37,403 bases of DNA from positions 1 to 37,403 of the forward strand of contig CANQKE010000026.1 in NCBI GenBank assembly GCA_947624435.1, in the 5' to 3' direction. This document shows positions 1 through 37,403 of the stretch, piece after piece; within the stretch, counting starts at the first letter, position 1; each line of letters begins with the position of its first letter. A program made the translations under genes and the position numbers. The notes below the pieces were generated by a model. That model was given only the letters and a program-made list of their open reading frames with translations, searched no databases and had not been told where the DNA came from. Source of the DNA: an uncultured Ruminiclostridium sp. Its GTDB lineage: Bacteria; Bacillota; Clostridia; Oscillospirales; Ruminococcaceae.

Positions 1-375
1 AGCTATCAATGTAAAAATTGCCCATCAAGAAGCAAATGCACCAAAAACGCGAAATTTGAGAAAACAGTTACAAAACACATCTGGAGCGATTATCTTGAAA
101 AAGCAGAGGACATCAGGCATACGCCTAAATACAAAGAGCTTTACGAGAAGCGAAAAGAGACGATAGAGCGCGTATTTGCCGACGCAAAAGAAAAGCATTC
201 AATGCGATATACATATCTTAGAGGTCTTGCCCATGTGACAAACTGGGTCAGGCTTAAATTTGCTGCAATTAACCTCAAAAAATATGCGATACATAGGTTA
301 AAGGAAAAAGCTACCCTACGCTTTATATGGCTTCCTATCAGAAAAATTGCTCGATTTGAAAAATTTTACCCCTGA
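1..375 (+). CDS. IS1182-family transposase, C-terminal part (5' end outside window)
   Basis: Frame 1 is open from the first base to TGA at 373-375, giving about 124 residues. The visible part starts with a Cys pair (CKNCPSRSKC), then a basic helical region with KRKETIERVFADAKEKH, and ends with an aromatic/basic tail. The ERVFADAKEKHxMRYTxxRG stretch is typical of the last catalytic block (the E of DDE) of IS1182-type transposases, as I know the family. The N-terminal D-D part lies outside the window, so I cannot say whether the copy is intact. The stop codon lies inside the stem of a strong terminator. No target duplication can be judged from one end. Confidence 0.8.
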   Translation, partial: SYQCKNCPSRSKCTKNAKFEKTVTKHIWSDYLEKAEDIRHTPKYKELYEKRKETIERVFADAKEKHSMRYTYLRGLAHVTNWVRLKFAAINLKKYAIHRLKEKATLRFIWLPIRKIARFEKFYP

Positions 376-398
376 TTTGTTGTAAATCAGGGGTTTTT
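369..398 (+). terminator. Rho-independent terminator of the transposase gene
   Basis: Perfect 10-bp stem CCCCTGATTT (369-378) and AAATCAGGGG (384-393), loop GTTGT, followed by TTTTT (394-398). The transposase stop codon TGA (373-375) is inside the left arm. Confidence 0.85.
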
Positions 399-410
399 CT
401 ACAAGCTGAA

Positions 411-499
411 GTCTGAAAAAATAAATTTTTCAGACTGTGAGTTTTGCGCTTTGCTGAGTACGGTCAGCAATTTTGCTTCGCAAAACCGCACCAAAACTC
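411..499 (+). other. Two adjacent inverted-repeat structures between the IS element and the protease gene
   Basis: First hairpin: GTCTGAAAAA (411-420) pairs with TTTTTCAGAC (426-435), loop ATAAA. Second, nested structure: GAGTTTTG (439-446) with CAAAACTC (492-499), GTTTTGCG (441-448) with CGCAAAAC (479-486), and TTGCTGA (451-457) with TCAGCAA (464-470). It ends just before the protease ribosome binding site. It could be the IS end, a structured 5' leader, or a small palindromic insertion. I see no convincing -35/-10 pair in 376-521. Confidence 0.5.
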
Positions 500-521
500 G
501 AAAGGAGATATGATTATAAGT

Positions 522-3173
522 ATGAAAAAAACAAAGTTTGCCGCAGCGATAACGACCGCCTCGGCTATGCTGTTTGTCTGTGCGTTTTCCGCCTCGGCGG
601 AGGGGTACGCCGTTACCGGCTCGCTCGGTGCAGACAGTGAAGACGGCACTTCGGCGACAGTGACGGCCACCGTTACAAACGATTACTACTATGACGTAGA
701 CGGCATCGGCTACAGCGTATCGGTATCGGACAACGCGGTAATTAACGGAGAAAGCTCCAAAGCCGACGTATCGCTTGCCGCCGGTGACAGCGACAGCCTT
801 ACCTTTGAAGTAGAGCTTTTACAACAGGAGGAATCCTCACAGCCGGAAAGCTCCGAGCCCGAATCTTCCGAGCCGGAAAGCTCACAGCCCGAAACTTCAG
901 GACCCGAAAGCTCTCAGCCTGAATCTTCCGAACCCGCGGGCGATAACCCGAACACCGGTGTAGGGGTCAGCGGCGGAGCGATAGCTGTATCCGTTCTGGC
1001 TTTAGCGGCGGTAGGTTTCGCGGCTGTAAGAAAGAAAAAGCAGCTGCTTTCACTGATACTTTGCGTGGCGGTAGCAGGTACCGCGGTGGTAACATCCTTA
1101 CCGCTTACGGCCGACGCGGAAGAGGCTGAAAGCGATACCGCAACGCAGGTGCTTGAGATAGAGCTCGGCGGCGAAACGGTAACGGTCACCCTCAACATTG
1201 ACGTACCGGAGCAGCCTAAAGTACATGATAATTCCGAAGAGGATATCCAACGTCTCAACGACGGCAACGCGGTCATCTCAAGATACGCCGACAGCGGCGA
1301 GATATCCTTTATAAACGGTAAATACACCGATTATAAGGTCACCGACTTTGATTCGGCGTACGAGTCTCTCCAAGCGGTAGAAACGCTGCTTAAATGCAAG
1401 GATGTCGTTCTTGCAAACTTAAGGACCGACACGGCGGAAAACGGCGACACGTTCTATACCTTTACCCAGATGCAGGGAATAGCGCAGGTTTCCGACGCTT
1501 TCATCAAGATAGGAGTTGACAAGGACGGTAACACTATCAGCCTGTCCAGCTCTATCGACCCCGAAGCGACCGCGCTGAATATTTCCGAAGAAGATGTAAT
1601 GGAAAGCTTTGAGAAAGCAATAGCAGCGGCGGAAAAATACGTTGAGGAAAACGGCGGCACACTGGTCCCCGCGGCACAGCCCAATGTAGTTTTGCATAAA
1701 AACGCTTACATGGCGTCCTGCTTCCTGTTCTATGTCAAGCTGGACGAGAATCCCGATCTGCCGAGCGGTTCGGAATCCTCCGGCTATCTTAAGCTGTTTA
1801 TAGAAACTCAGTCATGCACGGTATACGACGTCGTTCCGGTAAAAACTATCGACTCGACTGCCGGCGAAAATGTCGACAACAGTAAATACTTCGACGTGAA
1901 AACCGAGCAAATGGAGTTTACCGACTATTACGGTCAGAAGGTAACTCTGCCGGTCGCTAAGAACGACGACGGTTATTACTTTGTAGATCCCGAACGCAAG
2001 ATTATCTGCGTTGATTCCTGGGAAACCTTTGACACCGCAAAAGCAGGAATACAAAACGTTGTTCCGGTGGTATTCGCTTCCGCTGAAGAAGCTCCGGCAT
2101 TGCTGGTCAGCATATTCAGCAACATGAGGACTATCTATGACTTTTATGCCGCAAAGGGCATTAAGTCCTTAGACGGCAACGGACTTCCCCTGCTGCTCGG
2201 CTTAGGATTTAACGCGGGATTCGGTCAGGATATGGAGAACGCGGCGTTCACCTCCGTGATAAGCGGATTCGGCTGCTTCATGTTCGGAAATTATCCGTTA
2301 AGCTCTTGCTTTGATTTCTCCGCGCATGAGTTCACACACGGAATAAAAGCCTGCCACAACAGCAAAGGCACGGCTGTAAACAACGCCGGCTCGATAGAAG
2401 AATCCTATGCGGATATACTCGGCAATCTTATCGAAATGCAGATAGACCCGCCGGGCTGCAACAAGGATATATGGTATGTAGGAGAGCAGCAGATGGGCAA
2501 AACGAACATCCTGCGCTGCATGTCCGACCCGCATTCCTGCAATCAGCCTGAATATGTAGGCGACGTAAACTTCGTAATGAATACCCGATATGCGTCCTCG
2601 CTGGTGATAGACGACAGCGGCGGAGTACATGTCAACAACTCCATCCTGCCGTATATATGCTATCAGATGGATCAGGCGGGCATAAGCCTTGAAGATAACT
2701 TTGATATATGGGCATACACCCTTTATACCGCGGTACCTGACAGCGAGTACAAGGATATAGCCGAAATGCTGAAGCTCGCGGTAGTGCGTCTGGGCTTTGA
2801 GGATAAGCTCGACACGGTAAGCAAGCTGCTCGACAACGCTAACCTCTACGGCGATACAACTTCGTGGGACAGCTACGAAAGACCGGAGGGTTCGGTAAAG
2901 CTTGAATACAAGCTGGAGAACGTTCCCGAAAACTGCGAATGGTCGTTAGCTATAAAGAAAAATCTCGGCCGCTCCGGCAACCTTGTATATGCTACCGCCG
3001 ATAAAAACAACGTTGCAACCACCTACACCATGCCCGAAGATCAAACCACTCTTATGCTGCTGGTATCAATGGACGGAAAAACCTATTCCGCTACCGTCTT
3101 TAACGATAATTTGGATTCCGATCTATCGGTAACATTAGACTTTAACGAACTTGATCTCATGTTCCTTATGTAA
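522..3173 (+). CDS. Secreted thermolysin-like (M4) zinc metalloprotease with internal NPNTG anchor-like segment
   Basis: 883 residues from ATG 522, downstream of AAAGGAG (501-507). The reading frame also permits ATG 510 and a TTG at 444, but those lack a well-placed ribosome binding site. Order of parts: signal peptide (about 1-27, ending SASA); a small beta-type region; a Ser/Pro/Glu linker (about 105-138); NPNTG (142-146) followed by a hydrophobic segment and RKKK; a second hydrophobic signal-like segment; a propeptide/PepSY-like region; then the catalytic domain. M4 hallmarks are all visible: HEFTH at 602-606, EESYAD with E627 as the likely third zinc ligand and D631, and GGVHVN with H703, matching thermolysin His231. 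Acts outside the cell on proteins or peptides. The odd part is the anchor signal in the middle, as if two secreted proteins were fused. The following terminator indicates a single-gene unit. Confidence 0.9.
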   Translation: MKKTKFAAAITTASAMLFVCAFSASAEGYAVTGSLGADSEDGTSATVTATVTNDYYYDVDGIGYSVSVSDNAVINGESSKADVSLAAGDSDSLTFEVELLQQEESSQPESSEPESSEPESSQPETSGPESSQPESSEPAGDNPNTGVGVSGGAIAVSVLALAAVGFAAVRKKKQLLSLILCVAVAGTAVVTSLPLTADAEEAESDTATQVLEIELGGETVTVTLNIDVPEQPKVHDNSEEDIQRLNDGNAVISRYADSGEISFINGKYTDYKVTDFDSAYESLQAVETLLKCKDVVLANLRTDTAENGDTFYTFTQMQGIAQVSDAFIKIGVDKDGNTISLSSSIDPEATALNISEEDVMESFEKAIAAAEKYVEENGGTLVPAAQPNVVLHKNAYMASCFLFYVKLDENPDLPSGSESSGYLKLFIETQSCTVYDVVPVKTIDSTAGENVDNSKYFDVKTEQMEFTDYYGQKVTLPVAKNDDGYYFVDPERKIICVDSWETFDTAKAGIQNVVPVVFASAEEAPALLVSIFSNMRTIYDFYAAKGIKSLDGNGLPLLLGLGFNAGFGQDMENAAFTSVISGFGCFMFGNYPLSSCFDFSAHEFTHGIKACHNSKGTAVNNAGSIEESYADILGNLIEMQIDPPGCNKDIWYVGEQQMGKTNILRCMSDPHSCNQPEYVGDVNFVMNTRYASSLVIDDSGGVHVNNSILPYICYQMDQAGISLEDNFDIWAYTLYTAVPDSEYKDIAEMLKLAVVRLGFEDKLDTVSKLLDNANLYGDTTSWDSYERPEGSVKLEYKLENVPENCEWSLAIKKNLGRSGNLVYATADKNNVATTYTMPEDQTTLMLLVSMDGKTYSATVFNDNLDSDLSVTLDFNELDLMFLM

Positions 3174-3191
3174 TTAAAATAAATTATTTTT

Positions 3192-3217
3192 CCCCCGCTT
3201 TAAGCGGGGGATTTTTT
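3192..3217 (+). terminator. Rho-independent terminator after the M4 protease gene
   Basis: CCCCCGCT (3192-3199) pairs with AGCGGGGG (3203-3210), short loop, then ATTTTTT. It is 19 bases after the protease stop codon. Confidence 0.9.
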
Positions 3218-3332
3218 GTGTGAGAGGTTATTGGGGTGGGCGGGTGGGATGACCCGCGAAGCGGGGCATGAAAAACGGAGGGTATAATAGAGACTGATTT
3301 GTGAAAAAGCGGCATGATGTAGGGGAGAAACT

Positions 3333-3383
3333 GCACTATCCGTTAAAAAGCACTATCGCTTAAAAAGTAAACTCGTTTAAGGA
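3333..3383. repeat. Three tandem 17-bp imperfect repeats upstream of the regulatory operon
   Basis: Units GCACTATCCGTTAAAAA (3333-3349), GCACTATCGCTTAAAAA (3350-3366) and a more diverged GTAAACTCGTTTAAGGA (3367-3383). The first two differ at only two positions. The block lies about 80-130 bp upstream of the -35 of the two-component operon, so it may be an operator. The rest of 3218-3460 shows no gene I can support. Confidence 0.45.
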
Positions 3384-3460
3384 AAAAACGTCGAAATAAA
3401 GGCAGTTGTGTCGATTTCCCGAAAATCGCTTTTTGTTTCGTAAAAATCAAAACCGCCGTA

Positions 3461-3489
3461 TTGAAAATATTATAAATTTGTGGTATAAT
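3461..3489 (+). promoter_or_regulatory. Sigma-A type promoter of the LytTR/GHKL operon
   Basis: TTGAAA (3461-3466), 17-bp spacer, TATAAT (3484-3489). It is 76 bp upstream of the response-regulator start codon and is the only good promoter in the gap. Confidence 0.75.
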
Positions 3490-3565
3490 TAAATATATAT
3501 GTCCGGCATTTCCTCTGAACCTAGGGATATCGGCATATTCTTTGACCCGGTTGGAGGTATATTCT

Positions 3566-4303
3566 ATGCGTATTGCGATTTGCGACGACGAGCAGCACGA
3601 GCGCGAACGGCTTGAACAAGCGCTGCAAGGCTGTGACGCCGCGTACAGCGCGGAAAAATTTGCCGACGGAGCTTCTTTGTTGGAGGCGACAAAAAAATCC
3701 ACTCCGTTTGATATTGTGTTTTTGGACATATATATGCCCGGTGAAAACGGCATAGATATAGCAAAAACGTTACGGCAGATATCTCCCGACGCCGGTATCG
3801 TATTTGTTACGACCAGCAGAGAACACGCCGTGGACGCGTTTTCTCTTTATGCCCTGCACTATCTGGTAAAGCCCGTTACGACAGACGGGATAGCGGAATC
3901 GCTGCGGCGGCTTACCCAGTCCCACCGCGAACAAAGAGAACGCATTACCCTTACGGTAGGCGCGGAAAGGCACACGGTCTTTCTCGACCAGATATGCTTA
4001 TTGCAAAACGATAATCACGCGGTGAATATAACGCTTTCTGACGGGCGCAGCCTTAAGGTCTGGATGTCGCTGGGCGAGATGGAAAAGAAAATGAACAAGA
4101 ACTTTCTTAAGATAAACCGCGGTATAATCGTCAATATGGACTATATCGAACAGATGAGGACAGACGTCTGCGTTATGCGCAGCGGGATAAGACTGCCCAT
4201 CGCGGTAAGGCAGAGCGCCGTGATACGCGGGGCTTATGATAACTATGTATTCGACCGGCTCGCCGGACGAAAAAACCTTACGGCAAAGGAGCCTGGATCA
4301 TGA
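3566..4303 (+). CDS. LytTR-family response regulator (AgrA/ComE/BlpR type)
   Basis: 245 residues from ATG 3566, with GGAGG at 3553-3557. The receiver domain (about 1-120) shows the acidic pocket CDDE near residue 7, phospho-acceptor D54 in FLDIYMPG, and conserved K102 in YLVKPV. The C-terminal half is a LytTR DNA-binding domain, recognised by the LKINRGIIVNMDYIEQM segment. LytTR regulators bind pairs of short direct repeats about two helical turns apart and often control bacteriocin, competence or virulence loci, or pyruvate transport. The gene overlaps the kinase gene by 4 nt (ATGA), so the two are translationally coupled partners. Its targets are not shown by the sequence; the paired boxes at 22153-22287 are one candidate. 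Confidence 0.93.
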   Translation: MRIAICDDEQHERERLEQALQGCDAAYSAEKFADGASLLEATKKSTPFDIVFLDIYMPGENGIDIAKTLRQISPDAGIVFVTTSREHAVDAFSLYALHYLVKPVTTDGIAESLRRLTQSHREQRERITLTVGAERHTVFLDQICLLQNDNHAVNITLSDGRSLKVWMSLGEMEKKMNKNFLKINRGIIVNMDYIEQMRTDVCVMRSGIRLPIAVRQSAVIRGAYDNYVFDRLAGRKNLTAKEPGS

Positions 4304-5670
4304 TCGCTTTTTTAGAAAATGCTCTGGGATTTATCGTGCAGTTTCTGCCCTGCGTTATCTTGATATTTCTGCCGTTCCCCGAAGAGGCGTTCCGCTTCAG
4401 ACGAAGAAATATATTCTTCTGGCTGTCGGTGATCTCGGTGGCGGTAGCCGTTTTGTTCTCGGCGGTATTATGCCTCAGAGATACGGAAAAATATCCTCAG
4501 CATATAGTCATATCCAATGCATTTATGCTTGCCGCCATACTGCTTATCTTAGCGGCGTATATCTGGCTGGTTCGGGAGTCGGTGATAAAAAAGCTGATGA
4601 TATTTTTTATAGTGATGTTCTACGGCGTAACGGTCTACATACTGGTAAACTCGACCTACGCGCTGATATTCCCGAATCAGATAGACACCACTATATACCC
4701 CTACACCGACCGGTTTTTGATCATGTTTGCCGCCGTCACCGCTCTGCTGCTTCCTATGATAATCGCGGCGGTGATAAATCCGCTGAAAGAATACGTCCAG
4801 CTGATAGAACCGAAGAACATGCGGCGCGAATTTTGTATCGTGACTTTTTCAACGCTGTTTTATTTTACCACGATGATATGCTGTGTGACGTTTTTCGGAA
4901 GCAAAGGGCTTTTGCAATACGTCCTGCTGCCCATGATATTCATGACGGCAAATCAGCTGCTGATATACTGGCTGATATTCAGAGAATCCGTTAGGCGCAA
5001 GCTGGACGGCGAGCAGCTCCACGCTATCGAGATAAGGCAGCTGCAATATGAAAAGATAGTAAACGACATGGAAAATACCCGCCGTATGCGCCACGATATG
5101 CGTCATCATTATAATTCGCTGAACGATATGCTCAGTCGCGGAAGATACGACGAAATGAAAGACTACCTGTCCCAGCTGATAGATACCACGGTAAAGTGCG
5201 ATGATAAGATGTACTGTAAAAACCTCACGGTGAACGGGCTGTTACAATATTACGTCGGTATGGCGAGGGACAGGGATATCAGCTGCGACGTCAGCGCGGA
5301 ATGCGACGAGCTTATGATAGAGCCGGCGGATCTTACCGTGCTGTTCGGCAACACGATGGAAAACGCAATAAACTCATGCGGGAAATACCCCGGCAAACGT
5401 CATATAGAAATACGGCTCGGTACGGTACACGGCTCGCTTGCGATAGAGATATCCAATTCCTGCAAGGAGGTAAATCTCGATAAGCGCTTTAGCTCGGAGG
5501 ACGGCTTTATGCCTGCCAACGCGTTTATAAGCAGCAGGAACGGCGGCGGATACGGACTTAGCAGTATCGCGCATACCGCGCAGAAATACGGCGGCAGCGC
5601 TAAATTCAGATTTGACGCGGAAAAAGAATTATTCACCGTTCGTATACGGTTGAATATGCACACGAATTAA
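4300..5670 (+). CDS. GHKL-type sensor histidine kinase (AgrC/BlpH-like HPK10 group)
   Basis: 456 residues. The N-terminal half (about 1-235) is a polytopic membrane sensor with roughly six or seven hydrophobic helices. It is followed by a coiled segment and the phospho-acceptor box RMRHDMRHHYNSL, with H265 the probable site, then an ATPase domain with the N-box (LFGNTMENAINSC) and a glycine box (NGGGYGLSSI). Large membrane sensors joined to a GHKL ATPase and paired with LytTR regulators typically sense secreted peptides, which fits the precursor-peptide array 2.5 kb away on the other strand; that link is inference. Partner of the preceding response regulator, and probably in one operon with the next three genes. 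Confidence 0.92.
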   Translation: MIAFLENALGFIVQFLPCVILIFLPFPEEAFRFRRRNIFFWLSVISVAVAVLFSAVLCLRDTEKYPQHIVISNAFMLAAILLILAAYIWLVRESVIKKLMIFFIVMFYGVTVYILVNSTYALIFPNQIDTTIYPYTDRFLIMFAAVTALLLPMIIAAVINPLKEYVQLIEPKNMRREFCIVTFSTLFYFTTMICCVTFFGSKGLLQYVLLPMIFMTANQLLIYWLIFRESVRRKLDGEQLHAIEIRQLQYEKIVNDMENTRRMRHDMRHHYNSLNDMLSRGRYDEMKDYLSQLIDTTVKCDDKMYCKNLTVNGLLQYYVGMARDRDISCDVSAECDELMIEPADLTVLFGNTMENAINSCGKYPGKRHIEIRLGTVHGSLAIEISNSCKEVNLDKRFSSEDGFMPANAFISSRNGGGYGLSSIAHTAQKYGGSAKFRFDAEKELFTVRIRLNMHTN

Positions 5671-5690
5671 TTTTTTGGGAGGTCACAAAA

Positions 5691-5987
5691 ATGACGATAA
5701 GCAAAAAACAAAACGGAACAGAGCTTGAGATAGCGCTGGAGGGTAGGCTGGACACCACCACCGCCCCGCAGCTTGAGGGCGAGCTTAAGCACAGTATAGA
5801 CGGCGTTACCGATCTTATCATGGACTTTTCCGCTCTGGAGTACATTTCCTCCGCGGGACTGCGCGTTCTGCTTGCCGCTCAAAAGGTGATGAACAAACAG
5901 GGCAATATGGTGATACGCGGCGTAAACGAAACGGTCATGGAAGTATTTGAGATAACCGGCTTTGTAGATATACTGACGATAGAGTAA
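5691..5987 (+). CDS. STAS-domain anti-sigma factor antagonist (SpoIIAA/RsbV-like)
   Basis: 98 residues, the full length of a single STAS domain, with ribosome binding site GGGAGG just upstream. The conserved loop YISSAGLRVL contains S54, which aligns with the phosphorylated serine of SpoIIAA. In partner switching, the unphosphorylated antagonist binds the kinase/anti-sigma protein and frees its target; a PP2C phosphatase reactivates it. Both partners follow immediately (5990-7606 and 7599-8006), so the whole switch is encoded here. It starts 20 nt after the histidine kinase stop, so co-transcription is likely. Confidence 0.92.
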   Translation: MTISKKQNGTELEIALEGRLDTTTAPQLEGELKHSIDGVTDLIMDFSALEYISSAGLRVLLAAQKVMNKQGNMVIRGVNETVMEVFEITGFVDILTIE

Positions 5988-5989
5988 GC

Positions 5990-7606
5990 ATGGCAAAGAA
6001 ACGGAAATTCAATCTTCAGCCGAAGCTGCTTATAGGTCTTGTACTTATGGCGATCGTGCTGATGTTTTCTCTCATATTCATTCTTATAATCATCTTCTGC
6101 GGCGTAATGTACCAATATTATTCGTGGGTAACATTCGACAACGCCTCCGTCTGCTCCTACGTCATCGACGGCGACCGCATAGAGCAGTATTACAATAACG
6201 GCAAGATAGGCGAAAAAGACGATTACTATGAAATGATAGGCGATTATCTGCTTGAAGTAAAAAATCAGGTCGGACTGCAATACCTGTATGTAGCCGTTCC
6301 GGAGCAGGACAACATAGTTTACATATGGGACGCGGGCGCTCCCGAAGAGGAGGGCATACATAAGCTCGGCGAATCGATACAGATGTTCGGCGAGATAAAG
6401 GACGTAATGCAGACAGCTTACGCGGGCGGCGCGGATATGCTCGACTCCGTACTATTCACCGAAAGCTCCGCCGTGGCTTTTGTTCCGCTGCTGAACAGTG
6501 ACAACAAGCCGGTGGCGCTGATAGCGGTAAGCATTCCTATCGAAAGAGTAAGCCGTCACGTCGAGACATTTACCGTGCTTGCGCTGATATCCACGATCGT
6601 CGTGATGCTGATCTCCTCATTCTTTTACTATCTTTATATCCGTAAAATACTTGTCCGTCCTTTGAGGAATCTCCATCATGCCGTTACCGGACTGGTAAGC
6701 GACAATATGGAACACCTCGACAGCTTCGACGTAAAAATCAAGACCAGGGACGAGGTAGGCGACCTTGCCAACGGATTTAATCAGATGGTGCAGGAGCTGA
6801 ATGAGTACATTAACAATCTCAGCCGCGTCACCGCGGAAAAAGAGCGTATAGGCGCGGAGCTTGACGTCGCTACTCATATCCAGAAGTCTATGCTTCCCTG
6901 CACTTTCCCGGCGTTCCCCGACCGAAAGGAGATAGACATATACGCCACCATGACCCCCGCAAAGGAGGTCGGCGGAGATTTCTACGACTTCTTTATGGTG
7001 GACGACAGACATCTTGCGATAGTAATGGCGGACGTTTCCGGCAAGGGCGTTCCCGCGGCGCTGTTTATGGTAATAGGCAAAACACTTATCAAAGACCATA
7101 CCGCCCCCGGTTCTGATCTCGGAGCGGTGTTCACCGAAGTAAACGATCTTTTATGCGAATCCAACAGTGAGGGATTATTTATAACGGCGTTCGAGGGCGT
7201 ACTTGACCTTGTCACCGGAGAATTTAATTATGTGAACGCGGGACACGAAATGCCGTTTATCTGCCGTTCGGGTGAAAATTTCGAGCCGTATAAGATAAAG
7301 GCGGGATTCGTACTTGCGGGCATGGAGGGAATGAGATACCGCGCGGGCAGCCTTACGCTTGCGCCGGGAGATAAGGTATTCCAGTACACCGACGGCGTTA
7401 CCGAGGCGACAAATTCCGACAACGAGCTTTACGGAATGGAAAGGCTGGAAAATGTGCTGAACCTTAACAAGGACAGCGCTCCTGCCGAGCTTCTTCCCAA
7501 GGTAAAAGAGGATATCGACGCGTTTGTAGGCGAGGCTCCTCAGTTTGACGATATAACAATGCTTTGTCTTGAATATAAAAGCAGAATGGAGGATAACAAT
7601 GAATGA
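5990..7606 (+). CDS. Membrane PP2C-family serine phosphatase with HAMP domain (RsbU/SpoIIE-like)
   Basis: 538 residues. TM1 (about 12-40), an extracellular sensor region (about 41-195), TM2 (about 195-220), HAMP (about 220-270, with RDEVGDLANGFNQM), then a SpoIIE-type PP2C domain. Metal-binding blocks are intact: KEVGGDFYDFF, MADVSGKGVPAAL, YTDGVTEA and FDDITMLCLEY. Expected job: dephosphorylate the STAS protein encoded 2 nt upstream in response to an external signal. The start codon lies directly after the antagonist stop with only a weak ribosome binding site, suggesting translational coupling. The sensor ligand cannot be told from the sequence. Confidence 0.92.
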   Translation: MAKKRKFNLQPKLLIGLVLMAIVLMFSLIFILIIIFCGVMYQYYSWVTFDNASVCSYVIDGDRIEQYYNNGKIGEKDDYYEMIGDYLLEVKNQVGLQYLYVAVPEQDNIVYIWDAGAPEEEGIHKLGESIQMFGEIKDVMQTAYAGGADMLDSVLFTESSAVAFVPLLNSDNKPVALIAVSIPIERVSRHVETFTVLALISTIVVMLISSFFYYLYIRKILVRPLRNLHHAVTGLVSDNMEHLDSFDVKIKTRDEVGDLANGFNQMVQELNEYINNLSRVTAEKERIGAELDVATHIQKSMLPCTFPAFPDRKEIDIYATMTPAKEVGGDFYDFFMVDDRHLAIVMADVSGKGVPAALFMVIGKTLIKDHTAPGSDLGAVFTEVNDLLCESNSEGLFITAFEGVLDLVTGEFNYVNAGHEMPFICRSGENFEPYKIKAGFVLAGMEGMRYRAGSLTLAPGDKVFQYTDGVTEATNSDNELYGMERLENVLNLNKDSAPAELLPKVKEDIDAFVGEAPQFDDITMLCLEYKSRMEDNNE

Positions 7607-8006
7607 ACTGACAATTGACGCGACGGTGGAAAATATCCCTACAGTCACGGATTTTGTAGACGAACAGCTCGAGGCTCACGGCTGCCCGATGAAAGCGCAA
7701 ATGCAGATAGACATCGCCATAGACGAGCTGCTCAGCAACATAGCATATTATGCCTACAGCTCCGGTTCGGGGACCGTCACCATCCGCGTGGAGATAGCCG
7801 AAGAGCCGCTTTCCGTTCTGATAACGTTCATAGACAACGGCGTACCTTACGACCCGCTAAAAAAAGAAGACCCCGATACCACGCTTTCCGTAGATCAAAG
7901 GGATATAGGCGGGCTTGGGATATACATGGTCAAAAAAAGCATGGACGGCGTCGAATACGAATATAAAGACGGTCAGAACGTTCTCAAAATAACCAAAAAA
8001 TTCTAA
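7599..8006 (+). CDS. RsbW-like anti-sigma / serine kinase ATPase (HATPase_c)
   Basis: 135 residues. Start ATG 7599 chosen because GGAGG (7588-7592) is 6 nt upstream; it overlaps the phosphatase gene by 8 nt. Bergerat-fold motifs: the N-box in IDIAIDELLSNIAYYAY, the G1 box with DNGVPYDP, and the G2 box GGLGIYMVKK. Proteins of this type phosphorylate the STAS antagonist and hold a sigma factor or another output protein inactive. No SigB-like gene follows. The only sigma gene in the window is the ECF-like one at 13795-14295 on the other strand, so the target of this switch is open. Confidence 0.9.
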   Translation: MNELTIDATVENIPTVTDFVDEQLEAHGCPMKAQMQIDIAIDELLSNIAYYAYSSGSGTVTIRVEIAEEPLSVLITFIDNGVPYDPLKKEDPDTTLSVDQRDIGGLGIYMVKKSMDGVEYEYKDGQNVLKITKKF

Positions 8007-8029
8007 TATAAAACAAAACATAAAAAGAG

Positions 8030-8067
8030 GGCTTTTACACTTACGTTTTTACGATAGTGTAAAAGCC
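8030..8067 (-). terminator. Terminator at the end of the precursor-peptide operon (convergent, possibly bidirectional)
   Basis: GGCTTTTACACT (8030-8041) pairs perfectly with AGTGTAAAAGCC (8056-8067). Read on the minus strand the stem is followed by a CTCTTTTTATG T-rich stretch, so it best serves the leftward precursor operon ending at 8132. It also sits just after the rightward regulatory operon. Confidence 0.75.
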
Positions 8068-8131
8068 TTAAATTATTAGGTATTTAACGGTATAGGAATC
8101 ACATTTAGGTGAAAAAGTCGCTCACGCAACT

Positions 8132-8350
8132 TCAAATATACATAAACGTACTTCTTCCTCCGGCGACATTTTCAAGTGCGTCATCGGAAAGCTCCGTGCC
8201 GGAACGCAGCATATCGTACAGCTCTTTGGCCTTTTCCTCGGAAAGCTCGACTCCGTTTTCCTTTGCCAAAGCTATAAGCTCCTCCGGAGACTTTGCTTTA
8301 TTAAGCTTTTTCAAAAACTCCTCTTTAGTCATAATAGTCTGTTCAGCCAT
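8132..8350 (-). CDS. Nif11-leader precursor peptide 1, core RSTFMYI
   Basis: 72 residues. Residues 1-65 form a Nif11/NHLP-type leader: an EEFLKKL helix, then SPEELIALAKENG, then ELSDDALENVAGG. The double-glycine cleavage site leaves a core of only seven residues, RSTFMYI. AAAGGAG precedes the ATG at good distance. It is the last gene of the array, directly before the terminator. Such a short core cannot carry a lanthionine ring and looks more like a signalling or modified short peptide. The role is inferred only. Confidence 0.88.
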   Translation of the reverse strand: MAEQTIMTKEEFLKKLNKAKSPEELIALAKENGVELSEEKAKELYDMLRSGTELSDDALENVAGGRSTFMYI

Positions 8351-8411
8351 TTTTTATTTTCTCCTTTCGGTGCTTTTTTGAAACAAAATTGCCGGTACTC
8401 AAAACGCAAGC

Positions 8412-8642
8412 TCAAACGTGAGTACGGAACGGACCTATACGGTCGCCGCCTCCTCCTCCGAGCCAGTATCCGCCCGCAACAGAGTCAAGCTGTTCATCGG
8501 AAAGCTCGCCGCCGCTTAGCTGCTCGAAAAGCTCTTCTGCCTTTTCGGGAGCAATTTCAATGCCGCTTTCCTTAGCAAGCGCGATAATATCGTCGGCGGA
8601 TTTTACGCCTTTAAGCCTTGCTAAAAATTCTTCCTTGTTCAT
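8412..8642 (-). CDS. Nif11-leader precursor peptide 2, Gly-rich core
   Basis: 76 residues: a 58-residue leader starting MNKEEFLARLKGVKSADD and ending DSVAGG, then the core YWLGGGGGDRIGPFRTHV (18 residues). The leader is almost identical to that of peptide 3, showing recent duplication, but the core is completely different, which is common in leader-conserved peptide families. Ribosome binding site AAAGGAG. The Gly5 run and Tyr-Trp start are unusual; cleavage inside the run at a second Gly-Gly is possible. Confidence 0.87.
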   Translation of the reverse strand: MNKEEFLARLKGVKSADDIIALAKESGIEIAPEKAEELFEQLSGGELSDEQLDSVAGGYWLGGGGGDRIGPFRTHV

Positions 8643-8952
8643 ATCATTTGCTCCTTTAGTTGATCAATGATCAATGGTATGTCCAGATGCTCATGCCGCC
8701 CGCGACGTTTTCCAGCTGCTCGTCGGAAAGCTCATTGCCGCTCATCTGCTCGAAAAGCTCTTTCGCCTTGTCGGGAGCAATTTCAATGCCGCTTTCCTTA
8801 GCAAGCGCGATAATATCGTCGGCGGATTTTACGCCTTTAAGCCTTGCTAAAAATTCTTCCTTGTTCATATCATTTGCTCCTTTAGTTGATCAATGATCAA
8901 TGGTATGTCCAGATGCTCATGCCGCCCGCGACGTTTTCCAGCTGCTCGTCGG
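8545..8952 (-). repeat. Tandem direct repeat, two ~182-bp near-identical units
   Basis: 8545-8726 and 8771-8952 match essentially base for base at an offset of 226. Each unit spans part of a leader gene, its ribosome binding site, a 15-bp palindrome TTGATCAATGATCAA (8660-8674 and 8886-8900) and the 3' end of the next precursor gene including the MSIWTYH codons. This explains why peptides 3 and 4 share the same core. Confidence 0.85.
8671..8868 (-). CDS. Nif11-leader precursor peptide 3, core MSIWTYH
   Basis: 65 residues: a 58-residue leader (MNKEEFLARL...ENVAGG) plus the seven-residue core MSIWTYH. Core identical to peptide 4 from the neighbouring copy. AAAGGAG precedes the start. The stop codon overlaps a 15-bp palindrome in the gap to peptide 2. 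The short aromatic core lacks Cys and has one Ser and one Thr. Confidence 0.88.
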   Translation of the reverse strand: MNKEEFLARLKGVKSADDIIALAKESGIEIAPDKAKELFEQMSGNELSDEQLENVAGGMSIWTYH

Positions 8953-9094
8953 TCAATTCGCCGCCGCTCAGCTTATCGAAAAGCTCCTTTGCCTTATCGG
9001 GAGCGATCTCTAAGCCGTTTTCTTTTGCAAGAGCGATAACGTCATCGACGGACTTTACGCCTTTCAGCTTGGCTAAAAAATCTTCCTTGTTCAT
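8897..9094 (-). CDS. Nif11-leader precursor peptide 4, core MSIWTYH
   Basis: 65 residues from ATG at 9094; the frame is open 11 codons further, but AAGGAG lies just upstream of this ATG (CGAAAGGAGCTTAAACAAATG). The leader differs from peptide 3 by several substitutions (for example KSVDDVIALAKENG, ELTDEQ), yet the core MSIWTYH is identical, so the core may be under selection or freshly copied by the tandem duplication. Confidence 0.88.
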   Translation of the reverse strand: MNKEDFLAKLKGVKSVDDVIALAKENGLEIAPDKAKELFDKLSGGELTDEQLENVAGGMSIWTYH

Positions 9095-9170
9095 TTGTTT
9101 AAGCTCCTTTCGTAAGGTGGGTGGCATACGGGCGTCAGCCGAAAAAGCATCGTCCCGTATGCCTGAACTT

Positions 9171-9398
9171 TTAGTATTTATACACCGCGATCCATACGTC
9201 CGGACCTAAAAGATCGGCAAGGTCTTTTCTTCCGCCCGCAACATTGTCAAGCTCGTCGTCGGATAACTCGTTTATCTTGTCGAAAACCTCCTTTGCCTTA
9301 TCGGGAGCGATCTCTAAGCCGTTTTCCTTAGCAAGCGCGATAATATCATCGACGGACTTTGCATTCGTCAGCTTTTTGATAAATTCTTCCTTGTTCAT
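9171..9398 (-). CDS. Nif11-leader precursor peptide 5, core ending VWIAVYKY
   Basis: 75 residues: a 56-residue leader (MNKEEFIKKLTNAKSVDD...DNVAGG) and the 19-residue core RKDLADLLGPDVWIAVYKY. No Cys. The core ends in an aromatic/aliphatic tail, as do cores 1, 3 and 4, and is preceded by a short charged helix. The stretch 9095-9170 between this gene and peptide 4 holds only its neighbour's ribosome binding site and no extra gene. Confidence 0.87.
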   Translation of the reverse strand: MNKEEFIKKLTNAKSVDDIIALAKENGLEIAPDKAKEVFDKINELSDDELDNVAGGRKDLADLLGPDVWIAVYKY

Positions 9399-9426
9399 AA
9401 GTTTGACCCTCTCTTTTAATAAGTCG

Positions 9427-9672
9427 TTAAAGTTGGATCTTTATGATCTGTCCGTGACCCTCCGCATAACAGCAGTCTTCGCAGTTATAACCGCTGGTGC
9501 CGCCGGAACGGATATATACTATCCTCTTTGAACCGCAGTTCGGACAGCCGTTCGCCCAACTTCTTATATATTCGGGAGAACCCTCTTTCGGAAGCGACTT
9601 GTCATTCGATCCGCCCGAAACGCTTTCAAGCTGGTCGTCGAGAAGCTCCGCGTTTTTATCCGATCTCTCCAT
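9427..9672 (-). CDS. Short-leader precursor peptide 6 with zinc-ribbon-like core
   Basis: 81 residues. Only the last part of a leader is present (ELLDDQLESVSGG, residues 9-21); the Nif11 helix is missing. The 60-residue core has CPNCGS near its middle and later CEDCC, the C-x2-C...C-x2-C spacing of a zinc ribbon. Ribosome binding site AAGGAG just upstream. It lies in the same operon, 12 nt downstream of peptide 7. Could be an exported zinc-binding or disulfide-linked peptide; the function is unknown to me. Confidence 0.82.
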   Translation of the reverse strand: MERSDKNAELLDDQLESVSGGSNDKSLPKEGSPEYIRSWANGCPNCGSKRIVYIRSGGTSGYNCEDCCYAEGHGQIIKIQL

Positions 9673-9684
9673 AACAGTTTCTCC

Positions 9685-9975
9685 TTAAGACTTTCTTTCC
9701 ACGCCGAAAAAGTCGCCTATAACGTATACGGTTTTCTTTACTTCCTCCCAGACGCCTTTGAAAAAGTCTGTAAAACCACTTCCGCCGGCAACGCCCTCGA
9801 GCGCGTCGTCGGAAAGCTCGCCCTCGGCATGCAGCTGGTCATACAGATTTTGAGCTTTCTCGGGGGTAAGCTCGACATTGTACGCTTTAACTATCTTTAT
9901 CAATTCTTCCGGAGAATTTGCGGCCGTCAACTGAGCCCTAAATTCTTCCTCGGTGAGTTTTCTTTTTTCTTCCAT
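9685..9975 (-). CDS. Nif11-leader precursor peptide 7, amphipathic helical core
   Basis: 96 residues: a 65-residue leader (LTEEEFRAQLTAANSPEEL...EGVAGG) and a 31-residue core rich in Phe, Trp, Lys and Val (starts SGFTDFFKGVWEEVKK, ends FFGVERKS). The pattern suggests an amphipathic helix, as in unmodified class II bacteriocins. No Cys. It begins a sub-family (peptides 7, 8, 9, 11 and 12) whose leaders carry H(A/S)EGEL before the GG. Confidence 0.87.
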   Translation of the reverse strand: MEEKRKLTEEEFRAQLTAANSPEELIKIVKAYNVELTPEKAQNLYDQLHAEGELSDDALEGVAGGSGFTDFFKGVWEEVKKTVYVIGDFFGVERKS

Positions 9976-9997
9976 GGTAATTCCTCCTTAAGCCGCT

Positions 9998-10372
9998 TTA
10001 ATCCTTCTTAGTCATAGCTGATACGGCTGCGCTCGTGGAAACTTTTGCTAAAGACTTTGTAAAGTCTGCGAAGCCCTCGAAATATTCGGGTACGTCCTTT
10101 GTGAAGAAGTCCTTTACATCTTTTGTGAAGAACGTTTCTAAGCTCTTTGCCGCTTTTGAAAACCAGTCGCCGATAGCGCTGCCGCCGGAAACGCCCTCCA
10201 GCTCATCGTCGGAAAGCTCGCCCTCGGCGTGCATCATATCATACATCTTCTGTGCGTTTTCGGGGGTAAGCTCCGCGTCGTATTTTTTAGCGAACGCTAT
10301 AAGCTCCTCCGGGGATTTCGCGCTCATTAACTGAGCCTGGAATTCTTCCCTAGTAAATACTTGTTCTGCCAT
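9998..10372 (-). CDS. Nif11-leader precursor peptide 8, long helical core with FFTKDV repeats
   Basis: 124 residues: a 64-residue leader ending EGVSGG and a 60-residue core. The core contains ETFFTKDVKDFFTKDVPEYF, an internal duplication of FFTKDV, followed by an Ala/Ser/Thr/Lys-rich tail ending MTKKD. Amphipathic, no Cys. Closely related to peptide 9; the upstream gap contains the GACC/GGTC hairpin and a strong AAAGGAGG. Confidence 0.88.
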   Translation of the reverse strand: MAEQVFTREEFQAQLMSAKSPEELIAFAKKYDAELTPENAQKMYDMMHAEGELSDDELEGVSGGSAIGDWFSKAAKSLETFFTKDVKDFFTKDVPEYFEGFADFTKSLAKVSTSAAVSAMTKKD

Positions 10373-10391
10373 GGTAATTATCCTCCTTTAT

Positions 10392-10410
10392 CGACCGTAA
10401 ATTGTGGTCG
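10392..10410 (-). repeat. Intergenic hairpin directly upstream of the peptide 8 ribosome binding site
   Basis: CGACC (10392-10396) pairs with GGTCG (10406-10410). Almost the same element (GACC, AT-rich loop, GGTC, then TAAAGGAGGATAA) occurs upstream of peptide 11 (11550-11572) and in a mismatched form upstream of peptide 9 (about 10801-10823). It starts a few bases after the stop codon of the preceding gene. Confidence 0.6.
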
Positions 10411-10414
10411 TTTT

Positions 10415-10780
10415 TTACATTAAGCCTAAACCTTTTGCCGCCTCGCCAACTATGACTTTAGCGGTAGTTTCATATGCATCCGGTAACGTTTCGGTAAAGA
10501 ACTCGGGTACGTCCTTTGTGAAGAAGTCCTTTACATCTTTGCTAAAGAATTTATCTATAGACTTGACAACGTCGGTGAGCCAGCAGCCGCCGGAAACGCC
10601 CTCAAGCTGATCGTCGGAAAGCTCGCCCTCGGCGTGCATGGAATCAAATAATTTCTGCGCGTTTTCCGGGCTTAACTCCGCGTCGTACACCTTAGCGAAC
10701 GCTATAAGCTCCTCCGGGGACTTCGCGTTCATCAACTTCTCCTGAAATTCTTCTCTGGTGAGTGTTCTTGCCTCTTCCAT
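10415..10780 (-). CDS. Nif11-leader precursor peptide 9, long helical core with FFTKDV repeats
   Basis: 121 residues: a 65-residue leader ending EGVSGG and a 56-residue core starting CWLTDVVKSIDKFFSKDV and continuing KDFFTKDVPEFF, then a helical tail ending GLGLM. A paralogue of peptide 8; they share the SKDV/TKDV duplication but diverge after it. The single Cys right after GG could be free, or could take part in modification. Confidence 0.88.
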   Translation of the reverse strand: MEEARTLTREEFQEKLMNAKSPEELIAFAKVYDAELSPENAQKLFDSMHAEGELSDDQLEGVSGGCWLTDVVKSIDKFFSKDVKDFFTKDVPEFFTETLPDAYETTAKVIVGEAAKGLGLM

Positions 10781-10836
10781 AGTAAATTATCCTCCTTTAT
10801 AGATCGTAAATTTTTATGGGTCGTTTTTGCCCAAAA

Positions 10837-11124
10837 TTATTCAAAATTATATCCGCAGAACTTACATACATAATGATATGCCTTTGTAGGCATGCCCTTT
10901 GGTATAAGCCGGGAAGCAGTCACCTGCGCTATCTCAATATCATATTTGCCGCACATAGGGCATCTTGACGGCTTTTCGGGAACAGCGCTGAGCGGCGTGC
11001 GTGAATCGGAGCCGTATATCTCTTTTCCTGCCGGTGTTTGCACTTCAAACCACATGCCGCTGCCGCCCGATGCCGCTTCAAGCTCTTCATCGGAAAGCTC
11101 GTTTGTTTTTTCCTCTTTGCTCAT
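10837..11124 (-). CDS. Short-leader precursor peptide 10 with zinc-ribbon-like core
   Basis: 95 residues. The leader is only 21 residues (TNELSDEELEAASGG at its end), without the Nif11 helix. The 74-residue core has RCPMCGKYD and, near the C-terminus, CKFCGYNFE, giving a C-x2-C...C-x2-C arrangement. With peptide 6 it forms a short-leader sub-group. Translation start is supported by a ribosome binding site and by 15-nt spacing to peptide 11. Confidence 0.83.
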   Translation of the reverse strand: MSKEEKTNELSDEELEAASGGSGMWFEVQTPAGKEIYGSDSRTPLSAVPEKPSRCPMCGKYDIEIAQVTASRLIPKGMPTKAYHYVCKFCGYNFE

Positions 11125-11139
11125 AATTATCCCTTTCTA

Positions 11140-11529
11140 TTACAAGCTTACATACTTGCCGCAGTGCTTGCACTTGGTCTTTTTAACGCCGAACTGCCAT
11201 TCTTCCGTAAAGCCCTCGCGCGAGCCGCATTTCGGGCAATTATCGCCGTAGAAAATATCTTTGAATTTGTCGCTTATTGCATCACCTAATGATTCAAACG
11301 TTTTTTTCAAGTCCTTGAAAAAGCTGCCTATGCTTCCTCCGGCTACGCCCTCAAGCTCATCGTCGGAAAGCTCGCCCTCGGCGTGCAGAGCATCAAACAA
11401 TTTCTGCGCGTCTTCCGGGCTCAGCTCTAGGCTGCATTCATTAGCGAACGCTATCAGATCCTCCGGAGACTTTGCTTTCTTTAACAGCTCCTTGATCTCT
11501 TCATCGGTGATTTTTTTTGCTTCTTCCAT
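11140..11529 (-). CDS. Nif11-leader precursor peptide 11, helix plus zinc-ribbon-like core
   Basis: 129 residues: a 65-residue leader ending EGVAGG and a 64-residue core. The core first has an amphipathic segment (SFFKDLKKTFESLGDAIS), then CPKCGSREG and CKHCGKYVSL, a complete C-x2-C...C-x2-C ribbon. It thus joins the two core types seen separately in peptides 7-9 and 6/10. AAAGGAGG precedes it, with the GACC/GGTC hairpin before that. Confidence 0.87.
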   Translation of the reverse strand: MEEAKKITDEEIKELLKKAKSPEDLIAFANECSLELSPEDAQKLFDALHAEGELSDDELEGVAGGSIGSFFKDLKKTFESLGDAISDKFKDIFYGDNCPKCGSREGFTEEWQFGVKKTKCKHCGKYVSL

Positions 11530-11549
11530 AGTAAATTATCCTCCTTTAT

Positions 11550-11572
11550 CGACCGTAAATTTTTTGGGGTCG
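11550..11572 (-). repeat. Intergenic hairpin directly upstream of the peptide 11 ribosome binding site
   Basis: CGACC (11550-11554) pairs with GGTCG (11568-11572); loop AT-rich. Second good copy of the element described at 10392-10410, with the same flanking TAAAGGAGGATAATTTAC context on the minus strand. Confidence 0.6.
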
Positions 11573-11604
11573 TTTTTGCTTGTTTTTTTGCCGTATCGGC
11601 GAAA

Positions 11605-11994
11605 TTAAACCACTATCTGCCCGTAAATCTCAGTTTTTCTTAGTCTCTTTATCACATACTGGCAGTTGCCGCAAATGGTTTTTATAACTCCCTTGTCGCT
11701 CTGCTGGTAGCTCTTGCGCGAACCGCACTTCGGGCAATTCTCACCTACAAACAGATCAGCTATTTTGTCGCCGAGATTCTTAAAGAAGTCTATAAAAGCA
11801 CTTCCGCCCGCAACGCCGTCTAACTGCTCGTCGGCAAGCTCGCCCTCGGAGTGCAGTGCCGCGAACATGGCCTTAGCGTCCTGCTCGCTTATAGTTACTC
11901 CGTTGCCATCTGCGATAGCGATAAGCTCTTCGGGAGATTTTGCCGCCTTGATCTTAGTCAAGATCTCCTCGTTTGTTATTGTTTTCTCTTCCAT
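11605..11994 (-). CDS. Nif11-leader precursor peptide 12, helix plus zinc-ribbon-like core
   Basis: 129 residues: a 64-residue leader (ITNEEILTKIKAAKSPEEL...DGVAGG) and a 65-residue core with SAFIDFFKNLGDKIADLF, then CPKCGSRKS and CGNCQYVIKR. A close relative of peptide 11 in layout, with a longer basic C-terminal tail. The CPKCGSR sequence is shared by peptides 11 and 12. Confidence 0.87.
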   Translation of the reverse strand: MEEKTITNEEILTKIKAAKSPEELIAIADGNGVTISEQDAKAMFAALHSEGELADEQLDGVAGGSAFIDFFKNLGDKIADLFVGENCPKCGSRKSYQQSDKGVIKTICGNCQYVIKRLRKTEIYGQIVV

Positions 11995-12050
11995 GGTTTT
12001 TCCTCCTTTAGAATATTTAACTGTTTATTTGTAATGCTTGAAACAGCATT

Positions 12051-12485
12051 TTAATGTACCCACGTATAACCGCAGTTGCAGCATTTATAGTTATACTGAC
12101 CGCCCGCCTGAACAGATACGCCAAGCTCTTCTTTAGTGTTTATTGAGCCGCAGCTGGGGCATTTTACGTATTTTAGCAGCCTGTCTATACCCTCGCCCGC
12201 GAGCTTAAACGCTTCCGGCACATCTTTCGTGAATACTTTTTCTACGGCTTTAGCCGCTTTTTTTATTCCCTCTCCTATGTCGCAGAAGATGCATCCGCCC
12301 GAAACCTCAGCAAGCTCATCGTCGGAAAGCTCGCCCATAGCCATCGCGCTTTCGTACATCTTCTTTGCGGTCTCCTCGCTTACGGTAACGCCGTTTTCTT
12401 TAGCAAGCGCCATTACCCCCTCGGGAGAACCCGCCTCTCTGAATTTCGCAAACAGTTCTTCTTGGCTTATAGTTTTTTCTTCCAT
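12051..12485 (-). CDS. Nif11-leader precursor peptide 13, longest core with helix, FTKDVPE and zinc ribbon
   Basis: 144 residues: a 64-residue leader ending AEVSGG and an 80-residue core. The core starts CIFCDIGEGIKKAAKA, has VFTKDVPEAFKLA (the motif of peptides 8 and 9), then CPSCGS and CCNCGYTWVH. It combines all long-core modules and is the first precursor gene after the condensation-fold gene, 25 nt downstream of it. Confidence 0.87.
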   Translation of the reverse strand: MEEKTISQEELFAKFREAGSPEGVMALAKENGVTVSEETAKKMYESAMAMGELSDDELAEVSGGCIFCDIGEGIKKAAKAVEKVFTKDVPEAFKLAGEGIDRLLKYVKCPSCGSINTKEELGVSVQAGGQYNYKCCNCGYTWVH

Positions 12486-12510
12486 ATTAATACCTCCTTA
12501 TGGAAATTAA

Positions 12511-13779
12511 TTACATCTTTAAGTTAGGACAAACAAGCGGCTCTTCATCGTCTGCGGTCGCCTGTATGCCTGCCTGTCTTAACTGCTCCGCAAAGCCGTC
12601 CGACAGCGCGTTTCCTGCAAATTCCTGTAAAAACGTAATGCAGAAGTTGCCGCCCACGGCGTTTACTTCAAATAATACATGGCTCGCGGCAGGGTCTACG
12701 TAGGTAAATATCGACTTTATATAAGGCTCTAACGCGCCGAGCTGCTGTATATGTACATAGCTTACGGTGAGGTCTACGAACACCCTGTTCATCTGCGATG
12801 ACTTTTGAAACGCCTCATGCACCGCGTCGTAATCGCCGAGCGCTAATATCTTTTGTTCCTTTTGCAATCGGTTCTTCACCGCGTTCAGCATATATTCCTG
12901 TGAGGACTGGTAATCCATCATCTGACGGGTAACGCCGCACAGCTTATCCATCGGCATATTTCTCATCTGCTCGGTATAATTCAGCACGATATTGCCCAGC
13001 ACGTTGTTGTGCGCTTTGGGAGCTTTTACCGCGTCGCGGTAGTTTTTCATAAGTACCGTTCTGAACGGGTGGCTTAGCTTCTCGCAAAGATCGTATACCG
13101 TTTTCGCCAGCAGATTCGACATCACTATCGCGGGAGTGCCGCCGTTTGCCTTGACGTACTTCATGAACTCGTCCTCCGGCACCGACATTCTGCGCGCCGT
13201 TTTACAAACGGGACAGCCGGGGAGTATCTCCTCCCATTGCACGGCGGGCTCGGCGGCCTGCGGATTGTGCTTAGGAGTTTCTTCTTTTGCAGGCTCTATA
13301 TCAAGATACGGGTCTCTTCGCTCCTCCTCTGTGACCGGAACATCTAATGTTCGTATACCGTCCGCGGGAAAGCTTGTTTTGTATTTTTCGGTTATATAGT
13401 AATACAGCGTGGTTTTGATAAACTCCAGTATTCCCGTTTCGTCGGTTATCGAATGCACTATATCAAAATATACCGTGCTGCCCTCATAATTTACCGCAAG
13501 CGCGTGCTCGTTCGACTGTTCGGAAAGCAGCAGCACCGGAGTTATCCCCTCGGTCATAACTATCTGCTTATCGTTAGGCAGTACCGAATGTAAAAGCTCG
13601 CCCTCTTCACGGACAAATTTTACCGAATAATAATCGTAACGCTTTATAGCGATATCCACCGCCTTGCGCAAAGCGGCGGGGTCTATATTCTCGCCCAGCT
13701 CCACCGCCGTTCTTACGGTGTGCTGTACGTTTTCGTCGGAACGGTAAAACCCCGATATCCCCGACGGATTGTTCTTCAT
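12511..13779 (-). CDS. Condensation / acyltransferase-fold protein of the peptide cluster
   Basis: 422 residues. The overall pattern (N-terminal SGFYRSDENVQHTVRTAVELGENIDPAALRKAVDIAIKR-like start, then a VHSITDETG motif with H109 and D113, then a late FEVNAVGGNFCITF strand) fits the CoA-dependent acyltransferase / NRPS condensation superfamily, close to alcohol acetyltransferase-like proteins. The usual HHxxxD box is reduced to VHxxxD, keeping the second, catalytic His. A CPVC pair (189-192) lies in a linker. It sits between the sigma factor and the precursors, 15 nt from the former. It could acylate peptides, act as a carrier/chaperone, or be inactive; the sequence does not decide. Confidence 0.7.
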   Translation of the reverse strand: MKNNPSGISGFYRSDENVQHTVRTAVELGENIDPAALRKAVDIAIKRYDYYSVKFVREEGELLHSVLPNDKQIVMTEGITPVLLLSEQSNEHALAVNYEGSTVYFDIVHSITDETGILEFIKTTLYYYITEKYKTSFPADGIRTLDVPVTEEERRDPYLDIEPAKEETPKHNPQAAEPAVQWEEILPGCPVCKTARRMSVPEDEFMKYVKANGGTPAIVMSNLLAKTVYDLCEKLSHPFRTVLMKNYRDAVKAPKAHNNVLGNIVLNYTEQMRNMPMDKLCGVTRQMMDYQSSQEYMLNAVKNRLQKEQKILALGDYDAVHEAFQKSSQMNRVFVDLTVSYVHIQQLGALEPYIKSIFTYVDPAASHVLFEVNAVGGNFCITFLQEFAGNALSDGFAEQLRQAGIQATADDEEPLVCPNLKM

Positions 13780-13794
13780 CTGTTGTTCCTCCCT

Positions 13795-14295
13795 TTAACC
13801 GGTATAACCCGCTTCTTCTAAAAAACGTCTGAGCTTTTTTAATGCGCTGTACTGTAAAAATCTCACGTTGGAGTAGCTTACGCCGACGCGCTCCGCCGTT
13901 TCCTTTGAGGAAAGTCCGTGATAAAATCTAAGCACTATTATCTTTCGTTCTCTGTCCGGCAATTGTTCTAACGCTAACGCTAAGGATTCAAGATTCTCGT
14001 TTGTTAATATCCTGTCGTCCTGAGCCGGTATAAACTGCATAAGCTCGATATCTTCGGCCGCAGGCTCGCGGGAGAGCTTTCTGTAATAATCGTTTACCGC
14101 GTTTCTTGTTATCGCGTACAGCCATGTGCCTATCGCGCCGCGCGACGGGTCGTAGCTTTCAAGAGCGGAGATGGCGTTCAAAAACACCTGATGCACTATA
14201 TCGGCTCTGTCATGCTCGTTTTGCACATGGGAGCATATATATCTTTCTACCTTTTCGCGGTAACCGTTATACAGCTCTTCGGGGGTGATGGTCAT
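13795..14295 (-). CDS. ECF-type RNA polymerase sigma factor
   Basis: 166 residues, typical ECF length. Region 2 covers about residues 10-75, including DIVHQVFLNAISALESYD and GTWLYAITRNAVNDYYRK (the -10 recognition helix). Region 4 is about 105-160, with LPDRERKIIVLRFYHGLSSKETAERVGVSYSNV (helix-turn-helix). The start overlaps the stop of the 62-residue gene by 4 nt (ATGA), so the two are coupled; no classical membrane anti-sigma gene is next to it. Placed inside the peptide operon, it most likely controls that operon. Also compare the partner-switching module at 5691-8006, which lacks an obvious sigma. Confidence 0.9.
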   Translation of the reverse strand: MTITPEELYNGYREKVERYICSHVQNEHDRADIVHQVFLNAISALESYDPSRGAIGTWLYAITRNAVNDYYRKLSREPAAEDIELMQFIPAQDDRILTNENLESLALALEQLPDRERKIIVLRFYHGLSSKETAERVGVSYSNVRFLQYSALKKLRRFLEEAGYTG

Positions 14296-14480
14296 GGCTT
14301 TTCATCGCCTCCCGTTTCGGCGCGCCACGTTTCATTCTCTCCCGCGGCGTTAAGCTCAAGGTCGCTGTCGTCCAGAGGTACGCCCATGTCCTCCGTGCGC
14401 ACTATCTTTTCAAGGCGTTCGTTCTTTTGGAACCTTTGAAAATCAAACAATGCGCGCAGCAGTTTTTCGCTCCTATCCAT
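14292..14480 (-). CDS. Small leader-like protein upstream of the sigma factor
   Basis: 62 residues, with AGGAGGG before the ATG. It is charged and largely helical; the C-terminal part LDDSDLELNAAGENE resembles the end of the precursor leaders (ELSDDELEGVAGG) but has Ala-Ala-Gly instead of Gly-Gly. Its 4-nt overlap with the sigma gene suggests a functional pair: it could be a small anti-sigma or co-regulator, or a degenerate precursor. I do not recognise a family. Confidence 0.65.
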   Translation of the reverse strand: MDRSEKLLRALFDFQRFQKNERLEKIVRTEDMGVPLDDSDLELNAAGENETWRAETGGDEKP

Positions 14481-14518
14481 AGATCCCTCCTGCCCGAATA
14501 TTTGCTTTCATATATTGA

Positions 14519-14542
14519 TACGTTAAGCGGTCGTGTTTTGTT
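14519..14542 (-). promoter_or_regulatory. Possible ECF-type promoter for the sigma/precursor half of the operon
   Basis: On the minus strand AAC (14542-14540), 17 bp, CGTA (14522-14519), the general AAC...CGT pattern of ECF promoters, about 40 bp upstream of the 62-residue gene. The 99-bp gap is the largest inside the peptide operon. The match is short and could be chance. Confidence 0.25.
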
Positions 14543-14579
14543 AGATGATTTTTGAAAATTTTTTGTTTTTTTGTCATTT

Positions 14580-16790
14580 TCAGGTCTGGCTGACCGGCTC
14601 TTTATTGTCAAGACGCTGACGGGCTACCAGCTCGGCAAATTTCCCGTTCAAGGCTATAAGCTCGTCGTAAGTGCCCTCTTCGGCGATCTTGCCGTTTTCA
14701 AGATATATTATCCGGTCGCACTGCTTTATGGTGGAAAGCCTGTGCGCTATCACTATCCTTGTACATTTAAGGCTGTTCAGCGAATCGGAAACGGTCTTTT
14801 GGGTGATGTTGTCCAGCGCGCTGGTCGCCTCGTCGAACATAAGTATCTTAGGCCTCGGCGCTATCGCTCTGGCTATCATAAGGCGCTGGCGCTGACCGCC
14901 GGAAACGCCGCCGCTGCCCTCTGAGATGATAGTGTTCATGCCCATAGGCATTCTGCGTATATCCTCCGCTATGCCGGAAAGCTCCGCCGCCTCCCACGCT
15001 TCGTCCATAGTGAGCCACGGCGCGGAAATGGTGATGTTAGAGAATATATCCCCCTGGAACAGCTTGCCGTTTTGCATTACCGTTCCTATACTGCGGCGCA
15101 ATGATTTAAGGTCAAGGCTGGAAATATCCTTGCCGTCGTAATATACCGAGCCTTTCTGCGGAGTTTCAAAACCCAGCATTACTCTCATAAGCGTAGACTT
15201 GCCGCAGCCGGTAGTTCCTACTATCGCGACATACTGACCCGGCCGTATCTTAAGCGACAGATCGTCAAGGACGTTGGGCATGCTGTCGCTGTAGCGGAAC
15301 GAAACGTTGTTAAGCTCTATCCCGCCGGAAAGCCTTGTCACTACTTCCTTGCCCTCGGATATTTCGGGCACCGCGTCAAGTATCGGCTTTGCCATATCCA
15401 ATACCGGCTTGATATTCGCCGCGGTGAGCGCTATCCCCGCAAGTGCCATGAACGCGCCGGACACCATGCCGTACGCGGTATTGAACGCGTAGTAATCCGC
15501 TACCGATACGTTACTTACCACCGCTAGATAATACATAACGAATGTTCCCGCAAGGCTTATAATAGTAGTGAATACCGCGTTGTATCTTATTAAAGTCGGC
15601 GGGTCGTACAGCAGCTTTGCCTGTTTTGAGTACAGGCTGCCCCATTTGGCGAACGCGCGCCGTTCCGCACCGGACAGCTTTATCTTCTGAACGCCGGTTA
15701 TCAGCGCATAATCAAGACCGCTGACCTTAGCGCCCTGCTCCATCTGCTGCTTTGATATCCTCATCTGAGCCAGTGCGCTTATCACCGAAAACAGCACCGT
15801 AACAATTATTATTATCAGCGCGGGAACCACCAGCGTCGGCGCAAACGCAAATATCTGCGCGATATACACCAGTGAGAACACCGAGGTAAGACCGGTCGAA
15901 AGCACCGTATCCACCAGCATGGAGCATATCATATTTATGTACTGCGTTCTGACCGACAGCTCGCCGGAGCTGTATTTTTTGAAAAACGACGCGGGCAATG
16001 ACATGACGCGCGCCATGGTCGCCGCCTGTACGGTGACGTCCATTTTAGTGCGTATCCTCGCCATAATAAGCGATTTTATCGTGCTTATCATCAGTGTGGA
16101 TATTGACAGGCATATCATAAACACCGCTATAGACATAAGCAGCGTAAGCTCCTTATTATCCACTACCAGACCGAAAAGCAGCTGATTGAGCTTAGGGCTC
16201 AGCATACCTACAACGGTAGCGGCCAGCGTCACCGTTGCCGCTATCAGATAATCCGATACCGACAGGATACCGGCTATGTATTTCAGCAGGCTGCCTATAC
16301 TTATCTTTTTTAACGGGAACGGCTTGTAAAAGGCGATAGCGTCCTCCTCAAACAGCCCCTCGTTCTTTTTGGATATCTTAACAGTCTTACCTGTTGCGCG
16401 GTCGTAGTATGAATACCCCGACATACCGCTGGGTATCAGTGCGGCAACGCTGCCGTCCGACTTCATCACCGCGAGCATTGCTCCGAACGCGTCCTTGTAC
16501 CACCCTTTTTCAAGGGTGACGTTTCTGCGCATGATACCGTGCGGCCGCATGAGATATTCAAGCTGCTCGTTGGTATCCTTTATCGTATCCGGTACATCTT
16601 TCGATCTCGTTTTGATATGATAATAGCTTAGTATCTCGTCGATCGCGTCCTTAGCGCGGCTCTTATCGTCGGCGAACGCGTCGGATATATGCGTGCCGGT
16701 CACCGCGTCGGATATGCTTATAAACGCCTCCTCGAAGGTGCTGAGGTCTTTTTCCTTTCGCTGTTTTATCTGTTCATCGAACCAACCCAT
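14580..16790 (-). CDS. NHLM-type ABC transporter, permease-ATPase without active peptidase
   Basis: 736 residues. The N-terminal ~160 residues are soluble and lack the C39 cysteine motif; a transmembrane region with about six helices follows (about 165-460). The C-terminal ATPase has Walker A IVGTTGCGKSTL, signature SGGVSGGQRQRL, Walker B ILMFDEATSALD and the switch His in IVIAHRLST. The layout matches the second ABC subunit of NHLM (nitrile-hydratase-leader microcin) bacteriocin systems, which pairs with a C39-bearing subunit. It is 12 nt downstream of that subunit here. Role: export of the leader-processed peptides encoded downstream. Confidence 0.9.
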   Translation of the reverse strand: MGWFDEQIKQRKEKDLSTFEEAFISISDAVTGTHISDAFADDKSRAKDAIDEILSYYHIKTRSKDVPDTIKDTNEQLEYLMRPHGIMRRNVTLEKGWYKDAFGAMLAVMKSDGSVAALIPSGMSGYSYYDRATGKTVKISKKNEGLFEEDAIAFYKPFPLKKISIGSLLKYIAGILSVSDYLIAATVTLAATVVGMLSPKLNQLLFGLVVDNKELTLLMSIAVFMICLSISTLMISTIKSLIMARIRTKMDVTVQAATMARVMSLPASFFKKYSSGELSVRTQYINMICSMLVDTVLSTGLTSVFSLVYIAQIFAFAPTLVVPALIIIIVTVLFSVISALAQMRISKQQMEQGAKVSGLDYALITGVQKIKLSGAERRAFAKWGSLYSKQAKLLYDPPTLIRYNAVFTTIISLAGTFVMYYLAVVSNVSVADYYAFNTAYGMVSGAFMALAGIALTAANIKPVLDMAKPILDAVPEISEGKEVVTRLSGGIELNNVSFRYSDSMPNVLDDLSLKIRPGQYVAIVGTTGCGKSTLMRVMLGFETPQKGSVYYDGKDISSLDLKSLRRSIGTVMQNGKLFQGDIFSNITISAPWLTMDEAWEAAELSGIAEDIRRMPMGMNTIISEGSGGVSGGQRQRLMIARAIAPRPKILMFDEATSALDNITQKTVSDSLNSLKCTRIVIAHRLSTIKQCDRIIYLENGKIAEEGTYDELIALNGKFAELVARQRLDNKEPVSQT

Positions 16791-16802
16791 ACAAACACCC
16801 CC

Positions 16803-18989
16803 TTATTCATTGGAAACGAGCTTAGTATACAGCCCGTTCGCGGCGTACAGCTCTTCATGCGTACCGCGTTCAACGACTTTTCCGTTATCTAAAACGATTA
16901 TCTCGTCGCAGTCGCGTATGGTCGAAAGTCTGTGTGCAACGACTATGCAGGTTATTCCCCTGTCCTTTATGGAACGCACCACGTCGTACTCGGTCTTCGC
17001 GTCCAGCGCGCTGGTCGCCTCGTCAAGGATTATTATAGTGGGATCCTGAGCAAGCACGCGGGCTATCTCCATTCTCTGCCGCTGACCGCCGGAGAAGTCC
17101 TTTCCGTTTTCGGTGATGACGTAATCATATCCGCCGTCGCGCTGCATTATGTCGGAATGTATCTGCGCGTCCTTTGCGGCGAGTATCATCTCGAAATCCT
17201 CAATGGAGCTGTCCCACATCTTTATATTGTTTCTTATAGAGTCCTCAAACAGGATTATATCCTGATCCACTACCGCCAAAGAGCCGGTAAACACGCTGCG
17301 GTCGATATCCTTTATCGGCTTGCCGTCAAAAAGTATCTCGCCGCTCCACGGCTGATAAAGTCCGGAGATGAGCTTTGAAAGGGTGGATTTTCCGCAGCCT
17401 GAGCCTCCCACGAAAGCAACGCGGCTGCCCGGCTTTAAGGTAAGGCTGAAATCCTCTATCAGCGGATCGTCAAGGCGTGAATAGCCGAACGTAACGTTTT
17501 TAAGCTCCACGGTGCCGCTTAGCTTGCTGTACTCCGCGTCATCGGAAGCGGTATCGTCGTCCCTGTAGTTTACGTCGGTGGGATATTCCATAACGTCCTC
17601 GATACGCTCCATCTGGGTGCGCATCTCCTGTATGGTCTGACTTGCCGAGATAAGCGTCATGGCAGGTTCGGTAAAGGACGCTAAAAATCCCTGGAACGCC
17701 ATTACCATACCTACGGTGAAATTGCCCTGTATCGTGAACAGCACGCCGAGTATCAGCACTATTGTATTGGTAAGCTGAGAAACAAGTCCCGGCACCATGC
17801 CGAGGTATTCGTTGAGTCTTTCGTACCTTACCTGCTGGGTGTTCACGCTTGCCTGATAGCCCGACCATTTTTCAAAATAGCCGTTTTCCGCGCCGCTGGA
17901 CTTGATAGTTTCTATCATCTCTATACCCGCGACCGTCGCGCCTGCAAGCTTGCCCTCGTCGCGCATTTGTATACGGGTGATATTGACGCGTTTTTTAGAG
18001 ATTATCTGCGACATTACCAGATTGAGCAGTATAGAAGCCACGCCGACTATCGTCAATATCCAGCTGTAGCGTATCATTACCACGAGATAGAATATCATCA
18101 TCGCCGTATTCAGCACCAGCGGCGCAAAGGTATTTACAAGGCTGCTCGCTATGCCGGAATTGGTGCTTTGTCTTTGCTGGATATCCCCCGCCATTCGCTG
18201 GGAGAAAAACTCCATCGGCATACGCAGTATCTTCCATAAAAACGAAGTATCGCCCACTACCGCGAGCTTTCCCTCTATCATGTGGTTGGATTTTGCGGTG
18301 ACGTATGCGACGACGATCTGTGCCAGCGAAAATACCGCCAGCAGCACAAGGAAAGGATAGAACCATTCTATATCCGTGTGCGTAAGCAGTCTGTCCAGAA
18401 ATACCCGTGAAAACGCGGGCTGTATAATGCCGAGCAGCGATGTTATTATTGTAGTGATAACAGTGAAAGCGATAGCTACCCCCGCGCCTATAAGGCGTTT
18501 TCTCGCAAAGGACATCACACTTTTCGGCTTTCCGCCCGGCTTGAAATTCTCGGTCGGCTCGAACATCAGGCAGATACCGGTAAAGCTTTTATCGAAGGTT
18601 TCCATAGAAACGGTATAATTGCCTTTTGCCGGATCGTTAAGTACGGCTTTATCGCCCTTGAAGCCGCAAAGCACCACAAAGTGATTGAAATTCCAGTGTA
18701 CTATGCAGGGGAATTTTCCTTTTTCCTTGAGCTGCTCCGGCTCGTAGCGGTAGCCCTTTGCTATCATTCCGTAGCTGCGGGCGGCTTTAAGTACGTTCTT
18801 AGCGCTGGAGCCGTCGCGGGACACGCCGCAGTCCGCGCGCACCTGCTCAAGCGGTATCCATTTTCCGTAATAGGCAAGGATCATGGTAAGCGCCGCCGCT
18901 CCGCACTCAAGCGCCTCCATCTGCATTACCACAGGCACCTTTGCCCAGCCTTTCGTTATCGGCGTATGCTGCTTTTTATCAAACATCAT
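16803..18989 (-). CDS. NHLM-type C39-peptidase ABC exporter
   Basis: 728 residues from ATG 18989, with GAGG 5 nt upstream; a GTG at 18995 is in frame but lies inside that site. The N-terminal C39 peptidase has Q23, catalytic C29 (QMEALECGAAALT), H102 (NHFVVL) and D118 (LNDPAKG), all intact. Six-helix membrane domain about 165-450. The ATPase has FVGGSGCGKSTL, DFSGGQRQRMEIA and IIILDEATSALD. C39 exporters cut leaders after Gly-Gly while pumping the core out, which fits the GG-ended leaders of the thirteen precursors. First ABC gene of the operon, 7 nt after the secretion protein gene. Confidence 0.95.
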   Translation of the reverse strand: MMFDKKQHTPITKGWAKVPVVMQMEALECGAAALTMILAYYGKWIPLEQVRADCGVSRDGSSAKNVLKAARSYGMIAKGYRYEPEQLKEKGKFPCIVHWNFNHFVVLCGFKGDKAVLNDPAKGNYTVSMETFDKSFTGICLMFEPTENFKPGGKPKSVMSFARKRLIGAGVAIAFTVITTIITSLLGIIQPAFSRVFLDRLLTHTDIEWFYPFLVLLAVFSLAQIVVAYVTAKSNHMIEGKLAVVGDTSFLWKILRMPMEFFSQRMAGDIQQRQSTNSGIASSLVNTFAPLVLNTAMMIFYLVVMIRYSWILTIVGVASILLNLVMSQIISKKRVNITRIQMRDEGKLAGATVAGIEMIETIKSSGAENGYFEKWSGYQASVNTQQVRYERLNEYLGMVPGLVSQLTNTIVLILGVLFTIQGNFTVGMVMAFQGFLASFTEPAMTLISASQTIQEMRTQMERIEDVMEYPTDVNYRDDDTASDDAEYSKLSGTVELKNVTFGYSRLDDPLIEDFSLTLKPGSRVAFVGGSGCGKSTLSKLISGLYQPWSGEILFDGKPIKDIDRSVFTGSLAVVDQDIILFEDSIRNNIKMWDSSIEDFEMILAAKDAQIHSDIMQRDGGYDYVITENGKDFSGGQRQRMEIARVLAQDPTIIILDEATSALDAKTEYDVVRSIKDRGITCIVVAHRLSTIRDCDEIIVLDNGKVVERGTHEELYAANGLYTKLVSNE

Positions 18990-18996
18990 GCGCACC

Positions 18997-19518
18997 TCAA
19001 TTAAATAAGAACATTATCGGAGAAATGCTGTCGGTTATTATCTCCGCCTTATATGTGCCGTTCGGGAACGAAGCGCCCAGCTTTATCGGGTATACCCATT
19101 CACCCTCCATAAGGTCAAAAGTATGCATGGTGTATTCGTTAAACGTGCTTTTATCTACTACGATAGGCTCTTCGGAGATATCCTCTATCGGGTACTCCTT
19201 ATTGTCTATCCTTACGGAATCGTCAAGCGATACCTGTTCTATGTCCCCCTCTTTGACAAAGCAAAACGCTATCTCGTCCATACCCGCTTCCTGCGCCTGC
19301 GGTACGAGGTCTTCGAGCCCTTGCACGGACAAAACGACGCATTCGACCTTGGTCTCTATCTTGCCTACCGCGCCCCATACGATAAATCCTACCAGCAGGA
19401 GTATCACCGCGCCCAGCGTCAGCCAGATACCGGGGCTGGTCACCCGTATGTAGTCGTTGAGCTGCTCCGGAGAGGAGACGCGCTCTATGCTCTTTTCTCT
19501 GAAAATATTGTTTGCCAT
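18997..19518 (-). CDS. NHLM-type bacteriocin secretion (HlyD-like) membrane protein
   Basis: 173 residues. The N-terminus has the typical SIERVSSPEQLNDYIRVTSP stretch of NHLM secretion proteins, then one membrane helix (about 33-52, WLTLGAVILLLVGFIVWGAV), and an extracellular beta-rich domain (GKIETKVEC onwards). Shorter than the HlyD adaptors of classical type I systems because the coiled hairpin is missing, as expected where no outer membrane has to be bridged. It precedes both ABC genes and likely forms the exporter complex with them. No promoter is visible in the 58-nt gap to cstA, only a small ACGGG/CCCGT hairpin. Confidence 0.88.
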   Translation of the reverse strand: MANNIFREKSIERVSSPEQLNDYIRVTSPGIWLTLGAVILLLVGFIVWGAVGKIETKVECVVLSVQGLEDLVPQAQEAGMDEIAFCFVKEGDIEQVSLDDSVRIDNKEYPIEDISEEPIVVDKSTFNEYTMHTFDLMEGEWVYPIKLGASFPNGTYKAEIITDSISPIMFLFN

Positions 19519-19576
19519 TTATTTACCTCCGTTTTTATCATTACGGGGCAAGCCCGTTATTGAAGTCCGCGCGCTG

Positions 19577-21025
19577 TCATTTTGCCAAAGCGCCGGACGA
19601 AGTTCCTTTCTTCCCGTACCATATCAATGCGACAGCATACGCCGCGGTAAGCACTCCCGCTATCGTATAGCTTATCGCCCACGGTAAATTAAATCCGATA
19701 GCCGCGTTGAGGATAAAGCTGGATATTATGAACATATAGAACATACCCGGCAGCAGCGCCATGATAAACGGCTTTTTATGCCGTATCATGTATATTGCTA
19801 TCATGGCGAACGCGAACACCGCTATGGTCTGATTTGCCCAAGCGAAATACCGCCAGAGTATATTGAATCCGCCGCTGTTTACCTTAGCGAACACCAGCAC
19901 CGCCGCTACTACCGCGAATATTATCAGCGACACACCGAGCCTTTTTTTAGTCTTGGTCTGGTCTATTTTAAGCGCGTCGGAGATTATCAGCCTGAGCGAG
20001 CGCAAAGCTGTATCGCCGGAGGTTATCGGCAGTACGATAATACCTATCACCGCTATTATACCGCCGACGCCGCCGAGCAGGTTCTTAGCTATTATCCCCA
20101 CTACGTCGGTAGCCTCGGTCTCTGCTCCGGCAAGCCCCAGCTTCATTACGCCCATAGCGGCAGCCGCCCATATCATGGCGATCACGCCCTCGGCTATCAT
20201 CATGTTGTAAAAGGTCATGCGGCCTTCTTTTTCACTGCGCATAGTGCGTGAAATAAGCGTCGCCTGCGTAGAATGGAAGCCGGATACTATGCCGCACGCT
20301 ACGGTAACGAAGAACACCGGTATAAAGTTGAGCCCCTGCGGGTGAACGCCGAGCCCCGTCGTCCATATCTCGTCGAGCGGATAACCCTTTAGCAAAAAGC
20401 CTATGAACACACCTATCGCCGATATTATCAGCAGCAGTCCGAATATGGGATATACCTTTCCGATTATCTTATCTATAGGAAATAAAGTGGCTATGATATA
20501 ATACGCGAATATCGCGCCGTACACTATCCATACTACGGGATTTGTCACGCCGTTGTCCGCGCCGAGTATCTGCGTTACGAACAGGTCGCCCGGAGTATAG
20601 ATGAACACCGTGCCTACCAGCAGCATCAAAAGGCAGACGAACACGTTATAGATAGGATAAGCGTACTTGCCTAGATACTTTCTTATAAGTCCCGGCATCT
20701 GCGCGCCGTCGTTGCGCACCGATATCATGCCGGACATATAATCGTGGAACGCTCCGCCTATCACGCAGCCTATCGGGATAGTCAAAAAGGCGATAGGTCC
20801 GAAAAGTATGCCCTGTATAGGACCTAATATAGGCCCCGTTCCCGCGATGTTAAGCAGCTGTATCAGCGAGTTTTTCCACTTTTTCATCGGAACATAGTCC
20901 ATGCCGTCGTTGAGCCGCACCGCGGGAGTCTCGCGGTCGTCCGGCTTAAAGACCTTTTCGCAGAACTTGCCGTATACCGCTCCTCCCACAATAAGAAGCG
21001 CAAGTCCTATAAAGAATGTAACCAT
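19577..21025 (-). CDS. cstA: CstA-family carbon-starvation / pyruvate or peptide transporter
   Basis: 482 residues, polytopic (about 12-14 helices). CstA signatures are clear: NIAGTGPILGPIQGILFG, IGGAFHDYMSGMISVRNDGAQMP and GFHSTQATLISRT. It lacks the long C-terminal extension of the E. coli protein. CstA-family carriers take up pyruvate and/or peptides; in E. coli a relative (BtsT) is controlled by a LytTR system, interesting given the LytTR regulator at 3566-4303. AAGGAG precedes the start. It lies 54 nt after the DUF3089 gene and 58 nt before the NHLM genes, all on one strand. Confidence 0.93.
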   Translation of the reverse strand: MVTFFIGLALLIVGGAVYGKFCEKVFKPDDRETPAVRLNDGMDYVPMKKWKNSLIQLLNIAGTGPILGPIQGILFGPIAFLTIPIGCVIGGAFHDYMSGMISVRNDGAQMPGLIRKYLGKYAYPIYNVFVCLLMLLVGTVFIYTPGDLFVTQILGADNGVTNPVVWIVYGAIFAYYIIATLFPIDKIIGKVYPIFGLLLIISAIGVFIGFLLKGYPLDEIWTTGLGVHPQGLNFIPVFFVTVACGIVSGFHSTQATLISRTMRSEKEGRMTFYNMMIAEGVIAMIWAAAAMGVMKLGLAGAETEATDVVGIIAKNLLGGVGGIIAVIGIIVLPITSGDTALRSLRLIISDALKIDQTKTKKRLGVSLIIFAVVAAVLVFAKVNSGGFNILWRYFAWANQTIAVFAFAMIAIYMIRHKKPFIMALLPGMFYMFIISSFILNAAIGFNLPWAISYTIAGVLTAAYAVALIWYGKKGTSSGALAK

Positions 21026-21079
21026 AAAATATCACTCCTTAAAAAATTTTTTCCGCCGCAAGCCCGAAATTTAAGCCGA

Positions 21080-22057
21080 TCACAAATTGTTTTCCAGATA
21101 CGTTTGTAATCTTGTCTGCACGTTCTTTTCCAGATTGCGGTAGAAAAATTGATAATCGTATAAATGATATATGCCGTCGGTAAAAATATCCAATCCCGCG
21201 GGATAATCCGCAGGCGAAACGTCGGGGACTTTAAGCGCTCCTCTGCTGTCGTCGATATACGCGCCGGTAAGCGCGGGTATCTCATTTTTTATATTGCCGT
21301 CGTAATCGGTAAAGCACGCGCCGAGATTAAGGCTTTTATCAGCGGGAGTGCCGTCGGTAGTCCAGTTCAGCGGATTTATCGCAAGCGTTTTTGTCCCCTT
21401 TGGTATTATCAGAGAATCGTCGATATCCTCCGCCTCGCTGTTGAACGCTATGATAACGCCGGTGTCGCTTTCTCCCGAGGCAAATTTAAGCCGAGGATAT
21501 TCTTCAAGCTCCTGCTCGGTGACGCGCCAGCCTATCGCATAGCACGCGACCAGCTGACTTTGTATCTTCTCATCGGTAAAGCGCTCTTTCAGCAGTCTTA
21601 TGCACATATCCGCCCCTTGGGAAAAGCCCGCGAGTATTATCGGGCGGCCGTCGTTGAAATTGTCATAGTAATAATTAAACGACGTCTTTACATCCTCAAA
21701 GGCGGTATCGAAATACTCCTTTGCGCCGCTGTCCTCCATTTTGTAAACGTCCAGCGCCGCCTGACGGTAGTACGGTGCGAAAAAGCGGCATTCATCGTCG
21801 TATATGCCCTTTTCCATATTCGTCGCGCCGAGAAAGCTTGCTTTGGCGTCTTCGTCGGAAAGCGGCATGTTATGGATATCCTCCCCGCCCATATATACCG
21901 TCGGACAGATAAAAAATACGTCAGCGGGAGAATCAGTATCGCCGCTGCCGCAGTACGCCCAGTTTTCTTCGGCATGATAATCTACAGACGCGCTTTCACA
22001 GCCACAGAATAAAACGGCTGCAAAAACCAACAAAGCAATAAGTTTTACTCTTTTCAT
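21080..22057 (-). CDS. DUF3089 alpha/beta-hydrolase lipoprotein
   Basis: 325 residues. N-terminal hydrophobic signal ends FCGC, a fair lipobox, so it is probably lipid-anchored outside the cell. DUF3089-like features: ADVFFICPTVYMGG, RFFAPYYRQAA and the nucleophile elbow ILAGFSQGADM (GxSxG). The family is assigned to alpha/beta hydrolases of unknown substrate. It is the first gene after the minus-strand promoter at 22112-22140 and the first gene of the leftward run. Function beyond hydrolase fold is not known. Confidence 0.85.
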   Translation of the reverse strand: MKRVKLIALLVFAAVLFCGCESASVDYHAEENWAYCGSGDTDSPADVFFICPTVYMGGEDIHNMPLSDEDAKASFLGATNMEKGIYDDECRFFAPYYRQAALDVYKMEDSGAKEYFDTAFEDVKTSFNYYYDNFNDGRPIILAGFSQGADMCIRLLKERFTDEKIQSQLVACYAIGWRVTEQELEEYPRLKFASGESDTGVIIAFNSEAEDIDDSLIIPKGTKTLAINPLNWTTDGTPADKSLNLGACFTDYDGNIKNEIPALTGAYIDDSRGALKVPDVSPADYPAGLDIFTDGIYHLYDYQFFYRNLEKNVQTRLQTYLENNL

Positions 22058-22111
22058 GCTCTTTCACGCTTTCTTAAAAATCATCCGTAAAACACTATAT
22101 AGAACAGATTA

Positions 22112-22140
22112 ATTATATCATATTTTCGTGTTTTTTTCAA
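22112..22140 (-). promoter_or_regulatory. Sigma-A type promoter for the DUF3089/cstA direction
   Basis: On the minus strand TTGAAA (22140-22135), 17-bp spacer, TATAAT (22117-22112). Mirror image of the promoter at 22300-22328. Confidence 0.8.
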
Positions 22141-22152
22141 TGTTGCTCCTAT

Positions 22153-22287
22153 GACTTTTAGGTAATGAAGATTGACTTTTACGAAATTGTTAAAATCGCC
22201 TATATCAGCGGGAGGTAAAATTTACCGCAAAGGTCGACATATTCGGCGCATGATTACCTAAAAATCGCGTTTGATTACTTAAACGTC
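22153..22287. promoter_or_regulatory. Symmetric array of four 14-bp boxes between divergent promoters
   Basis: Boxes GACTTTTAGGTAAT (22153-22166) and GACTTTTACGAAAT (22174-22187) on the plus strand, and the same motif on the minus strand at 22253-22266 (GATTTTTAGGTAAT) and 22274-22287 (GACGTTTAAGTAAT). Spacing within each pair is exactly 21 bp. The box nearest each promoter is exactly 12 bp from its -35. A palindrome GGTAAAATTTACC (22214-22226) sits at the dyad centre, 22220. Paired direct repeats with 21-bp pitch are what LytTR-type activators use; the identity of the factor is inference. Confidence 0.75.
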
Positions 22288-22299
22288 AATAGAATGGGT

Positions 22300-22328
22300 T
22301 TGAAAAGTCACTGTAAAAGTGATATAAT
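22300..22328 (+). promoter_or_regulatory. Sigma-A type promoter of the 5'-nucleotidase gene
   Basis: TTGAAA (22300-22305), 17-bp spacer, TATAAT (22323-22328), 143 bp upstream of the start codon. Confidence 0.8.
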
Positions 22329-22470
22329 TAGCTTGGATTATTGCGGTTATTTGTATTTAGAAATACTCAAAACAGCGATAACTAACGAGCAATAAATGCG
22401 GACTTTTCTGCATTTGTCGCATATAAAAACGCGTATAAAAAGCGCGCAAATCAAGAAAAGGAGAAAACAA

Positions 22471-25400
22471 ATGAAGCTAAGAAACAGGATCATATCCATA
22501 GTGACCTGTGCTGCAATGCTGCTTACGATGCTGCCGGCTCAGGTATTTGCCGAGGAAGAGCCTGTCACGGTCACGATCTTTACGACCAATGACATCCACG
22601 GCACTATGGAAGGCGACGGCACCGTCGGCATCGTTCAGGCGGCCGCTATGAAAGCGTCTACCCCCAACGCATTGCTTGCGGACGCGGGCGACGCTACGCA
22701 GGGCGCGTCCTTTGCGACTATATCGCAGGGCGAGGACGTTATCCGCATGATGAACGCGGCAGGCTACGACGTTATGGCTGCCGGAAACCATGAATTCGAC
22801 TACGGCACCGAGCAGCTGCTAAGCAACGCCGAGACCGCCGAATTCCCGATAATCAGCGCAAACGTTAAGCTGAACGACGAGCTTATGCTTCCCCCGACCG
22901 CTATCGTTGAGCAGGCGGGAAAAACCATCGGATTTATCGGACTTACCACGGTAAACACTCTTAATACCGCAAACCCCGAAAAGCTTGCAGGCGTAAGCTT
23001 TTCAGATGAAGCGGCGGCTGCTAAGGAGCAGATAAAGGCTCTCGCGGACCAGACCGACGCTATCGTGCTTATCTGCCATCTCGGCGATAACGAGGCTGCG
23101 GTAAAATGCACCAGCAAGGACCTGCTGGACGCTCTGTCCGACAGTGAGCTTGCCGAGGTAGCTGCCGTTATAGACGGTCACAGCCACACTGTAGAAGATA
23201 TGACATATGAACGCGGCAACGTTTCTGTTCCCGTAGTGCAGACCGGCGTATATTCCTCCGGTATCGGCAAGCTGGAGCTTACCTTTAATAACGGTAAAGT
23301 GACCGCTGACGGCGACGTGCTCACCGCGGCCGAGGCAAGCGAGTATCAGCTTACCGACGCGGGCAAAGCGGCAGCCGAAAAGGTACAGAAAGCGCTTGAC
23401 GATATAAAGGCAGAGCAGGAAAAGACTCTCGGCGAGGAGCTCTGCTATAACAGAATTCCTCTCTGGGGCGGCTACATTTATTATGATTATGCCGAGCCGC
23501 GTATAGTAGAAACCAGCTACGGCGATTTTGTCACCGACGCATTTGCGGAATACGCAGCCGCATTCAACGAGCAGAACAAGCTTTCCCTGCCTGTTATCGC
23601 GGTAGAGAACGGCGGCGGCATCTCGGCGGCGCTTCCTATGGGCAAGGTGACCCGCGGCGATGTGCTGAACGCCTTTAACCACGGCAACATGGTAGAAGTT
23701 TACACCGTTACTCCCGCACAGCTCAAGACCGCACTGGAGGCGGGACTTACCATGACCGGACAGGACGAGACCGGACTTTTGATAAGAGAACGTGTAAGCG
23801 GCAGCTTCTTACAGGTAAGCGGCTTTGAATACACCTACGACCCCTCCGGCGAATCCGGCAATAAAGTTAAAGAAATAAAGCTTGAAGACGGTACCGCGCT
23901 CAGCCTTACCGATACTTCCACCAAGCTGCTGCTTGCCACCAACAATTATGTAGGAGGCAGCTTTGCGGCGCTCGGCTGTGAAAAATTAGGCGAGCTCGGC
24001 GGCGAGGATCAGCTGATAAGTGACTATATACTTTCGTTTACCTCGGTCAGCTCACTGCTTAATTATCAGGTTTTAGGGAACCGTATAAAGATCTATAACG
24101 ACAAAGCTCCCGACACCTATACCGTGAAGATACCGGTATACCTCCCCGACGGCAAGACCGTACAGCCCGGAGCAAAGGCTAATATCTGCGTGGACGGCGA
24201 ACAGTCCCAGCCCGTAGCGACCGACGAGGACGGCAATATAGTTATGACCGTTCCGAGCGGCGCACATACCTTCGTTCTCTTGGAATCGTCGGACGACATG
24301 CCGGTATACACCAACAACTATTCCGGCTCCGGTACGGTGACCACCAAGCCGGGTTATTACAGCCTTTCTTTCAAGGCGGAAGAACTGCCGGCGTTCGACC
24401 CCGAGGTAGAAAAGGATATCGACGAGGCAATACAGTATCTCAAAGAAAAAGTTGTAGAATACAACGAATGGATAGAGAAAAATATAACGGAACTCACCGA
24501 TGATAAAAAAGAAGATTTCTATAAAAGCATGGATCGGTTTCTTGACATTGCCGAGCAAGATCTGAGAAGTCTCGGAACTATCGACAAGGTAGAGGAAAGA
24601 AAAGCATACTATGACAACAATATGCAGATCAATATGCATAATGTCTACGTTCGGGATTCGATCGAATACTACTGCAAGGAGATCGACGCTCTGGAATTTG
24701 TTTCGGATGAAATAAAGCAAGAAGCAAAGTCAAGCGTTGCTAATGCGGCGCTGCAATACTCCGCTCATGTATTAGGCGATGTTCTGAACCACGTAGACCC
24801 GGCCGAAACGCTGAAAAACATCAAGGTGTATGACTCCATTATGTATCTAGGCGCATGCGAGGCGTACATTGAAGATAATTACCTTTACTGCAAAGGCTAC
24901 TTAGACCTCCTTCGCCATCATTCCGACGCGGATATCAACGAATACCGTGAAAAAATAGAGGAAATGTACAAAGAGGCAAAGGATATCCTCGCTAATTATA
25001 CCGACGCCGAAGCTGCCGCAAACACCATAAACAAGTACTTTGATGATTCCGACGCTTTTATTGACAGTATTCTTATGAGCGAATATACCAATCTGGTGAA
25101 CGGCTTTATTCCCGACACATTTGACTGGATTGTAACGAATTACTCCGAAAAGCTTGCCGATATAAGCGATGAAGAGGTAAAGGCTATCCGCGACGAGTTT
25201 ATTAAGGTCGCCGAAGAGTCGGTCGAGCCTATTAGAGAGGAAACTCAAAAAGATCAGCCGAGCAGCGATAATCTTAAAGCCATCGTAAACAAAGTTATAA
25301 GCAAATTTGACCAATCGGTGCTGGAAGTGTTCTACACCAATTCCAAAAACAAGCTGAGCGCTGCTGCTTCCGACGCAAAGGCAGCGCTTGAGGGTATGGA

Positions 25401-25902
25401 AGAGGAATACAATGTGGACCTTTCAGACTATATCGCAGACATTGATAAAGCGCTTGAGGCGGGTATAGATTCGCTTAATACCGAATATCAGAAGCTTGCC
25501 GACGAAAATTACTCCATATCGCTGATTGAAGAAGAAGATGCGCCGTTTGACGTATCAGACGAAGCGATAGCAGAGGCATACGACAGATTAAACTCCGCCA
25601 TCACTTCCGCTCAGGAACAGATATACACTGTACTTGATAGTGCTGCCGACGAGTCTGAAAGCGAACCTGAGAGCCAGCCCGAAAGCCAGCCCGAAAGCGA
25701 ACCCGAAAGTCAGCCTGATAGCACTCCGGAAAGCCAGCCCGAAAGCGAACCCGAAAGCCAGCCCGAAAGCCAGCCCGATGAAAATCCCGATACCGGTTAT
25801 CCTATCGGCGGCGCGGTGATTGTTACATTGATACTGTCCGGCTGCGCAGCTGCCGCAATGCCTATCAGTAGAAAGCTGAGAAGAGAAAAGAACGATAAAT
25901 AA
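22471..25902 (+). CDS. Surface-anchored 5'-nucleotidase / cyclic phosphodiesterase (UshA-like) with long C-terminal extension
   Basis: 1143 residues from ATG 22471 (AAAAGGAG upstream). Signal peptide 1-27 (ends VFA). Metallophosphatase domain about 32-300: TNDIHG (D41, H43), LADAGDATQG, AAGNHEFDYG, ICHLGD and DGHSHT, all metal-binding blocks present. 5'-nucleotidase C-terminal domain about 360-560 (YGDFVTDAF, ENGGGISAALP, FNHGNMVEVYTVT). Then a helical region of about 450 residues of no recognised family, a Glu/Ser/Pro/Gln-repeat stalk, NPDTG (1105-1109), a hydrophobic segment and a basic tail: a sortase-type anchor. Expected to release phosphate and nucleosides from extracellular nucleotides. 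Single-gene unit with its own symmetric promoter region and following terminator. Confidence 0.92.
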   Translation: MKLRNRIISIVTCAAMLLTMLPAQVFAEEEPVTVTIFTTNDIHGTMEGDGTVGIVQAAAMKASTPNALLADAGDATQGASFATISQGEDVIRMMNAAGYDVMAAGNHEFDYGTEQLLSNAETAEFPIISANVKLNDELMLPPTAIVEQAGKTIGFIGLTTVNTLNTANPEKLAGVSFSDEAAAAKEQIKALADQTDAIVLICHLGDNEAAVKCTSKDLLDALSDSELAEVAAVIDGHSHTVEDMTYERGNVSVPVVQTGVYSSGIGKLELTFNNGKVTADGDVLTAAEASEYQLTDAGKAAAEKVQKALDDIKAEQEKTLGEELCYNRIPLWGGYIYYDYAEPRIVETSYGDFVTDAFAEYAAAFNEQNKLSLPVIAVENGGGISAALPMGKVTRGDVLNAFNHGNMVEVYTVTPAQLKTALEAGLTMTGQDETGLLIRERVSGSFLQVSGFEYTYDPSGESGNKVKEIKLEDGTALSLTDTSTKLLLATNNYVGGSFAALGCEKLGELGGEDQLISDYILSFTSVSSLLNYQVLGNRIKIYNDKAPDTYTVKIPVYLPDGKTVQPGAKANICVDGEQSQPVATDEDGNIVMTVPSGAHTFVLLESSDDMPVYTNNYSGSGTVTTKPGYYSLSFKAEELPAFDPEVEKDIDEAIQYLKEKVVEYNEWIEKNITELTDDKKEDFYKSMDRFLDIAEQDLRSLGTIDKVEERKAYYDNNMQINMHNVYVRDSIEYYCKEIDALEFVSDEIKQEAKSSVANAALQYSAHVLGDVLNHVDPAETLKNIKVYDSIMYLGACEAYIEDNYLYCKGYLDLLRHHSDADINEYREKIEEMYKEAKDILANYTDAEAAANTINKYFDDSDAFIDSILMSEYTNLVNGFIPDTFDWIVTNYSEKLADISDEEVKAIRDEFIKVAEESVEPIREETQKDQPSSDNLKAIVNKVISKFDQSVLEVFYTNSKNKLSAAASDAKAALEGMEEEYNVDLSDYIADIDKALEAGIDSLNTEYQKLADENYSISLIEEEDAPFDVSDEAIAEAYDRLNSAITSAQEQIYTVLDSAADESESEPESQPESQPESEPESQPDSTPESQPESEPESQPESQPDENPDTGYPIGGAVIVTLILSGCAAAAMPISRKLRREKNDK

Positions 25903-25931
25903 TAGAATCTCTCAACGATAAAACATAAAAT

Positions 25932-25978
25932 TCAGCTTGTCGAAAAACCTCCCTATGGTCGGATTTTCGACAAGCTGA
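25932..25978. repeat. Long perfect palindrome, REP-like intergenic element
   Basis: TCAGCTTGTCGAAAA (25932-25946) pairs over 15 bp with TTTTCGACAAGCTGA (25964-25978), 17-base loop containing TCCCTATGGTCGGA. No T-tract follows directly. It looks like a dispersed palindromic unit rather than a terminator; a genome-wide count would decide. Confidence 0.6.
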
Positions 25979-25981
25979 CCA

Positions 25982-26021
25982 AAAAATGAGCAAGTATGTG
26001 TTGACATACTTGCTCATTTTT
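25982..26021 (+). terminator. Strong terminator after the 5'-nucleotidase gene (bidirectional form)
   Basis: AAAAATGAGCAAGTATGT (25982-25999) pairs over 18 bp with ACATACTTGCTCATTTTT (26004-26021), loop GTTG. The A and T ends are part of the stem, so it can act in both directions. Confidence 0.8.
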
Positions 26022-26082
26022 GCCGCTCTGCGAGCGGCACTTATCGCTAATGAGGGTGAAAACCCTGATGGTTTTCCCCTCA
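26022..26082. repeat. Two further hairpins in the same intergenic region
   Basis: GCCGCTC (26022-26028) with GAGCGGC (26032-26038), and TGAGGGTGAAAACC (26051-26064) with GGTTTTCCCCTCA (26070-26082, one bulge). They follow the terminator without a T-tract of their own. Together with the flanking structures, 25932-26167 is packed with five hairpins and no gene. Confidence 0.6.
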
Positions 26083-26133
26083 TACTCCTCTTTCCTTCCG
26101 GCTTTTGAACACTTTTTCTACAGCCTGAAAATT

Positions 26134-26167
26134 ATCCTCCCGAAATAGACTTCGGGAGGATTTTTTT
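26134..26167 (+). terminator. Rho-independent terminator-like hairpin
   Basis: ATCCTCCCGAA (26134-26144) pairs with TTCGGGAGGAT (26151-26161), followed by TTTTTT. It may be a second terminator for the 5'-nucleotidase gene. Confidence 0.8.
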
Positions 26168-26218
26168 GCGGGGAGATCTGTCATAAAAAATCGGATATGT
26201 CTTATTAAGCCCTCAATA

Positions 26219-26247
26219 TTGACATGTGCGGCGATATGTGGTACAAT
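26219..26247 (+). promoter_or_regulatory. Sigma-A type promoter of the RING/DUF2628 gene
   Basis: TTGACA (26219-26224), 17-bp spacer, TACAAT (26242-26247), 87 bp upstream of ATG 26334. Confidence 0.8.
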
Positions 26248-26333
26248 TATCGCAGAGCGACTTTATCGTTTTGGAAACGATTTTAGGCAAAGACAGATCA
26301 AGCTGTTGTTTTTGATTTTAAGAGGAATAACAA

Positions 26334-27239
26334 ATGCACGAGAATTTTATAGATGAAAAATGCCCTATCTGCAACGAGCCGTTCGCTGAGGACAGCGATA
26401 TAGTGGTATGTCCGGAGTGCGGAGCGCCTTATCACCGCGAATGCTACTCCAAAGAGGGCAAGTGCCTGTTTATAGAGCAGCACGGCGAGTTTGAATGGCA
26501 AAGCAGAAAAGATAAGCTGCGCGAGCATTTTTTGAACATTGAACAGGCGAAGGTGGAGGCCGAGGAATCCGAAGACGCCGGAGAAGAAGAATCCGAAGAC
26601 GAGTTTGAGGAATTCAGCATAGAAGAAGAGATAAGGCGCCACGAAAACTATGAGGATTTCAAGGCGGCGGTGGATAAGCACGTCGAAAAAATGTCCGGCC
26701 GCATACCGGAGAGAAACGGCGTGAACGGCGACGATATAGCCCAGTACGTCGGGAAAAACGCTATGTACTATCTTCCGGTATTTCTGGACATAGTGCTGCA
26801 CAATAAAATAGTAAAGCCGAATTTCGCAGCGTTTTTGTTTTCGCCGTTCCATTGTTTTTACCGGCACATGAACCTTTTTGGCACGCTTATCACTATTGCG
26901 ATGGCGATGGTGTATGAGCTGAGGCTGCTTATCGCCGGAATGCTGAGCACCTCGCCAGACGTGTCGGTCGCCGGAGCACAGACTATCGTCATGATAATGT
27001 GCGCGGGGATAGTCGTGCTGATGGTGTGTATGCTGCTGTTCTTTAATATCCTGTATCTGCGCACCTCGATAAAACGTATCGCGCGAATAAAGCGGGATTC
27101 CCTGTCAAAGGAAGAGGCGGATATGAGGATATACGTCGAAGGCAGACCCAGCCTGTTCAACGCGATAGCTTACCCGCTGTGCATATTCTTTGTAATGTCG
27201 GTGCTGTTCAGAATGTTGAACGGCTGGCTGGGAATGTAA
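26334..27239 (+). CDS. Prok-RING zinc-finger protein with DUF2628-like membrane domain
   Basis: 301 residues. The N-terminus is a double zinc-binding module of the prokaryotic RING type: C10, C13, C26, C29, H34, C37 and C44 (KCPICNEPF, VVCPECGAPYHRECY). An acidic linker (about 75-105, EESEDAGEEESEDEFEEF) follows. Then YVGKNAMYYLPVF and AAFLFSPFHCFYRHMNL, which resemble DUF2628 (conserved YVGKN...FFGPLWFxYRKM in the family), and about three membrane helices. The zinc finger would face the cytoplasm. Function unknown; this domain pair is recurrent in Ruminococcus-type genomes as far as I know. It has its own promoter and is probably co-transcribed with the next genes. Confidence 0.82.
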   Translation: MHENFIDEKCPICNEPFAEDSDIVVCPECGAPYHRECYSKEGKCLFIEQHGEFEWQSRKDKLREHFLNIEQAKVEAEESEDAGEEESEDEFEEFSIEEEIRRHENYEDFKAAVDKHVEKMSGRIPERNGVNGDDIAQYVGKNAMYYLPVFLDIVLHNKIVKPNFAAFLFSPFHCFYRHMNLFGTLITIAMAMVYELRLLIAGMLSTSPDVSVAGAQTIVMIMCAGIVVLMVCMLLFFNILYLRTSIKRIARIKRDSLSKEEADMRIYVEGRPSLFNAIAYPLCIFFVMSVLFRMLNGWLGM

Positions 27240-27276
27240 AATTAAATACTAAGTTTAGGAAAGGAGGGAAAACCGT

Positions 27277-29115
27277 CTGAAAAGAATAAAAGAGCATTAC
27301 GGCAGCTTCAGTGACAGGTCTGTCTGCCTGCTTATATTCCTTATATTTTTATTGATAAACTGTATTGTGGTACTGTTTTTGCAGAATATGTCGCTGGAGC
27401 GGGAATATACCGGTCCTGCCGCCGCCGCGCTGCTTATGGGCAGGGACTGGTTTTCCTCTATGCCTGCGATAAACGGAGCGGGAGGACTGCTGCACGGACT
27501 TATATACCTGCCGTCTATGCTGCTTTGTCCCGATCCGGGTATGCAGTATAAACTGTTTTTGCTTACAAATTCCGTTATATATTCATTTATTCCGGTAATA
27601 GCGTATCGGCTGTCTATTCATCTGGGAGTCAGCAAAATATCCTTAAGAGTATTGGCGGCCGCGGTGTGCGGGATATTCCCGACGCTTATGATACACGCGC
27701 ATCTTTTGCTGCCGGACGGATTTTCCTCGGTGATGATATGGCTGATAATGCTGTTCGTACTGCGGGACGAAAGCGGACGCGGAAAGCTGCGCAGAGGCTA
27801 TGTTTCGGCAGCGGCGGCAATATTTACCGCGGCTGCGTATTATTTCAGCCCGTCCTGCTTTGTATTGTTCCCAGCGGTGCTGATAACATTGCTGCTGCAA
27901 AAAAAGCTGACCGGCCGGGACGGCATATATATATCAGTCTACACGATAGTTTATCTGCTGCTGTTCGCGGCGGATTTTGTGATAACCTTTATATTGGATT
28001 TTTCGGTGCCGGGCGGCGCGAACGGCGGCCTTTACGGCACGGTGATAAGCTCGTTTTCGGCGATATTATCCGATCCGGCGGGATTTGTTTCACTGCTGGC
28101 GGGCAGACTGTATCACCTGTCGGTGGCGTCCTGGGGACTTGTGCCCGCGTCCTGCGCGCTGAGCATGTACGCATTGTTCAATTGTCTGAGGCGTAAAAAA
28201 TCTCCGGAAAAGATGTATACCGGAGTGTATGCAGCGGGCGGAATGCTCTGCACATTGATGATAATACTGCTGACGCTCGGCGACGCGTTCATCTCAATGA
28301 GCGCATACCCCGACGGAGGAGCGACCGTTATATCCTCCTCGGTATCGGCGTTTACCGCAGCTCCCGCAGTGTTCATGCTGTTTATCCATCTTATCGAATA
28401 CAGGATAAGCTACGGAAGACTGATGATGTCCATAGCCGTGACCGGAGGAGTCAGCGCGGTATTGGCGGCGGTGCTGTGCATGTTTTCAACCGCGGTATTT
28501 TCCGATCCGGTGTCGGTAGTCTGCGGAGATATAAGCGCGCTGAGGATAGGCACGCCCGCATATGAGCCGTTCACCGAGGATTCTATAATATATCCTGTTT
28601 GCCTGATACTTACCGCGTATGCCGTGATGACCTCGGTGGTATGCTGCGCGAAAAAGTACGCGGGCAGCATAGTGACCTGTATCTGTACCGGACTGGTGGC
28701 ATACAGCGCGATATATATATCGGCGGCGGTGATACCGCGTACCGCGGAGCTTACCTCGCAAAGCGCCGAGCTGTCCGCGGCGGTGAGCGAGTATATAGAA
28801 AACGGCTCCCGCGACGACAGTCGGCCGGTGGTCGCAGTATATAAGACAAGTGAAATGCTGGCGATGAATCTTCAATACTTCAATCAGAATTGTGAAGTAA
28901 TGTATATATCCGATGAAAGCCTTATCCCGGACGACTGCTTTGTAGTGAGTGAGAGATCGGTCGGCAGCGACGGGCTGAGCGTATTGGTCGGCAGAGAAAA
29001 CGGCATAAATATCTACGTCAGGGGCGCGGAAACGCTGCTGTACAACAGCTCCGAGGAGGGCGAGGATATGTCACAGCTCCCGCAGCTTAATCCTCCGTCG
29101 GAATCAAGGACATAA
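27277..29115 (+). CDS. Polytopic membrane protein, possible GT-C-type glycosyltransferase; CTG start
   Basis: 612 residues if translation begins at CTG 27277. AAGGAGG (27261-27267) is 9 nt upstream, and the frame has no ATG, GTG or TTG between the stop at 27256-27258 and a TTG at 27352 in the middle of the first membrane helix without a ribosome binding site. The CTG start gives KRIKEHYGSFSDR before the first helix, a normal membrane-protein start. About a dozen hydrophobic helices to residue ~480, then a soluble domain (SAAVSEYIENGSRDDSRP onwards). Early conserved-looking loop LEREYTGPAAAALLMGRDW recalls first loops of GT-C transferases, but no diagnostic DxD is evident. The function remains unassigned. 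Confidence 0.7.
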   Translation: MKRIKEHYGSFSDRSVCLLIFLIFLLINCIVVLFLQNMSLEREYTGPAAAALLMGRDWFSSMPAINGAGGLLHGLIYLPSMLLCPDPGMQYKLFLLTNSVIYSFIPVIAYRLSIHLGVSKISLRVLAAAVCGIFPTLMIHAHLLLPDGFSSVMIWLIMLFVLRDESGRGKLRRGYVSAAAAIFTAAAYYFSPSCFVLFPAVLITLLLQKKLTGRDGIYISVYTIVYLLLFAADFVITFILDFSVPGGANGGLYGTVISSFSAILSDPAGFVSLLAGRLYHLSVASWGLVPASCALSMYALFNCLRRKKSPEKMYTGVYAAGGMLCTLMIILLTLGDAFISMSAYPDGGATVISSSVSAFTAAPAVFMLFIHLIEYRISYGRLMMSIAVTGGVSAVLAAVLCMFSTAVFSDPVSVVCGDISALRIGTPAYEPFTEDSIIYPVCLILTAYAVMTSVVCCAKKYAGSIVTCICTGLVAYSAIYISAAVIPRTAELTSQSAELSAAVSEYIENGSRDDSRPVVAVYKTSEMLAMNLQYFNQNCEVMYISDESLIPDDCFVVSERSVGSDGLSVLVGRENGINIYVRGAETLLYNSSEEGEDMSQLPQLNPPSESRT

Positions 29116-29125
29116 GGAGGAAAGC

Positions 29126-29854
29126 GTGGAAAACATCGAAAGCTTTCGCCTTGGGGAACTGGAAATGTTCGTGTCCGGCGATCACAGATTCGGCACCGAC
29201 GCGTTTTTGCTGGCGGATTTTGCCGCGCCGCTGCCCTCTCACACCGTCTGCGACCTTTGCACCGGCTGCGGGATAATACCGCTGCTGTTCTGTCGGGAAA
29301 AGCCGCCGATGAAAATTTACGGCCTGGATATAAACGAAGAAGCGATAATGCTTTTCCAAAAAAGCGTTGAAGCAAATAAGCTGAGCGATAAGGTAATACC
29401 TGTGCTTTCGGATATAAAAGCACTACTCGGCAGTGATATTCCGAGGGAAAGCTGCGATATAGTTACGGTAAATCCCCCGTACTATAAAAAGGACAGCGGC
29501 GGAGTAAGGCTCAGCCCCGCTCAGGCGGCGGCGCGAACCGAGCTTTTATGCGATATAAACGACGTTGCTAATGCGGCGGCACAGCTGCTGAAATACGGCG
29601 GCAGCTTAAAGCTGTGCCATATACCCTCTCGGCTGTCGGACGTGATATGCGCCATGCGGCAGGCGGGGATAGAGCCTAAGCTGCTGCGCTTTGTGGTAAA
29701 GCGCGAGGGGGAAAAGCCGTGGCTGTTTTTGATAAGCGGAAAGCGCGGAGCAAAGCCGGGCATGGAGATATTGCCCCAGCTTGCGGTATATAACGAAAAC
29801 ATGGAATACACCGATACGATAAAGAAAATGTATATGGTAAAGGAAGAAAGCTGA
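29126..29854 (+). CDS. TrmN6/YabB-like tRNA (adenine-N6) methyltransferase
   Basis: 242 residues from GTG 29126, AAGGAGG (29114-29120) 5 nt upstream. SAM-dependent Rossmann fold: motif I VCDLCTGCGIIPLL, acidic motif II IYGLDINEEA, and the N6-adenine motif NPPYY. The start FRFGTDAFLLADF-like pattern (RFGTDAFLL) is typical of TrmN6 enzymes that methylate A37 of tRNA1(Val) in E. coli. In many Firmicutes the homologue yabB precedes yabC (rsmI), and here rsmI follows with a 1-nt overlap, which supports the call. The exact tRNA substrate is not proven. Confidence 0.88.
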   Translation: MENIESFRLGELEMFVSGDHRFGTDAFLLADFAAPLPSHTVCDLCTGCGIIPLLFCREKPPMKIYGLDINEEAIMLFQKSVEANKLSDKVIPVLSDIKALLGSDIPRESCDIVTVNPPYYKKDSGGVRLSPAQAAARTELLCDINDVANAAAQLLKYGGSLKLCHIPSRLSDVICAMRQAGIEPKLLRFVVKREGEKPWLFLISGKRGAKPGMEILPQLAVYNENMEYTDTIKKMYMVKEES

Positions 29855-30705
29855 TGACCGGCAGACTGTATGTTGTGGGCACGCCGATAGGAAATATGTC
29901 GGATATGTCGCCGCGCGCGGTGAAAACGCTATCCGAGGTGGATTTTATCGCGGCGGAGGACACTAGGGTAAGCGCGGTGCTGCTTGCTAAATTCGGCATA
30001 AAGACGCCGATGGTGAGCTATCACAAGTTTACCGGAGAGCAGCGCGAGCAGGCTATAGTAGACCGGATACTTTCCGGGGAAAGCTGCGCGGTGATAACCG
30101 ACGCGGGAATGCCCTGCATATCTGATCCCGGCGAGCAATTGGTAAAGCTGTGCCGTGACTATGGAGTGGAAATAGAAGCCGTGCCGGGCCCGTCGGCGGT
30201 AATAACCGCATTAAGCGTCAGCGGTCTGGATACCTCGCGTTTTTCGTTCGAGGGATTTTTAAGCGTAACAAAAAAGCAGCGTGAAAAGCACTTGAACGAG
30301 GTAAAAAACCTGCCTCACACGCTGATATTTTATGAAGCGCCGCATAAGCTGAAAAACACGCTCGCCGATCTGCTGGAGGCGCTGGGCGACCGTCCCGCGT
30401 CGCTGTGCAGAGAGCTTACCAAGCTGCATGAGGAGGTAATACGCTCCACCCTGTCGGGCTTGAACGAGTTATATAAGGATAAGACCCCGCGCGGAGAATA
30501 TGTGATAGTCGTGCAGGGCAATTATCAAAACATCGGGATAAGCGAAACCACTCTCGAAGACGCCGTAAAAAAGGCGGCCGCACTTATCGCCGACGGGATG
30601 AAGCCGTCCGAGGCGTGCAGGCAGGCGGCGCTTACCTCGGCATTTAAGAAAAGCGAGATATATAAGGAATATCTCAGGGCATACGCCCCTGAAAATAAAG
30701 AGTGA
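29854..30705 (+). CDS. rsmI: 16S rRNA (cytidine1402-2'-O)-methyltransferase RsmI
   Basis: 283 residues. The start ATG shares one base with the upstream TGA. RsmI/tetrapyrrole-methylase-fold motifs: LYVVGTPIGNMSDMSPRAV at the N-terminus, AAEDTR, SYHKF, ITDAGMPCISDPG and AVPGPSAVITALSVSG. Adds a 2'-O-methyl group to C1402 in the decoding centre. Full usual length with a helical C-terminal part. Adjacent to the yabB-like gene, the conserved Firmicutes pair. Confidence 0.96.
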   Translation: MTGRLYVVGTPIGNMSDMSPRAVKTLSEVDFIAAEDTRVSAVLLAKFGIKTPMVSYHKFTGEQREQAIVDRILSGESCAVITDAGMPCISDPGEQLVKLCRDYGVEIEAVPGPSAVITALSVSGLDTSRFSFEGFLSVTKKQREKHLNEVKNLPHTLIFYEAPHKLKNTLADLLEALGDRPASLCRELTKLHEEVIRSTLSGLNELYKDKTPRGEYVIVVQGNYQNIGISETTLEDAVKKAAALIADGMKPSEACRQAALTSAFKKSEIYKEYLRAYAPENKE

Positions 30706-30718
30706 AAGGATGAATACA

Positions 30719-30892
30719 ATGTGCAAAAAGGAAGAAAATAATAAGCTCTGCGGCAAAAGCTATACTATCCCCGCAATAATCGGCGCGCTGGTGCTTATAA
30801 TAGCCGGCGTGGCGTTCATCGTCGCTAAAATAGCACGCCAGGAACAGATGTATAGGGATAAATGGAAAGATTACGACGATTGCGGGATATGA
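30719..30892 (+). CDS. Small single-pass membrane protein
   Basis: 57 residues from ATG 30719. An ATG at 30710 is in frame but overlaps the AAAGG site, so the later start is preferred. Charged N-terminus (CKKEENNKLCGK), one hydrophobic helix (about 15-35, IPAIIGALVLIIAGVAFIVA), then a charged tail ending DDCGI. Thirteen nt after rsmI. No family recognised. Confidence 0.6.
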   Translation: MCKKEENNKLCGKSYTIPAIIGALVLIIAGVAFIVAKIARQEQMYRDKWKDYDDCGI

Positions 30893-30940
30893 CGCAAAAC
30901 AGCATTTCGCCGATATACAACTTAGAAACATTCACAGATA

Positions 30941-30974
30941 AAACAACACCCGCCTTTTCGGCGGGTATTGTTTT
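30941..30974. terminator. Bidirectional terminator between convergent genes
   Basis: CCCGCC (30949-30954) with GGCGGG (30960-30965), extended by AAACAACA on the left and TATTGTTTT on the right. It serves the rsmI operon from the left and metY (ending 30973) from the right. Confidence 0.8.
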
Positions 30975-32253
30975 ATGCTTTATCCAAAGCCTGTTCTATA
31001 TCTGCGATTATATCCTTTTTATCTTCGATGCCTATGCTGAGTCTTACCGTGCCTTCGGTTATGCCCGCGTCGGCGAGCTGTTTTGCGGAAAGCTGGCTGT
31101 GAGTGGTGGAAGCGGGGTGTATAACCTGACTTCTCACATCGCCGACGTTCGCTACTATCTGAAGCAGTTTAAGATTGTCCATGAAGTTTATTCCCGCTTG
31201 TTTTCCTCCCGCAAGCTCAAAGGTGAACACGCCGCCGCAGCCCTTGGGCGTGTACTTTTTCGCCAGCTCATGATACGGGCTTGACGGCAAAGCGGGGTAG
31301 TTTACCTTTGCGGCCTTTGGGTGATCTTCGAGGAACTGCGCCACGGCAAGCGCATTTTCACAATGCCTTTGCATACGCAGCGACAGTGTTTGTATACCGG
31401 TAAGGCAGCTCATCGCATTAAAGGGCGCAAGGCACGCGCCGAGATCTCTCATGATAAGCGCGCGCAGTCTGGAGATGAACGCCGCCTCGCCCAAGTCGGC
31501 GAACACCACTCCGTGGTAGGATACGTCCGGCTCGTTGAACAACGGGAAACGCGGATTGTCCTTGAATTTGAATTTTCCGCTGTCTACCACTACTCCCGCC
31601 ATGACCTGTCCGTGTCCGCTTAAGAATTTTGTCGCGGAGTGTATTACAAAGTCCGCGCCCCACTCTATCGGGCGGCAGAGGTACGGGGTGGTAAAGGTGC
31701 TGTCCGCCATGAACGGTATGCCGTGCTTATGCGATATATCCGCTATCTTGGATAAATCGGACATGTTGGCGTTGGGATTGCCTATCACCTCGGTGAAGAA
31801 CAGCCGCGTTTTGTCGGTCACCGCGTTTTCCCACGCGTCGAAATCGTCGGGATCGACAAACGTCACCTTGACTCCCATTCTTTTAAGAGTGATGCCCAGC
31901 AGATTTATCGCGCCGCCGTAAATATTTATAGAGGATACCACCTCGTCGCCCTCCACGCAAAGGTTGGCTATCACATTGAAGATAGCCGCGTGTCCGGAGG
32001 AGAACGACAGCGCCGCATATCCGCCGTCCAGCGCCGCTACCCTGCGCTCAAACATTTCGGAGGTGGGATTTTGCAGCCGTGAATAGATATTCCCCGGCTC
32101 TTTAAGCTCAAATAATTCTCTGGCGTGCGCCGCACTGTGAAAAACATAAGCGTTAGTCTGGTAAAGCGGCGGCGTCACCGACATGGTGGCTTCGTCCGTC
32201 TCATAACCCGCATGCACCGCGAGCGTATCTATGCCGTAGTTGTTATTGTCCAT
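30973..32253 (-). CDS. metY: O-acetylhomoserine sulfhydrylase (Cys/Met-metabolism PLP enzyme)
   Basis: 426 residues, the usual MetY length (longer than ~380-residue MetB/MetC types). Motifs: TLAVHAGYE start, [45 protein letters not shown] and the PLP lysine K209 in [11 protein letters not shown]. Converts O-acetylhomoserine plus sulfide to homocysteine (direct sulfhydrylation) in the cytoplasm. Single gene with its own promoter (32292-32320). I see no S-box or T-box in the short leader. Confidence 0.94.
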
Positions 32254-32291
32254 AATTTTCTTCCTTTCCTGATAGTGGATATTTCTTTATT

Positions 32292-32320
32292 ATTGTATCA
32301 CAAATCGGGGGAAATGTCTA
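32292..32320 (-). promoter_or_regulatory. Sigma-A type promoter of metY
   Basis: On the minus strand TAGACA (32320-32315), 17-bp spacer, TACAAT (32297-32292), about 39 bp upstream of the start codon. Confidence 0.7.
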
Positions 32321-32411
32321 TAGGGCAATTGAGGTGTGGGAGGGAAAAGGCAAAATTCGAGTTCGTTCCGGTTTGAATGCAGCAAATGCAAACCTCCTAA
32401 AAAATAATTTG

Positions 32412-32451
32412 ACCTTCGGAAGACTCAGCAATAAATGAGTCTTCCGAAGGT
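32412..32451 (-). terminator. Terminator of the AT-rich minus-strand cluster
   Basis: ACCTTCGGAAGACTCA (32412-32427) pairs over 16 bp with TGAGTCTTCCGAAGGT (32436-32451). On the minus strand it is followed by CAAATTATTTTTT. It lies 76 bp downstream of the last gene of the cluster. Confidence 0.8.
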
Positions 32452-32526
32452 TGTTATACGCTTATCCGAATTTCGAGTATCATTATATCTTATACAGCAA
32501 TGAGTGAATTGTGCAGTAAATAAAAT

Positions 32527-34021
32527 TTATTCAATATCAAATAACTTTATATTTTTATAAATGGAGTCACAGATCAGTTTGGCAAGTTCAAGGTTACATT
32601 CGGGAGTGTAACCGTATCTATGCAGAAAATAATCAGGTCGATCTCTTTTTTCAAAGAGAGGAAAAGCGTCGACTTTTATTATGGGAGCTTCTATTGTCTC
32701 CCAGCGAAACCAGTGGAAATATTGATTCCCATATAAATCAGTCTGCCAGTTAGCTGCTACGAAAACAGCTATATCATTTTTTTCGTATTTTATTTTGTCC
32801 ATTAAATCAAAACATGCGGAATAATCATAATTTAAACAATTAGCATAATTAACCACTTTATAAGGTAACTTTAAAATCTGCTGTAAATATGAAGCAATGG
32901 TTTCATCATCCTTTACGCCATATCCAAAAGAGCGTAGATCTCCAAATATGTAAATTGTACCTGCATATATTTCAGGACTTTCTGCAGTGACTCTGATACC
33001 GTCTTTTATATGTACATATTCTTCGCAAATATCAATATATTTTTGCGGTTCATTCTCTGTTGCATATTGAACCTTAGGGAATTTCAACGTTTGCAAAAGT
33101 TCTTCCTGTGGCTTCCTGAGCAATTGAGGCGGGAGATGATTAAAATCATCTTTTACCTTTTCAATTACCCTGACATCCATATAGAAGTCAGGATTATCCA
33201 AAAGCTTTTCATTTGCAGTTAACTTTGAGAAAGCAAAAGCCCCTCCTCTATGTAAATTGGCTGTTCTGACTACTATAATTTTTGGTATTTTTTCTTTGAA
33301 TCTTTCTACAAAAAAGTATTTTGTCATTAAAGCCGATAGCATATATGTTAGTGAAATAACTTTGGTATGGGTCTTGTTAAAAAAGCTTAACGCATACTGA
33401 TACTTATAATAATCAAAAGCAAATAAAACAATATCTTTATTGGTTAATTGAATAGAGCCATTCAAATCATCAAGGGTATAAATTAACCCTTCTATCTTCA
33501 GTTTATAAATATTATCAAGAGTAAATATGTGTTTAACAGCGATATCCGAATTACGCAAAAACGGGAGAATTACTTTTCCAACTCTGGCATCTGTTACAAT
33601 ATTGATTTCCTTAATCCCTATATTCTTAAAAAACTCAAATATATTAACCCCAACAGAAGCTAATTCTGCAATTTGTTGTACAATATCGGAATAAAACCTG
33701 TCATAAAAAGAATTCCTTTCAATAAACGAATCTATTCCAAATATATAATTGTTATAGGTTTCCTGACTGCTGTCTGTAAATTTGATAGTTGTATTTATTA
33801 TAATTTATTGAACGTGTGATAAATTCCTTTATCTTTATTTTATTTTCTGCGTTGTATAATATTATTTTTATAGAATAGATACCTGCGCCTGAAATGTTAT
33901 AACTGCATAAAGTACTATTAATTATATCAGAGGCATATTCTTTATGCCGATTACAGAAAACGGAATATTGTATTAGATACTTTTCATTATTAGTCAACTT
34001 AATATCTATATATAATTCCAT
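32527..34021 (-). pseudogene. SGNH-like surface-polysaccharide protein, copy A, frameshifted
   Basis: Two reading frames make up one gene. The first (ATG 34021 to TAA 33752, 89 codons) matches the N-terminal beta domain of copy B without gaps (EKY, SDI, YNKYN against YTKYN). The second, open from about 33805 to 32527, matches the rest (AELASVG, EINI, RVGKVILPF). The switch is a +1 shift near the AAATTT run at 33778-33783; total length 1495 nt fits 497 codons plus a stop and one extra base. The second frame has no normal start before TTG 33558, inside the domain. The nucleophile region reads IFGDLRSFGYG, without the usual GDS serine. Could be decayed, phase-variable or a sequencing error. Confidence 0.7.
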
Positions 34022-35756
34022 TTAAGATATACGTCGTTACGATACATTTATCTGTCATGTTTGTTATTTCGAATTCCTGAATTACAGCATTCTGAGGAAT
34101 TATTTTTTGATCATTTGATGTAATATTTGATTTTCTGTTACTAATTCCTATAATATCTAATACATCCTCTGCTAACAGTTGAGCAATATTTCTATTATAA
34201 TGTTGAGGAAGCGGATCAAAAAAATCCGTAGATATTTTTGCGTATTTACGTATATCTATTAAATTAACGCACTCATATTTCAATGCAAGTTTTTCAATGA
34301 TTTTGTTTTGCTCGATTCTGTGAAAAAAACTTATATCTTGTCCAAATTCCGGAAATTCAACTTCCGGTACTGTTTGAATGAGGAGCTTTGTTTTTTCGGA
34401 TAAATGCTCACAAACATACGCAAGCTCATTAAAAATATCATCTGACGAAATTTCAATAGGTGAATATTCGCTAAAAAAAGAAGAATCAACATCTTCTTCC
34501 TTAATCAGCAAAGAGCAAAGAATAAAAATAAGAGCCCGTTTCTTAGATTTGTATTTACGCATATGTTCTATACCTAAAAGCGTAATTAATATAAATCCTG
34601 TGTCAGAATTATAAACATCTTTATCGAATGTATACGCATCGTTAATGGTGTTTACTCTTGACAACCACTCGTTTTTTATTTCGTCTGATTCACGAATTGT
34701 AACGGCTATATTAAGGCAACACGGGGTAGGAGATATATCTGCAAATTTAAAATTAGACAAGCGCGGTTGCAAATACGCCGCAACCGGACGCAAAGGGCAT
34801 GCACCATATATAATCAAACGTTGGCATTCATTAATTTCAGACTTTATATTGGTATAACTTCTCACATTTGATTGATTTATCCACTTGGGCTTATCAATCT
34901 TATTTAATTGCGCAGCCACTTCTCCGACAACATTGATTTCGGGATAGCCTAACTCGGCGTACACCCACTGCTCTACTCCCATACCCAAAATACGGCATGA
35001 AAATACGAACTGTAGTGCCTTTCCGTCTTTTACGGCATAGCACCCTACTATACCATGATCGCCATATTTATCCTTAACATGAACAACTCCACTGATTATA
35101 TTCGGATCAGAGAATATTATATCCACCTCCTCTTGTGAAATTCTATCTTTTGTAAAGTTAAGCTGATTGTTGCGGTGTATCATCTCATAAATTCGCACCA
35201 GCTTATCGCTGCAATCCTCTATCAATTCAACGTATATCTCAGACTGATATAGAAATTCTTCGTTAGAGCCGCTCTGTGCTCTTGCCTCAACTTTTTTCTC
35301 CAGTACCTTGTACTGATTCAGTCTTGAATGATCATTGTCATCTTTGCCGGTAAACGCCGGGTCTTTTACAAGCTCAGGCAGCTTGTCCGGTAAGGTTACG
35401 TTTATACCCCCCCCCGAGGAAAATTTTACCTCTTCAAGATTATTCACATTGTCGTCGATGAAAAGGCAGTTTACCGGGCGAAGATTCATATCCGAAATTA
35501 TGTTCTTGACGCGTTCTCCCTTTGATGTCCAATCTATGGACGGAAATACAAAATAGTCCCAAACGCCAAGCTCTTCCAACTTTGCCTTGGTCTTCTCGTA
35601 ATCGTTTTTGGAACAGATAGAATTTACTATTCCGCGGTCGGTGAGGCGCTTTACCAACTCAATATTTTCTGGAATTGCAGTGACCTCTCCGTCAGAAAGA
35701 ACACCTTTCCAGAAGGTTTCATCCAAGTCCCAAATCAGTAATTTTATTGTTTCCAT
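33999..35756 (-). CDS. FkbH-like HAD-family protein with C-terminal extension
   Basis: 585 residues, AAAAGGAG before ATG 35756. HAD phosphatase-like domain about 1-130: DLDETF (D10, D12) and CLFIDDN. FkbH/GNAT-like domain about 150-310: YEMIHRNNQLNFTKDR and YGDHGIVGCYAV. A third region about 315-560 looks SGNH-like (RLIIYGACPL, DPLPQHYNR). FkbH proteins load or modify glyceryl-type groups on carriers; beside SGNH-like genes they usually belong to surface-polysaccharide decoration. The last 20 residues (CIVTTYILNG) resemble the frame upstream of copy B, and the stop lies by a TATATATA tract (34007-34014), so this and copy A may once have been one gene. It contains a G9 run. Confidence 0.8.
   Translation of the reverse strand: METIKLLIWDLDETFWKGVLSDGEVTAIPENIELVKRLTDRGIVNSICSKNDYEKTKAKLEELGVWDYFVFPSIDWTSKGERVKNIISDMNLRPVNCLFIDDNVNNLEEVKFSSGGGINVTLPDKLPELVKDPAFTGKDDNDHSRLNQYKVLEKKVEARAQSGSNEEFLYQSEIYVELIEDCSDKLVRIYEMIHRNNQLNFTKDRISQEEVDIIFSDPNIISGVVHVKDKYGDHGIVGCYAVKDGKALQFVFSCRILGMGVEQWVYAELGYPEINVVGEVAAQLNKIDKPKWINQSNVRSYTNIKSEINECQRLIIYGACPLRPVAAYLQPRLSNFKFADISPTPCCLNIAVTIRESDEIKNEWLSRVNTINDAYTFDKDVYNSDTGFILITLLGIEHMRKYKSKKRALIFILCSLLIKEEDVDSSFFSEYSPIEISSDDIFNELAYVCEHLSEKTKLLIQTVPEVEFPEFGQDISFFHRIEQNKIIEKLALKYECVNLIDIRKYAKISTDFFDPLPQHYNRNIAQLLAEDVLDIIGISNRKSNITSNDQKIIPQNAVIQEFEITNMTDKCIVTTYILNGIIYRY
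35407..35415 (-). repeat. Homopolymer of nine G (coding strand) inside the FkbH-like gene
   Basis: Nine C on the plus strand, encoding part of SSGGG after the FIDDN motif. Runs of this length are slippage-prone and can switch a gene off and on; they also cause sequencing errors. Confidence 0.8.
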
Positions 35757-35854
35757 TTATATTCTCCTTTTTATGTATTCAAACGATTTATCTGCACTTC
35801 CAATATCACTGTATCCTCAACAGAAATAAACTAGCGTTCAATAAATAAAAATTA

Positions 35855-37403
35855 TTAAATGTCAAACAACTTTATATTTTTATAAATGGCGTCACGGATC
35901 AGTTTGGCAAGTTCAAGGTTACATTCGGGAGTGTAACCGTATCTATGCAGAAAATAATCAGGTCGATCTCTTTTTTCAAAGAGAGGGAAAGCGTCTACTT
36001 TTATTATGGGAGCTTCTATTGCCTCCCAGCGAAGCCAGTGGGTATATTTATAATCAAAAATATCAGTCATCCAATTTGCCATAACGAACACAGCTATATC
36101 GTTTGCATTAAAATCGATTCTATCCATTAAGTTTAATGCATGGGTATAATTATATTCCCAACAGTTAGCATAATTTTGTACTCTATATGGTAATTGCAGT
36201 ATATTCTGAAGATAAGATGCTATCGTTTCCTCGTCTTTAACGCCATAGCCTAACGCATGCGGACCGCCAAATATATAGATTGTGCCTATATAACTTTCAG
36301 GATTTCCGATAGTTTTACGTATTCCGTGCTGTATATTCATATGTTCCTCATCCATGTCAGCAAATTTTCTATAATGCGCTTTATTATCAAAAATGGTGTG
36401 AGGGAATTTCATTAATTTTATGAGTTCATCTTTAGGTATTCTTCGAAGCTGAGGGGGAAGCGATTCATAACTATTCGTTATTCTTTTTATTATATCTGTT
36501 TCATTAATAAAATTTTTGTCATCTAAAATTTTTTCATTTGGTGTAAGTTTGGAATAATCAAACGCCTCGTTTCTACGTAAATTAGCAGTTCTTACCGTAA
36601 TTATTTTCGGGATTTTGTTTTTTAATCTGTCTATAAATAAATATTGTGTCAATAAGTAAGATAATACGTATGTTATTGTATAAATTTTAGCATTAGTTCC
36701 GGAAAACAATTTGTGTATGTTGTTAAAATTATCATAGTCAAAAGCATATAAAACAACATCTTTTTCGCCTGTCGGCAACGGATTATTTATGTCATTTATA
36801 TTATAACATTCTGTTTCAAGATCCAACAAATTAACATTGTCAGTGGTAAACAAATATCTAACTTTCACATTCGAACTTTTAATAAACGGCATTATAACTT
36901 TTCCAACTCTTTCATCAATGAAAATATTGATTTCATCTATTCCCTGTTTTGTAAAAAATTCAAACGGATTACACCCGACTGCAGATAATTCAGATATTTG
37001 ATTTACAATTGAGATGTAAACATTATCTGCATGAATATTTCGATTGATAAATTCCTCTATTTCAGCTGCTGCATCTATACATGATGTATCTTCTAAATAT
37101 TTAAAATGATTATATTTTGTATAGCTGATTGGCGACGTAAAAAAATCACAAATCCGCTTTTTTGTCATTGCATCATAAACAATTGCTTTTGCGCGCCACC
37201 ATCCTGATCTTAACACATTTACTTTGAATTAGTTCTGATCCGTAATATCTGATATAAATTCATTGAGCCTATTACGAATGACTAATAGCTTAACCATATA
37301 CTTTTCAGAACAGTTAAATCGGATATCTGTTATAAATTGACCGTTAATTATATATGTTATAATAAATATATACAGTTCGGCAATTTCATTCTTTTGCGAA
37401 AAG
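35855..37403 (-). pseudogene. SGNH-like surface-polysaccharide protein, copy B, interrupted by in-frame TAA; 5' end outside window
   Basis: The long frame 35855-37216 (453 codons from GTG) continues in the same frame beyond a TAA at 37229-37231 to the window edge. The upstream part (AELYIFIITYIINGQFI, then EKYMVKLLVIRNR and ISDITDQN) aligns without gaps with copy A, whose Leu stands where B has the stop. So the TAA is probably a nonsense change in one gene rather than a boundary. Alternatively the 453-codon part is translated alone from GTG 37216, but no good ribosome binding site is visible. The nucleophile region reads IFGGPHALGYG, again without the GDS serine. AT-rich like copy A. Confidence 0.65.
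35868..36041 (-). repeat. 174-bp near-identical copy of 32543-32716 (3' ends of SGNH copies A and B)
   Basis: The two segments differ at about six positions by eye, while the rest of the two genes is strongly diverged. They encode the shared C-terminus (EAPIIKVDAFPLFEKRDRPD and onwards). This suggests recent gene conversion or recombination between the copies. Confidence 0.8.

Follow-up and report, generated by a model that had tools for sequence, protein, structure and literature searches.

A thirteen-gene Nif11/NHLM precursor array in a gut Ruminiclostridium genome with no maturase of the tested classes

Introduction

Nif11 leaders are generally taken to signal a modified natural product. 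In the description by Haft et al. (2010, PMC2887384), NHLM/Nif11-derived peptide (N11P) systems combine GG-ended Nif11 leaders with paralogous arrays bearing hypervariable cores and a three-gene exporter (TIGR03794/03796/03797), and the operon presented here has the same traits. It also resembles the lah cluster of Lachnospiraceae C6A11 (LahT), which, according to PMC6363468, belongs to gut Clostridia, has a C39 transporter tolerant of core sequence and encodes nine Nif11-leader precursors with diverse cores.

The operon lies in a 37,403-nucleotide stretch of DNA from an uncultured Ruminiclostridium sp. (hereafter, the window). A sequence-only reading had proposed a secreted multi-peptide system, with conserved leaders and varying cores, that is 'possibly largely unmodified or acylated'.

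Results

A scan of window ORFs of at least 40 amino acids returned 13 with a GG motif, every one of them on the minus strand between 8132 and 12485, while 200 dinucleotide shuffles of 8101–12500 gave none; the thirteen consecutive small genes with GG-ended leaders described earlier are thus borne out. On visual inspection each of the thirteen has a Shine-Dalgarno-like stretch ahead of it, weakest for p5 and p10. For p4, the upstream sequence makes 9094 the most likely start rather than the listed 9127.

The Nif11 leader model TIGR03798 matches 11 of the 13 precursors at E ≤ 3.3e-5, five of them over the curated cut-off; p1 (8132–8350), with a 65-residue leader, scores 41.6 bits. The same search returned no match for p6 (9427–9672) and p10 (10837–11124), whose leaders have only 21 residues and retain the C39 recognition segment, in keeping with the earlier count of eleven full and two shortened leaders. 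The leaders end in VAGG (eight), VSGG (four) or ASGG (one), as had been read. Positions -4 (V or A), -7 (L) and -12 (L) are hydrophobic in all thirteen, which corresponds to the C39 recognition rule as given in PMC10885120. That p6 and p10 retain little beyond the C39 segment is expected if the Nif11 part is needed by no maturase.

Several kinds of core are present: some are very short and aromatic, others are amphipathic helices, and others again combine a helix with a zinc-ribbon motif in a mini-protein. The core of p1 is RSTFMYI, and those of p3 (8671–8868) and p4 (8897–9094) are both MSIWTYH. The core of p2 (8412–8642), YWLGGGGGDRIGPFRTHV, has near-identical counterparts in relatives L131 and L132, and p5 (9171–9398) carries RKDLADLLGPDVWIAVYKY. 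Amphipathic cores are found in p7 (9685–9975), p8 (9998–10372) and p9 (10415–10780), the latter two with an FFTKDVPE segment. A helix is joined to a zinc-ribbon motif in p11 (11140–11529), p12 (11605–11994) and p13 (12051–12485), with an FTKDVPE segment in p13. Among 15 segments picked by eye, the hydrophobic moment exceeds that of shuffles in 11 (no more than 2.4% of the 2000 shuffles reach it), including p7, p8, p9 and the initial portions of p11–p13; the other four (p2, p5, one from L131 and one from L142) show no amphipathicity beyond chance.

Five of the thirteen cores (p6, p10, p11, p12 and p13) contain a CxxC...CxxC zinc-ribbon motif, and the Cys residues of C-P-x-C-G...C-x-x-C are invariant across all five. 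They would coordinate zinc or, once outside the cell, form disulphides. The predicted model of p11 (pLDDT 61.9) places strands at the CxxC knuckles. No Pfam zinc-ribbon model exceeds its own cut-off for the window cores; for a ribbon-core model, the best structural match (E 0.44) is not a ribbon, and ribbon-like Foldseek matches have E of at least 1.0. Six of the thirteen cores bear Cys; of the seven that lack it, six have no more than four Ser/Thr.

The remaining operon genes are likewise on the minus strand. The NHLM ABC transporter with C39 peptidase (16803–18995; TIGR03796 944.8 bits, cut-off 853.3) and the NHLM ABC transporter subunit 2 (14580–16790; TIGR03797 719.9 bits, cut-off 709.4) uphold two members of the exporter trio named in the sequence-only reading. 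The third, a short HlyD-like secretion protein (18997–19518), does not reach its model: its 173 residues give 39.7 bits against a TIGR03794 cut-off of 156.2, with alignment over positions 1–65 of 421. An ECF-type sigma factor (13795–14295; TIGR02937 110.2 bits) adjoins a conserved 62-residue ORF (14292–14480) with a leader-like end, LxDxxLxxxAAG. This ORF was rejected as a fourteenth precursor because its best leader profile score is weak (3.5 bits, E 0.077, over 14 sequences) and position -4 is, by eye, Asn, or Tyr in L082. The sigma factor, this ORF, the ribbon motifs and the condensation-like protein described below are absent from the earlier reading.

On the plus strand, a HAMP and SpoIIE/PP2C phosphatase resembling RsbU (5990–7606; PF07228 153.4 bits) is followed by an RsbW-like anti-sigma kinase adjoining the array (7569–8006; PF13581 78.4 bits). 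Between the array end and this convergent gene lies a hairpin (8030–8067; 17-nt arms, 88% complementary), a possible bidirectional terminator that the terminator consensus scan does not list. That scan (13 found versus 14.7 in shuffles) and the promoter scan (21 versus 13.6, sd 3.8) were uninformative. Bacteriocin systems usually carry an immunity gene; none was recognised among the window ORFs inspected.

Maturases were searched for across the genome (99.96% complete) in the LanC, YcaO and SPASM/radical-SAM classes. LanC gave nothing over cut-off and YcaO no match in the genome. The single SPASM match (719.9 bits, cut-off 425) is the SCIFF maturase, an enzyme that most Clostridia possess. The genome encodes 20 radical-SAM proteins, of which 16 score over a curated cut-off, one being SCIFF and the other 15 not named as peptide maturases; four (L151, L161, L162 and L163) pass none. 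The Nif11-associated radical-SAM enzyme of the same-genus genome G015 finds at best 24.3 bits in the window genome. PF13575 (LanM N-terminal) has zero matches, which says little because every control genome also gave zero. There is accordingly no known maturase for these precursors, of the tested classes, in the genome or at the locus, where none had been seen in the first reading either.

Where relatives possess a dedicated radical-SAM enzyme, 35 of 39 cores contain Cys; where they do not, the count is 18 of 72 (per-locus Mann-Whitney 4e-4, 14 versus 9 loci; Fisher 2e-11, an overstatement because precursors that share a genome lack independence). Core boundaries were set by a crude rule, at the first GG beyond residue 15. 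In six of the 14 loci counted as having the enzyme (L103, L104, L105, L107, L108 and L113) it is a BLAST relative at the locus only, and G204, placed in the group without it, matches another radical-SAM protein at 44.6 bits. Duplicate contigs were left out (L039=L135, L106=L132, L109=L143), as were L095, L096, L097 and L115, where genome-wide radical-SAM status was not set (11 precursors, six with Cys), L041 (its own second system, 1/1 with Cys) and L099 (from G222, which lacks a dedicated enzyme; 1/1 with Cys in a core cut by the contig end). Adding L041 and L099 brings the count without the enzyme to 20 of 74. L131, which has no such enzyme, still carries Cys in 9 of 22 ORFs, two of which are pieces of one frame-broken gene.

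Largely unmodified products are favoured, on indirect grounds, because seven of the thirteen cores lack Cys and enzyme-less relatives have fewer Cys cores; this part of the earlier proposal stands. That an enzyme acting in trans modifies part of the cores is unlikely; the candidates are the SCIFF maturase, the four radical-SAM proteins under curated cut-offs, and enzymes of other classes (among them ATP-grasp ligases, methyl-, prenyl- and glycosyltransferases and LanB), and the Cys-rich cores would be the likeliest substrates. According to PMC2887384, Nif11/NHLP precursors can be unclustered with a maturase of the same genome. Among the relatives, G015 and G148 pair related arrays of CPxCG cores with a radical-SAM enzyme. 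However, SCIFF is the only SPASM protein in the genome, and most of the Cys-free cores are also poor in Ser/Thr.

The peptides might instead be mainly pheromone signals or host-directed rather than antibacterial, which we judge to be comparably improbable. Seven-residue aromatic cores recur in identical copies (MSIWTYH twice in the window and three times in L131; RCIWTYH in L132), no immunity gene was seen in the window, and a GHKL kinase and a LytTR regulator are encoded near the array. This pair was nonetheless rejected as a pheromone sensor and is not tied to the peptides, because all four genomes whose loci have lost the exporter and precursors still have it together with CstA.

A stand-alone condensation-like protein with an HxxxDxxG motif is encoded in the same gene run, directly before the array (12511–13779, minus strand). 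Could it N-acylate the cores, or transfer acyl groups onto them, to give ribosomal lipopeptides? Its gene directly precedes the precursors in eight distinct genomes (the window, L131, L132, L135, L136, L138, L142 and L143), preceded by the sigma factor in all except L132. All 13 sequences in the alignment, the window copy among them, have the motif unchanged, and the top-ranked structures in Foldseek are NRPS condensation domains (E 1e-7, probability 1.00), albeit with TM-scores of only 0.2–0.3 from a poor query model (pLDDT 51.5). PF00668 matches weakly in three of the 13 relatives and not in the window copy. When the PDB was queried with the Cond profile, three weak matches came up: SPT16 twice (E 0.0086 and 0.0089), taken as chance, and 1l5a (E 1.4), an 'amide synthase' that we take to be VibH, a stand-alone condensation enzyme, and whose match covers the motif region.

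Against this role, L137, L139, L140 and L141 keep an intact condensation-like gene beside CstA (dN/dS among them 0.13–0.44) at loci with no exporter, small ORF, sigma factor or recognisable precursors; in these MAGs (completeness unstated), no NHLM ABC2 match at E ≤ 1e-100 was found genome-wide. A scar of the final ~12 sigma factor codons is left in L137 and L141, where 56/60 and 55/60 bases agree with L142, and the cassette has therefore been deleted. Lachnospiraceae MAGs L133 and L134 also carry the gene with no NHLM ABC2 over cut-off (one 352-bit match in L133, none in L134). Conversely, ten GG ORFs accompany the exporter and sigma factor at the locus of same-genus G204, and no condensation-like gene is present there. 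The condensation-like protein is thus probably not the maturase, since four genomes that deleted exporter and precursors retain its gene, and lipopeptide formation by it seems decidedly improbable. The proposal of acylated cores loses its footing accordingly, this being the operon's sole acyltransferase-like gene.

Leaders are more constrained than cores, in agreement with the earlier view: over 11 pairs dN/dS is 0.15 for leaders and 0.48 for cores (p4 and p7 dropped for want of a clear orthologue), or 0.21 and 0.46 with both included. Arrays beside the condensation-like gene range from 2 to about 21 genes, as counted with a profile that was trained on the present system, misses divergent precursors and finds 12 of the 13 in the window. 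That the array is a relic decaying since maturase loss is very unlikely: the radical-SAM enzyme of same-genus G015 is absent here, cores evolve faster than leaders, entire arrays are deleted in relatives and one L131 precursor is frame-broken, but all 13 window ORFs are intact, leaders are under purifying selection, the p1, p3, p4 and p5 cores are identical in L131, and array size varies, reaching about 21 genes in that near relative.

Discussion

In our assessment, this NHLM/Nif11 operon of a gut bacterium has probably lost its maturase and secretes thirteen largely unmodified peptides. The C39 domain of the exporter would recognise all thirteen leaders through their last ~12 residues and cut them after GG, whereupon the cores would be exported largely unmodified. 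For the helical cores, membrane-active competition among gut bacteria, like that of class II bacteriocins, is the likely role. Expression is probably set by the ECF sigma factor of the operon together with the adjacent phosphatase/anti-sigma pair. The presence of an NHLM exporter and Nif11 leaders, both supported by HMMs, agrees with the multi-peptide system first read here, of which secretion is the predicted part.

More tentatively, the Nif11/NHLM branch that has no maturase may have turned into a broad export pathway that carries many payloads in unmodified form, folded zinc-ribbon mini-proteins among them. Its cores would then be modules that are exchanged and duplicated while the export tag ahead of them stays the same, and the 62-residue leader-like protein could report exporter occupancy to gene expression. 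If the cores are secreted unmodified, Nif11-based annotations of modified products should be treated with caution, and simple peptide synthesis could suffice to obtain what similar arrays make. Zinc-ribbon peptides passing through a C39 exporter would, if true, be a new kind of cargo. Among the matches listed from the open-licence PMC literature (titles and abstract openings), none deals with GG-leader cores that bear a zinc ribbon or with an NHLM/Nif11 array that lacks a maturase.

Compared with the N11P systems as described in PMC2887384, no TOMM, LanM or dedicated radical-SAM enzyme was found in the window genome, and zinc-ribbon motifs and Cys-free helices stand in place of Cys/Gly/Ser-rich tails. 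LahA of the lah cluster is given as a class II lanthipeptide precursor in PMC10885120, whereas the window genome has no LanC-type enzyme over cut-off. Class II bacteriocins, as described in PMC12648078, share the GG leader, a transporter and unmodified cores acting largely on membranes, the last two traits of the cores being predicted here. They differ in their short leaders, those of the window having 56–65 residues except in p6 and p10; the window also has a two-ABC NHLM exporter, zinc-ribbon cores and no recognised immunity gene.

The radical-SAM-associated precursors of G015, G148 and G044, which belong to the same family, likewise have Nif11 leaders and Cys-bearing cores, several with CPxCG; G015 and G044 have an NHLM exporter, and a second contig of G015 also bears the sigma factor and the small ORF. 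They differ in having Cys in nearly all cores and a dedicated radical-SAM enzyme, whose nearest model, TIGR04250 (ScmE), matches far under cut-off. Comparison of the closely related genomes G015, which has the enzyme, and the window and G304, which do not, would offer a direct test of the purpose that a long leader serves where there is no maturase.

Precursor array and leaders

Thirteen small ORFs, p1 to p13, are found on the minus strand at 8132–12485 of the window. A GG-motif scan of ORFs of at least 40 aa across the whole 37 kb returned exactly these thirteen, and 200 dinucleotide shuffles of the array region returned none, in agreement with the run of consecutive minus-strand genes proposed by the sequence-only reading. 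A Shine-Dalgarno-like stretch, judged by eye, precedes every ORF (13/13). Matches to TIGR03798 were obtained for 11 of the 13 precursors at E ≤ 3.3e-5, five of them passing the curated cut-off; p6 and p10, which are not among the matches, have leaders of 21 residues, so that the proposed division into eleven full and two shortened leaders also holds. Hydrophobic residues occupy positions -4, -7 and -12 relative to the cut in all thirteen, matching the C39 recognition rule set out for LahT (PMC10885120). As the short leaders of p6 and p10 show, some genes keep only the C39 segment. Spacers preceding p8, p9 and p11 (10373–10414, 10781–10836 and 11530–11604) are repeated and carry a small inverted repeat of the CGACC...GGTCG type; this repetition is a trace of unit duplication.

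Operon layout and neighbouring genes

The order of transcription is a short HlyD-like gene, C39-ABC (16803–18995, minus strand), the second transporter subunit ABC2, a 62-aa ORF, an ECF sigma factor, the condensation-like protein Cond and the thirteen precursors. C39-ABC and ABC2 exceed the cut-offs of TIGR03796 and TIGR03797, respectively. Between the array and a convergent pair of genes, for a SpoIIE/PP2C phosphatase and an RsbW-like kinase, lies a hairpin (8030–8067).

The 62-aa ORF (14292–14480, minus strand) adjoins the sigma factor, and its end, LxDxxLxxxAAG(E/D), resembles that of a GG leader, although position -4 is Asn or Tyr. Relatives occur at L039, L080, L082, L102, L109, L111, L131, L135, L136, L138, L142 and L143 (L039 and L135 are one and the same contig, as are L109 and L143). 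The ORF may encode a mimic of the leader or else an anti-sigma factor. A LytTR response regulator and GHKL histidine kinase (3542–5670, plus strand) remain in relatives with the CstA-like transporter, which in the window lies at 19577–21025. A very large 5'-nucleotidase/metallophosphoesterase protein (22396–25902) recurrently adjoins this locus in relatives (L111:14474–17623, L039:7178–11131, L106:2198–5596 and L109:14213–18169). Over 32000–37403 the G+C content falls to 0.32–0.36, and two related proteins (32527–33558, with no Pfam match, and 35855–37216) flank a HAD-type protein (33999–35756); this segment is probably acquired DNA.

The same genome holds a second NHLM system (L041:7272–13822, contig C39), with one GG precursor of hydrophobic core, an ABC2 of 852 aa, C39-ABC, a sigma factor and HlyD (179 bits against a cut-off of 156.2). 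Neither a radical-SAM relative nor Cond lies beside it.

Search for a maturase

The genome (2.35 Mb, 62 contigs, 99.96% complete) was searched for LanC, YcaO, SPASM/radical-SAM and PF13575 proteins. The sole LanC match, at 17.2 bits, falls below the 23.2 cut-off; no YcaO was found, whereas five control genomes gave matches; and PF13575 matched nothing in this genome or in the controls. The single SPASM match is the SCIFF maturase (TIGR03974, 719.9 bits). The earlier observation that no classical maturase is visible at the array extends to the genome for LanC over the cut-off, for YcaO and for SPASM enzymes other than SCIFF. Sixteen of the 20 radical-SAM matches at E ≤ 0.01 pass the curated cut-off of a named family (MiaB, RimO, HemZ, HemW, MtaB, TIGR03960, PflA, TIGR01212, two RlmN-type, HydG, HydE, SCIFF, TIGR04100, NrdG and YgiQ); the other four (L151, L161, L162 and L163) lie under every such cut-off tried. 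In the congeneric genome G015, a radical-SAM enzyme adjoins Nif11 precursors, with the exporter on another contig (L080); its best match in the window's genome is to the SCIFF enzyme, at 24.3 bits. Near precursor-bearing NHLM loci lacking a radical-SAM relative there are 46 unassigned proteins, and a Pfam scan of 33 of these together with eight window proteins gave no maturase among the best 25 of 59 families.

TIGR03797 matches 77 of 396 genomes at E ≤ 1e-100. The 46 best loci, including the window (45 at ≥ 660 bits and one truncated), were examined; a recognised precursor lies within 9 kb in 21 of them, a radical-SAM relative in 13, an RsbW- or PP2C-like gene in 22 and a Cond relative in five, that of L104 being only 23% identical. 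Of 18 genomes searched whole with the G015 enzyme, seven match at ≥ 243 bits (G015, G213, G148, G044, G113, G003, G020) and eleven at ≤ 45 bits or not at all (G000, G204, G304, G094, G291, G222, G369, G396, G401, G403, G407). Cysteine-bearing cores are found in 35 of 39 precursors with the dedicated enzyme versus 18 of 72 without it, in a comparison that omits some loci, cuts cores at the first GG after residue 15 and includes non-independent precursors of one genome. The association fits a loss of thioether chemistry in which the ribbon cysteines would have survived for another reason.

The condensation-like protein

Cond (12511–13779, minus strand) is an unlikely candidate for the maturase. 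Its HxxxDxxG motif is invariant in 13/13 aligned sequences, and a fold search ranked NRPS condensation domains first, albeit from a poor model (pLDDT 51.5, TM-scores 0.2–0.3). A search with four NHLM-linked copies, which reaches close relatives only, gave 13 loci in named genomes, all from MAGs titled 'Lapin-...', presumably for rabbit. Cond accompanies exporter and precursors at seven of these, lies elsewhere at two (L133 and L134, Lachnospiraceae), and follows CstA by 86–98 bases at four (L137, L139, L140 and L141). These last four loci lack the exporter, the small ORF, the sigma factor, the phosphatase and any recognised precursor, and their genomes have no NHLM ABC2; the kinase/regulator, CstA and an intact Cond are retained in each. 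The RsbW-like gene is absent from L139 and L141, and in L137 and L140 about half of it is matched.

Upstream of Cond the tail of the sigma gene can still be made out in L137 and L141 (56/60 and 55/60 bases identical to L142; ungapped, 47/60 in L139 and 41/60 in L140), and the exporter cassette was therefore deleted. L139 and L141 share a downstream junction that alters the last two Cond residues; those of L137 and L140 are different. Pairwise Cond dN/dS is 0.13–0.44 among the exporter-less loci (six pairs) versus 0.09–0.18 among five exporter-bearing relatives (ten pairs), so constraint may be somewhat looser in the former. A tree requires three label changes. The locus of congeneric G204 has an exporter, a sigma factor and ten GG ORFs and lacks Cond. 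Retention of Cond after exporter deletion, together with the G204 locus, argues against Cond as the maturase; an optional role is possible.

Cores and their evolution

The cores of p1, p3 and p4 have seven residues (p3 and p4 are identical, MSIWTYH), that of p2 18 and that of p5 19. One type of core is GIVDTIKHWVGSLFGR. Amphipathic segments occupy p7–p9 and the first parts of p11–p13, with hydrophobic moments reached by 0.05–1.8% of 2000 shuffles. Among 15 segments picked by eye, some from relatives, 11 stand at ≤ 2.4% of shuffles and four (p2, p5, one from L131 and one from L142) do not exceed them. Five cores (p6, p10, p11, p12 and p13) carry CPxCG...CxxC with all four cysteines invariant. 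The p11 model (pLDDT 61.9) shows three helices in the leader and low confidence around the GG, followed by two helices and, where the putative ribbon lies, three strands; its best Foldseek match (E 0.44) is something other than a ribbon, and TFIIB-type and other small zinc ribbons appear at non-significant E ≥ 1.0 (rmsd ~1.5–3 Å). FFTKDVPEFF and its variants are shared by p8, p9 and p13 and by L131 and L132, and the cores look modular because segments recur in different ones.

At L131, where Cond is 96% identical, there are 22 precursor ORFs; two of them seem to be fragments of a single gene with a broken frame, giving about 21 genes against 13 in the window and 2–8 at the six other exporter-bearing loci. 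Most window precursors have an L131 counterpart; the cores of p1, p3, p4 and p5 are unchanged and those of p10, p11 and p12 more changed. Over 11 pairs dN/dS was 0.15 for leaders and 0.48 for cores, suggesting that cores are held more loosely than leaders, yet not above 1.

Comparison with known systems

We consider it fairly probable, for the explanation taken as a whole, that the array belongs to an NHLM/Nif11 export system operating without a maturase; the chemistry and activity of its products, like their secretion and zinc binding, are predicted. Two of its three exporter genes are NHLM by model, and the precursors are Nif11 by leader; membership of the RiPPs is at most putative. Class II bacteriocins (PMC12648078) work alike in outline, a likeness of working only, and Haft et al. 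(PMC2887384) already noted a likeness between the end of this leader and its class II bacteriocin counterpart. As far as the open-licence PMC literature searched shows, what is new here would be a Nif11 array without a maturase carrying putative zinc-ribbon cargo.
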